Notes: generated by a model not told the origin, from the letters alone. A stretch of 45,121 nt of DNA from Acetobacteraceae bacterium (GCA_030037175.1 JASHRV010000036.1:1-45121); one strand, 5' to 3'; positions 1 through 45,121 are shown, numbered from the stretch's first letter. Numbers and translations are program-made.

Positions 1-204
1 AGCCTTTCCGGCGCAAGCAGCCCCTTCACCCTGGTCAGGCAAATTCCCGGCGCGCGGGACCACATGGCGGATCAAAGCATCGCCGTCATCGGATCACAGA
101 CCCAAGGCCTCTACTACCTCGCGGACACCTTCACCCACGCCGGCAGCTCAGGCTTCGCGGAAGAGCTCCTCGACCAGACCTGCGGCCGCAAATCATCGCC
201 GTAG
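1..204 (+). CDS. C-terminal part of an unidentified protein, truncated by left window edge
   Basis: Frame 1 is open from base 1 to TAG at 202-204 (…IAVIGSQTQGLYYLADTFTHAGSSGFAEELLDQTCGRKSSP*). No family recognised. Confidence 0.5.
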   Translation, partial: SLSGASSPFTLVRQIPGARDHMADQSIAVIGSQTQGLYYLADTFTHAGSSGFAEELLDQTCGRKSSP

Positions 205-224
205 CACGGCCCACCCCCCGGCCA

Positions 225-257
<33 letters not shown>

Positions 258-268
258 AGGAAAGAAAA

Positions 269-393
269 CTGTTCTTTCTTGAAAGAAAGAACCAAAGAAC
301 TTCTATCCGTTTTTCGTTCGGAGTCCCGAGGCGCGGCGGTGGTCCGGAAAACGGAAAAAAGTCTTTTTGCTTCTTTTTCTTCAGAAAAAGAAG
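269..393 (+). repeat. Dispersed three-hairpin intergenic repeat, copy A
   Basis: GTTCTTTCTT-GA-AAGAAAGAAC (271-292), then CTTCTATCCGTTTTT…GGAAAACGGAAAAAAG, then CTTCTTTTTCT-TC-AGAAAAAGAAG (370-393). Same architecture as copies near 15.9, 26.8 and 40.6 kb. Confidence 0.9.
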
Positions 394-444
394 AAAACAA
401 AAAGAAAACCCAAAAAACCTTCTCCTCTTCTGTCCTTTCCTTTT

Positions 445-720
445 CTACCCCCTTCGCCTCGCGCCTTCCTCCGTCTCCGCCGCCGCGATCGCGCGCGCGA
501 GTGCCGCGTTCAGCGCCTTCGCTGTTTCCAGTGTCAGCTCCACGGCGGCGCGCGCGCCGGCGTCCATTCCCCGGTTCACGAAATCGATGGTGATCGCGTC
601 TTCCAGCAGCGCGTGGTGCGGGTGGTCGTAGGAGACCACGGCGTGCGTCAGCGCGAACCACCCGTTATCGCCCTTGCCCGCACCTTCGGCGCCGACGATC
701 TCGACGATCGACGTGCACAC
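445..720 (-). CDS. Small DUF6295-like protein
   Basis: 91-aa ORF MCTSIVEIVGAEGAGKGDNGWFALTHAVVSYDHPHHALLEDAITIDFVNRG…; pattern recalled for DUF6295. Sits 6 bp downstream of the hydrolase on the same strand. Confidence 0.65.
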   Translation of the reverse strand: MCTSIVEIVGAEGAGKGDNGWFALTHAVVSYDHPHHALLEDAITIDFVNRGMDAGARAAVELTLETAKALNAALARAIAAAETEEGARRRG

Positions 721-726
721 GTCGCC

Positions 727-1479
727 TCACGCCCCCGCGTGCAGATGCCTGTGCAGGAACGAGAAAACCTTTTCCCATCCGTCGAGCGCCTGCTCGAGGC
801 GGTACATCGGCCGGTCGTAATAGAAGAACCCGTGCCCCGCGCCGTCATAGCGGTGGAACTCGTAGTCCTTGCCGCAGCGCTTCAGCTCCGCCTCGTGCTG
901 GTCCACCTGCTCGGGCGTCGGCGCGCGGTCCTCGTTGCCGAACAGCCCGAGCAGCGGGCAGGAGAGGTCCTTCGTGAAATCGATCGGCGCCACCGGCTGC
1001 TTCGCCGTCAGCTCCTCCTTGCTCATCACCACGCGCCCGCCCCAGAGCTCGCAGCAGGCGTCTATGTTTTTCGTGTGGCACGCATAGAGGAACGCGTGCC
1101 GCCCGCCCGAGCAGGTGCCGAACACGCCCGAGCGGCCGTTGAGCCATGGCTGCGCCTTGAGCCACGTCACCGCGCCCTCGGTGTCGCCGATCACCTGCGC
1201 GTCGGAAACGCCGCCTTCCGCGCGCACCTTCGCGGCCACGTCGTCCGACTTTCCCTCGCCCGCGCGGTGGTAGAGATTGTGGCTCAACGCGGCATAGCCG
1301 TGATGGGCGAATTTCCGCGTCGCCTCGCGGTACCATTCGTCCCAGCCCGGCATGTGGTGGATGAGCACGACGCCCGGAAACGGCCCCGGCCCCAGCGGCC
1401 GCGCGAGATAGGCCGAGATCGGCTCGTACCCATCGCCGCTGACTGCAATGGTCTCCGCAATCATGCCTTCGTAGGCCAT
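727..1479 (-). CDS. Dienelactone hydrolase family protein
   Basis: 250 aa alpha/beta hydrolase with Cys nucleophile elbow GTCSGG and C-terminal GAGHGF. Confidence 0.85.
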   Translation of the reverse strand: MAYEGMIAETIAVSGDGYEPISAYLARPLGPGPFPGVVLIHHMPGWDEWYREATRKFAHHGYAALSHNLYHRAGEGKSDDVAAKVRAEGGVSDAQVIGDTEGAVTWLKAQPWLNGRSGVFGTCSGGRHAFLYACHTKNIDACCELWGGRVVMSKEELTAKQPVAPIDFTKDLSCPLLGLFGNEDRAPTPEQVDQHEAELKRCGKDYEFHRYDGAGHGFFYYDRPMYRLEQALDGWEKVFSFLHRHLHAGA

Positions 1480-1643
1480 GATCTCCCCCTTCTCTCCGTG
1501 AAACGCGCCGCTCGTGCCGCCCCTCCAGTTTCCCTCCCGGGAAGCGCCCGCGCAACACGCCGTCCCTCTTGCCTTTTCGCGCGCGCCGAAACAGAACCGT
1601 CGCGAAACATCACGGCATGAAACATCCCGGGGGGGAGCGTCCG

Positions 1644-2501
1644 ATGCAGCTCAGTGCGTTTCTGCCCACGCGCGATATCGGCCGCGATCCCGCGAAGATC
1701 CGGGACTGGGCGCAGGCGGCGGAGGATCTCGGCTATTCCTGCATCGAGGTCCCGGATCACGTCTTCGGCGCCACCGCGCGCGACGGCTGGACGCCCATCT
1801 ACGACGAGAAGGACGCCTTTCACGAAACCCTCACGATGCTGGCCTTCCTCGCCGCGGTCACGAAGCGCGCGACGCTTGCGAGCGGCGTGCTCATCCTGCC
1901 CCAGCGCCAGACCGGCGTCGTCGCCAAGCAGGCCGCCGAGATCGACATATTGAGCGGCGGGCGGCTGCGCCTCGGCATCGGCGTCGGCTGGAACCATATC
2001 GAGTATCAGTCCCTCGGCGCGGAGTGGAAGACCCGCGGCGCCCGCCAGTCCGAGCAGGTCCATCTCCTTCGCCGCCTCTGGACGGAGGATGTCGTCACCT
2101 TCTCCGGCCGCTTCCACGAACTCGATCAGGTCAGCATCGTCCCGCCGCCGGTCCAGCGTCCGATCCCGATCTGGTTCGGCGGCTCCTCGGACGCGGTGAT
2201 CGAGCGCGCGGCCCGCATCGGCGATGGCTGGATGCCGATCATGGAGCCGGACGAGCAGGCGGGGGAAAAGCTCGCCTCCCTGCGCGCGCATCTGCGCGGC
2301 TTCGGCCGCGACCCCGCCACCTTCGGCCTCGAGGCGTGGCTCCGTTCGCGCGAGCCCGAGCCGGACCGCTGGGCGAGGGAGGCGGAGGCCTGGCGTCGCC
2401 TCGGCGCCGAGACGGTGATGCTCTACCCGATGTATCGGATCCCGGCGTTCGAAGCCCAGATCGAGACCCTCCGCCGCTTCAAGGATTTGGCCGCCGCCTA
2501 A
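1644..2501 (+). CDS. LLM-class (luciferase-like) flavin/F420-dependent oxidoreductase
   Basis: MQLSAFLPTRDIG…YSCIEVPDHVF…GGRLRLGIGVGWNHIEY…RPIPIWFGGSSDAVIERAARIGDGWMP. Start chosen at the ATG after a GGGGGAG Shine-Dalgarno-like stretch. Confidence 0.88.
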   Translation: MQLSAFLPTRDIGRDPAKIRDWAQAAEDLGYSCIEVPDHVFGATARDGWTPIYDEKDAFHETLTMLAFLAAVTKRATLASGVLILPQRQTGVVAKQAAEIDILSGGRLRLGIGVGWNHIEYQSLGAEWKTRGARQSEQVHLLRRLWTEDVVTFSGRFHELDQVSIVPPPVQRPIPIWFGGSSDAVIERAARIGDGWMPIMEPDEQAGEKLASLRAHLRGFGRDPATFGLEAWLRSREPEPDRWAREAEAWRRLGAETVMLYPMYRIPAFEAQIETLRRFKDLAAA

Positions 2502-2626
2502 CCTCTTGAAAACCCTGACATAAACAAACTTTAATCTTCCACTCCGTCTTTATCTATCTGATTCTAAAACAAATTTTTGGTTGAACCGCCCCCGGTACGT
2601 CCAATTCGTCCAAGCTCCGGACGAGG

Positions 2627-4660
2627 TCAGTCATGAGCCGCCCAGCCGAGCACCACGAACACGCCGGCGGCCGGCCGGCCCGGCGCCGGCGGCACCATGT
2701 TCTCCTGCACCACCTCGGTGTTCGGCAGCGCCGCGGCCAGCTCGGCGAGCGGCCCGGGCCGGGCGCGCGCCGAGCGCAGGATCGTGAGCGCGCCGGCAAC
2801 CCGCGCGAAGCGCTCCTCCGACATCACGCCGAGCCAGAGCGGAAGCTCGCGGCTCCCGGCCAGAATGACGGTGTCGCTCGGCCAGAGCCGAAGCACGAGC
2901 CGCGTCGGGGGCTCCCCTTCCTCGGCTGCCGGCGTCCTCGCGAGCACGAGCGATTCCGGCACGCCCTCGGCAAAGCGCGGCAGCACCGGCAGCGCCGCCG
3001 GATCGATCGTGGGGGCGAGCCAGGCAATCGCGCTCGCGCCGCTCCATGCCGGCGGCTTCTGCCAGCCCTGGCTCCGCAAAGCCGCCTCGAGCGCGGGCAA
3101 GGGTCCCGCCCATTGGAGCACGAAGTGCTGCGTGAGGTTGCCGAGCAGCCCGACCCGGGCGCCCGGCAGGGTCGCCCATCCGCCATCCTGCCACACGCCG
3201 AGCGCCATCTCGCGCTGCGGCGGGGCCGGCGGCGGCTTTGGAGGCGGCACAAGGCCGCAGCCGGCCGCCTGGGCGCCGATCGCGACGATCACCACCGCGA
3301 ACGCCACGAGCCCGACCGGCAGCGCCCGGCCCGGCGGCACCCGCCGCAGTTGCGCGGCAAACCCGACGAGACCGAGCCAGGCGAGCGCGAAGCCGATGGC
3401 CACGACCTCGGTCGAGAAGAGCGAGAGTCCGAGATAGAGTCGTGCCGCCGCGCCGAAGACGACGACGAGGCTCAGCCCGCTCGCGATCGCCGGGCGCGCT
3501 CCGGGTGCCGCCGCACGCGAGACGAGCAGCCCGACGAGCCCGTAGGCCACGGCCGCCGCCAACGCATCCCAATGGCCGGGCAGCCCGGTAAGACGCGTCG
3601 CCGTCGGCAGCAAGGGGTGCGGCAGCAGGCTGAGCAGAAAGCCGAGCGCCAGCGCGGCGGCAAGGCCGACCACCCAGGAGAGCGCGAACATCCAGCGCCG
3701 CTCGAAAAGAAGAACGAGGAGCACGCCCGCGCCGAGCAGGCCGAGCGCGAAGGTGCTGCCGGTGGCGGCGAAGATCCGCATCGCCGTATCCGCCCAGGAA
3801 GCATGGAGCGAGCCGAGGCCGATCATGACGACGCCGTCGAGCCGGGCGATCGGCTCGAGCGTGAGCAGCCCCTCCACCGCCACGAGCAGCAGCCATCCGC
3901 CGCCCACGATCAACCCAGCCGTGACGAAGAGCCCGAAAGCCTCGGCCCGATCCGTCGCGAGCACGCGGGAAAGGAGGGATGCGAGCCGTCCCGGCCGGCG
4001 CGCGGCCCAGGCAGCGACCGGCTCGGCAAGGCGGACGAGCGCCTGCGGCAACCGGCGCATCGCCTGGCGCGAGAGCCAGATGACGGCATAGGCCAGCAGC
4101 AGCAGGATCAGCGCGAGCCCGGCGAGCCGGCCGGCCACCGCGCCGAGCAGCTCGAGCGAGGCGCCGAGCAGCAGCCCGAACAGGATGTGGGAGGCCGCCC
4201 AGGCGATGGCCGAGACGATATCGGCCGGGAAGAACCGGGCGGGCGCCATCGCCAGAATGCCGGCGAGCATCGGAATTACCGCCCGCACGCCCGGGGTGAA
4301 GCGGCCGATCAGCACGCTCGTGCCGCCGAGGCGATGAAAGAGGGCGGCGCCGCGCTCGGCGAGCTCGGGATGACGGACGAGCGGCCAGGTGCGCAGCGCA
4401 GCATCCTTGTAGCGCCGGCCGAACCAGTAGCCGAGCCCGTCGCCGAGCACGGCGCCGAGCGCCACCGCACCGACGAGCGGCCAGAATTCGAGCGCGCCGG
4501 CGGCGATCAGGGCGCCAAAGGCGACGATGACGGCCGTGCCGGGCACCAGCGCACCGACCACGGGCACGGCCTCCGCGGCCGCGAGCGCGAGCCCGAGCGC
4601 ATACGCGAGCAGCGCATGTTCGGAGGCGAAGGCGACGACATGGTTGACGAAGGCGTGCAT
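2627..4660 (-). CDS. DedA-family / PAP2-like / LssY C-terminal-like fusion membrane protein
   Basis: 677 aa. N-terminal DedA motifs (PGTAVIVAFGAL, GDGLGYWFGRRY, RFTPGVRAVIPMLAGI), middle PAP2-like helices (GLPGHWDA, ARLYLGLSLFSTE), C-terminal soluble domain (RVGLLGNLTQHFVLQWAGPLPALEAALRSQGW) resembling LssY C-terminal. Confidence 0.8.
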   Translation of the reverse strand: MHAFVNHVVAFASEHALLAYALGLALAAAEAVPVVGALVPGTAVIVAFGALIAAGALEFWPLVGAVALGAVLGDGLGYWFGRRYKDAALRTWPLVRHPELAERGAALFHRLGGTSVLIGRFTPGVRAVIPMLAGILAMAPARFFPADIVSAIAWAASHILFGLLLGASLELLGAVAGRLAGLALILLLLAYAVIWLSRQAMRRLPQALVRLAEPVAAWAARRPGRLASLLSRVLATDRAEAFGLFVTAGLIVGGGWLLLVAVEGLLTLEPIARLDGVVMIGLGSLHASWADTAMRIFAATGSTFALGLLGAGVLLVLLFERRWMFALSWVVGLAAALALGFLLSLLPHPLLPTATRLTGLPGHWDALAAAVAYGLVGLLVSRAAAPGARPAIASGLSLVVVFGAAARLYLGLSLFSTEVVAIGFALAWLGLVGFAAQLRRVPPGRALPVGLVAFAVVIVAIGAQAAGCGLVPPPKPPPAPPQREMALGVWQDGGWATLPGARVGLLGNLTQHFVLQWAGPLPALEAALRSQGWQKPPAWSGASAIAWLAPTIDPAALPVLPRFAEGVPESLVLARTPAAEEGEPPTRLVLRLWPSDTVILAGSRELPLWLGVMSEERFARVAGALTILRSARARPGPLAELAAALPNTEVVQENMVPPAPGRPAAGVFVVLGWAAHD

Positions 4661-4704
4661 GGCGGCGACGAAGGCGGCCCGGCGATTGCGAGGGGAATGG
4701 TCCG

Positions 4705-5964
4705 ATGCAGCCTCTGGCCCGTCCGGCCGCCGGACGCAAGGTGGAGCCCGGCAGCCAGGAGGAGCCCCCCGGTCGCCGGGTGGGGGAAGTTCTTCTCGCC
4801 TTCCTCCGCCTCGGCTGCACGAGCTTCGGCGGCCCGATCGCCCATCTCGGCTTTTTCCGGGCCGAATTCGTGACGCGCCGGCGCTGGCTCGGCGAGAGCG
4901 AATACGCCGACATCGTAGCGCTCTGCCAATCCCTGCCCGGCCCGGCGAGCAGCCAGGTGGCAGCCAGCATCGGGTTGATGCGGGCGGGCCTGCCCGGCCT
5001 GTTTGCCGCCTGGACCGGCTTCACCCTGCCTTCGGCCGCGCTGCTGATCCTCTTCGCCTACGTGACCGACCGGATCGGCGGGCTTGCCGGCGCGCCCTGG
5101 CTGCACGGACTCAAGATCGTCGCCGTTGCCGTCGTCGCGCAGGCGCTCTGGGGCATGGCCCGCGCCCTTTGCCCGGACCGGATGCGCATCACGATCGCGA
5201 TCGCCATGGCCATGCTGACACTTGCCGTGCCCTCGGCGCCCGGCCAGGTCGGCGCCATCGTCCTTGGCGGGCTCATCGGCTGGCGCTGGATCCGCGACCC
5301 GCCCAAGCCTGCCCCGGAAGCGGGCGGCGGCGAGATCAGATTTTCGCTTCCCCATCCGCTCGCCCTAAGCGCGCTGGTCGCCTTCCCTGCCCTGCTCGTC
5401 TGCCTGCCGCTGGCGGCGGGAACAAGCGGCAGCCACGTGGTGGCGCTGATCTCGCGATTCTATCGCGCCGGCGCCCTCGTCTTCGGCGGCGGCCATGTCG
5501 TGCTGCCGCTGCTGCAGCAGGCGGTCGTTCCGCCAGGCTGGATCAGCAACAATCTTTTCCTCGCCGGCTATGGCGCGGCGCAGGCAGTGCCGGGCCCGCT
5601 CTTCACCTTCGCCGCCTATCTCGGCACGGCGATGGAGCCGGGCCCGAATGGCTGGCTGGGCGGCCTCATCTGCCTCGTTTCCATCTATCTCCCTTCGTTT
5701 CTCCTCCTTATCGGTGTGCTGCCTTTCTGGGACCGGCTCCGGCGAGCGGTCGCCGTGCAATCGGCGCTGCGCGGGGTCAATGCCGCCGTGGTCGGCCTGC
5801 TGCTCACAGCGCTCTACACGCCGGTATGGACCAGCGCGATCGCAACGCGCGCTGATTTCGCAATCGGAATCGCGGCTTTCCTTCTCCTTGCCTTCTGGCG
5901 CACCCCGCCCTGGCTCGTCGTGCTGCTCGGAGCCCTCGCCGCGCAGGCCCTGGCGGCGCTTTAG
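4705..5964 (+). CDS. chrA: Chromate transporter (two-domain ChrA type)
   Basis: LAFLRLGCTSFGGPIAHLGFFRAEFV…LCQSLPGPASSQVAASIG and the duplicated half RAGALVFGGGHVVLPLL…GYGAAQAVPGPLFTFAAYLG. Confidence 0.92.
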   Translation: MQPLARPAAGRKVEPGSQEEPPGRRVGEVLLAFLRLGCTSFGGPIAHLGFFRAEFVTRRRWLGESEYADIVALCQSLPGPASSQVAASIGLMRAGLPGLFAAWTGFTLPSAALLILFAYVTDRIGGLAGAPWLHGLKIVAVAVVAQALWGMARALCPDRMRITIAIAMAMLTLAVPSAPGQVGAIVLGGLIGWRWIRDPPKPAPEAGGGEIRFSLPHPLALSALVAFPALLVCLPLAAGTSGSHVVALISRFYRAGALVFGGGHVVLPLLQQAVVPPGWISNNLFLAGYGAAQAVPGPLFTFAAYLGTAMEPGPNGWLGGLICLVSIYLPSFLLLIGVLPFWDRLRRAVAVQSALRGVNAAVVGLLLTALYTPVWTSAIATRADFAIGIAAFLLLAFWRTPPWLVVLLGALAAQALAAL

Positions 5965-7118
5965 CTTTCGCTCGATTCGTGGACGATGACGCCCTGAAGC
6001 GGGCTCAGGTCGGTGTGCCACGGCTTCTCCCGCAGCACACGCGCGGCATGGGCATAGCCCGCGTCCCAACGGGCGCGCACGGTCGCGGGGCTGAAATCGA
6101 TGTCCTTCGTTTGGTCCTCCCCGTCGCGACCGGGCGCGAGAAGGCGGACGAGATGCATCGTCGTCGCGCAGCCATAGCTCGCGAGCTCGGCGACGATCGG
6201 GTCCTTCGCCTGCTCCTTCGGCAATAAGGCCGCAAGCTGGCGCACGACGTGTCGCAATTGATGGATCTGCTCCTGCCGGGCGATATGGCTGCTGGCGCGG
6301 CTTGCGTACTGGATATCCTTCTGGCGGCCCATGACCTGCCACACCGAGAGCGGCTCGGCACCACGCGGCTGCCACATATTGACGGTGAAGATCAGTGAGT
6401 TGCGCCGCGGACGATCGTCCAGAACCACCTCGACCGGCGTATTGGAGTAGATCCCGCCATCCCAGTAGAGCTCTGCGCCGATCCGCACCGCGGGAAAGGC
6501 CGGCGGCAGCGCGCCGGAAGCCATCACATGCTCGAGGGTGAGATGCTCGTCCCGGCTGTCGAAGTAGCGCATCTCGCCGCTGAGCACGTTGACGGCACCG
6601 ACAGTGAGGCGCGTCCTCTTTCCATCCAGCTCGACAAAATCGATCAGCCTGCCGAGCGTTTGCCGCAACGGCTCGGTCGTGTAGAAGGCGGCGCGCTCGA
6701 CCCCGACCGCCTGATGGATATTCCACGATGTTGCTTGTGGCCGGAAGAAGCCGGGAACGCCGAAGGTCATTGCCGCGGCGATCCCGAACGCGGAGCCCAA
6801 CCATCCGCCGTGCCAGGAGGGATCGATCGTGAAGCTGCTGCTGACATCATCCCAGAAGGCGCGAAGCCGTGAAATGCGCGATTTCGGTTCGTTGCCGGCG
6901 ATGATCGCGCCATTGATGGCACCGATCGAGGTGCCGACCACCCAATCAGGCTCGATGCCCGCTTCGCTCAGGCCCTGATAGACCCCGGCCTGGTACGCAC
7001 CGAGCGCACCGCCGCCCTGCAGGACGAGCACGATCTGCCCGACCGGCCGCTCGATGCCATGGGCGGCCTCGCCACTCGCGCCGAGATCAGGTGCGTTGCG
7101 CATGGTCTCCGTCATCAT
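5961..7118 (-). CDS. Patatin-like phospholipase family protein
   Basis: Oxyanion loop GGGALGAYQAG, GTSIGAING (GXSXG) and DGGIYSNTPVE (catalytic DGG). Confidence 0.9.
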   Translation of the reverse strand: MMTETMRNAPDLGASGEAAHGIERPVGQIVLVLQGGGALGAYQAGVYQGLSEAGIEPDWVVGTSIGAINGAIIAGNEPKSRISRLRAFWDDVSSSFTIDPSWHGGWLGSAFGIAAAMTFGVPGFFRPQATSWNIHQAVGVERAAFYTTEPLRQTLGRLIDFVELDGKRTRLTVGAVNVLSGEMRYFDSRDEHLTLEHVMASGALPPAFPAVRIGAELYWDGGIYSNTPVEVVLDDRPRRNSLIFTVNMWQPRGAEPLSVWQVMGRQKDIQYASRASSHIARQEQIHQLRHVVRQLAALLPKEQAKDPIVAELASYGCATTMHLVRLLAPGRDGEDQTKDIDFSPATVRARWDAGYAHAARVLREKPWHTDLSPLQGVIVHESSES

Positions 7119-7272
7119 CGGGCCGCTCCCGTCATGGGTCTCTCTTCCGCCGGCGACAGGCCCATGCTCTAGCGCGGCGCCTGCGGCGGATCATCGCGAT
7201 CCGCTAACGTTTTCATCACGGCGCTCGCCGTCCGCGTGATGAAGATGTGACGAGTTCTTGAGAGGAGGGTGA

Positions 7273-7764
7273 TTGCCAAGCGGCAGCATGGCGATGGCCG
7301 GGCCACTCCGGGAAGAGGAGAGCGTATTGAGCCTGAGATCAGCGATGCTGTCGGCGATCGGCGTAGCGGAGGGCATTCCCTCTTCGGTGCTTGGGTTGGT
7401 GATAAGATGCGGCATCGCGGACGTGTTCTGGCGGTCCGGGCAGACGAAGGTATCCGGCTGGCAGGTCACGCCCACCACCATCCTGCTCTTCCGCGACGAA
7501 TACAAAGTTCCGCTGCTGCCGCCGGCGCTCGCGGCGAACATGGCGGCGCTGGCGGAGCATCTTTTCCCCGTCCTGCTGGTGATCGGACTGGCCTCGCGTC
7601 TTTCGGCGCTTGGCCTGATGGGAATGACAGCGGTCATCGAGATCTTCGTCTATCCCGAGAACTGGCCGGATCATCTGCTTTGGGCGGGATGTCTCCTCTA
7701 CGTGCTCGCGCGCGGGCCTGGGAAGCTCTCGCTCGACGGCGTGATTCGCTGGCGTTTCGGGTAA
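7273..7764 (+). CDS. DoxX family membrane protein
   Basis: 163 aa: LGLVIRCGIADVFWRSGQTKVSGW…FRDEYKVPLLPPALAANMAALAEHLFPVLLVIGLASRLSALGLMGMTAVIEIFVYP. Likely TTG start at 7273 or ATG at 7288. Confidence 0.82.
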   Translation: MPSGSMAMAGPLREEESVLSLRSAMLSAIGVAEGIPSSVLGLVIRCGIADVFWRSGQTKVSGWQVTPTTILLFRDEYKVPLLPPALAANMAALAEHLFPVLLVIGLASRLSALGLMGMTAVIEIFVYPENWPDHLLWAGCLLYVLARGPGKLSLDGVIRWRFG

Positions 7765-9890
7765 TGGAGCTTCTGCAAAGACGGCTTGGTCCGGCCTTTG
7801 CGCTGCTCGGCGCCGGATTGCGGCAACTCGCGCCCTTCGTCGATCTCTGGGTGCGGTTATCGCTTGCGCAGGTCTTCTTCGTTTCCGGCATGCTCAAGCT
7901 CACCCATTGGCAGGATGCGCTTCGTCTCGCCCGCTACGAATATCCCGTGAGCTGGCTCGATCCGCACTCAGCGGCGGTGCTCGGCGTCGGGATCGAGGTG
8001 GCGGGGCCCGTGCTGCTCGCGCTCGGGCTTTTGGTGCGGCCGGCGGCACTGGCGATGCTGCTTCTTTCGCTCGTAATCCAAATCTCCTACCAGCAACTGG
8101 ACGTCAATCTCTTCTGGATCGCCCTCTCCGGCTGGTACCTCGTGCACGGACCGGGTGCACTTTCGTTTGATCGCGCCCTCGCCCAAGGTCTGGCCACGAG
8201 CGCCGTCCCGCTGGCCGCGCCCGCCGTCGCGGCGGGTGCCTGGACCGAGCGCATAGTCGGCCCGTTCTACAGGCTGGCGCTGCGGCTCTGGCTCGCCTTG
8301 GCGCTTGCCGGCTTCGCCTTGCCGGCCGTGCTTTTCCCGGTAACGACATGCGCTACCCTTCCGCGGCTGCTCGCGTGGATCGCCGCCACGCTGCTTGCGC
8401 TTGGGCTTGGAACATCTCTGATCGCCGGCGTGCTGCTAATAGCTTTCTCCGGGATCTGGGCCATGGTGCCGGCGGACGGAGTGACGATCTTCGCCCCTCT
8501 GCTCTTCGCACTGCTCGGCATCGGCGGTGCGGGACGATTCTCGCTCGATGCTCCATTGCGCCGCGCCGTGGAAAAACGCCGATCCCCGCGCGGCGACGAG
8601 CCGCACATCGTCATTGTCGGTGCGGGATTCGCCGGCATGGCCTGCGCGGCTGGGCTGAGGCACGCGCGCGCCCGGGTCACCCTTGTCGATCGGCGGAACT
8701 ACCATCTGTTTCAGCCTCTTCTCTATCAGGTGGCGACCGCGAGCCTTTCGCCCGGCGACATCGCTGCGCCCATCCGTGCCGTCTTTCGCGAGGACGCACG
8801 AATTACCGTCCTTTGCGGCACCGTCTCCGCTGTCGATCCCTCGCGGCGGATGGTGCGCGTCGATGGCAACGAGCTCGCATACGACTATCTGGTGCTCGCG
8901 ACCGGAGCCAGCCACGGCTATTTCGGCAATGAGCATTGGGCGCGATATGCGCCCGGACTCAAAGTGATCGAAGACGCTGTCTCCATTCGCGGCCGTATCC
9001 TGGCCGCCTTCGAACGTGCCGAGGCGAGCCCGGATTCGCGCGAGCGTGCGAAGCTGCTCACCCTTCTCATTTGCGGCGGCGGCCCGACCGGGGTCGAGCT
9101 CGCGGGGGCCATCGCGGAGCTGGCCCGCCACGGACTCACACGCGAATTCCGCCGCTTCGACCCGGCCTCGGCGCGCGTAATCCTGGTGCAGGCGGGCCCC
9201 CGGCTCCTACCTGCCTTTCCCGAGAAACTCTCCATGCGCGCGCGGCTTTCACTCGAGCAGCTGGGCGTGGAAGTTTGGCTCGACAGCCGAGTCGAGGCGG
9301 TCGATCACGAAGGCGCGGTGGTGAATGGAAAGCGCATCGCTGCGGGGATCGTGCTCTGGGCCGCGGGCGTGGTCGCGTCACCGGCGGCATCATGGCTCGG
9401 TCAGCAGCCTGATCCGGCCGGACGTTTGCCGGTCGCGGCCGATCTCTCCGTGCCGGGACTGCCGGACGTCTTCGCAATCGGCGACACCGCCCTCGCCCGC
9501 GCATGGAAAGGCGCGCCGGTGCCGGGCCTCGCCTCGGCCGCCAAGCAGGAGGGCGCCTATGTCGCTGCCGTGCTGCGGGCGCGGCTGAGCTTCTCGCGCG
9601 CACCCCCTCCGTTCCGCTATCGCCATCACGGCAGCCTCGCCACGATTGGAAGAAAGAGCGCGGTGGCCGATTTCGGCTGGATAACGCTCCGCGGTACGCT
9701 AGCGTGGTGGCTATGGGGGGCCGTTCATATTCTTTTTCTCGTCGGACTCAGAAACCGGCTTTCGGTGATCGTAGGCTGGCTTTGGTCCTACCTCACCTAT
9801 CGCGTCGGCGTGCAGCTGATCACAGGCGACGCATCGCGTTCCTATTTCGCAGCTCCGCTTAGCGCTGATCAGGGAGACTCGGCAAAATGA
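7764..9890 (+). CDS. DoxX-like membrane domain fused to type II NADH dehydrogenase (NDH-2)
   Basis: ATG overlaps the upstream stop (TAATG). About 270 aa of DoxX-like and extra membrane segments (LAQVFFVSGMLKLTHWQDALRLARYEYPVSWLDP…), then FAD motif IVIVGAGFAGMACAAGL, RNYHLFQPLLYQVATASLSPGDIAAPIR, NAD motif LICGGGPTGVELAGAIAEL and NDH-2-type hydrophobic C-terminus. Confidence 0.88.
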   Translation: MELLQRRLGPAFALLGAGLRQLAPFVDLWVRLSLAQVFFVSGMLKLTHWQDALRLARYEYPVSWLDPHSAAVLGVGIEVAGPVLLALGLLVRPAALAMLLLSLVIQISYQQLDVNLFWIALSGWYLVHGPGALSFDRALAQGLATSAVPLAAPAVAAGAWTERIVGPFYRLALRLWLALALAGFALPAVLFPVTTCATLPRLLAWIAATLLALGLGTSLIAGVLLIAFSGIWAMVPADGVTIFAPLLFALLGIGGAGRFSLDAPLRRAVEKRRSPRGDEPHIVIVGAGFAGMACAAGLRHARARVTLVDRRNYHLFQPLLYQVATASLSPGDIAAPIRAVFREDARITVLCGTVSAVDPSRRMVRVDGNELAYDYLVLATGASHGYFGNEHWARYAPGLKVIEDAVSIRGRILAAFERAEASPDSRERAKLLTLLICGGGPTGVELAGAIAELARHGLTREFRRFDPASARVILVQAGPRLLPAFPEKLSMRARLSLEQLGVEVWLDSRVEAVDHEGAVVNGKRIAAGIVLWAAGVVASPAASWLGQQPDPAGRLPVAADLSVPGLPDVFAIGDTALARAWKGAPVPGLASAAKQEGAYVAAVLRARLSFSRAPPPFRYRHHGSLATIGRKSAVADFGWITLRGTLAWWLWGAVHILFLVGLRNRLSVIVGWLWSYLTYRVGVQLITGDASRSYFAAPLSADQGDSAK

Positions 9891-10612
9891 CCTACAAAGT
9901 TCTGGTCATAGAAGATCACCGGGAAATCGCCGAACTGGTCAAGCTTCATCTCAAGGACATTGATTGCCGGGTGAAGCTCGCCTTCGATGGCCCCTCGGGC
10001 CTTGCCGATGCCGAGGCAAACAAGTACGATCTCATCATTCTCGATCTCATGCTGCCGGGTGAGAGCGGACTTGAGATCTGCCGCCGCCTGCGGGGCCGCG
10101 GCGACTACACGCCAATTCTGATGCTCACATCGCGCTCCACCGAGCTCGATCGCGTTCTCGGGCTTGAAATGGGCGCCGACGACTATCTGACGAAACCTTT
10201 CAGCGTCATGGAGCTGCTCGCGCGGGTCAAGGCTATCTTCCGGCGCGTCAAGGCAATCACGACCGGCAGCGTGAATGCGACCACGGTCGTGCGTGTGGGC
10301 GATATGACGATCGATGCCGATCAGCGTTCCGTGGCGGTGCGCGGAAGATCCGTCGAGCTCACAGCCCGGGAATTCGATCTTCTTCTCCATCTCGCGCGCA
10401 ATCCCGGGCGGGTCTATACGCGCGAACAGCTCCTGGATTTCGTCTGGGGATACAATCACAGCGGCTACCAGCACACGGTGAACTCGCATATCAACCGGCT
10501 TCGCAGCAAGATCGAGGACGATCCTGCAAACCCTGTCTATGTCCGCACGGTATGGGGCGTGGGCTATAAATTCTCCGAGGCCATCGGCAACGCCGCGGGA
10601 CGCAATCCCTAA
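9887..10612 (+). CDS. OmpR/PhoB-family response regulator
   Basis: Receiver LIILDLMLPGESG and TKPFSVMELLAR; winged-helix LTAREFDLLLHLARNPGRVYTREQLLDFVWGY…YVRTVWGVGYKF. ATGA overlap with the NDH-2 fusion gene. Confidence 0.95.
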   Translation: MTYKVLVIEDHREIAELVKLHLKDIDCRVKLAFDGPSGLADAEANKYDLIILDLMLPGESGLEICRRLRGRGDYTPILMLTSRSTELDRVLGLEMGADDYLTKPFSVMELLARVKAIFRRVKAITTGSVNATTVVRVGDMTIDADQRSVAVRGRSVELTAREFDLLLHLARNPGRVYTREQLLDFVWGYNHSGYQHTVNSHINRLRSKIEDDPANPVYVRTVWGVGYKFSEAIGNAAGRNP

Positions 10613-10616
10613 ACCT

Positions 10617-12092
10617 GTGAAAACCCTGCACGGCAAGCTCTTTCTCCTCGTCGCGCTGCTTGTCTTCGCGCTCGGCGCGCTCGCACTTTTCCTTCAGGCG
10701 CGCTCATTCCGGAGCTACGAACTCGCGATGACCCAGGCGTTGAACGAAAGTCTCGCACGAAGTCTGGTGGACGAATATTTTTCAGATTTCGCCTCTCGGC
10801 CCGAGACTGGACGCAACATTGAAGCGAAGTTCCATCGGCTGATGACCGTCAATCCCGATATCGAGCTTTATCTCGTCACGCCGAACGGCCGGCTCACTGC
10901 GTACACGGCACCGCCGAGCGAGATTCGACGACAACGGATCGATGTCCGTCCGCTTGTAGAGTTCCTCTCTGGACGCTCCGCCTTTCCCGCCTTTGCCGAC
11001 GACCCGAAGAGCCCAGGCCGGCAGAAGATTTTCTCGGCGGCCTGGCTCGACCCCGAGAGGCACGAATCGGGGTTTCTCTATGTCATCCTCGGTGGCGCTG
11101 AATATGACGCGGTCGCGCACCGATTCCAGGGCGGGTTCCTTCTGCATGGCGCCTTGACCGTGCTCGGGATCGGAGTCGTGGCAGCGCTGATCGCGGCGTT
11201 CTTCGTGCTGACGACTCTGACCGCCCGTCTGCGCCGGCTCGCGCGCTCAATGGATGCATTTCGGGCAAGCCAGTTCCGCGAGCCTGTCCCGGTCTCGGTC
11301 ACCGCAGAGTCCGGCGGTGATGAACTCGATCGATTGGCCCGCACCTATAACGGAATGGTCGTCCATATCCAGATGCAGATAGAGGAAATCGCCAGAACCA
11401 ACGCGGCGCGGCGCGAGCTGATCGCCAGCGTCTCACACGACCTGCGCACACCTTTGGCATCTTTGCGCGGCTATCTCGAAACGCTGGTGATGAAAGAGAA
11501 CCTGCCGGCGCAGGACCGCCGCGCCTATCTCGAGATCGCGTTTCGCCAGAGCGAGACTTTGAACCGCCTGATCGAGGAGCTGTTCGAGCTCGCGAAGCTC
11601 GAGGAGATCGAAGCCCGCATTGCCAAGGAGCCGCTGCAGCTTTCCGAGCTCGTTCAGGACGTGCTGCAGAAATTCAGGCTCGTGGCGCAGCAGAAGAAAA
11701 TCGCTCTCGAAGGAGAATTCATGCCGGCGGCCCCGCTCGTCCAAGGCGATGTCGCCACGCTCGAGCGGATGCTCGACAACCTGCTCGAGAACGCCATTCG
11801 TCATACGGACACGGGTGGACGGATCATCGTCAGCGTCGCGATGCAAGCAGGCCAGGTACGGCTCGAAGTAGCCGACACCGGCAGCGGCATTCCTGCCGAA
11901 GACCTCCCACATATCTTCGAGCGCTTCTATCGCGTGGACAGGGCACGCAATGCCGGCGCGAGCGGGTCGGGGCTCGGCCTTGCTATCGCCAAGCGGATCG
12001 TCGAGCTGCACGGAGGCACCATATCGGTCCGGAGCGAACTCGGCATCGGCACCTGCCTCATTGTTGATCTGCCGATCATTCCGCCTGCATGA
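10617..12092 (+). CDS. Sensor histidine kinase (HAMP, HisKA, HATPase)
   Basis: GTG start 4 bp after the regulator stop; H-box ASVSHDLRTPLASLRGYLE; N box LLENAIRHTD; DTGSGIPAEDLPHIFERFYR; SGSGLGLAIAKRIVELHGG. Confidence 0.93.
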   Translation: MKTLHGKLFLLVALLVFALGALALFLQARSFRSYELAMTQALNESLARSLVDEYFSDFASRPETGRNIEAKFHRLMTVNPDIELYLVTPNGRLTAYTAPPSEIRRQRIDVRPLVEFLSGRSAFPAFADDPKSPGRQKIFSAAWLDPERHESGFLYVILGGAEYDAVAHRFQGGFLLHGALTVLGIGVVAALIAAFFVLTTLTARLRRLARSMDAFRASQFREPVPVSVTAESGGDELDRLARTYNGMVVHIQMQIEEIARTNAARRELIASVSHDLRTPLASLRGYLETLVMKENLPAQDRRAYLEIAFRQSETLNRLIEELFELAKLEEIEARIAKEPLQLSELVQDVLQKFRLVAQQKKIALEGEFMPAAPLVQGDVATLERMLDNLLENAIRHTDTGGRIIVSVAMQAGQVRLEVADTGSGIPAEDLPHIFERFYRVDRARNAGASGSGLGLAIAKRIVELHGGTISVRSELGIGTCLIVDLPIIPPA

Positions 12093-12105
12093 CGCTTTCC
12101 GCGGG

Positions 12106-12873
12106 TCAAGGAGTTTCGCGAAGGCCGACGATAAGCCCTTCGGCGAAAAGAGCGGCGAGCGCGCCCGGCAGATCGAAAGCGGGGTCGACTGCGAGCGCCG
12201 CCCCGGCCGCTTGGCCGAGCCTGGCGCCATCTGCGATCGCTGCGCGGAGGATCCAGCTTGCTTCCGGGAGGCGGGCGATGAAAAGCCCGTCGGCACCACG
12301 AACCTGGAGGTGGACGGCGCCGGTGTCGATGGTGATCGTTTCGGGAACAGAACCGGGCCGGTGTTGCTGCCAGATGACATCAACCGGATAGGCCGAACGA
12401 AGGAATCGTGTTGCTGGGTCCACCGCCAGAGGCCGCTCGGCGGGATCGCCGGCAAGCCCGGCGAGGGTCGCGAGCGGAATCGGCCGGCCGCGCTCGGCGC
12501 GGATGACGCGCCCTATGGCCCATTCCAGTTTTGCGACATCGCCGAGATAGGGAAGACCGGCGCAGGCAGGGAAGGACGCAAGGAACTCAGGAAACGTGGC
12601 GCCGTATTCCGAAAGGCAGGGTTCAGCTGGCAGATTGTCGCGAATGAAGCTGTTGGCAGCGTAGGAAAAGAACCGCGGCCCGGTGAGCGCGCATGCAATA
12701 GGAAACGAGGCCATCAGCGCCGCTTCGAGCGTGATCAGCGCATTGTTGCGATAGATCGCAAGCCGCGCCGCGGGGGCCAGCCCGTCGTGTTCGATCAATT
12801 CGGCGAGAGCATCAGGCGGACCGCCACGAATGAAGCTGCAAACAGCGGACTGCACCTCAGAAAGCTTCGGCAT
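12106..12873 (-). CDS. bufC: DUF2063-like protein (BufC-type partner of a DUF692 enzyme)
   Basis: 255 aa MPKLSEVQSAVCSFIRGGP…LAIYRNNALITLEAALMASFPIACALTGPRFFSYAANSFIRDNLPAEPCLSEYGATFPEFLASFP; start overlaps the DUF692 gene by 17 bp. Confidence 0.86.
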   Translation of the reverse strand: MPKLSEVQSAVCSFIRGGPPDALAELIEHDGLAPAARLAIYRNNALITLEAALMASFPIACALTGPRFFSYAANSFIRDNLPAEPCLSEYGATFPEFLASFPACAGLPYLGDVAKLEWAIGRVIRAERGRPIPLATLAGLAGDPAERPLAVDPATRFLRSAYPVDVIWQQHRPGSVPETITIDTGAVHLQVRGADGLFIARLPEASWILRAAIADGARLGQAAGAALAVDPAFDLPGALAALFAEGLIVGLRETP

Positions 12874-13744
12874 CGCACCACCCATCGGCGCCCGCCAGAA
12901 CGTCCCGCGCCTTGGAGGCTTCTTCCAGCAAAACATCGAGCGGCGGCAGGTCCGCATCCCATTCGATAAGCGTCGGCGGTGCGCCGAGACGCTTCGCGCC
13001 ATCGGCGAAAAGCGCCCAGACATCGTCAGGAACGCGCGAGGCGTGATCGTCGATGAGGATGGTGCGATCACCGACGCGCCTGACGGTATGGCCAGCGAGA
13101 TGGATCTCGCCCACGGAAGCAGCCGGCAATGCGTCAAGATACGCAATCGGATCGATATCGATATTGCCGGCGCTGACATGGATGTTGGAAACGTCGCAGA
13201 GCAGGCCGCATCCGGTCCGCTGGACCATTTCGGCGAGGAATTCCGGCTCGTCCATCGTCGCGTGACGGAAGCGAAGGTACCGCGCCGGGTTTTCGACCAA
13301 AATCGTCCGCCCCAGCGCTTCCTGCGTTTGATGGATGTGCGCCGACACGATACCCAATGTCTCCTCCGTGTAGGGCAGTGGCAACAGATCGTTGAGATGC
13401 GCACCCTCGGTCGCGGTCCAGGCCAGGTGCTCGGAGACGAGAAAGGGATCGAGACGATCGACCAACGATTTCAACCGGAGGAGATGGTCCTTGTCGATGG
13501 GTCCGGCGCTACCGAGGGAAAGGGCGACCCCATGCAGCGATAACGGATAATGCGCCCGCACGGCGGTGAGCGATGCGAGCGCAGCGGCATGGTGCATGTA
13601 ATTCTCTGGATGCACCTCGAGCCAGTCGATGTCCGGACGGCGCGCCAGTATTTCGCCGATGTGAGCGGAGCGGAGCCCGAGGCCCACGCTCGAGGGGTGT
13701 CGCTCGTGGCGCGCGGTACGTGGCGGTGCCGTCCGGACTGTCAT
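12857..13744 (-). CDS. bufB: DUF692 multinuclear non-heme iron oxidative enzyme (MNIO, BufB-type)
   Basis: VGLGLRSAHIGEILARRPDIDWLEVHPENYM…YPLSLHGVALSLGSA…LVSEHLAWT…ILVENPARYL…LLCDVSNIHVSAGN…EIHLAGHTVR: canonical DUF692 metal-ligand motifs. Confidence 0.93.
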   Translation of the reverse strand: MTVRTAPPRTARHERHPSSVGLGLRSAHIGEILARRPDIDWLEVHPENYMHHAAALASLTAVRAHYPLSLHGVALSLGSAGPIDKDHLLRLKSLVDRLDPFLVSEHLAWTATEGAHLNDLLPLPYTEETLGIVSAHIHQTQEALGRTILVENPARYLRFRHATMDEPEFLAEMVQRTGCGLLCDVSNIHVSAGNIDIDPIAYLDALPAASVGEIHLAGHTVRRVGDRTILIDDHASRVPDDVWALFADGAKRLGAPPTLIEWDADLPPLDVLLEEASKARDVLAGADGWCDAEAF

Positions 13745-13789
13745 GGCAATGCTCCTGCGGGATCGGTCAGGTTTGCGGCTGAACCGGCG

Positions 13790-14071
13790 TCAGCGTCCGC
13801 TGCCCGTCTGGTTGATGGCGCTGGGCTGGAGGCTTCCGCCGATGATCCTGGCGCAGGTTCCGGCTGGGACGTAAAGCCACGACTGCGGATCTCCCGCGCG
13901 GGTGCTTTGTCCGGCGCAGGAATGGGTTGCGGTCTGGCAGTCGTTCGCGTGCGCCGCGGCAATCCCGTAGCACCTGTCATAGTGAAAAGACGGCACGGGC
14001 GCGGGTGCGGCGATTGCCGGCACCGCTGCGGCAGTCATCAAGGCCGTGGCCACGAGGCGGGAGACGTTCAT
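13790..14071 (-). CDS. bufA1: DUF2282 bufferin-type RiPP precursor with signal peptide
   Basis: 93 aa: signal MNVSRLVATALMTAAAVPAIAA then RCYGIAAAHANDCQTATHSCAGQSTRAGDPQSWLYVPAGTCARIIGGSLQ, four Cys in DUF2282 spacing; 45 bp upstream of the DUF692 gene. Confidence 0.92.
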   Translation of the reverse strand: MNVSRLVATALMTAAAVPAIAAPAPVPSFHYDRCYGIAAAHANDCQTATHSCAGQSTRAGDPQSWLYVPAGTCARIIGGSLQPSAINQTGSGR

Positions 14072-14271
14072 CGGACTTCCTTTCCATGCTGCAATCGCTG
14101 CCCCGGCCAGACCGGGGCTCGCGCTTGTCGCTCACCGCTTGTTGCGGAACGACATGGAACGGATAGCAGCGCGAAAATGAGGATCGGTGTCGATCCGATC
14201 ACGTTTCTATCACGCGCTCAGCCGCCTCCGGTTGAAAGGCGCGAGGCGGCTTGCCCGAAGACGAGCCCCGC

Positions 14272-14619
14272 TTATTTGCAGTCAGTCAGGCTCGCGTCGC
14301 GGATCTCGAAGCTCATCTCCTTGGTCAGGTTGACGCCGTGCAGGAGGCAGGTTCGTCCATTCTTATCGACCAGCTTCACGTCGTAGATCCCGGGATTCAA
14401 ACCCGTCAGCGTCAGACGCTCGCCGAAATCCAGCTCCTTGTCGTCGTCGTTCAGCGCCTGATTCGGCCCCCATTGGGTGCCGCCGGCCGGCGCCAGATAG
14501 ACGCCGGTGAAAGTCGTCGTCGCCGTCAGGTTGTACGCGAAGTAATTCGGCGCCGCTGCGGCCGAGATACCGCCCGCCAACAGCACGGCAGCGCAAACCG
14601 AAAATGCCGGGAGCCTCAT
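14272..14619 (-). CDS. Small secreted/periplasmic protein of unknown function
   Basis: MRLPAFSVCAAVLLAGGISAAAA signal peptide, then NYFAYNLTATTTFTGVYLAPAGGTQWGPNQALNDDDKELDFGERLTLTGLNPGIYDVKLVDKNGRTCLLHGVNLTKEMSFEIRDASLTDCK. Confidence 0.7.
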   Translation of the reverse strand: MRLPAFSVCAAVLLAGGISAAAAPNYFAYNLTATTTFTGVYLAPAGGTQWGPNQALNDDDKELDFGERLTLTGLNPGIYDVKLVDKNGRTCLLHGVNLTKEMSFEIRDASLTDCK

Positions 14620-14733
14620 CGACCTTCCTCCTCGTTCTCTGTTTGGCGGCCAGATTACCGCTCGGAAAACGAAATGGAAACTGCCTTGGATCCGTTCGTC
14701 AGCCGGCAGGGCCGCGTCCCCCGGCTCCATCAC

Positions 14734-15123
14734 TCAAAGCGCCGCCAGCAGCGTATGGCCGAGATACAGCACCAGGGCAATTCCCAACACCACCATCAGC
14801 GCCGCCAGCGCCAGATCCACATGCGCGCCCTCGGCGCTGGGCTCCGCGCTGTCGATCGCGCGTTCGGTGCGAATGAAGCGGATTGCCGCGATCGCCACCA
14901 TCACCGTGCCGGCGACAATGAGGACGACCCCGGCGACCCCGCCGAACCCGCCACCCGGCACCGCCATCATGCGCCCGCTGCCGGCCAAGGATTGCGCGGC
15001 GATCTTCAGGAAAAGATTGAACCGCGCCACCAGGAAGCCGAACGCCATGACCGCGATCGCGGTCCGCACCCAGGCGAGGAATGTCCGCTCGTTCGCCGCG
15101 TGATCGGAGAAATTGCGGATCAT
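14734..15123 (-). CDS. YidH/DUF202 family membrane protein
   Basis: MIRNFSDHAANERTFLAWVRTAIAVMAFGFLVARFNLFL…IRFIRTERAID: typical ANERTFLAWIRT signature. Confidence 0.85.
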   Translation of the reverse strand: MIRNFSDHAANERTFLAWVRTAIAVMAFGFLVARFNLFLKIAAQSLAGSGRMMAVPGGGFGGVAGVVLIVAGTVMVAIAAIRFIRTERAIDSAEPSAEGAHVDLALAALMVVLGIALVLYLGHTLLAAL

Positions 15124-15142
15124 TGCCGCCCCGGCCGCACCC

Positions 15143-15832
15143 TCACCAGGGCACGGTCTCGCCCTTGTAATTGAGGAAAGCGAGGCCCGGCGTGCCGCGT
15201 CGCGCGGTGATGACATCGGCGATGCCGCGCGTGCTCGTGTCCACATCGAGCGTCGCGTTCGGCCCGCCCATATCGGTGCGCACCCACCCGGGCGCGATCA
15301 CGAGCAGCGTGCGGGATGTGTCGCGGGCCGCAAAATTGCGCATGAGCATGTTCAGCGCTGCCTTGCTCGCACGATAGACCTCCCACGTGCCGGTCCTGTT
15401 GTTGGCGATGCTGCCGAGGCCCGAGGACATCACCGCAATCACGCCGTCGGGTCGCACGAGGTCGTTCAGGGCCTCGATCGTGCGCATCGGACCATATGCA
15501 TTGGTCAGCATCACATGAGCGAATTCCCTCGCGCTGGTCGCGGCGAGACGCTCGTCCGCGCCGTGAGCGATTCCGGCATTGATGAAAAGAAGATCGAGCC
15601 GCCGGTCCGAAAGGCGCTCGCGCAGCTCCACGATTTCGTCATCCACGACGACATCGAGCGGCTCGACCATCAGCTGCCTCGGATAGGCTGCGGAAAGCTC
15701 CTCCATGTCCGGCGGCGGATTCTCACCGCGCACGGTTGCGATCACGTGCCATTCACGCGCCAGGAATTCACGCGCCAGGCCGAGACCGAGGCCGCGAGAC
15801 GCGCCGGCAATCAGGGCATGAAGCTCGGGCAT
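15143..15832 (-). CDS. Short-chain dehydrogenase/reductase (C-factor/CsgA-like)
   Basis: ALIAGASRGLGLGLAREF, LFINAGIA, SSGLGSIANN, YRASK catalytic motif, IAPGWVRTDMGG. Confidence 0.85.
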   Translation of the reverse strand: MPELHALIAGASRGLGLGLAREFLAREWHVIATVRGENPPPDMEELSAAYPRQLMVEPLDVVVDDEIVELRERLSDRRLDLLFINAGIAHGADERLAATSAREFAHVMLTNAYGPMRTIEALNDLVRPDGVIAVMSSGLGSIANNRTGTWEVYRASKAALNMLMRNFAARDTSRTLLVIAPGWVRTDMGGPNATLDVDTSTRGIADVITARRGTPGLAFLNYKGETVPW

Positions 15833-15904
15833 CAGGTTTTCCCTTCAGTCGAAAGAAAACAATTTTTAGGAGATGTTATGAGCCTGATAACATTTTGAGA
15901 GAGA

Positions 15905-16050
15905 ACTTCTTTTTCTGAAGAAAAAGACGCAAAAGGACTTTTTTCCGTTTTCCGGACCCGGTGCCAGCTTGGAGCCCCGAACGGAAGAATGGAAACGGAT
16001 AAAAGTTTTCTGGTTCTCTTTTTCAAAAGAGAACAGTCCTCATGACTCAT
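15905..16050 (-). repeat. Dispersed three-hairpin intergenic repeat, copy B (reverse orientation)
   Basis: Reverse complement reads …GTTCTCTTTTGAAAAAGAGAACCAGAAAACTTTTATCCG…GGGTCCGGAAAACGGAAAAAAGTCCTTTTGCGTCTTTTTCTTCAGAAAAAGAAG. Confidence 0.9.
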
Positions 16051-16084
16051 CGTGCGAGAGAACCGCGCAGGTTCCTGACACGCT

Positions 16085-19000
16085 CTAACCGGCGCTCGAC
16101 CACGCCACGACCTGCTGCTCGACGAGCCGAGCATAGGCGCCATGGCGGGTCAGCAGCTCGGCATGGGTGCCGCCCTCAAGCACCCTCCCATGATCGAGCA
16201 CGAGGATGCGGTCTGCCGCGCGGATCGTAGAAAGCCTGTGCGCGATGATGAGCGTGGTCCGCCCGCGCATCAGCTCCGCCAATGCCATCCGCACCTCGGC
16301 CTCGCTGATCGTGTCGAGATGCGATGTCGCTTCGTCGAGCACCAGCACCGGCGCATCCTTGAGGAAGGCGCGCGCGATCGCGATGCGTTGGCGCTGCCCG
16401 CCCGAAAGCTGCACCCCGCGCTCTCCCACGCGCGTCGCGAGCCCGTCCGGCAGCCCTGCGACGAACGGCCCGAGCGCTGCCTGCTCGAGCGCAGCACCCA
16501 CCGCCGCCTCCGGTGCATCGGGTCGCGCCAGCCGGATGTTGGCCTCGAGCGTGTCGTTGAAAAGATAGGTGTCCTGGGCCACGAGCGCTATTCGGCGCCG
16601 GAGCGCATCGAGCCGGAACTCGCGAAGATCACATCCATCGAGGCGTACAGCACCTTCATCGGGGTCCCAGAAACGCAGCAGCAGGTTTGCGATCGTGCTC
16701 TTGCCCGCGCCTGAGGAACCGACGAGCGCCACCGTCGTTCCCGCCGACACGGTGAAGGAAACATCGGAGAGTGCCGGCTGCGTCCGCCCGGGATAGGTGA
16801 AGCGGACATCCTCGAACCGGATTTCCGAGCCGCCGGCTCCAGGCGGCGGATCGGCCGGCCCGTCGAGGATCGTCACGGGCTCCCGCCCGACCGCCGCCAG
16901 CCGCCGGCTCGCGGAAAACGTGTCGGCGAGCTGGCGCCCGACCTGGGCGATCTCCGAAACCGGCAGAAAGGCCGCGATCGCGACCAGCACGAGCAACGGC
17001 AGCATTCCCGCCGCCAACCGATGATCGGCGACGAGGCCGGCCCCAAGCACCGCCACTGCGAGTCCGCCGCCGCTGGTCGCCGCCTCGAGCCAGGCCGCCT
17101 GGCGTGAAAGATCGGCGAGCAGCTTGAGCCGGACTGCGCCATACTCCCGCGCCGTGGCCAGAAATGTCTGCCGCCGCCGCCCCACCGCACGGAAGGCGAG
17201 CAAATCAGCAAGCCCCTGGATCGTCTCGGTCACATGCGCACCGAGCAGTCCGAGCGCGTCCCGCGCCTCCGCGCCCAGCCGATCGATCCGGCGCCGCCCG
17301 GCCAGCGGCGAGAGCAAGGCGTAGCCGAGGAACGGCAAGAGCACGAGTGCCAGCGGCCAACCGAACCCCGCAAGCAGCCCGAGTACGGAGAGCGGCACCA
17401 GCACGGCCACGACCGCCGGCGCGACGGTGTGGGCGTAGAAATACTCGATCGTTTCCACGTCCTGCGTCGCGAGTGCCACGAGGTCGCCCGAGCGCCGCCG
17501 CAGCAGATAGGCGGGCGCAAGCCGCTCCAGCACGGCAAAGAGGTCGATCCGCATCTCCGCAAGCAGCTCGTAGGCCATCTCATGCGCGAGCGTCGATTCG
17601 AGCCAGTGGCAAAGCGCGGTGATCGGCGCAGCCGCGAGCAGCAGCCCGATCGGCACGAAGATGGGCCCGTGCACGCGCACCGCGGCGATGACGAGAGCGC
17701 CCAGCGCGCTCACCCCTATGAAGGAGGCGACGCGTCCGATCTCGAGCAGCACCGTCGCCGTCAGGGTCCCCCGCCAAGGCCTGATGAAGCCGAGCAGCGT
17801 CTTCAGCGTCTCGGCCCCGCTGACACCAGCCGCCTCCTCGTCGAGCGACCTTTTCTGTCCCACGTCCGAAGCCTCAGCAGACTCGGCGTGCTTGCCCTGA
17901 CCGGCGCGCTCAGCCTCGGCTCCGCGCGCCGGATGGTCGAGCACCGCACTTTCCTCTGCCTGGGCACCCATCAACCGCCGGTAGAGTCCGTCCGCCCGCA
18001 TCAGCGCGGCATGCGTGCCCTCCTCCACCACCCGCCCGCTCGAGAGAACGAGGATGCGGTCTGCCGCGATCACGCTCGAAAGTCGATGGGCCAGGATCAA
18101 TGTCGTGCGCCCCTCCATCAGCCGCTCCAGCGCCTGCTGGATGGCTGCCTCGTTCTCCGCATCGACCGATGAAAGCGCCTCGTCGAGAATGAGGATCGGC
18201 GCATCGAGCAGCAGGGCGCGGGCGATTGCGATCCGTTGCCTTTGCCCGCCCGACAGCCCCGCCCCGCGCTCGCCGATCCGCGTCTCGTACCCCTCCGGCA
18301 AGGCGAGGATGAACTCGTGCGCGTTCGCCGCCCGCGTGGCTTCCTCGATCTCTGCCCGCCCCGCCTCCGGCCGTCCGAGCCGGAGGTTCTCCGCCACTGT
18401 CCCCTCGAACAGCACCGGATCCTGCGCGACCACCGCGATCGAGGCGCGCAGCGCCTCCGCGTCCAGGATGCGGAGATCCCTCCCGCCGAACAGGATCCGC
18501 CCCGAGCAGGGGTCATATTCGCGGAGCAGGAGCCGCACGATGGAGGACTTTCCCGCTCCGCTCGGTCCGACAATCCCGACGCGCTCACCTGCCGCGACCC
18601 GGAACGAGAGCCCGTTATGCGCCGGCCCCCTCCCACCCGGATAGGCAAAGCGGACCTCCTCGAACGCGATGCTGGGCTGAAGCCCGGCCGCCGCCGCGCT
18701 TCCCGACGCGGGCAGCGAGGGCTTTGCCTCGAGGAGAGAAAAAATCCCGGCCGCTGCCGACTGTCCGAGAAGCCCCTGATGCAGCACGGTGCGGAGATCC
18801 CGCAACGGGCGGAAAATTTCCGTCCCGGCCATCAGCACGATCAGCAGCGCCGCGAGGCTCATCTGGCCGTGCGTCACCCGCCAGGCGCCGAGCGCCAGCG
18901 CTGCAGCAGCGCCGAGCGCGGTGCCGAGATCGGTGATCGCGCGGGTAAGGATGCTGGCACCGAGCACCCAGAACGTGTTCCTTGCCAGCGCATGGGCATG

Positions 19001-19669
19001 CTCGGCGAGCCGTGCCGCCCAGGCGCTGCTCTGGCCGAAGGCTTTCAGCGTCGGCAGGCCTTGCACGGCATCGAGGAACTCCTCGCCGAATGATTTGAGA
19101 GCGTGTGCACGATCAAGGCTGGCGCGCCGCTCGCGCATATGCACCGCCATCGGGCCAATCAGGGACAGGAGCGCACCGGCCAGCAGCACGGCGGCAACGG
19201 GCACATCCCAGATTGCCGCGAAGGCAAAAATGGCGAAGGGAGCGGCAATCGCGATCACGAGCTGAGGCAGGTACTGGCCGAACCAGGTCTGGAGCTGCTC
19301 GACCCCATCCACCATTGACAGCATCACCCCGCCCGTCCGGCTGCCTGAGAACCAGGCTGGCCCGAGCGTCACGATCCTGTCGAAGAGCCTTTCCCTGAGC
19401 CGCTCCTGAACGCGCACGGCGGTTCCATGGGCGATGCGAGCGCGCGCCTCCTCGAGCCCGGCCCTGATCACGATCATGGCCCCGGCCGCGAGCGCGAGCA
19501 GGATCTCCGCCCGCCCGCTGCCGCCGCGGAAGACGAGGGCGAGGAGCGTTCCGAGGAAGGCGAAGCGAGCGATGCCGGCGGCGAGCGCGAAGAGCCCAAG
19601 TCCCACCGCGAGCGCGATGCGCCCGCGTACGCCGCACGTCAGCCGCCAAAGACGTATGTCGAAATACAC
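16085..19669 (-). CDS. Fused double ABC exporter (two TMD-NBD modules), CydDC-like
   Basis: Two complete modules: GPSGAGKSS/LSGGQRQR/LILDEALSS and GSSGAGKST/LSGGQRQR/LVLDEATSH. First half has CydD-like YLPQLVIAIAAPFAIFAF and FLDAVQGLPTLKAFGQS. Likely GTG start (VYFDIRLWRLTC…) near 19669; the track start at 19876 would translate the 11-bp repeats. Confidence 0.85.
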   Translation of the reverse strand: MYFDIRLWRLTCGVRGRIALAVGLGLFALAAGIARFAFLGTLLALVFRGGSGRAEILLALAAGAMIVIRAGLEEARARIAHGTAVRVQERLRERLFDRIVTLGPAWFSGSRTGGVMLSMVDGVEQLQTWFGQYLPQLVIAIAAPFAIFAFAAIWDVPVAAVLLAGALLSLIGPMAVHMRERRASLDRAHALKSFGEEFLDAVQGLPTLKAFGQSSAWAARLAEHAHALARNTFWVLGASILTRAITDLGTALGAAAALALGAWRVTHGQMSLAALLIVLMAGTEIFRPLRDLRTVLHQGLLGQSAAAGIFSLLEAKPSLPASGSAAAAGLQPSIAFEEVRFAYPGGRGPAHNGLSFRVAAGERVGIVGPSGAGKSSIVRLLLREYDPCSGRILFGGRDLRILDAEALRASIAVVAQDPVLFEGTVAENLRLGRPEAGRAEIEEATRAANAHEFILALPEGYETRIGERGAGLSGGQRQRIAIARALLLDAPILILDEALSSVDAENEAAIQQALERLMEGRTTLILAHRLSSVIAADRILVLSSGRVVEEGTHAALMRADGLYRRLMGAQAEESAVLDHPARGAEAERAGQGKHAESAEASDVGQKRSLDEEAAGVSGAETLKTLLGFIRPWRGTLTATVLLEIGRVASFIGVSALGALVIAAVRVHGPIFVPIGLLLAAAPITALCHWLESTLAHEMAYELLAEMRIDLFAVLERLAPAYLLRRRSGDLVALATQDVETIEYFYAHTVAPAVVAVLVPLSVLGLLAGFGWPLALVLLPFLGYALLSPLAGRRRIDRLGAEARDALGLLGAHVTETIQGLADLLAFRAVGRRRQTFLATAREYGAVRLKLLADLSRQAAWLEAATSGGGLAVAVLGAGLVADHRLAAGMLPLLVLVAIAAFLPVSEIAQVGRQLADTFSASRRLAAVGREPVTILDGPADPPPGAGGSEIRFEDVRFTYPGRTQPALSDVSFTVSAGTTVALVGSSGAGKSTIANLLLRFWDPDEGAVRLDGCDLREFRLDALRRRIALVAQDTYLFNDTLEANIRLARPDAPEAAVGAALEQAALGPFVAGLPDGLATRVGERGVQLSGGQRQRIAIARAFLKDAPVLVLDEATSHLDTISEAEVRMALAELMRGRTTLIIAHRLSTIRAADRILVLDHGRVLEGGTHAELLTRHGAYARLVEQQVVAWSSAG

Positions 19670-19724
19670 GACGTGATCTTCCGGCAAGCCGCCGCATTTG
19701 GAAACCGGCGCCTTGCGGGCCGTT

Positions 19725-19768
19725 CCCCCTGTGGCCCCCCTGTGGCCCCCCTGTGGCCCCCCCTGTGG
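19725..19768. repeat. 11-bp tandem repeat (TGTGGCCCCCC, about four TGTGG units) in a divergent promoter region
   Basis: TGTGG at 19730, 19741, 19752 and 19764, preceded by C-tracts of 5, 6, 6 and 7. Confidence 0.9.
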
Positions 19769-19814
19769 ACCGTCCCGTTGAGCGGCGCGGGCGCGGCTGA
19801 TACGCAGGCCTGCC

Positions 19815-21581
19815 GTGCCAGCCCCATCCTCGCCCCATCGGAATCGGCGATTGCTCGACAGGCGGCTGACCGCCATCGCCCGCCCGGCAAGGGCGGGCCT
19901 CTATGTCGCGATAGGTCTTGGGCTTGCCGGCGGTCTGCTCGTCATCCTCCAGGCTCTCCTGCTGGCTCGCATCGTCAACGGCGCCGTGTTCCGGCATGGC
20001 CCGGTGCCAGCGGGCCTTCTGCTTGCGCTCTTCGTCCTCTTTGTCTTGCGCGCGGCTCTGACCTTCCTCTCCGAAATCGCCGCACACCACGCCGCCGCAT
20101 CGGTCAAGACAGAGCTCAGGCGCGCCTTGATGAAGCGAATCGTTGAGCTCGGCCCCGCCTACACCGTGGGCGAAGGCAGCGCCGATCTTGCCACCACCCT
20201 GACCGACGGCGTCGAGGCGCTCGAGCCCTATCTTGCCCGCTACCTGCCGCAGATGGCGCTCGTGGCGCTCGTGCCGCTTGCGATCCTCGCCACTCTCTTC
20301 CCGATCGATTGGATGAGCGGGCTCGTGCTTGCCGTGAGCGGGCCGCTCATCCCGCTCTTCATGGTCTTCGTCGGCCACCAGGCCGAGGCGATCAACCAGC
20401 GCCAGTGGCGCCAGCTCCTGGCGATGAGCGCGCACATGCTCGATGCGATCCAGGGAATCACGACGTTGAAGCTTTTCGGCCGCGCGCGCGACGAGATCGC
20501 GCTGATCGCACGAATTTCCGACGATTACCGGCGCACCACCATGGCAAGCCTCCGGGTCGCCTTCCTCACCTCGGCGGTGCTCGAGTTCTTCGCCTCCCTC
20601 GCGATCGCGCTGGTTGCCGTCATCTTTGGCGCGCGGCTGCTGCACGGCCACGCCAATTTCTTCGCTGCCTTCCTGGTTCTTCTTCTCGTCCCCGAGTTTT
20701 TTCTCCCGCTGCGCAACCTCGCCACCCACTACCATGCGCGGATGAGCGCGCTCGCCGCTGCCCAGCGGATCTTCGAGGTTCTGGACGCCCCTGTTGCCCA
20801 GGTTTCCGGCATCGCCATTCCCCCGAAGGGCGCGGTCACGATCCTGTGCCGGGCGCTCGAGGCCGGCCATGAGCCGGGCCGGACGGTTCTGCGCGGGCTC
20901 GATTGCGAATTTCCGGCGGGGCTCGCGACTGCGATCGTCGGCCGTTCAGGAGCCGGAAAATCGAGCCTCGCCGCGGCGATCGTTGGCTTCATCGCGCCCA
21001 GCGCAGGGACGATCCTGATCGACGGCGTTCCGCTCTCAGTACTCGACCGCGAGGCCTGGTGGCGGCAGCTCGCTTACGTTCCACAGGCGCCGCGGACCTT
21101 TGCCGGCACAGTTGCCGAGAATCTCCGTCTCGCCCGGCCCGAGGCCGACGAGGCGAGCCTGCGCGAAGCCTGCCGCCGCGCCCTGCTGCTCGACGTGATT
21201 GACTCCCTGCCGCAAGGTCTTTCGACCCGGCTCGGCGAAGGCGGCATCGGCCTCTCAGGCGGCGAGATCCAGCGCCTCGCACTCGCCCGCGCCTTCCTCA
21301 AGGATGCCCCGCTCCTGATTCTTGACGAGGCCACCGCCCACCTCGACCTCGAAACCGAGGCCCTGGTCGCGGAGGCGATCGCCGATCTCGCGCGCGGCCG
21401 CACGGCCATTCTCATTGCCCATCGCCTCGCCACCGTCAGGCGCGCCGACCGGATCGTCGTGATGGAGGACGGACGCGTCGCCGAATACGGCACGCATGAA
21501 GCCCTTGTCGCTTGCGGCGGCGCCTACGCCGCTCTGCTCCGGGGCGCTGCCGCCCCGACAGAGACCCCATGCGTGCGCTGA
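19815..21581 (+). CDS. cydD: Thiol reductant ABC exporter subunit CydD
   Basis: ARYLPQMALVALVPLAILATLF…FMVFVGHQAEAINQRQWRQLLAMSAHMLDAIQGITTLKLFGRA; Walker A GRSGAGKSS; LSGGEIQRLALARAFLKDAPLLILDEATAHLD. Confidence 0.92.
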   Translation: MPAPSSPHRNRRLLDRRLTAIARPARAGLYVAIGLGLAGGLLVILQALLLARIVNGAVFRHGPVPAGLLLALFVLFVLRAALTFLSEIAAHHAAASVKTELRRALMKRIVELGPAYTVGEGSADLATTLTDGVEALEPYLARYLPQMALVALVPLAILATLFPIDWMSGLVLAVSGPLIPLFMVFVGHQAEAINQRQWRQLLAMSAHMLDAIQGITTLKLFGRARDEIALIARISDDYRRTTMASLRVAFLTSAVLEFFASLAIALVAVIFGARLLHGHANFFAAFLVLLLVPEFFLPLRNLATHYHARMSALAAAQRIFEVLDAPVAQVSGIAIPPKGAVTILCRALEAGHEPGRTVLRGLDCEFPAGLATAIVGRSGAGKSSLAAAIVGFIAPSAGTILIDGVPLSVLDREAWWRQLAYVPQAPRTFAGTVAENLRLARPEADEASLREACRRALLLDVIDSLPQGLSTRLGEGGIGLSGGEIQRLALARAFLKDAPLLILDEATAHLDLETEALVAEAIADLARGRTAILIAHRLATVRRADRIVVMEDGRVAEYGTHEALVACGGAYAALLRGAAAPTETPCVR

Positions 21582-23323
21582 TCCGGCTTCTCCGCCTCTA
21601 CGGGCCCTACCGCGCCTGGATAGCCAGCGGGCTTCTGCTTGCGCTCGCGACCATCCTTGCCAATTTCGGGCTGCTGGCGCTGGCCGGCTGGTTCCTCGCC
21701 ACAGCGGGCCTGGTCGGTCTTGGCGGGTATGCAGCGCAAAATGCGTTCAACTTCTTCACTCCGGCCGCCGGCGTGCGCTTCTTCGCCACGGTGCGCGTGC
21801 TCGGCCGCTATGCCGGGCGGATCGTCGATCACGAAGCCGCCTTGCGCCAGCTCGCCCGTCTGCGCGTCTTTCTCTTCGAAAAGCTCGAGCCGCTCGCCCC
21901 GGCCGCCCTCGCCGCGGAGCGGAGCGGCGATCTTCTTTCCCGTCTGGTGGCCGATATCGACCGGCTGGGTGATGTCTATCTGCGCGTCCTGGCCCCCTTT
22001 GCCGTTGCCGTCGCGGCGGCGCTGGCCATGGCCGGCACCCTCGCCATTTTTGTCCCGCTCGCGGGCCTCGCTCTGCTCGCGGGCCTTGCCCTTGCCGGCC
22101 TCGCCGTGCCGGCGGCGAGCCTCGCTCTGGGTGCCCGGGCGAGCCGCGAGGTCGTCACGACCCGCAACGAATTGCGCGCCGATGCCGTCGATGCCATCCA
22201 GGGCCTCGCCGAGCTTCTGACGTACAACGCCGCGCCAGCGGTGGCCGCCCGCATCGGTGACGCGAACGACCGGCTGATCGCGCGCGAGGCGCGGCTCGCT
22301 GCGATTGCCGGGCTTGGTGCAGGCGCGGGCCAGCTGATCGCCAATGCGACGATGGGCGCTGCACTCCTGATCGGGCTTGAGCTGGCCGGTGCCCACCACC
22401 TGCCCGGCGCCGACGTGCCGCTGCTGACGCTTGGCGCGCTTGCCGCCTTCGAGGCGGTGGCACCGCTGCCTCAAGCGTTCCAGCTTCTCGGCGGGATGGC
22501 AGAATCGGCGCGGCGCGTGTTCGCGATCGCGGATCGCGCCCCGCCGGTGCGTGAGCCCAAGCGAAGCCCGGCGCGGCCGCAGCACCTCGATATCGCGCTC
22601 TCGGGGGTGCGGCTGCGCTATGCACCGGAGGCGCCGTGGGCGCTCGACGGGCTCACGCTCACCATCCGGGAAGGCGAACATGTAACGATCCTCGGCCGCT
22701 CCGGTGCCGGGAAGACTTCGTTCATCAATCTCCTCCTGCGCTTCGTCGAATATGAGGAGGGCTCGGCCTCCCTTGGCGGAGTCGAATTACGAGCGATTCG
22801 CGGCGACGACGTGCGCAGCCTCTTCTCCGTGGTTTCCCAACGCACCCAACTCTTCGCCGGATCGATTCGCGATAATCTCCGGATCGCCCGGCCCGATGCC
22901 GATGACGCTTCGCTCTGGCGCGCGCTCGAGACGGCCGCGCTCTCCGAATTCGTGCGCGCGCGGTCCAGGGGCCTCGATTCACCGGTCGGCGAGGGCGCCG
23001 CGCGGCTCTCCGGCGGCGAGGCCCGCCGTCTCGCACTCGCCCGGGCCGCGCTGCGCGATGCGCCCTTCCTGGTGCTCGACGAGCCGACCGAGGGCCTCGA
23101 CCCTTTGACGGAAGCCGCCCTGCGTGGAGATCTCGGACGGCTCGCCGCAGGCCGGACGGTGATCAGCATCACCCATCGGCTTGCCTTCATCGCCCCGAAC
23201 GACCGCATCGTCGTCCTCGATTCCGGCCGCGTTGCCGAGGACGGCACGTTCGCAGTCCTCCGCACCGACGGACGGATCGTTCCCCGCCTCGCACGTCTTC
23301 AGGAAGATCTGGCCCGCATCTGA
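21569..23323 (+). CDS. cydC: Thiol reductant ABC exporter subunit CydC
   Basis: MRALIRLLRLYGPYRAWIASGLLLALATILANFGLLALAGWFLATAGLVGL…VRFFATVRVLGRYAGRIVDHEAALRQLARLRVFLFEKLEPLAPA; GRSGAGKTS; LSGGEARRLALARAAL. Overlaps cydD by 13 bp. Confidence 0.93.
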   Translation: MRALIRLLRLYGPYRAWIASGLLLALATILANFGLLALAGWFLATAGLVGLGGYAAQNAFNFFTPAAGVRFFATVRVLGRYAGRIVDHEAALRQLARLRVFLFEKLEPLAPAALAAERSGDLLSRLVADIDRLGDVYLRVLAPFAVAVAAALAMAGTLAIFVPLAGLALLAGLALAGLAVPAASLALGARASREVVTTRNELRADAVDAIQGLAELLTYNAAPAVAARIGDANDRLIAREARLAAIAGLGAGAGQLIANATMGAALLIGLELAGAHHLPGADVPLLTLGALAAFEAVAPLPQAFQLLGGMAESARRVFAIADRAPPVREPKRSPARPQHLDIALSGVRLRYAPEAPWALDGLTLTIREGEHVTILGRSGAGKTSFINLLLRFVEYEEGSASLGGVELRAIRGDDVRSLFSVVSQRTQLFAGSIRDNLRIARPDADDASLWRALETAALSEFVRARSRGLDSPVGEGAARLSGGEARRLALARAALRDAPFLVLDEPTEGLDPLTEAALRGDLGRLAAGRTVISITHRLAFIAPNDRIVVLDSGRVAEDGTFAVLRTDGRIVPRLARLQEDLARI

Positions 23324-23367
23324 AACGTTGGGAGAACAAACGGCACAGGTGCCGAGAGGCGCGGTCA

Positions 23368-23381
23368 CTGATATAAATCAA
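23368..23381 (+). promoter_or_regulatory. FNR/FixK-like box upstream of cydA
   Basis: CTGAT-ATAA-ATCAA, one mismatch from TTGAT-N4-ATCAA, about 100 bp before the cydA start. Confidence 0.6.
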
Positions 23382-23479
23382 GTCAATGCGTGAGGTGGCC
23401 CTGTAATGGGGATCACCGTTTCGGCCGAACGCGGGCGGGCGGAAGCCGCTCGTCATGCCATCGCCCGGAGGTCAACGCC

Positions 23480-25102
23480 ATGATCGACCCGTCCGTCGTC
23501 AGTCTCTCCCGCCTGCAATTCGCTCTGACGGCGCTTTACCATTTCCAGTTCGTGCCGCTGACGCTCGGCCTCACTTTCATGCTGGCGGCGATGGAGACGG
23601 TCTACGTCATCACCGGCAAGCCGATCTACAAGGAGATGACCCAGTTCTGGGGCAAGCTTTTCGGCATCAACTTCGCCATCGGGGTAGCGACCGGACTCAC
23701 CATGGAGTTCGAGTTCGGCACCAACTGGTCGATGTATTCCCATTTCGTGGGCGACGTGTTCGGCACACCGCTGGCGATCGAGGGCCTGATGGCCTTCTTC
23801 ATGGAATCGACCTTTGTGGGGCTGATGTTCTTCGGCTGGGACCGGATGAGCAAGGAGGCGCATCTCGCCGTCACCTATCTCGTGGCGCTCGGTTCGAACC
23901 TGTCTGCTCTTTGGATCCTGATCGCCAACGCTTTCATGCAGGACCCGCAAGGCGCGCGCTTCGACCCGACGACGATGCGGATGCAGTTCCAGAGCTTCGG
24001 GTCTCTCGTCTTCAGCGAGAAGGCCCAGGCAGAGTTCGTCCATGCCTCGATCGCGGGCTATGTCTGCGCGGCGATGTTCGTAATGGGGATCAGCAGCTAC
24101 TACCTCCTCACCCGCCGGCATCGCGAGTTTGCGCTGCGATCCCTGCGCATCGCCGCGCTGTTCGGCATTGTCTCCACGCTCGCGGTGATCACGCTCGGTG
24201 ATGCTGCCGGCCGCGAAGACTATCTCGTGCAGCCGACCAAGCTCGCGGCGATGGAAGGGCTCTGGCAGACGACCAAGCCGCCCGCGGAGCCGTGGAAACT
24301 GATCGCGCTGCCCAATGATGCCACCGAGAGCGATCTCTTCGATTTCTCGATCGGGATTCCCTATGTCCTGACCCCGCTGGTCACGCACACATTCAACCAG
24401 GCGATCCCCGGCATTGACGAGCTCAAGATGGAAGCAGCCGCCCGGGTGGAGAACGGGATCAGAGCCGTCACGGCGCTCGAGCAATACGCCCAAACAAAAG
24501 ATCCGAATGCTCTCTCCGAGTTCGAGTTCTATGAGGATGACATGGGCTACGGCTTTCTCGCCCAGCGCTTCGCTCCCGATCAGGACCTGACGAAGATTAC
24601 GCCCTCCGACATGCCGGGGATCGTGACCAAGACCGCGCGCGCAAGCATCCCCAACGTCTTCGTCGAGTTCTGGTCGTTCCGTATCATGGTCGCCTTCGGC
24701 TTCGCATTCCTCGTGATCTTCGCCTTTGGTGCCTATTACAGCCTGAGAAACACGATCGAGCGGCAGCCTTGGGTGCTCTATCTGGCGATGTGGTCGATCC
24801 CGCTCCCGATACTGGTCGCGCTCTACGGCTGGATCACCGCCGAGAACGGCCGCCAGCCTTGGAGCGTGTTCGGCTGGCTGCCGACCTTCGAGGCCGCCTC
24901 GACCCATTCGCTCGGCTATATGATCTTTTCGCTTCTCGGTTTTGCAACGCTCTACACGCTCTTTATCGGCGCCGAGCTCTATCTGATGTTCAAATATGCC
25001 CGCCTCGGTCCTAGCCCGGCCGGCAGCGCCGAGCCGCGTATCGCACCCGCAGGCGGGCCTGCCATTCTGCGGCCTGGTTATGCGGCCAAGTCCTGGGAAT
25101 AG
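23480..25102 (+). CDS. cydA: Cytochrome bd ubiquinol oxidase subunit I
   Basis: LSRLQFALTALYHFQFVPLTLGL…NFAIGVATGLTMEFEFGTNWSMYSHFVGDVFGTPLAIEGLMAFFMESTF…GWITAENGRQPWSVFGWLPT. ATG preceded by CGGAGGTC. Confidence 0.96.
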   Translation: MIDPSVVSLSRLQFALTALYHFQFVPLTLGLTFMLAAMETVYVITGKPIYKEMTQFWGKLFGINFAIGVATGLTMEFEFGTNWSMYSHFVGDVFGTPLAIEGLMAFFMESTFVGLMFFGWDRMSKEAHLAVTYLVALGSNLSALWILIANAFMQDPQGARFDPTTMRMQFQSFGSLVFSEKAQAEFVHASIAGYVCAAMFVMGISSYYLLTRRHREFALRSLRIAALFGIVSTLAVITLGDAAGREDYLVQPTKLAAMEGLWQTTKPPAEPWKLIALPNDATESDLFDFSIGIPYVLTPLVTHTFNQAIPGIDELKMEAAARVENGIRAVTALEQYAQTKDPNALSEFEFYEDDMGYGFLAQRFAPDQDLTKITPSDMPGIVTKTARASIPNVFVEFWSFRIMVAFGFAFLVIFAFGAYYSLRNTIERQPWVLYLAMWSIPLPILVALYGWITAENGRQPWSVFGWLPTFEAASTHSLGYMIFSLLGFATLYTLFIGAELYLMFKYARLGPSPAGSAEPRIAPAGGPAILRPGYAAKSWE

Positions 25103-25116
25103 GGAGGATTTCCGCG

Positions 25117-26256
25117 ATGGAGCTCTACGCCGTTCTGAAACTGATCTGGGTGCTCCTGCTCGGCGTTCTTCTGGTGGGGCTCGGCACCATGGTGGGCATG
25201 GACATGGGCGTGGGCACCCTGCTCCGCTTCGTCGGCCGGAACGATGCCGAGCGACGCACCGCACTCAATATCATCGGCCCGCATTGGGATGGCAATCAGG
25301 TCTGGTTCATCCTTGGCGGCGGTGCCATTTTCGCCGCCTTTCCGACCCTCTACGCAACTTCGTTCTCGACATTCTACATCGTAATGATCTTGCTCCTCTT
25401 CAGCATGATCATCCGTCCCGTCGCCTTTGAGTACCGCTCGAAAGTGGAGGCAAGAAACTGGCGCGAAACCTGGGACTGGGCCTTCCTGATTTCGGGTGCC
25501 CTGCCGATGATCATTTACGGCGCCGCTTTCGGCAATGTTCTGCAAGGCGTCGGCTTTCACTTCGCCTGGGACGGCCAGTACTACCAGGACGAATCCTTCA
25601 TTTGGTATCTGCTCAATCCCTTCGCGATCCTCTGCGGCGTGCTTTCGCTCGCACTTTCGATCCAGCAGGGAGGTGCGATGCTGATGCTCCGCGGCGTGGA
25701 GCCGATTTATGGTCGTGCGCGCCGCTTCGCTGTCTCCGCAAGCTTCATCGCCGCCGCCCTCTTTATTATCGGCGGCATCTGGATCAGCTTCATCAAAGGC
25801 TTCGTGTACAGCGCGCCGGTTGATCCGGCGATGGCGGCGACCCCTCTCGCGGGCCCGGCAGTGGCGATGCGCGCCGGCGCTTGGCTCGACAATTTCCACG
25901 CCTTTCCGTTGCTGTGGCTTGTGCCCGTGCTCGGGCTCATCGGCATGATCGGCTGTGCGCTTTCGCTCCTGGCCGGAAGGCCAGCGCTGGGGTGGTGGCT
26001 CGGCGCGCTTTCCTGGATCGGCACCATCGGCACTGCGGGTGCGGCCATGTTCCCCTTCCTAATGCCGTCCACGACCATGCCGAGCCAGAGCCTCAGCGTC
26101 TGGAACGCCTCAAGCAGCGCCTACACGCTCGGTTGGATGCTGGTCTTCGCTCTGATCTTCGTGCCTGCGATTGTCATCTACACCTCCTGGGCCTTCCGAA
26201 TCATGGGCGGCAAGGTGCGGACCGAAACGGTTAGCAAGAACGAACACTCTTACTGA
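25117..26256 (+). CDS. cydB: Cytochrome bd ubiquinol oxidase subunit II
   Basis: LIWVLLLGVLLVGLGTMVGMDMGVGTLLRFVGR…IGPHWDGNQVWFILGGGAIFAAFPTLYATSFSTFY. Confidence 0.96.
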   Translation: MELYAVLKLIWVLLLGVLLVGLGTMVGMDMGVGTLLRFVGRNDAERRTALNIIGPHWDGNQVWFILGGGAIFAAFPTLYATSFSTFYIVMILLLFSMIIRPVAFEYRSKVEARNWRETWDWAFLISGALPMIIYGAAFGNVLQGVGFHFAWDGQYYQDESFIWYLLNPFAILCGVLSLALSIQQGGAMLMLRGVEPIYGRARRFAVSASFIAAALFIIGGIWISFIKGFVYSAPVDPAMAATPLAGPAVAMRAGAWLDNFHAFPLLWLVPVLGLIGMIGCALSLLAGRPALGWWLGALSWIGTIGTAGAAMFPFLMPSTTMPSQSLSVWNASSSAYTLGWMLVFALIFVPAIVIYTSWAFRIMGGKVRTETVSKNEHSY

Positions 26257-26288
26257 CGCGTTACGCCAATCACGGAGGATCTCCGAAT

Positions 26289-26504
26289 ATGACCAATGCC
26301 GTGAAGATTTTGGCACTCGCCATGGTGCTGGCGCTTGCTCTTTTCATTGCCGTCATCTGCGGCGGCTACGCGCCCTGGTACTTCGCTTGGCTGGTGGGCA
26401 CGACCATGATCATCCTGATCTCGGTCAGCGGTGCCGTGCTGTTCGAGACGCAGGAAAGCGCAGCCGATACGGATCCGCAACCGCATGCAGGGGAGAAAGC
26501 GTGA
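26289..26504 (+). CDS. cydX: CydX-like small subunit with an extra N-terminal transmembrane helix
   Basis: MTNAVKILALAMVLALALFIAVICGGYAPWYFAWLVGTTMIILISVSGAVLFETQ…; contains CydX-like WYFAW-x-x-G; GGAGG ribosome-binding site; 32 bp after cydB. Confidence 0.75.
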   Translation: MTNAVKILALAMVLALALFIAVICGGYAPWYFAWLVGTTMIILISVSGAVLFETQESAADTDPQPHAGEKA

Positions 26505-26602
26505 TGCTGGGCGGACTCGAGGGGCTGATCTTCTTCATCCCGCTCTTCTACCTGCTGCTCTACATCATCGCCTGGCTCTACACGCGCAAGAAATTTCCCT
26601 GA
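26504..26602 (+). CDS. 32-aa single-helix membrane microprotein in the cyd operon
   Basis: TGATG overlap with the previous stop, AGGGGAG upstream; MLGGLEGLIFFIPLFYLLLYIIAWLYTRKKFP. The track buries it in a longer out-of-context ORF (26171..26602). Confidence 0.65.
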   Translation: MLGGLEGLIFFIPLFYLLLYIIAWLYTRKKFP

Positions 26603-26624
26603 CCCACGGGGCTGCCTTTAGACC

Positions 26625-26737
26625 GGGATGGGATCGCTTGCGCTCACCCATCCTGCTCCGGCGATCACGCTCTAGCCTTTGTTTTTCCCGCGTGATTCAC
26701 GCCTCCGGTGATTCCACCGTCGGCGATCACGCTTTAG
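26625..26737. repeat. RIME-like palindromic intergenic mosaic element
   Basis: CGATCACGCTCTAGCCTTTGTTTTTCCCGCGTGATTCACGCCTCCGGTGATTCCACCGTCGGCGATCACGCTTTAG: palindromic arms typical of alphaproteobacterial intergenic mosaics. Confidence 0.65.
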
Positions 26738-26916
26738 AGTGTGTTATGAATCTTCCAGGACCCATCGAGCGATGAGTCACGAAGACAGTTCTCTTTTGAA
26801 AAAGAGAACCAGAAAACTTTTATCCGTTTTCAGTCCGCCGTTCGGAGTCCCCGGATGGTGCCGGGTCCGGAAAACGGATAAAAGTCTTTTTGCTTCTTTT
26901 TCTTCAGAAAAAGAAG
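26738..26916 (+). repeat. Dispersed three-hairpin intergenic repeat, copy C (most complete)
   Basis: GTTCTCTTTT-GA-AAAAGAGAAC (26788-26809), ACTTTTATCCGTTTT…AAAACGGATAAAAGT, CTTCTTTTTCT-TC-AGAAAAAGAAG (26893-26916). Confidence 0.92.
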
Positions 26917-26980
26917 GCGTTTCCTCTCCTTTTCAATACTTCATCAGGGCGCACAGCACCCTCGTGGCAGAACTCAGGGG

Positions 26981-28282
26981 TCAGGCGAAGGCGAGTGAGG
27001 CTTCGGCGTTCCAGCGCTCCCACGCGGCGCGGTAGGCGGAATGGGAGATCGCATAGGGAAGCCGTGCCAGACGATCGATCCAGGCTTCGGTCGCCGCCGC
27101 GGCGCGGTGCCAGCACCAAGCGACGAATTCTTCCTTGAGCCGGAGCGATCCATCGCGAACGGTGGCGGACTCGCTTTGAAAGCTCCGCTCGAGCGCATCG
27201 AACTCGGCACGGATCGCCGGCTTGAGCTGGCGATAATGAGCCATCGCCGGGCGATGCAGCCGCTCATGACGCCACCAGATCGTGCCTTCCGTGTCGGTGC
27301 CGAGCGGCATCAGGCCGGACGGAGTATCGACGCCGAAGAAGAGCGGCTTGAAGATCGAGAGATCTGTCGCCGAAGTGCCGGTCATCCAGACGACGACGCT
27401 GTCGGGCCTCACCTCGGTGATCATCGCGCTGGTCGCGTGCCAGAACCGCGCCGGCGTCGGCCCCGCATGCATGCAGACCTTGGTCGGCCGTGCATCAGCG
27501 GTGACGTCATAGCTCGCCTCGTCGCCGACATCGCGCAGAACAGCCGCCATGTCGTGCATCGTGATCGCCCCGCGCCGGGCAGCGAGCAGCCCGGCGGCGC
27601 AGGATTCGCGCTCGTCGGCAGCACACTCCTGCTCGCGCACAGGGTCCGCAAAGCGGGCGCGGAAATCCGGCTTCGTCTCGCCGTTGACCGGTCGGGATGC
27701 AGAAAGGGAAGAGAGATCCCAGTCGGCGCCGATCTGGAAACGGTTCGAGATCGCCTCCGTGCTCTTTGCCTGCCGTGCCGCCCAGTGATGTCCGGCGCAA
27801 TTGACGACCCAGGCCTCCTTGCGGTCGGCGACGAGGAGGCCGGAATCGAACCAATAATTGCCCATCATCTGGCAATTGCCGCCCTGGCCGAAGCGCACGA
27901 CGTGATCGCCGATGACATCGACCGCATCGCGCGCGCTCGCGGCACGCTCGAGCGCAAGCCTGAGAAGATCGATCGCCCCGGTACCGTCCTTCTCGCATTT
28001 CTGATTGCTGAAGGCCGCTTCATTGCCGATCGCGACGCCATGCTCATTGCAGCCGACCTCGCCGCCCCAGGTCCAGAAGGAGCGGCCAAGGATGACTTCG
28101 TGCGTGTGTGTCGCCTGCGGGATGGTGAGGTGGGTGACGCGCACGGCGGCGCCGGGCAGGTAGTCGCGCCGCGGAAGGCGCAGGATCTGCTGCGCCTCGT
28201 TGACTTCGGTGTCGGCGTTCTTAGCGAGCAGAACGGCGCCGTCTTCGGTGGCGTCCGGCAGGGCGACGATCGTGTCGCACAT
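26981..28282 (-). CDS. C69-family dipeptidase / secernin-like Ntn hydrolase
   Basis: MCDTIVALPDATEDGAVLLAKNADTEVNEAQ…GEVGCNEHGVAIGNEA: Cys2 N-terminal nucleophile and C69/secernin signature. Confidence 0.88.
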   Translation of the reverse strand: MCDTIVALPDATEDGAVLLAKNADTEVNEAQQILRLPRRDYLPGAAVRVTHLTIPQATHTHEVILGRSFWTWGGEVGCNEHGVAIGNEAAFSNQKCEKDGTGAIDLLRLALERAASARDAVDVIGDHVVRFGQGGNCQMMGNYWFDSGLLVADRKEAWVVNCAGHHWAARQAKSTEAISNRFQIGADWDLSSLSASRPVNGETKPDFRARFADPVREQECAADERESCAAGLLAARRGAITMHDMAAVLRDVGDEASYDVTADARPTKVCMHAGPTPARFWHATSAMITEVRPDSVVVWMTGTSATDLSIFKPLFFGVDTPSGLMPLGTDTEGTIWWRHERLHRPAMAHYRQLKPAIRAEFDALERSFQSESATVRDGSLRLKEEFVAWCWHRAAAATEAWIDRLARLPYAISHSAYRAAWERWNAEASLAFA

Positions 28283-29283
28283 CAGTTTGCTCCCTGGTTG
28301 CGGATTTCACTTGCGAAATGGCAGGCGGCCCAGTGCCCAGCGCCGAAGGCGATGCGTGGCGGAGGCGTCGTGCAGATGGGCCGGGCGGAGGGACAGCGGG
28401 TGCGGAAAGGGCAGCCCTCAGGCACTGCAGCTGCGCTCGGCGGCTCGCCCTCCAGCGGCCGGGCCGGGTGCGGCGCGGCCGGATCGGGCTTGGGGATCGC
28501 GCCAATCAGCGCACGCGTATAGGGGTGGGCGGGCGCGCGGAAAACTTCTGCGACCGGACCGCATTCGACGAGATGGCCAAGATACATCACACCGACACGC
28601 GCACAGAGATAGGCGATGACGCCGAGATCGTGCGATATGAAAAGCATCGAAAGGCCGCGCCGCTCGCCGAGATCGGCGAGCAGGTTGAGCACCTGGGCGC
28701 GCACCGAGACATCAAGCGCCGAAACGGCTTCATCTGCGACCAGCAAGGCCGGGCGCACGGCGAGCGAGCGGGCGATGCCAACGCGCTGACGCTGACCGCC
28801 GGACAGTTCGCGCGGATAGCGCCCGGCGGTCTCGGGGCCGAGCCCGACTTCGGAAAGCAAGCGCCTCGTCTCCGCTTTGACATCTGCGGGCGGCACGACC
28901 CGGTGCCAGGCGAGCGGCTCGGCGATCGCCGAACCCACGGTCATGCGCGGGTTGAGCGAGGCATAGGGATCCTGGAAGACCATCTGCACGCCGCGACGCA
29001 GCGCGTCGAGGCTGTTCCCCGAAAGCGCACCGATATCCCTGCCACGGAAGCGGATGCTGCCGGCGTCCGGTTTAAGAAGGCCAAGCGCGAGGCGCGCGAG
29101 CGTGCTCTTGCCGCAGCCGGACTCGCCGACGAGACCGAAGCATTCGCGCGGGCCGATCGAGAACTCGACTCCAGCCACCGCCTGCACCCGCCGCTGCGGG
29201 CGGCCGGCAAGAACAGCGAGCGGCGTTCGCCGGACGGCGAAATGCTTGGAAACGCCGTCGATCTCGAGGACGCTCTCAGACAT
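28282..29283 (-). CDS. Oligo/dipeptide ABC transporter ATP-binding protein (DppF/OppF-like)
   Basis: GLVGESGCGKSTLARLALGLLKPDAGSI, QMVFQDPYASLNPRMTV, LSGGQRQRVGIARSLAV, VADEAVSALDVSVRAQ, HPYTRALIGAIP. Confidence 0.92.
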   Translation of the reverse strand: MSESVLEIDGVSKHFAVRRTPLAVLAGRPQRRVQAVAGVEFSIGPRECFGLVGESGCGKSTLARLALGLLKPDAGSIRFRGRDIGALSGNSLDALRRGVQMVFQDPYASLNPRMTVGSAIAEPLAWHRVVPPADVKAETRRLLSEVGLGPETAGRYPRELSGGQRQRVGIARSLAVRPALLVADEAVSALDVSVRAQVLNLLADLGERRGLSMLFISHDLGVIAYLCARVGVMYLGHLVECGPVAEVFRAPAHPYTRALIGAIPKPDPAAPHPARPLEGEPPSAAAVPEGCPFRTRCPSARPICTTPPPRIAFGAGHWAACHFASEIRNQGAN

Positions 29284-30277
29284 GCGCCACCGCCTCCGCA
29301 ATGACGGGATGGAGGCAGGCGAAGCCACCGCCGGTGCCGAGCGCACGCCAGGGTGGCGATCGCTCGGTGCAGGCCCCGCTCGCGCGCGGGCAACGCGGCG
29401 CAAAACCACAGCCGGGCGGGCGAAGGGCGGGGTCGGGTGGGCGGCCCGGGATTGGCGCCAGCGGATGGAGCGCACGCGGCCCTTGCGGGATCGAATCGAG
29501 CAACATGCGCGTATAGGGATGGGCGGGAGCAGAGAAGAGGCGTGCCACTGGCGCCTCCTCGACGATGCGCCCGGCATACATCACTGCGACGCGCTCGCAG
29601 ATCTGCGCGATGACGCCGAGATCGTGCGTGACGAGCACCAGGGCCATTCCGAGGCTGCGGCGGAGCTCGTCCAGCAGCCGCAGGATCTGGTCCTGGATGG
29701 TCACGTCGAGCGCTGTGGTCGGCTCGTCGGCAAGCAGGAGCCGGGGTGAACAGGCAAGCGCGATCGCGAGCGCGACACGCTGGCGCTGGCCGCCCGAAAG
29801 CTCGTGGGGATAGGAGGCAGCCAGCCGTTCCGGCTCCGGCAGACCAACGAGCCGCATCACCTCGATCGTGCGCCGCCGCCGCGCCGCCGGGTCGAGCTTG
29901 CCGTGCCAGCGTAGCGCCTCGGCGATCTGCCGGCCGACCAGCATCACCGGGTTGAGCGCCGAAAGCGGGTCCTGAAAGACCATGCCGATACCGGCTCCGC
30001 GCAACCGTGCGAGGCGCGCTTCCTCCATCCCGGCGATATTCTCTCCTGAGAAATGGACGCGCCCGGATGCATGAAGCCCCTCTGGCAAGAGGCCGATGAT
30101 CGCGCGAACGGTGGTGCTCTTGCCCGAGCCGGATTCCCCGACAATCCCAAAGGATTCCCCGGCGCCAAGCGTGAAGGCGACATCTTCGACGAGGCTCGCG
30201 CCGTCGGCGGTACGCGTGACGCCCACGCCTTCGAGCGCAAGGAGAGGCGACGCCTCGATCATCGCTGCGTCGTTCAT
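29276..30277 (-). CDS. Oligo/dipeptide ABC transporter ATP-binding protein (DppD/OppD-like)
   Basis: GIVGESGSGKSTTVRAIIGLLP, LSGGQRQRVALAIALACSPRLLLADEPTTALDVTIQDQIL, HPYTRMLLDSIP. Confidence 0.92.
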   Translation of the reverse strand: MNDAAMIEASPLLALEGVGVTRTADGASLVEDVAFTLGAGESFGIVGESGSGKSTTVRAIIGLLPEGLHASGRVHFSGENIAGMEEARLARLRGAGIGMVFQDPLSALNPVMLVGRQIAEALRWHGKLDPAARRRRTIEVMRLVGLPEPERLAASYPHELSGGQRQRVALAIALACSPRLLLADEPTTALDVTIQDQILRLLDELRRSLGMALVLVTHDLGVIAQICERVAVMYAGRIVEEAPVARLFSAPAHPYTRMLLDSIPQGPRALHPLAPIPGRPPDPALRPPGCGFAPRCPRASGACTERSPPWRALGTGGGFACLHPVIAEAVAHV

Positions 30278-31128
30278 CGTCTGGTCTCAGGACGCAGAAA
30301 ATCGGCAAGCCCGTCGCCGAAGAGGCTGAAGGAGATTGCGAGCAGCACGATCGCAAGACCAGGAAAGGCGCTGATCCAGGGCGCGCGATCGACGAAGCTG
30401 TAGCCGTCGGCGATGATGAGGCCCCATTCGGGCGAAGGCGGCTGCGCGCCAAGGCCGAGGAAACCCAGGGAACTGCCAAGGAAAATACCAAGGATCACGT
30501 CCGAACTCGCGTAGATCACCGCTTGCGGGATGACGTTGGGCAACAGATGACGGAGCAGCACGCGACGATCGGGAAGGCCAAGCAGCCGCGCTGCCTCGGC
30601 ATATTCAAGGCGCTTGGCGAGCAGCGTTTCGGCACGAATGATCCGGGCATAGCTCACCCAGCCGACCATGGCGACGGCGATGTACATGTTGGTGAGGCCA
30701 GGGCCCAGTACGGCGACGATGGCGATGACGATGACGAGGAAGGGAAATGCGACGGCAATATCGACGAGCCGCATCACCACCGTCTCGATCAAACCGCCGA
30801 AATATCCGGCGAGCAGCCCAAGGGTCGAGCCAATGAGGAAGGCCGGCAGGACGGTAAAAAGCCCGATCTCGAGGTCGATATGCGCACCCCAGACGACGCG
30901 GGTGAAAATCCCCCGCCCGAGATTGTCGGTGCCGAAGGGAAAGGCGAGACTCGGCGGACGCAGCGAATGGAGAAGATCCATCGTGCTTGGGTTGCCGACC
31001 AGAAGCGGCCCCAATGCAGCAAGCGCGACCCACGCCGTGAGCAGGCTCGCGCCGAGCACGAGGTTGCGCGGCAGCTTCCGCCTAGCCGCGGTTTCTCTGC
31101 CCGCCTCGGCCGCCGTCGCGGCGCTCAT
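30274..31128 (-). CDS. Oligo/dipeptide ABC transporter permease (DppC-like)
   Basis: PFGTDNLGRGIFTRVVWGAHIDLEIG…YAEAARLLGLPDRRVLLRHLLPNVIPQAVIYAS; EAA motif. Confidence 0.9.
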   Translation of the reverse strand: MSAATAAEAGRETAARRKLPRNLVLGASLLTAWVALAALGPLLVGNPSTMDLLHSLRPPSLAFPFGTDNLGRGIFTRVVWGAHIDLEIGLFTVLPAFLIGSTLGLLAGYFGGLIETVVMRLVDIAVAFPFLVIVIAIVAVLGPGLTNMYIAVAMVGWVSYARIIRAETLLAKRLEYAEAARLLGLPDRRVLLRHLLPNVIPQAVIYASSDVILGIFLGSSLGFLGLGAQPPSPEWGLIIADGYSFVDRAPWISAFPGLAIVLLAISFSLFGDGLADFLRPETRR

Positions 31129-32075
31129 GCGACCTCGCGCCGCACGCGCGGGTCGAGCAGAAGCTGCATGAGATCGGTCGCGAGATTGACAAGCACGACC
31201 AGCACGCCAAGAACGAGCGTCACTGCTTGTATGACCGGATAGTCTCGCGTTCCGATCGAGTTGATCATGAGCTGGCCGAGTCCGGGCACGGCAAACACCG
31301 TTTCGACGATCACCGTGCTGCCGACAAGATAGCCAATATTGAGACCGAGGACAGTGACAGCGGGAACGATGGCATTGGGCAGCGCGTGGCCGAGCAGCAC
31401 CACGCGCCGCGGCAGGCCTTTCGCGCGCGCCGTGTCGATGTAGCCCGAGGCGAGCGCCTCCATCAGGCTCGCGCGCAGCGCCCGCAGCACCAGGGGCGCA
31501 AGATTGATAGCGATGGTAAGCGCAGGAAGAAAGAGATCAAAGAGATGGGATGGCAAGCCGGTGCCGTAGCCGGCGACCGGAAAGATCGGAATCGTCACGG
31601 CAAGAAGGAGGATCAGCATGAAGCCGATCCAGTAGCTTGGCAGGCCGACGCCGACGACGGCACCGATGCGCACCAGATGATCGGCGGCCTGGTCGCGGCG
31701 TGCCGCAGCAAGCAGCCCGGCGGGCAGAGCGATGGCGAGCGTGAGCACGACGCTGTAGGCGATCAGCACGAGCGTCGGTCCGAGATGGGTCAGCACGAGC
31801 CGGCTGATCGCCTCGCCGTAATAGTAGGAATGGCCGAAATCTCCGGCCGCGAGGTGGCGCACGAAGATCAGGTACTGCGCCCAGAGCGGCCGGTCGAGCC
31901 CGAGATGCGCGCGCATCGCGGCAACAAGCTCGGGGGTGGCATGGATGCCGAGGAGGGTGCGCGCGGGATCGCCCGGGATCAGGCGCACCAGCAGGAACAC
32001 GACCATCGTGATTCCGATCGCGACGGGCACGAGCATGAGCAGCCGGCGCAGGATGTAGCGGGTCATGCCCGGCAC
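31125..32075 (-). CDS. Oligo/dipeptide ABC transporter permease (DppB-like)
   Basis: MTRYILRRLLMLVPVAIGITMVVFLLVRLIPGDPA…YIDTARAKGLPRRVVLLGHALPNAIVPAVTVLGLNIGYLVGSTVIVETVFAVPGLGQL. Confidence 0.92.
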   Translation of the reverse strand: MPGMTRYILRRLLMLVPVAIGITMVVFLLVRLIPGDPARTLLGIHATPELVAAMRAHLGLDRPLWAQYLIFVRHLAAGDFGHSYYYGEAISRLVLTHLGPTLVLIAYSVVLTLAIALPAGLLAAARRDQAADHLVRIGAVVGVGLPSYWIGFMLILLLAVTIPIFPVAGYGTGLPSHLFDLFLPALTIAINLAPLVLRALRASLMEALASGYIDTARAKGLPRRVVLLGHALPNAIVPAVTVLGLNIGYLVGSTVIVETVFAVPGLGQLMINSIGTRDYPVIQAVTLVLGVLVVLVNLATDLMQLLLDPRVRREVA

Positions 32076-32118
32076 ATCATCTCAGGCCGCTCATGCCGCG
32101 CCCCCGTCGCGGCGAAAT

Positions 32119-33705
32119 TCAGCTCTTCCAAACGTCTTCGAGCCAGTAATTGCCGGTCGGCAGCACCTGAAAGCCATGCACGTTCGCCCGCACGCCCGTG
32201 CGTGCCGGCGTCCAGTAGAGCCAGAGGAAAGGCGCATCGTGCCAAATGATGCGCTGCATCTGGAGATAGATGGCGGCGCGCTTGGCCGGATCCAGTTCCG
32301 CGAGCCCCTGCTTGGCGAGCGCATCGACCTTGGTGTTGTTGTAGAAGGTCCAAACGGCATCGCTGCCCTCATCGCCGGCACCGGCATAGGCGACCAGCTC
32401 GCACGGATCGATAATGTCGCTCGTCATGTAGCCCCAGGCCATCTCGTACTTGCCGGTGGCGAGCTGGTTGTATTGCGTATTCGTCTCGAGCGGTGTGATC
32501 GACATCTTCACCTTGAGCGGCAGCAGCATCTGCTGGATGATCTGGGCGACCTGGTTGCCCACCGTGTCGCCCGAAACCGTGGTGCAGGTCACTGAGAATC
32601 CGTCTGCCATGCTGCTTGCGGCCATCAGCGTCTTGGCCTTGGCCGGATCGTACGGATAGGGAGGATCCTGCGTGTCCGCATCCATCATGCGGGGCAGGAA
32701 GGAAGTCGGCACCGTTCCGTAGCCGAACAGGGCGGCCTGGATGATCGCCTGCTTGTCGATCGCGTAGTTGAACGCTTGCCGGACCTGCCAATCCGCGAAT
32801 TTCGGGCTCTTGACGTTGAACTGAAACCAATCGATCCGATCATAAGTTGCAAGCTGCACGCTCATGCCCGGTGCCTTGCTCAGCCGGGCGATCTGGCTGA
32901 ATGGCACATCGCTGCCGATATCGATCTCGCCTGACTGCAGCTTCAACATGCGTACATTGTCGTCGGCGATCACCGAAAGGATCACCTGGTCCAGATACGG
33001 GCGCGAGGGGTCCCAGAAATGCGGGTTGCGCACCATCAGAATGCGGTCGCCCTTGCGCCAGTCCTGCATGATGAAGGGGCCGGAGCCGATCGGCTTCTCG
33101 CCGAAGGCGCTCGCCCCCATCTTCTTGAAGGTCGCCTCGGGCGTGATGCACGCGGCATGCGTGGAGATCGCCGCCAGGAAAGGCGCCCAGTCCTGTTTGA
33201 GCTCGAAGACGACGGTATGCGGATCCGGCGTCACGATATCCATTTGCGGATAGAGCGAGGCGGCCCAGGAATCTTTGTCGGTGAGCACGCGTGTGAACGA
33301 GAATTTCACGTCGGCCGAGGTTACGGGCGTTCCGTCCGAGAAAAGCGCGTTCTGACGGAGGTGGAAGGTGTAGGTACGCTTGTCGGTACTCGCTTCCCAG
33401 CTCTCGGCGAGATCCGGAACGAACCCGTCGCCCTTCTGGTTGCTGCGGATCAGCATCTGAAAGACAAGAAGCTTGGCCCAGATCGACATATTGTCGGTCG
33501 GCACGACCGGCTCAAAGGAGACAACATCGGCGGTGCGCGCCATGGTAAGCGTGCCTCCGCGCGTGGGCGCGGCCGCACGGGCCGCCTGAAGGCCAAGCGG
33601 GACGCCTCCCGCCGCCAGTCCGAGCGCGCCCGCGCCCTGCAGCAGACGGCGTCGCCCGATTCCCATCGGGCCGCAGCCCGCACCGCCGATCCGCCTGCGT
33701 TCCAT
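32119..33705 (-). CDS. Family 5 (DppA/OppA-type) extracellular solute-binding protein, Tat-like signal
   Basis: Twin-Arg GIGRRRLLQGAGALGLAAGG; LAESWEASTDKRTYTFHLRQNALFSDGTPVTSADVKFSFTRV; SBP family 5 core. Confidence 0.9.
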   Translation of the reverse strand: MERRRIGGAGCGPMGIGRRRLLQGAGALGLAAGGVPLGLQAARAAAPTRGGTLTMARTADVVSFEPVVPTDNMSIWAKLLVFQMLIRSNQKGDGFVPDLAESWEASTDKRTYTFHLRQNALFSDGTPVTSADVKFSFTRVLTDKDSWAASLYPQMDIVTPDPHTVVFELKQDWAPFLAAISTHAACITPEATFKKMGASAFGEKPIGSGPFIMQDWRKGDRILMVRNPHFWDPSRPYLDQVILSVIADDNVRMLKLQSGEIDIGSDVPFSQIARLSKAPGMSVQLATYDRIDWFQFNVKSPKFADWQVRQAFNYAIDKQAIIQAALFGYGTVPTSFLPRMMDADTQDPPYPYDPAKAKTLMAASSMADGFSVTCTTVSGDTVGNQVAQIIQQMLLPLKVKMSITPLETNTQYNQLATGKYEMAWGYMTSDIIDPCELVAYAGAGDEGSDAVWTFYNNTKVDALAKQGLAELDPAKRAAIYLQMQRIIWHDAPFLWLYWTPARTGVRANVHGFQVLPTGNYWLEDVWKS

Positions 33706-33949
33706 TCCCGCCTCCTGTTGGTTCGCCTTATCGGTGGGAGATTATGCAAATTCCCTGCCGCCGCAAAGTTGTTCAGCAGTCTTATTTTCGGTATGGAAAC
33801 CCCTTCTTCTGCCCGGTTTTTGATCACTCACTGGCGGTAAATGGCCAAGATTTTGGCGGCTTCCGGCCACTCCGCCGAGCGGATCCGGTGCTCCGACGAA
33901 GATCCAGATTTTCCTTGTCGAAGCGGCCTGTCGTGCTATCGGGAAGGCT

Positions 33950-34555
33950 ATGTCCGACTTTCGTCCCGATCATGCAATCGCTCAAACCCTCGGCATGCTG
34001 CGCAAGAGCCGCGGCTGGACTCTGAAAACCCTGAGCGAGGCCACAGGCGTCAGCATCTCGGCTCTTTCCAAGATCGAGAACGGCCAGGCCGGTGTCTCAT
34101 TCGAGACAGTGCGGCGCATTCTGCGCTCGCTTTCCCTCCGTTTCGACGATCTCGTCGGCGGCGAGCCGGGTCGCAGCGGCCATGGTCGCCGAGCCGTCAA
34201 CCGCCGCGGCAGCGGGACGCGCGTGAAGGCCGATGGCCGCTCCTACGAGCTCTTCGCCACCGATCTGCTACGCCGGCGCATGATCCCGATGATCACCACG
34301 GTGCACGCCCGAACGCTTGCCGAATGGGGCGCGCTCGCTAGCCACCCGGGAGAGGAGTGGATGTACGTGCTCAGCGGAGCGGTTGCCCTGCACACCGAGC
34401 ACTACGCCCCGCTCCGCCTCGAGGCGGGAGACAGCATCTATATCGATGCCGAGATGGCCCATGGCCTTGTCTCGCTCTGTGAGGAGCCGGCCGAGGTGCT
34501 CTCGGTCGTGGCCGGCGACGTGCCTTTTCCTCCCGATGCCAATGGCGCCGCCTGA
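33950..34555 (+). CDS. XRE-family HTH regulator with C-terminal cupin
   Basis: IAQTLGMLRKSRGWTLKTLSEATGVSISALSKIENGQAGVSFETVRRIL plus cupin HPGEEWMYVLSGAVALHTEHYAPLRLEAGDSIYIDAEMAHGL. Confidence 0.92.
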   Translation: MSDFRPDHAIAQTLGMLRKSRGWTLKTLSEATGVSISALSKIENGQAGVSFETVRRILRSLSLRFDDLVGGEPGRSGHGRRAVNRRGSGTRVKADGRSYELFATDLLRRRMIPMITTVHARTLAEWGALASHPGEEWMYVLSGAVALHTEHYAPLRLEAGDSIYIDAEMAHGLVSLCEEPAEVLSVVAGDVPFPPDANGAA

Positions 34556-35474
34556 CGCTGCTTCGCCGCCCACCGAGCCCGCGGCAGCGCTCCGCCGCCA
34601 GCTGATCGCCGCGGGCGCCAAAGCCGGCCTTACCGAGGAGACCCTTGCCTTCTCCCTCAGTGTTCCGGCGCGCCGCCTGGCGCTTGGCCACAATGTCGCG
34701 CAGCCGTTCTACCCCTGCAGCGTCGTCAAGATCTTCTGGCTCGTCGCCTGCCTCGCGCAGATCGAAGAAGGCGCTCTCACCCCGCACCTCGAGCTCGATC
34801 GCGCCCTGCATGACATGATCGCCTGGTCGAGCAACACGGCAACCAACTACGTGATCGACCTGATCAGCGGCACAACCGGGGACACTTTGCTCGAGGCCGA
34901 GGATTTCGCCGCCTGGAGCCAACGGCGGCACTGGGCCAACCGCTATTTCCGCGCGCTCGGATGGCCGGAGATGGCGGCGGTGAATGTCTGTCAGAAGGCA
35001 ATGGACGATGATCGCTATGGCCGTGAACGCCAGTTCCTCGGGCCCGATCGCGGCAACCACAACCGCCTGACCACCGCTTCCGTGGCCAGGCTGCTGGTCG
35101 AGATTTTCGCCGGAGAAACTCTGCCGGCCGCGCTTCGCCGCCGCGCCGCCGGGCTCCTCGCCCGCCCGCACGACCCCGGCTGGGCCGAGGCGCATCCCCA
35201 GGGCCAGGTCCGCGGCTATTTCGGCACCGGCCTGCCCGCCGATGTCCTCCTCTTCTCCAAAGCCGGCTGGACAAGCTGGACCGGCGATGCCGCCGCGAGC
35301 CATCGCCGCCATGATGCCGCCTGGATCGAGGCGCCCGGCATCCCCGGCTTCGCCCTTGTCGTTTTCACCGAAGGGCGGGCAATCAGCGAGGATCTTTCGT
35401 TTCTTCCAGCCGCGGCCGCGGCCGCGCTCGCGCTGGTCCGAGAGAGCTGCTCGGCAGATTTTCAGACTCGGTAA
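34536..35474 (+). CDS. Serine hydrolase, class A beta-lactamase/penicillin-recognising fold
   Basis: SxxK in YPCSVVKIFWLVACLAQ, SSNTATNYVID (SxN-like), SKAGWTSWTG (KTG-like); start overlaps the regulator stop. Confidence 0.78.
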   Translation: MPMAPPDAASPPTEPAAALRRQLIAAGAKAGLTEETLAFSLSVPARRLALGHNVAQPFYPCSVVKIFWLVACLAQIEEGALTPHLELDRALHDMIAWSSNTATNYVIDLISGTTGDTLLEAEDFAAWSQRRHWANRYFRALGWPEMAAVNVCQKAMDDDRYGRERQFLGPDRGNHNRLTTASVARLLVEIFAGETLPAALRRRAAGLLARPHDPGWAEAHPQGQVRGYFGTGLPADVLLFSKAGWTSWTGDAAASHRRHDAAWIEAPGIPGFALVVFTEGRAISEDLSFLPAAAAAALALVRESCSADFQTR

Positions 35475-35530
35475 CAAAACCTTATAGATTCCCGCAGTTT
35501 CCTGGTTCTTTCCTCTCCGGAGGCCCGCGC

Positions 35531-37147
35531 ATGGCTGATTCCGGCATTGCCGCGCCGCAGATCCTGATCGTCGGCGCCGGTCCGACCGGCCTTTCGCTTG
35601 CCATCACCTGCCATCGGTTCGGTGTGCCGGTGCGGCTGATCGATCGTGCGCCGCAGGCGAGCGAGGTTTCCAAGGCGCTCGCGGTCTGGAGCGGGAGCAT
35701 GGAGGCCCTGGCCGCGATGCGCGTGATGCCAGGGTTCCTGGCCGAGGGTGTCCGCCTGCGCGCCGTCTCAGCCGGCCCGCGCGGACGGGCGCGCGTGTCC
35801 ATTCCCATCGGCGCCGGGATCGACAGCCCCTACCCCATCCCGCTCCTCCTGCCGCAGTCGCGCACCGAACGCCTTCTCGGAGCGCGGCTCGCCGAGCTCG
35901 GCGGCACGATCGAGCGCGGCGTCGCGCTTGCCGGCCTCCATCAGAACGAGAACGGCATCACCGCTTCGCTTCGCCATGCCAACGGGCAGGAAGAGACGGT
36001 GCGGCCACGGTTCCTGGTGGGGTGCGACGGTGCGCGCAGCACCGTCCGTCAGGCGCTCGGCCTTTCCTTCGAGGGCTATGCCGAGCCAGGGACGTTCCTC
36101 CTTGCCGATGCGCGCATCGAAGGCCGCCCGCTCGACCCTGCCAGCATCTATATCTGGTGGGGAAGCGAGGGCACGGTCGCGCTCTTCCCGGTCGAGGATG
36201 GCGTCTGGCGCATCATCGCCGCGCGCCGCGGCAACGTCTCCGGGGACGATGGCGCGCCGGCCTCCCTCCCCGAGATCCAGGCCGCGCTCGACCGCAACGG
36301 TCCGGGCGGCCTCAGCCTGCACGACCCGGGTTGGCTCTCGACGTTCCGCATCAACGAGCGGCAGGCCTCGGCCTACTGCATCGGGCGCTGCTTCCTGGCC
36401 GGCGATGCCGCGCACATCCATAGTCCCGCGGGCGGCCAGGGCATGAACACCGGCATCCAGGATGCTGTGAACCTGGGCTGGAAACTCGCCCACTCGGTCC
36501 GCGGCGTCGGTGAGGAGGAGCGGCTGCTCGCGAGCTACGAGGCGGAGCGCCGTCCCGTTGCCCGTGCGGTCATCAGGGAGGCGGCGCAAAAGCTGCACCT
36601 TGCCTTCGGCGCCGGCCTTTTTCCGTCCTTCCTCCGCAACATCGCGCTCCCATTGCTGATGCGCTTTCCCGCCATGCAGCGCCGCGTCCAGATCGACCTC
36701 TCGGAGACCGAGATCGTCTATCGCGGAGGAGGGCTCGTCGCTCTCGGTTCCCCGCCGCACCGGCCGCAGCGGACCGAGGTCGGTACCCGTGCCCGTGACG
36801 CGCGGTTCCGCGATCCGGACACCGGCGAGACCCGCCGCCTCTGGCCGCTGCTCGGCGTACCCCGGCACAGCCTGCTCGTCTTCGGCAAAGCCGTCCTGCC
36901 GGAAGGAATTTGCGCAAGATCAGGACTTTGGCTCCAGATCCTCGATCTCGGCGAGAGCGATTTCGGCGAGCAGGGCGCGGCCGCACGCTATGGCCTCCAA
37001 GGGCCGGGCTGGGTGCTTGTACGCCCCGACCAGGTGGTCGCCGCGCGCAGCGACGGAGCGGGCTTGGCCGGACTCACCGCCTATGTGGCGCGCGTCCTCG
37101 AGCCGCCCGCCGCGCCCGAGATTCTCCCCACCCTTCACGCCGCTTAG
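35531..37147 (+). CDS. FAD-dependent aromatic-ring monooxygenase (PheA/TfdB family)
   Basis: ILIVGAGPTGLSLAITCHRFGVPVRLIDRA, VGCDGARSTVRQALG, GRCFLAGDAAHIHSPAGGQGMNTGIQDAVNLGWKLA. Confidence 0.9.
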   Translation: MADSGIAAPQILIVGAGPTGLSLAITCHRFGVPVRLIDRAPQASEVSKALAVWSGSMEALAAMRVMPGFLAEGVRLRAVSAGPRGRARVSIPIGAGIDSPYPIPLLLPQSRTERLLGARLAELGGTIERGVALAGLHQNENGITASLRHANGQEETVRPRFLVGCDGARSTVRQALGLSFEGYAEPGTFLLADARIEGRPLDPASIYIWWGSEGTVALFPVEDGVWRIIAARRGNVSGDDGAPASLPEIQAALDRNGPGGLSLHDPGWLSTFRINERQASAYCIGRCFLAGDAAHIHSPAGGQGMNTGIQDAVNLGWKLAHSVRGVGEEERLLASYEAERRPVARAVIREAAQKLHLAFGAGLFPSFLRNIALPLLMRFPAMQRRVQIDLSETEIVYRGGGLVALGSPPHRPQRTEVGTRARDARFRDPDTGETRRLWPLLGVPRHSLLVFGKAVLPEGICARSGLWLQILDLGESDFGEQGAAARYGLQGPGWVLVRPDQVVAARSDGAGLAGLTAYVARVLEPPAAPEILPTLHAA

Positions 37148-37247
37148 AGCGGTTTCCGTTCGCCCCGGCTCACGGGAAGCACTCCCGCTCTTTGTCTTGC
37201 CGAGCAGATTCACGCGATCAGCCGATTCCGTCTGATCGTAATCTGCT
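37148..37247. repeat. RIME-like palindromic intergenic mosaic between convergent genes
   Basis: AGCGGTTTCCGTTCG…GAAGCACTCCCGCTCTTTGTCTTGCCGAGCAGATTCACGCGATCAGCCGATTCCGTCTGATCGTAATCTGCT: AGCAGATT…AATCTGCT arms. Confidence 0.7.
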
Positions 37248-38357
37248 TTAAGCACCAAGCAGGCGCGCAAGATCCGCCGCTTTCTCCATATGGGCCATGT
37301 GGCCGGCGTCCTCGAAGATGCTGACGCGCACATGCGCCGGCAGTCCCTCGGCATGCGTCGCCGGGATGATCTGATCCTGCCGGCCCCAAACAATCTGTGC
37401 CGGCCGTGCCGGATCGTCGAGCACGTGGCGGAACGAGCCGGCCTGACGGCCCTCGGGCATGTTGGCGGCGGCAATCGCGGTGAGCGCCGCCGCGACGCCG
37501 TCGAGCCGCTTGTAGCGCAGCACGCCCTCGATCATTTCGCGGGTGATCAGGCTTTCACCGCCGGCAAAAAGCGTTGCGAGCAGGGCGGCGAGTTCGCGCG
37601 GCCGCCGGGCCTTGATGAAGCCCGCGATATAGTCCGCGTTGATCTCCGGCCCGAGCCCCGCCGGCGAGACGAGGGTGAGTGCCGAGACCCGCTCGGGCTC
37701 CCGTTCGGCAAGCGCAAGCGCGACCGCGCCGCCCAGCGAGTGGCCGAGCAGATGGGCGAGCTGCATGCCGCGCGCGCTCATCACCGCGCCGACCACCGCT
37801 GCAAGCGCGGCGGCGTCGGCTCCCGGCAGTGTCTTGGTCGAGCCGCCATGGCCCGGCAGGTCGAGCGAAAGAGTACGGTAGCAGGCGGCAAGCAGCGGCT
37901 GGAGGAGAAAAAAGGTGAGAAAATCGCCACCAAAGCCGTGGATGAGGACGAGCGGCGGCCCCTCCTCCGGGCCGCTTTCCAGCACCTGGATCGGACCGAA
38001 CTTCGTCTGGACCCGCTCGGGCTCAGGCGCGGCCGGCGCCTCGGCCGCAGACGCGGCCGCAAAACGCTCCCGCCACGCCGCAACGAATGCGTCGATCTCA
38101 GCCTCCCCGGCGGCCGGGTCGGCGAGCACGCCGATCAGCGCACCCACCGGCACGGTTTCGCCCGGCTCGACCACCTTGCGCCGCAGCGTCCCTGCCGCCG
38201 GGCTCTCATAGGCAGCGGTGATCTTGGGCGTCTCGATGTCCGCGATCTCTTCGCCGGCCACGACCACCTCGCCCTCTTGCCTGTGCCACGCCGCCACCTG
38301 GCCCTCGGTCATGGCCAGGCCGAGCTTTGGCATCGTCAGCGCCGCGAGCTCCGCCAT
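37248..38357 (-). CDS. acoC: Acetoin dehydrogenase E2-like: lipoyl domain plus alpha/beta hydrolase (AcoC type)
   Basis: MAELAALTMPKLGLAMTEGQVAAWHRQEGEVVVAGEEIADIETPKITAAYESPAAG then LVLIHGFGGDFLTFF…LLGHSLGGAVALALAEREPERVSAL. Confidence 0.88.
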   Translation of the reverse strand: MAELAALTMPKLGLAMTEGQVAAWHRQEGEVVVAGEEIADIETPKITAAYESPAAGTLRRKVVEPGETVPVGALIGVLADPAAGEAEIDAFVAAWRERFAAASAAEAPAAPEPERVQTKFGPIQVLESGPEEGPPLVLIHGFGGDFLTFFLLQPLLAACYRTLSLDLPGHGGSTKTLPGADAAALAAVVGAVMSARGMQLAHLLGHSLGGAVALALAEREPERVSALTLVSPAGLGPEINADYIAGFIKARRPRELAALLATLFAGGESLITREMIEGVLRYKRLDGVAAALTAIAAANMPEGRQAGSFRHVLDDPARPAQIVWGRQDQIIPATHAEGLPAHVRVSIFEDAGHMAHMEKAADLARLLGA

Positions 38358-38374
38358 CGTTCGTCCTCCCGGCC

Positions 38375-39397
38375 TCAGGCCGCCCGGGCCTGCACGCGCA
38401 TTACGGAGCGCACCGCAGCCGCGATCTTCTCGGGCGAGGGCAGAAACTCATCCTCGAGGGAGGGTGAGAACGGCACCGGCACGTGCGGCGGCGAAACCAT
38501 GCGGATGGGCGCCTTCAGGGCATCGAAGGCCTGCTCGGCAACCTGCGCGGAGATGTCGGTCGCCATGTTGCAGCGGGGGCTCGCCTCGTCAATGACGACC
38601 AGCCGTCCGGTCTCGCGCACGCTCTCCAGGATCGAGACGAGATCGAGGGGCGACGTGGTCCGCGGGTCGAGAACCGTGCAATCCACGCCTTCCTTTGCCA
38701 GCGAATCCGAGGCCTGAACGGCGAACTTCACCATCCGCCCGAGCGCGACGATGGTCACGTCCTCGCCCTCCCGCAAAAAATTGGCCTCCCCGAAGGGGAT
38801 CACATAGGGCTCGTCCGGCACCTCCTCCTCGTCATCGTACATCACCTTGTGCTCGAAGAAGATCACGGGATCGTCGTCGCGGATGGCCTGGATCATCAGG
38901 CCCTTCGCCTCATAGGGCGAGGACGGGATCGCGACCTTGAGTCCGGGGATATGGGTGAAGATCGGGTAGAGGCACTGGCTGTGCTGGCTGGCGGCGCGAA
39001 AGCCGGCGCCGTACATGGTCCGGATCACCAGCGGCGTCGTCGCCTTGCCGCCGAACATGTAACGAAACTTGGCGGCCTGATTGAAGATCTGGTCGAAGCA
39101 GACGCCCATGAAATCGACGAACATGAGATCGGCGACGGGGCGCAGCCCGGTCGCGGCGGCGCCCGCGGCGGCGCCGATGAAGGCGGACTCGGTGATCGGC
39201 GTATCGAGGACACGCTCGCGCCCGAAGCGCGGCATCAGGCCTTTGGTCACACCGAGCGGCCCGCCCCAGGCATCATCCTCGCCGGGCGCGCCCGCGCCCC
39301 CGGCAACGTCCTCGCCCATCAGCACGACCCTCGAGTCTCGTTCCATCTCCTGGCGGAGCGCCTCGTTGATCGCCTGGCGGAAGGATTTTTTTCCCAT
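38375..39397 (-). CDS. acoB: 2-oxoacid/acetoin dehydrogenase E1 beta
   Basis: MGKKSFRQAINEALRQEMERDSRVVLMGEDVAGG…TPITESAFIGAAAGAAATGLRPVADLMFVDFM…EGVDCTVLDPRTTSPLD. Confidence 0.92.
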   Translation of the reverse strand: MGKKSFRQAINEALRQEMERDSRVVLMGEDVAGGAGAPGEDDAWGGPLGVTKGLMPRFGRERVLDTPITESAFIGAAAGAAATGLRPVADLMFVDFMGVCFDQIFNQAAKFRYMFGGKATTPLVIRTMYGAGFRAASQHSQCLYPIFTHIPGLKVAIPSSPYEAKGLMIQAIRDDDPVIFFEHKVMYDDEEEVPDEPYVIPFGEANFLREGEDVTIVALGRMVKFAVQASDSLAKEGVDCTVLDPRTTSPLDLVSILESVRETGRLVVIDEASPRCNMATDISAQVAEQAFDALKAPIRMVSPPHVPVPFSPSLEDEFLPSPEKIAAAVRSVMRVQARAA

Positions 39398-39408
39398 CTT
39401 CTTCCTCC

Positions 39409-40374
39409 TCAATAGGCGGCGTAAACGTCGGTGAGCAGCTCCGCAGGCGGCGGATAAGGTGCCGCCTTGGCCTCCGCCACCGCGTCTTCGATCAGCTCCG
39501 CCGTCTCGCGGTCCACTTCGTCGAGAGCCTCGGCCTCGAGCAGGCCGCCCTCGGTGACGCGGCGACGAAAGAGGAGAAGGCAATCGCGCTCGGCGCGAAG
39601 CTTCGCCACCTCGTCGGCCGCGCGATAGGTCATCGCATCGCCCTCGAAATGACCGAAGAAGCGCTCCAGCTTCACGTGCAGGAGCGATGGCCCCTGTCCG
39701 GCCCGCGCCCGCTCGATCGCCTCTGCCGCCGCTGCATGCATGGCGAAGAAATCATGCCCGTCCACCCGCACGCCGGGCATCCCATAACCCTCGGCGCGCT
39801 TCACCGCATCCCCGCCGACCGACCAGGAGGAGGATGTGGACTCCGCGTAACCGTTATCCTCGATGACGAAGACGGCCGGAAGCTTCCAGACCGAAGCCAG
39901 GTTCATGGACTCGGCGGTCGTGCCCTGGTTCGAGCCGCCGTCGCCGCAGAAGGCAATGCCGACGCCGCCGGTCTTGAGCGTTTTCGCGGTCAGGGCGGCG
40001 CCGCAGACCAGGGGCGGGCCGCCGCCGACGATGCCGTTGGCGCCAAGCATGCCCTTGGCGATATCGGCGATGTGCATCGAGCCACCCTTGCCCGCGCAAA
40101 GCCCGTCCTTGCGGCCGTAAATCTCGTGCATCATCGCCTTCACGTCGCAGCCCTTGGCGATGCAATGGCCATGGCCGCGATGGGTGGAGGCGATCACGTC
40201 GCGCTCGGTGAGGTGGAGGCATATGCCCACCGCGGAGGCCTCTTCACCGGCATAGAGGTGGACGAAGCCGGGAATGCCGCCGGCCGCAAACTCGGTATGA
40301 ACCCGCTCCTCGAAGGCGCGGATGGTACGCATCTGACGATAGGCGCGCAGCATTTCATCGCGGTTGAGTTGCAT
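39409..40374 (-). CDS. acoA: 2-oxoacid/acetoin dehydrogenase E1 alpha
   Basis: MQLNRDEMLRAYRQMRTIRAFEERVHTEF…STHRGHGHCIAKG…GKGGSMHIAD…FCGDGGSNQGTTAESMNLA (TPP motif). Confidence 0.93.
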   Translation of the reverse strand: MQLNRDEMLRAYRQMRTIRAFEERVHTEFAAGGIPGFVHLYAGEEASAVGICLHLTERDVIASTHRGHGHCIAKGCDVKAMMHEIYGRKDGLCAGKGGSMHIADIAKGMLGANGIVGGGPPLVCGAALTAKTLKTGGVGIAFCGDGGSNQGTTAESMNLASVWKLPAVFVIEDNGYAESTSSSWSVGGDAVKRAEGYGMPGVRVDGHDFFAMHAAAAEAIERARAGQGPSLLHVKLERFFGHFEGDAMTYRAADEVAKLRAERDCLLLFRRRVTEGGLLEAEALDEVDRETAELIEDAVAEAKAAPYPPPAELLTDVYAAY

Positions 40375-40539
40375 GGGCGTCTCCTCGCTTCTTCCCGTGG
40401 CCGCGTTTGGGCGGAGGATAGACGATCCCGGCCGGCCCACGCCAGCCATGGGCTCCGCCCCGATACCCGGGGCTGGGATCCTGAAACCTCAAACCAGAAT
40501 TCGTGCCGCGGAGTCCCAGGACGCCGGCGAAAGCAGCCA

Positions 40540-40640
40540 TCATGAGGGCCGTTCTCTTTTGAAAAAGAGAACCAGAAAACTTTTATCCGTTCGCTGATTC
40601 CCTCGTTCGGAGTCCCGAGCTGGCGCCGGGTCCGGAAGAA
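40540..40640 (+). repeat. Dispersed three-hairpin intergenic repeat, copy D (3'-degenerate)
   Basis: GTTCTCTTTTGAAAAAGAGAACCAGAAAACTTTTATCCG…CGTTCGGAGTCCCGAGCTGGCGCCGGGTCCGGAAGAA, then diverges. Confidence 0.88.
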
Positions 40641-40793
40641 TGGGGAAAACGCTGTCCCTGAGAAAACATGCGCCAGGCGCATGAGCGCATGACCGCCGTC
40701 ACCGCATTCGCCCCGCTCCGGACTCACCATCTGTCGTCGCAGACAGGACATGCGTGATCACACGCCGTGTCGCGAGATTCGAAGGGCAGAACG

Positions 40794-41078
40794 ATGGATA
40801 CGAGGAGGCGGCTGCGGCGCTGCGCAGCGGTCGTCATGATGTCGCTCGCGCTATCCGGCTGCGCAAATTTTCCGCCGGGCGGCTATGGCGGGATGGACTA
40901 TGCACCGCTCGATGGATGGTATGGCTGGTATGCCGGTCCCGGCGAATTCGCCGGCCGATACCGGCACAATGGCTGGGGCTGGTACCATGGCTCGGCCGCC
41001 GGGCACGCCGGCTTCAGCAGGGGCTTTGGCGGGCGCGGAGGTTTCGGCGGGCATGGCGGCGGCCACGGCGGGCGTTGA
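40794..41078 (+). CDS. Small Gly/aromatic-rich putative lipoprotein
   Basis: MDTRRRLRRCAAVVMMSLALSGC lipobox, then NFPPGGYGGMDYAPLDGWYGWYAGPGEFAGRYRHNGWGWYHGS…GFGGRGGFGGHGGGHGGR. Confidence 0.65.
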   Translation: MDTRRRLRRCAAVVMMSLALSGCANFPPGGYGGMDYAPLDGWYGWYAGPGEFAGRYRHNGWGWYHGSAAGHAGFSRGFGGRGGFGGHGGGHGGR

Positions 41079-41278
41079 TTAGGTCCGCCCCCGCGTGCGC
41101 GTGCCCGCCAATCATTCCAGGCCTCATGCATTGCCGACAGAAATCCTTCGATCTCATGCATCGAGCGAATGGTCGAATGACGCGCCGCACAATACCAGAC
41201 GGCATGTCGCTCACCAATCTCCTGATTGACTGAAAGAGCAGGCGTTGTGCCTGTCTCGACAAAGAAGGACTTGTCTCG

Positions 41279-41566
41279 ATGAAAACGTTCTTCGGTGCAG
41301 CGCTCAGTGCGCTTCTATTGTCGGCACCAATGGTTGCCTCCGCTGCCACGATCCAGCATCCCGTGCGCCTGGCAGAGTCTGGCGCCGCCGCCGATCCGTC
41401 TCCCGCGCCTCTCTCCTTCGCTGTTCGTGCTGCGCCATGGACCAGCACGCTCGACTATCAGGACGGCATCCATCTGCGCCCGAGCGTCGGGCTCAGCACC
41501 AATCCGAACATCGTCCCGATGGACAGCACGATGGCGCTGGTCAACCAGACCGGCGGCGAGCGCTGA
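41279..41566 (+). CDS. Small secreted protein of unknown function
   Basis: MKTFFGAALSALLLSAPMVASAA signal peptide, 95 aa total; followed by a strong hairpin at 41626. Confidence 0.6.
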   Translation: MKTFFGAALSALLLSAPMVASAATIQHPVRLAESGAAADPSPAPLSFAVRAAPWTSTLDYQDGIHLRPSVGLSTNPNIVPMDSTMALVNQTGGER

Positions 41567-41625
41567 ATTGATAGCTCCGACGAACCAGAATCAAGTTCAC
41601 TCGTCGCATCACCTGTAAGGGCAGC

Positions 41626-41652
41626 GAAGCGCGGGCTCAATGCCCGCGCTTC
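41626..41652 (+). terminator. Strong GC-rich hairpin downstream of the small secreted gene
   Basis: GAAGCGCGGGC-TCAAT-GCCCGCGCTTC: perfect 11-bp stem, no clear U tract. Confidence 0.7.
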
Positions 41653-41656
41653 GTGC

Positions 41657-41698
41657 CTCTTGGCGCGCCCCTCTTGACGCGCCCCTCTTGACACGCCG
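41657..41698. repeat. 14-bp tandem repeat, three units
   Basis: CTCTTGGCGCGCCC / CTCTTGACGCGCCC / CTCTTGACACGCCG. Confidence 0.85.
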
Positions 41699-41730
41699 TA
41701 CTTTCGCCGCGTCCTTCATTCACCCAAGAC

Positions 41731-42011
41731 TCATCGGACGATGAAATATCCGGCCATATAGCCGTTCTGGCCTGGCCCATAAGGGCTCTCGGACATTGCC
41801 CAATGTCCGTTGGAGCCGTCGCACGGAATCGTGCAGTGCCACCGGAAAAGCCCGGTCCGCGTCGGCGTGAACGTCACTTCCGTGATGGTCGGGCGGACAC
41901 CGTTCTCCGCCTCGTCATCGGCCCCACCCGCGCCGAGCTTCACGCTCGCGTCGGTCGCGACGCGCCGGCCCACACCGCCGCGCAAAGATGCGCTCGGCTC
42001 AGCGCGCTATA
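41731..42011 (-). pseudogene. Probable cupredoxin C-terminal remnant
   Basis: ITEVTFTPTRTGLFRWHCTIPCDGSNGHWAMSESPYGPGQNGYMAGYFIVR has type-1-copper-like Cys/His/Met spacing, but the N-terminal half is missing and an in-frame TAG lies just upstream. Confidence 0.45.
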
Positions 42012-42050
42012 CGAACATGTCGCTTGCATCGCCCGCGGAAGCAGCCACGC

Positions 42051-42467
42051 TCAGCCGGCATCTCCCCAGACATCATCAGGAAGATTGACGACGATCGGGT
42101 CCGGCGTGCTTCGAACGACCACCCAGCGAAACGGCTCCGTCGCCGAAACATTGATCTCCATATGCGGCAGCCACGCCGGCACATGGAGAAAATCACCCAC
42201 CCGCGCCGTGGCGCTGAACTCCCCATGTTCGCCCCACCGCACCAGACACGCGCCCGCCAGCACATAGGCAATCGTGTCCTGTTCTCCGTGGTGGTGAATG
42301 CCGGTTTTCGCCCCGGGCTCGACGACGAACAGCCCGCCCCAGATCGGCGCCTCGATCCCCTGGCTCGCGGAGATCGCAGCCAACCGCTCCGATCCCGGCG
42401 TCTGCGAGGTTTCCCGGTCGAATGCGGCCGGCGTGACGATGCTGATGCTGGGGCTGATGCGACTCAT
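42051..42467 (-). CDS. Cupin domain protein
   Basis: GLFVVEPGAKTGIHHHGEQDTIAYVLAGACLVRWGE…RVGDFLHVPAWLPHMEIN. Confidence 0.85.
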   Translation of the reverse strand: MSRISPSISIVTPAAFDRETSQTPGSERLAAISASQGIEAPIWGGLFVVEPGAKTGIHHHGEQDTIAYVLAGACLVRWGEHGEFSATARVGDFLHVPAWLPHMEINVSATEPFRWVVVRSTPDPIVVNLPDDVWGDAG

Positions 42468-42703
42468 GTCGTGGCAAATGGACGGCCTCGTCTGCCGCGC
42501 AACCGCCGGCGAACGCCATGCGCCCATGTCTGCGTTCGATGACATCCGCCCTTGTCCGCGTGGCGCACGCGCATGACCGCATCGGCAACGCTCCGATCGG
42601 ATGCATATCTGCCGTGCCTTCGCCGCCCATATGCGAAACCCGACAGCGATCTACCTCCATGTTGCCGGAAGGTCGCCCGACCCGCCCGGCCGGGAGGCAT
42701 GTG

Positions 42704-43807
42704 ATGGATGGAACGCAGTTCGTCGGCCCGGCCGGGCCCGACGAAGACATTACCACGCCCGCGCGACGCCGCGTCTGGTCGCTGCGCCGGGTGCTGAGCG
42801 CTCTCGCCGCGCTCCTCGTCCTCGCCGGGCTCGTTCTCTACGGCCGCTATTACTGGACCACGGGGCGCTTTCTCGTCACGACCGACGATGCGACCATCCA
42901 GGCGCACTCCGTCATCATCAGCCCCAGAGTCTCAGGCTATATCAGCGCCGTTCTCGTGAACGACAACCAGCACGTCTCCGCCGGTGAGGTGCTCGCGCGA
43001 ATCGACGACCGGCTTCACCGCGCCGCGTTCGCGCAAGCGCGCGCGAACGTAGCCGCCGCGCAGGCCAGCATCGCCAATCTCCGGCAGGAGATCGCCCAGC
43101 AAATTCTCGCCGTGGGCGAAGCGCGCGCCGCCGTGGCCGCAGACCGCGCGGCCCTCACCTACTCAGAACAAGAATACGGACGCTACGCCCAGCTGGCGAG
43201 CACCGGCGCAGGCCCCCGCGCAGAATCCCAACAATGGCAGGCCAATGTTCGTGAGAGGCAGGCCGCGCTGATGCACGACACGGCGGCCGTCGGCGTCGCC
43301 GAAAAGCAGATCGATGTCCTCGGCACCGCGCTCGCCAAGGCGAAAGCAACCCTCGCCGAGCAGCAGGCGATCGCGCAGCAGGCCCGGATCAATCTCGGCT
43401 ACACCACGATCACGGCACCCGTCAGCGGAACCGTCGGCGACCGCACGCTCCGCCTCGGGGAATATGTGCAGGCCGGCACGCAGCTGATGGCCGTGGTCCC
43501 GCTTTCCCGCGTCTACGTCACGGCAAATTACGAGGAGACCCAGCTCACCAACGTCCGTCCCGGCCAGCCCGTCAGCATCTCGGTCGATATGTTTCCCGAC
43601 GCAACGGTGCATGGCGTCGTCAACAGCATCGCTCCGGCGAGCGGCGAGGAATTCGCCCTCCTTCCACCCGACAACGCCACCGGCAACTACACCAAGATCG
43701 TCCAGCGCATCCCGGTGAAAATCACGCTCGACCCTCACGACCCGCTCCTCGGCCGCCTCCTCCCGGGCATGTCGGTCGAGCCCACGATCGACACGCACCA
43801 TGGCTGA
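42704..43807 (+). CDS. emrA: HlyD/EmrA-family membrane fusion protein
   Basis: Single TM then FLVTTDDATIQAHSVIISPRVSGYISAVLVNDNQHVSAGEVLARID…INLGYTTITAPVSGTVGDRTLRLGEYVQAGTQLMAVVP. Confidence 0.92.
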   Translation: MDGTQFVGPAGPDEDITTPARRRVWSLRRVLSALAALLVLAGLVLYGRYYWTTGRFLVTTDDATIQAHSVIISPRVSGYISAVLVNDNQHVSAGEVLARIDDRLHRAAFAQARANVAAAQASIANLRQEIAQQILAVGEARAAVAADRAALTYSEQEYGRYAQLASTGAGPRAESQQWQANVRERQAALMHDTAAVGVAEKQIDVLGTALAKAKATLAEQQAIAQQARINLGYTTITAPVSGTVGDRTLRLGEYVQAGTQLMAVVPLSRVYVTANYEETQLTNVRPGQPVSISVDMFPDATVHGVVNSIAPASGEEFALLPPDNATGNYTKIVQRIPVKITLDPHDPLLGRLLPGMSVEPTIDTHHG

Positions 43808-45121
43808 CGCCGCCGCGCCCACGCCCGAGCCCCCGATCCCGCTCAAAACCTGGATCGCCGTCGGCGGCGCCATCATCGGCGCCTTCATGGCCGTCCTGAA
43901 CATCCAGATCACCAACGCCTCGCTGCCCTATATCGAGGGAGGAATCGGCACCGGCGGCATCAACGGCGCCTGGGTCATCACCGCCTATCTCATCGGCGAG
44001 ATCATCGTCATCCCGATGACCGATTTCCTGAGCCGCGTCTTCTCGCTCCGCCGCTACCTCATCACCAACACAATCCTCTTTCTCTTCTTCTCCGCCGCCT
44101 GCGGGGAAGCGCACAGCCTTTCGCAGATGATCGTGCTCCGCGCCCTGCAGGGCTTCACGGGCGGCGTGCTGATCCCGCTCGCCTTCACCATCATCGTCGC
44201 CATGCTGCCGCCTTCGAAACGATCGATCGGCCTCGCCGGCTTCGCCGTCACCGCCACCTTCGCCCCGGCGATCGGCCCGACCATCGGCGGCTGGCTCACA
44301 GACAATTACGGCTGGCAGACGATTTTCTACATCAACCTCGTGCCGGGCGCGGTCATGGTCCCCGCCCTCATCTACGGATTGCCGCGCTCGCCCATGCAGC
44401 TCGGCCTGCTCCGCCGCGGCGACTGGCTCGGCATCGCGCTGATGGCAATCGGGCTCGCATCATTGCAGACAGTGCTCGACGAAGGCGATGTGTACGACTG
44501 GTTCAATTCCCCCTTCATCGTCCGCCTCAGCCTGCTCGCCGCCGTCACGCTCGCCGCATTCCTGGCGCTCGAGCTGCGGATCGAGGAACCTCTCATCCGC
44601 CTCCGCCTCTTCACCCGTCGCAATTTCGCCTTCGGCACGCTCGGCAATTTCCTTCTCGGCTTCGCGCTCTACGGCTCGGCCTACCTGCTGCCCCAATATC
44701 TCTCCGTCGCGCAGGGCCTCGATTCGGAACAGATCGGCAAGGTGATGGCCTGGACCGGCCTGCCGCAGCTCGTCATCATCCCCTTCGTCCCCGCCCTGAT
44801 GCGGCGGATCGACCCGCGCCTCCTCGTCGGCGTCGGGCTTGCCATTTTCGCCGGCTCCTGCTTCATGAATCTCCGCCTCGATGCCGACTACGCTGCGCCC
44901 CAGCTCTTCCTTCCGGACGTGACACGCGCCTTCGGCCAGGCCCTCGTCATGACACCTCTCTCCGCCATCGCCATGGTCGGCGTGCTTCCCGCCGAAGCAG
45001 GCGGCGCCTCCGGCCTCTTCAACATGCTCCGCAATCTCGGCGGCGCGATCGGCACCGCCGCGCTCGAAACCTTCTTCACCAAGCGCGAGCAGTTCCACTC
45101 CTTCATCATCAATGCCGACGT
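43800..45121 (+). CDS. emrB: DHA2-family MFS drug efflux permease (EmrB-like), truncated at right edge
   Basis: Read directly; absent from the track because it has no stop: MADAAAPTPEPPIPLKTWIAVGGAIIGAFMAVLNIQITNASLPYIEGGIGTGGINGAWVITAYLIGEIIVIPMTDFLSRVFSLRRYL… ATG overlaps the emrA stop by 8 bp. Confidence 0.9.
   Translation, partial: MADAAAPTPEPPIPLKTWIAVGGAIIGAFMAVLNIQITNASLPYIEGGIGTGGINGAWVITAYLIGEIIVIPMTDFLSRVFSLRRYLITNTILFLFFSAACGEAHSLSQMIVLRALQGFTGGVLIPLAFTIIVAMLPPSKRSIGLAGFAVTATFAPAIGPTIGGWLTDNYGWQTIFYINLVPGAVMVPALIYGLPRSPMQLGLLRRGDWLGIALMAIGLASLQTVLDEGDVYDWFNSPFIVRLSLLAAVTLAAFLALELRIEEPLIRLRLFTRRNFAFGTLGNFLLGFALYGSAYLLPQYLSVAQGLDSEQIGKVMAWTGLPQLVIIPFVPALMRRIDPRLLVGVGLAIFAGSCFMNLRLDADYAAPQLFLPDVTRAFGQALVMTPLSAIAMVGVLPAEAGGASGLFNMLRNLGGAIGTAALETFFTKREQFHSFIINAD

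Follow-up and report, generated by a model that had tools for sequence, protein, structure and literature searches.

Does the bufferin operon of this Acetobacteraceae contig belong with the four-gene operon that faces it from the opposite strand, or do the two simply meet there? Bufferins are a family of peptides that bind copper. The facing operon encodes a DoxX protein, a fusion of DoxX with a type II NADH dehydrogenase (NDH-2), a response regulator and a histidine kinase. Our analysis of the window, i.e., the whole 45,121-nucleotide stretch of DNA, suggests with moderate confidence that both are parts of a single type-1 bufferin locus, now divided between two convergent and co-regulated units, and that an NADH:quinone enzyme free of iron-sulfur clusters is its accessory.

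A probable two-strand bufferin locus

The gene map is as the first-pass annotation gave it, with four plus-strand genes facing three minus-strand bufferin genes (Table 1), and all junctions that it described were matched. The stop codon TAA of doxX (7762–7764) overlaps the ATG of the fusion gene at 7764 (TAATG), and the fusion stop at 9890 overlaps the regulator ATG at 9887 (ATGA). A gap of 4 bp separates the regulator stop at 10612 from the kinase GTG at 10617, and 13 bp separate the kinase stop at 12092 from the convergent bufC, which ends at 12106. The standalone doxX gene may start at TTG 7273, which has a good Shine-Dalgarno sequence, or at an in-frame ATG, e.g., 7345. Read from its ORF, bufC probably starts at ATG 12873, overlapping bufB by 17 bp. 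Searches for RNA families and tRNAs in the 45-kb window and for consensus sigma-70 promoters in the upstream regions of both operons gave none. In a check for MAG chimerism, composition shifted only mildly along the contig, with a chimera still conceivable.

Table 1. Genes and putative regulator sites at the bufferin locus.
Feature	Position	Strand	Evidence or remark
Putative regulator site, weaker third copy, CGTGATGAAAACGTTAG	7204..7220	-	Faces divergent patatin gene; third-best matrix score in window; inverted-repeat arm
Putative regulator site CGTGATGAAGATGTGAC	7235..7251	+	Ahead of doxX-ndh2-two-component operon
Putative regulator site CGTGATAGAAACGTGAT	14198..14214	-	127 bp ahead of bufA
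Patatin-like phospholipase (Patatin + DUF3734), divergent neighbour	5961..7118	-	Pfam
Standalone DoxX, BufD-type protein	7273..7764	+	PF07681 59.2 bits; start uncertain
DoxX-DoxX-NDH-2 fusion, 708 aa	7764..9890	+	Pfam: DoxX, Pyr_redox_2, NDH2_C
OmpR/PhoB-type response regulator	9887..10612	+	Response_reg + Trans_reg_C
HAMP-type sensor histidine kinase, GTG start	10617..12092	+	HAMP, HisKA, HATPase_c
bufC, DUF2063 / PME type 1 partner protein (start probable)	12106..12873	-	PF09836 67.1 bits, cut-off 27.2
bufB, MNIO bufferin maturase	12857..13744	-	NF050167 362.9 bits, cut-off 310; PF05114
bufA, Buf1 precursor (DUF2282)	13790..14071	-	PF10048 78.8 bits

The core of type-1 bufferin clusters consists of a DUF2282 precursor, an MNIO, a DUF2063 protein and DoxX (PMC12452194). 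This core is complete here, with the precursor, the MNIO maturase BufB, the DUF2063 partner and a BufD-type DoxX. BufA has a signal-like N-terminal stretch and four cysteines (34, 45, 52 and 73). It scores 29 bits against the BufA2 cut-off of 60, and is therefore consistent with Buf1 rather than Buf2. The NCBIfam models HvfX and HvfC matched below their cut-offs.

The fourth core gene lies in the facing operon. In the DoxX tree, which is based on a short alignment, the standalone DoxX falls within a clade of 37 rows (SH-aLRT 99), of which 35 are bufferin-adjacent. Hence, it is best read as a BufD that moved to the opposite strand, and the facing operon holds the missing bufferin gene. This agrees with the premise of the first-pass annotation that DoxX (BufD) genes accompany many bufferin operons. 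Both the gene identities and the BufD clade are well supported. In the same tree, most fusions have first DoxX domains that cluster apart, with support, beside the BufD proteins. Identity as a thiosulfate:quinone oxidoreductase (DoxD/DoxA) was rejected, with a DoxD score of 19.7 bits against a cut-off of 22.7 and none of the examined neighbour genes coding for a DoxA-type partner. A SigF/NrsF regulator pair, which is not required of type-1 clusters, did not adjoin the locus in the stretch examined; an NrsF gene of the same genome is located on another contig (C195).

The NDH-2 fusion and its recurrence with bufferin genes

The fusion proposed in the first-pass annotation exists, but it carries two DoxX domains in tandem (residues ~23–150 and 180–270) where one had been described. 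Its AlphaFold2 model (pLDDT 88.6, pTM 0.81) comprises two helical membrane-type modules and then an NDH-2 fold, and the best Foldseek match was a mycobacterial NDH-2 (PDB 9mqy) with 43% identity over the fold alignment. Marks of NDH-2 are GAGFAG, GGGPTGVE, YD at 373–374, GD at 573–574 and an NDH2_C match of 43 bits. The quinone motif reads ASAAKQ (590–595), and the clade consensus APAAKQ. Forms of this motif tested for NDH-2 were AQxAxQ, AQxAxR and APxAxQ, the last of which is present in 10% of NDH-2s (PMC5299459). Judged from sequence and fold, the large protein is probably a rare membrane-anchored NADH dehydrogenase of the NDH-2 type, with predicted NADH:quinone activity.

Possibly, the enzyme is a dedicated reductant of the bufferin system. 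Electrons from NADH would then cross the membrane through the DoxX domains and reduce oxidised thiols or Cu(II), the latter to Cu(I), by which the bufferin would be loaded or repaired. DoxX is N-terminal to or 5' of NDH-2 across the whole clade, a report on E. coli NDH-2 described Cu(II) reduction and a benefit for growth under copper stress (PMC3817396), and a DoxX protein of M. tuberculosis is part of a thiol-oxidoreductase complex, as cited in PMC7907618. However, copper reduction by NDH-2 is disputed, with a later study attributing it to unspecific quinols (PMC7558416). Moreover, no CxxC or haem motif was seen in the fusion, whose cysteines are only at 196, 294, 351 and 437, and fusions exist without bufferin genes. 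Such a dedicated role seems improbable to us.

Co-occurrence of DoxX-NDH-2 with bufferin genes beyond this lineage, the check named in the first-pass annotation, was found from both sides. The fusion clade comprised 29 proteins from several hundred genomes and public contigs. Seven of them, including that of the window, have bufferin genes within ~10 kb. The others are from Azospirillum (L043), a Rhodospirillales MAG (L046), Burkholderia sp. H160 (L050) and loci L154, L156 and L157, the last with only the precursor gene of the bufferin set near the fusion. In Azospirillum brasilense, ~6 kb separate fusion and bufferin genes. L154 and L156 have the order bufA, bufB, bufC, doxX, DoxX-DoxX-NDH2 on a single strand; likewise, L171 has bufABC-doxX-NDH2 on one strand. 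Unfused NDH-2s of the same subfamily are found inside bufferin loci as well (L165, L171, L193, L078, L104). Bufferin adjacency applied to 9/31 proteins of the fusion clade and its sisters versus 3/71 other NDH-2s (p = 9e-4); for the fusion clade alone p was 0.035, and 0.067 without the window.

The bufferin side was sampled with 83 BufB loci, 80 around BufB matches in a class-level genome sample and three more of the same sample. NDH-2 lies within 6 kb at four of these, in four different families. At a fifth (L215), bufABC is followed by doxX-doxX-doxX up to the contig edge, and the NDH-2 of this genome is on a separate short contig with stops. Thus, 5/83 bufferin loci were observed against ~0.05 expected from the density of the NDH-2 subfamily. 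Previous work reported extremely low proportions of other conserved genes in bufferin clusters (PMC12452194), which fits the 6% with NDH-2 here. BufB was present in 10/10 fusion genomes of the class sample that were at least 90% complete, versus 126/318 overall (p = 7e-5, ignoring genome size). The recurrence of NDH-2 with bufferin genes is well supported. Conservation did not extend to the full composition, since the kinase-regulator pair was found at none of the 83 bufferin loci and a kinase orthologue in 1/100 relatives at the threshold used. The full set is therefore a local variant, with a two-component system peculiar to the lineage.

All fusions form one clade in the NDH-2 tree (SH-aLRT 99). 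L048 and L049 are inside it and seemingly fused too; a frame break or an incomplete domain kept them from being labelled as such. The sister pair consists of L165 and L193 (support 91), both with doxX immediately 5' of NDH-2 within a bufferin locus. A single origin of the fusion is well supported. The bufferin-adjacency label switches seven times within the fusion and sister group, which indicates that the linkage was gained or lost repeatedly.

The partnership with bufferin is not obligatory. Bufferin genes are absent within ~10 kb for 22 of the 29 fusions, and BufB is missing from four fusion-bearing, near-complete genomes in the family of the window (G390, G405, G422, G322). These four have a gene for a conserved membrane protein (family 24) 5' of the fusion, which in the tested example, L151, is of the DoxD type. 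Short-chain dehydrogenase (SDR), aquaporin, GMC oxidoreductase and glucosidase genes surround the fusions at L043, L045, L049, L148 and L149, and SDR and patatin genes are found at L104, L157 and L165. All of this would suit a general NADH-reoxidising membrane module that moves with several redox gene sets (SDR with patatin; GMC oxidoreductase with aquaporin and glucosidase; bufferin) and shares a stress regulon, with no direct bufferin role. Yet, the enrichment with bufferin in both directions, and the sister NDH-2s inside bufferin loci 3' of a BufD-type DoxX, make this explanation rather unlikely. Patatin homologues adjoin NDH-2 at L034, L104, L157 and L165, and the divergent patatin-like gene of the window is possibly a further member of the set.

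The two operons might also be chance neighbours that merely converge, their common motif being a coincidence. The closest relative (G371) has fusion and bufferin genes on different contigs, and a genome of the same genus (G003) has a fusion without bufferin genes on a 10-kb contig. Against this stand the BufD-clade gene within the plus-strand operon, the motif at both operons, and the recurrence of the linkage in unrelated families and in Burkholderia, Azospirillum and, as previously described, Legionella (PMC5413113). We consider mere coincidence very improbable.

Predicted regulator sites and the two-component system

The direct repeat YGTGAY-N5-YGTGAY has exactly two matches in the 45-kb window, one before each operon. 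None of the shuffles gave two matches, but the pattern was drawn from the two sites that it describes. Hence, a fair measure is the frequency of an equally good repeat common to both members of a shuffled pair, which was 8/400. A better and independent test is offered by another genus, Methylocalor, whose orthologous locus (L255) matches the repeat perfectly in an intergenic region beside the regulator (chance ~0.001–0.004). At the orthologous loci of Burkholderia and Rahnella the exact repeat is absent in the same form; these loci have another common upstream block, which contains TGTGA. The motif was rejected as mark of a genome-wide regulon, with 11 matches in 4.43 Mb, several inside predicted genes. 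With a mere 22 bp between the putative site at 7235 and TTG 7273, this site fits activation only if the gene starts further downstream; otherwise it acts in another way. The common putative site ahead of both operons, with the match at the orthologous Methylocalor regulator, is in line with the link between the operons proposed earlier. Co-regulation of the two is a moderately supported prediction.

The suggestion that the kinase senses metal stress fared less well. A heavy-metal identity was rejected for both regulator (CopR/CusR, TIGR01387, 183.5 bits versus a cut-off of 279.2) and kinase (CopS/CusS, TIGR01386, 180.7 bits versus 292.6), and none of the characterised equivalog models scored above cut-off for the kinase. 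Kinases with 35–41% identity over most of the length occur on plasmid records, including those of Burkholderia and Rahnella. In Burkholderia multivorans (L258), the orthologous pair adjoins msrA-dipZ-msrB, and in Rahnella (L257) a set of cytochrome b, Mo-oxidoreductase and MXKDX-peptide genes that resembles MsrPQ. The orthologous kinases of L255, L256, L272 and L273 are beside other genes with no methionine-sulfoxide-repair link. Repair genes at 2/6 annotated orthologous loci hint at an oxidant as signal for the kinase, which is suggestive only.

A possible role, and comparison with known systems

How might such a split locus work? The minus-strand unit would be bufABC, and the plus-strand unit bufD, doxX-doxX-ndh2, response regulator and kinase. 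The kinase might sense envelope stress, an oxidant or copper, and the regulator is predicted to bind direct repeats of GTGAT in front of the two units, leading to their joint production. By analogy with the family, BufB with BufC would modify the cysteines of BufA, which would be exported and chelate excess copper. BufD and the fused DoxX domains may together serve as a membrane platform for NDH-2 on the cytoplasmic side, where the enzyme would pass NADH electrons to quinone without iron-sulfur clusters. In this way it could keep the quinone pool reduced while iron-sulfur enzymes are at risk and, via DoxX, might supply periplasmic reductant (quinol, hence thiols or Cu(II)). We infer both the kinase signal and this electron route.

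The split-locus reading draws on the BufD clade, the single fusion clade, the sister NDH-2s in bufferin loci, the NDH-2 fold, the bufferin enrichment, and the motif before both operons with its orthologous match. The growth aid of E. coli NDH-2 in copper (PMC3817396) and Caulobacter, where two bufferin sets are under SigF control together with DoxX and YedY (PMC3511200), also speak for it. Counted against it are the bufferin-free fusion genomes, the many fusions far from bufferin genes, the separate loci of G371, the higher p values for the fusion clade alone and without the window, the 8/400 shuffles, the lack of the exact motif at other orthologous loci, the position of the 7235 site and the disputed cupric reduction. 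A bolder version, which we think unlikely, makes NDH-2 a dedicated and physically coupled part of some bufferin systems, in which it would act with BufD as a single complex in the membrane (the two being fused later) and pass electrons from NADH to periplasmic copper chelation; an oxidant-repair-related two-component system would here have replaced SigF/NrsF.

A DoxX gene that stands before, and was then fused to, an NADH:quinone oxidoreductase is gene-fusion evidence that BufD-type proteins act with quinone-linked electron transfer. It offers a lead on DoxX, of all core bufferin genes the one understood least, and possibly connects copper chelation with respiration. The predicted regulator site makes co-regulation directly testable.

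In the mainly non-subscription literature, no description was found of the recurrent NDH-2 association, the single fusion origin or the two-component variant. A 2017 paper on Legionella mentioned, without pursuing it, a DoxX 'NADH dehydrogenase' among bufferin homologues (PMC5413113). The response of H. influenzae to HOCl involves msrAB and a DoxX/UPF0276 cluster, both controlled by RpoE2 (PMC7907618).

All four core proteins are shared with type-1 bufferin clusters such as the two sigF-controlled sets of Caulobacter. Our locus differs in having bufD on the opposite strand, together with the NDH-2 fusion and a two-component system, and no adjacent SigF/NrsF; NDH-2 is not among the core genes of type-1 clusters as described. 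Compared by description, the H4 cluster of Legionella pneumophila (lpg0671-lpg0676; PMC5413113) likewise has a DoxX-domain 'NADH dehydrogenase transmembrane protein' amid bufferin (GIG) homologues on mixed strands, whereas it includes acetoacetate decarboxylase and adenylate cyclase genes, with no two-component system mentioned. The regulators of the Burkholderia and Rahnella pairs are ~50–52% identical to ours with a nearly identical recognition helix, but their neighbour genes differ and their upstream block is GTTAAATnAAwTGTGAT instead of the exact repeat. Finally, the window protein has the fold, the two GxGxxG motifs and the NDH2_C domain in common with type II NADH:quinone oxidoreductases (9mqy), to which it adds the N-terminal DoxX pair and a quinone motif of the form ASxAxQ (clade consensus APxAxQ).

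Neighbours of the doxX operon

In the window and in three of the compared loci (L104, L157 and L165), NDH-2 and bufferin genes were repeatedly neighboured by a patatin-like phospholipase gene, often accompanied by a short-chain dehydrogenase. A copy of YGTGAY-N5-YGTGAY, the putative regulator site ahead of both window operons, was also found upstream of a second patatin gene in the window's genome (locus L263).

Features near the doxX operon and the bufferin genes
Feature	Position	Strand	Location
Chromate transporter gene	window 4705-5964	+	two genes from doxX operon
Patatin-like phospholipase gene	window 5961-7118	-	
153-aa protein, signal-peptide-like	window 14272-14733	-	immediately upstream of bufA, same strand
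1263-aa ORF, two ABC_membrane and two ABC_tran stretches	window 16085-19876	-	
Cytochrome bd oxidase set: two ABC exporter genes, cydA, cydB, YbgT-like small protein	window 19815-26504	+	
Second protein weakly similar to BufC	L165 11406-12134	-	in bufferin operon, between bufA and doxX

Bufferin genes and cytochrome bd oxidase

The 1263-aa ORF apparently encodes a fused exporter. Pfam gave no match for the 153-aa protein and was likewise negative for the BufC-like protein of L165. The cytochrome bd oxidase set, an oxidase that does not require copper, lies ~6 kb from the bufferin genes, and its two ABC exporter genes are CydDC-like by position.

Other neighbourhoods of the fusion

The DoxX-DoxX-NDH-2 fusion has alternative recurrent neighbourhoods (L043, L045, L049, L148, L149), with genes for a glucosidase (5/5), an aquaporin (4/5) and a GMC oxidoreductase (2/5) nearby. 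In bufferin-free relatives (L149-L153), the fusion gene is preceded by a conserved membrane protein, which in L151 is of the DoxD type, its gene being separated from that of the fusion by a few bp.
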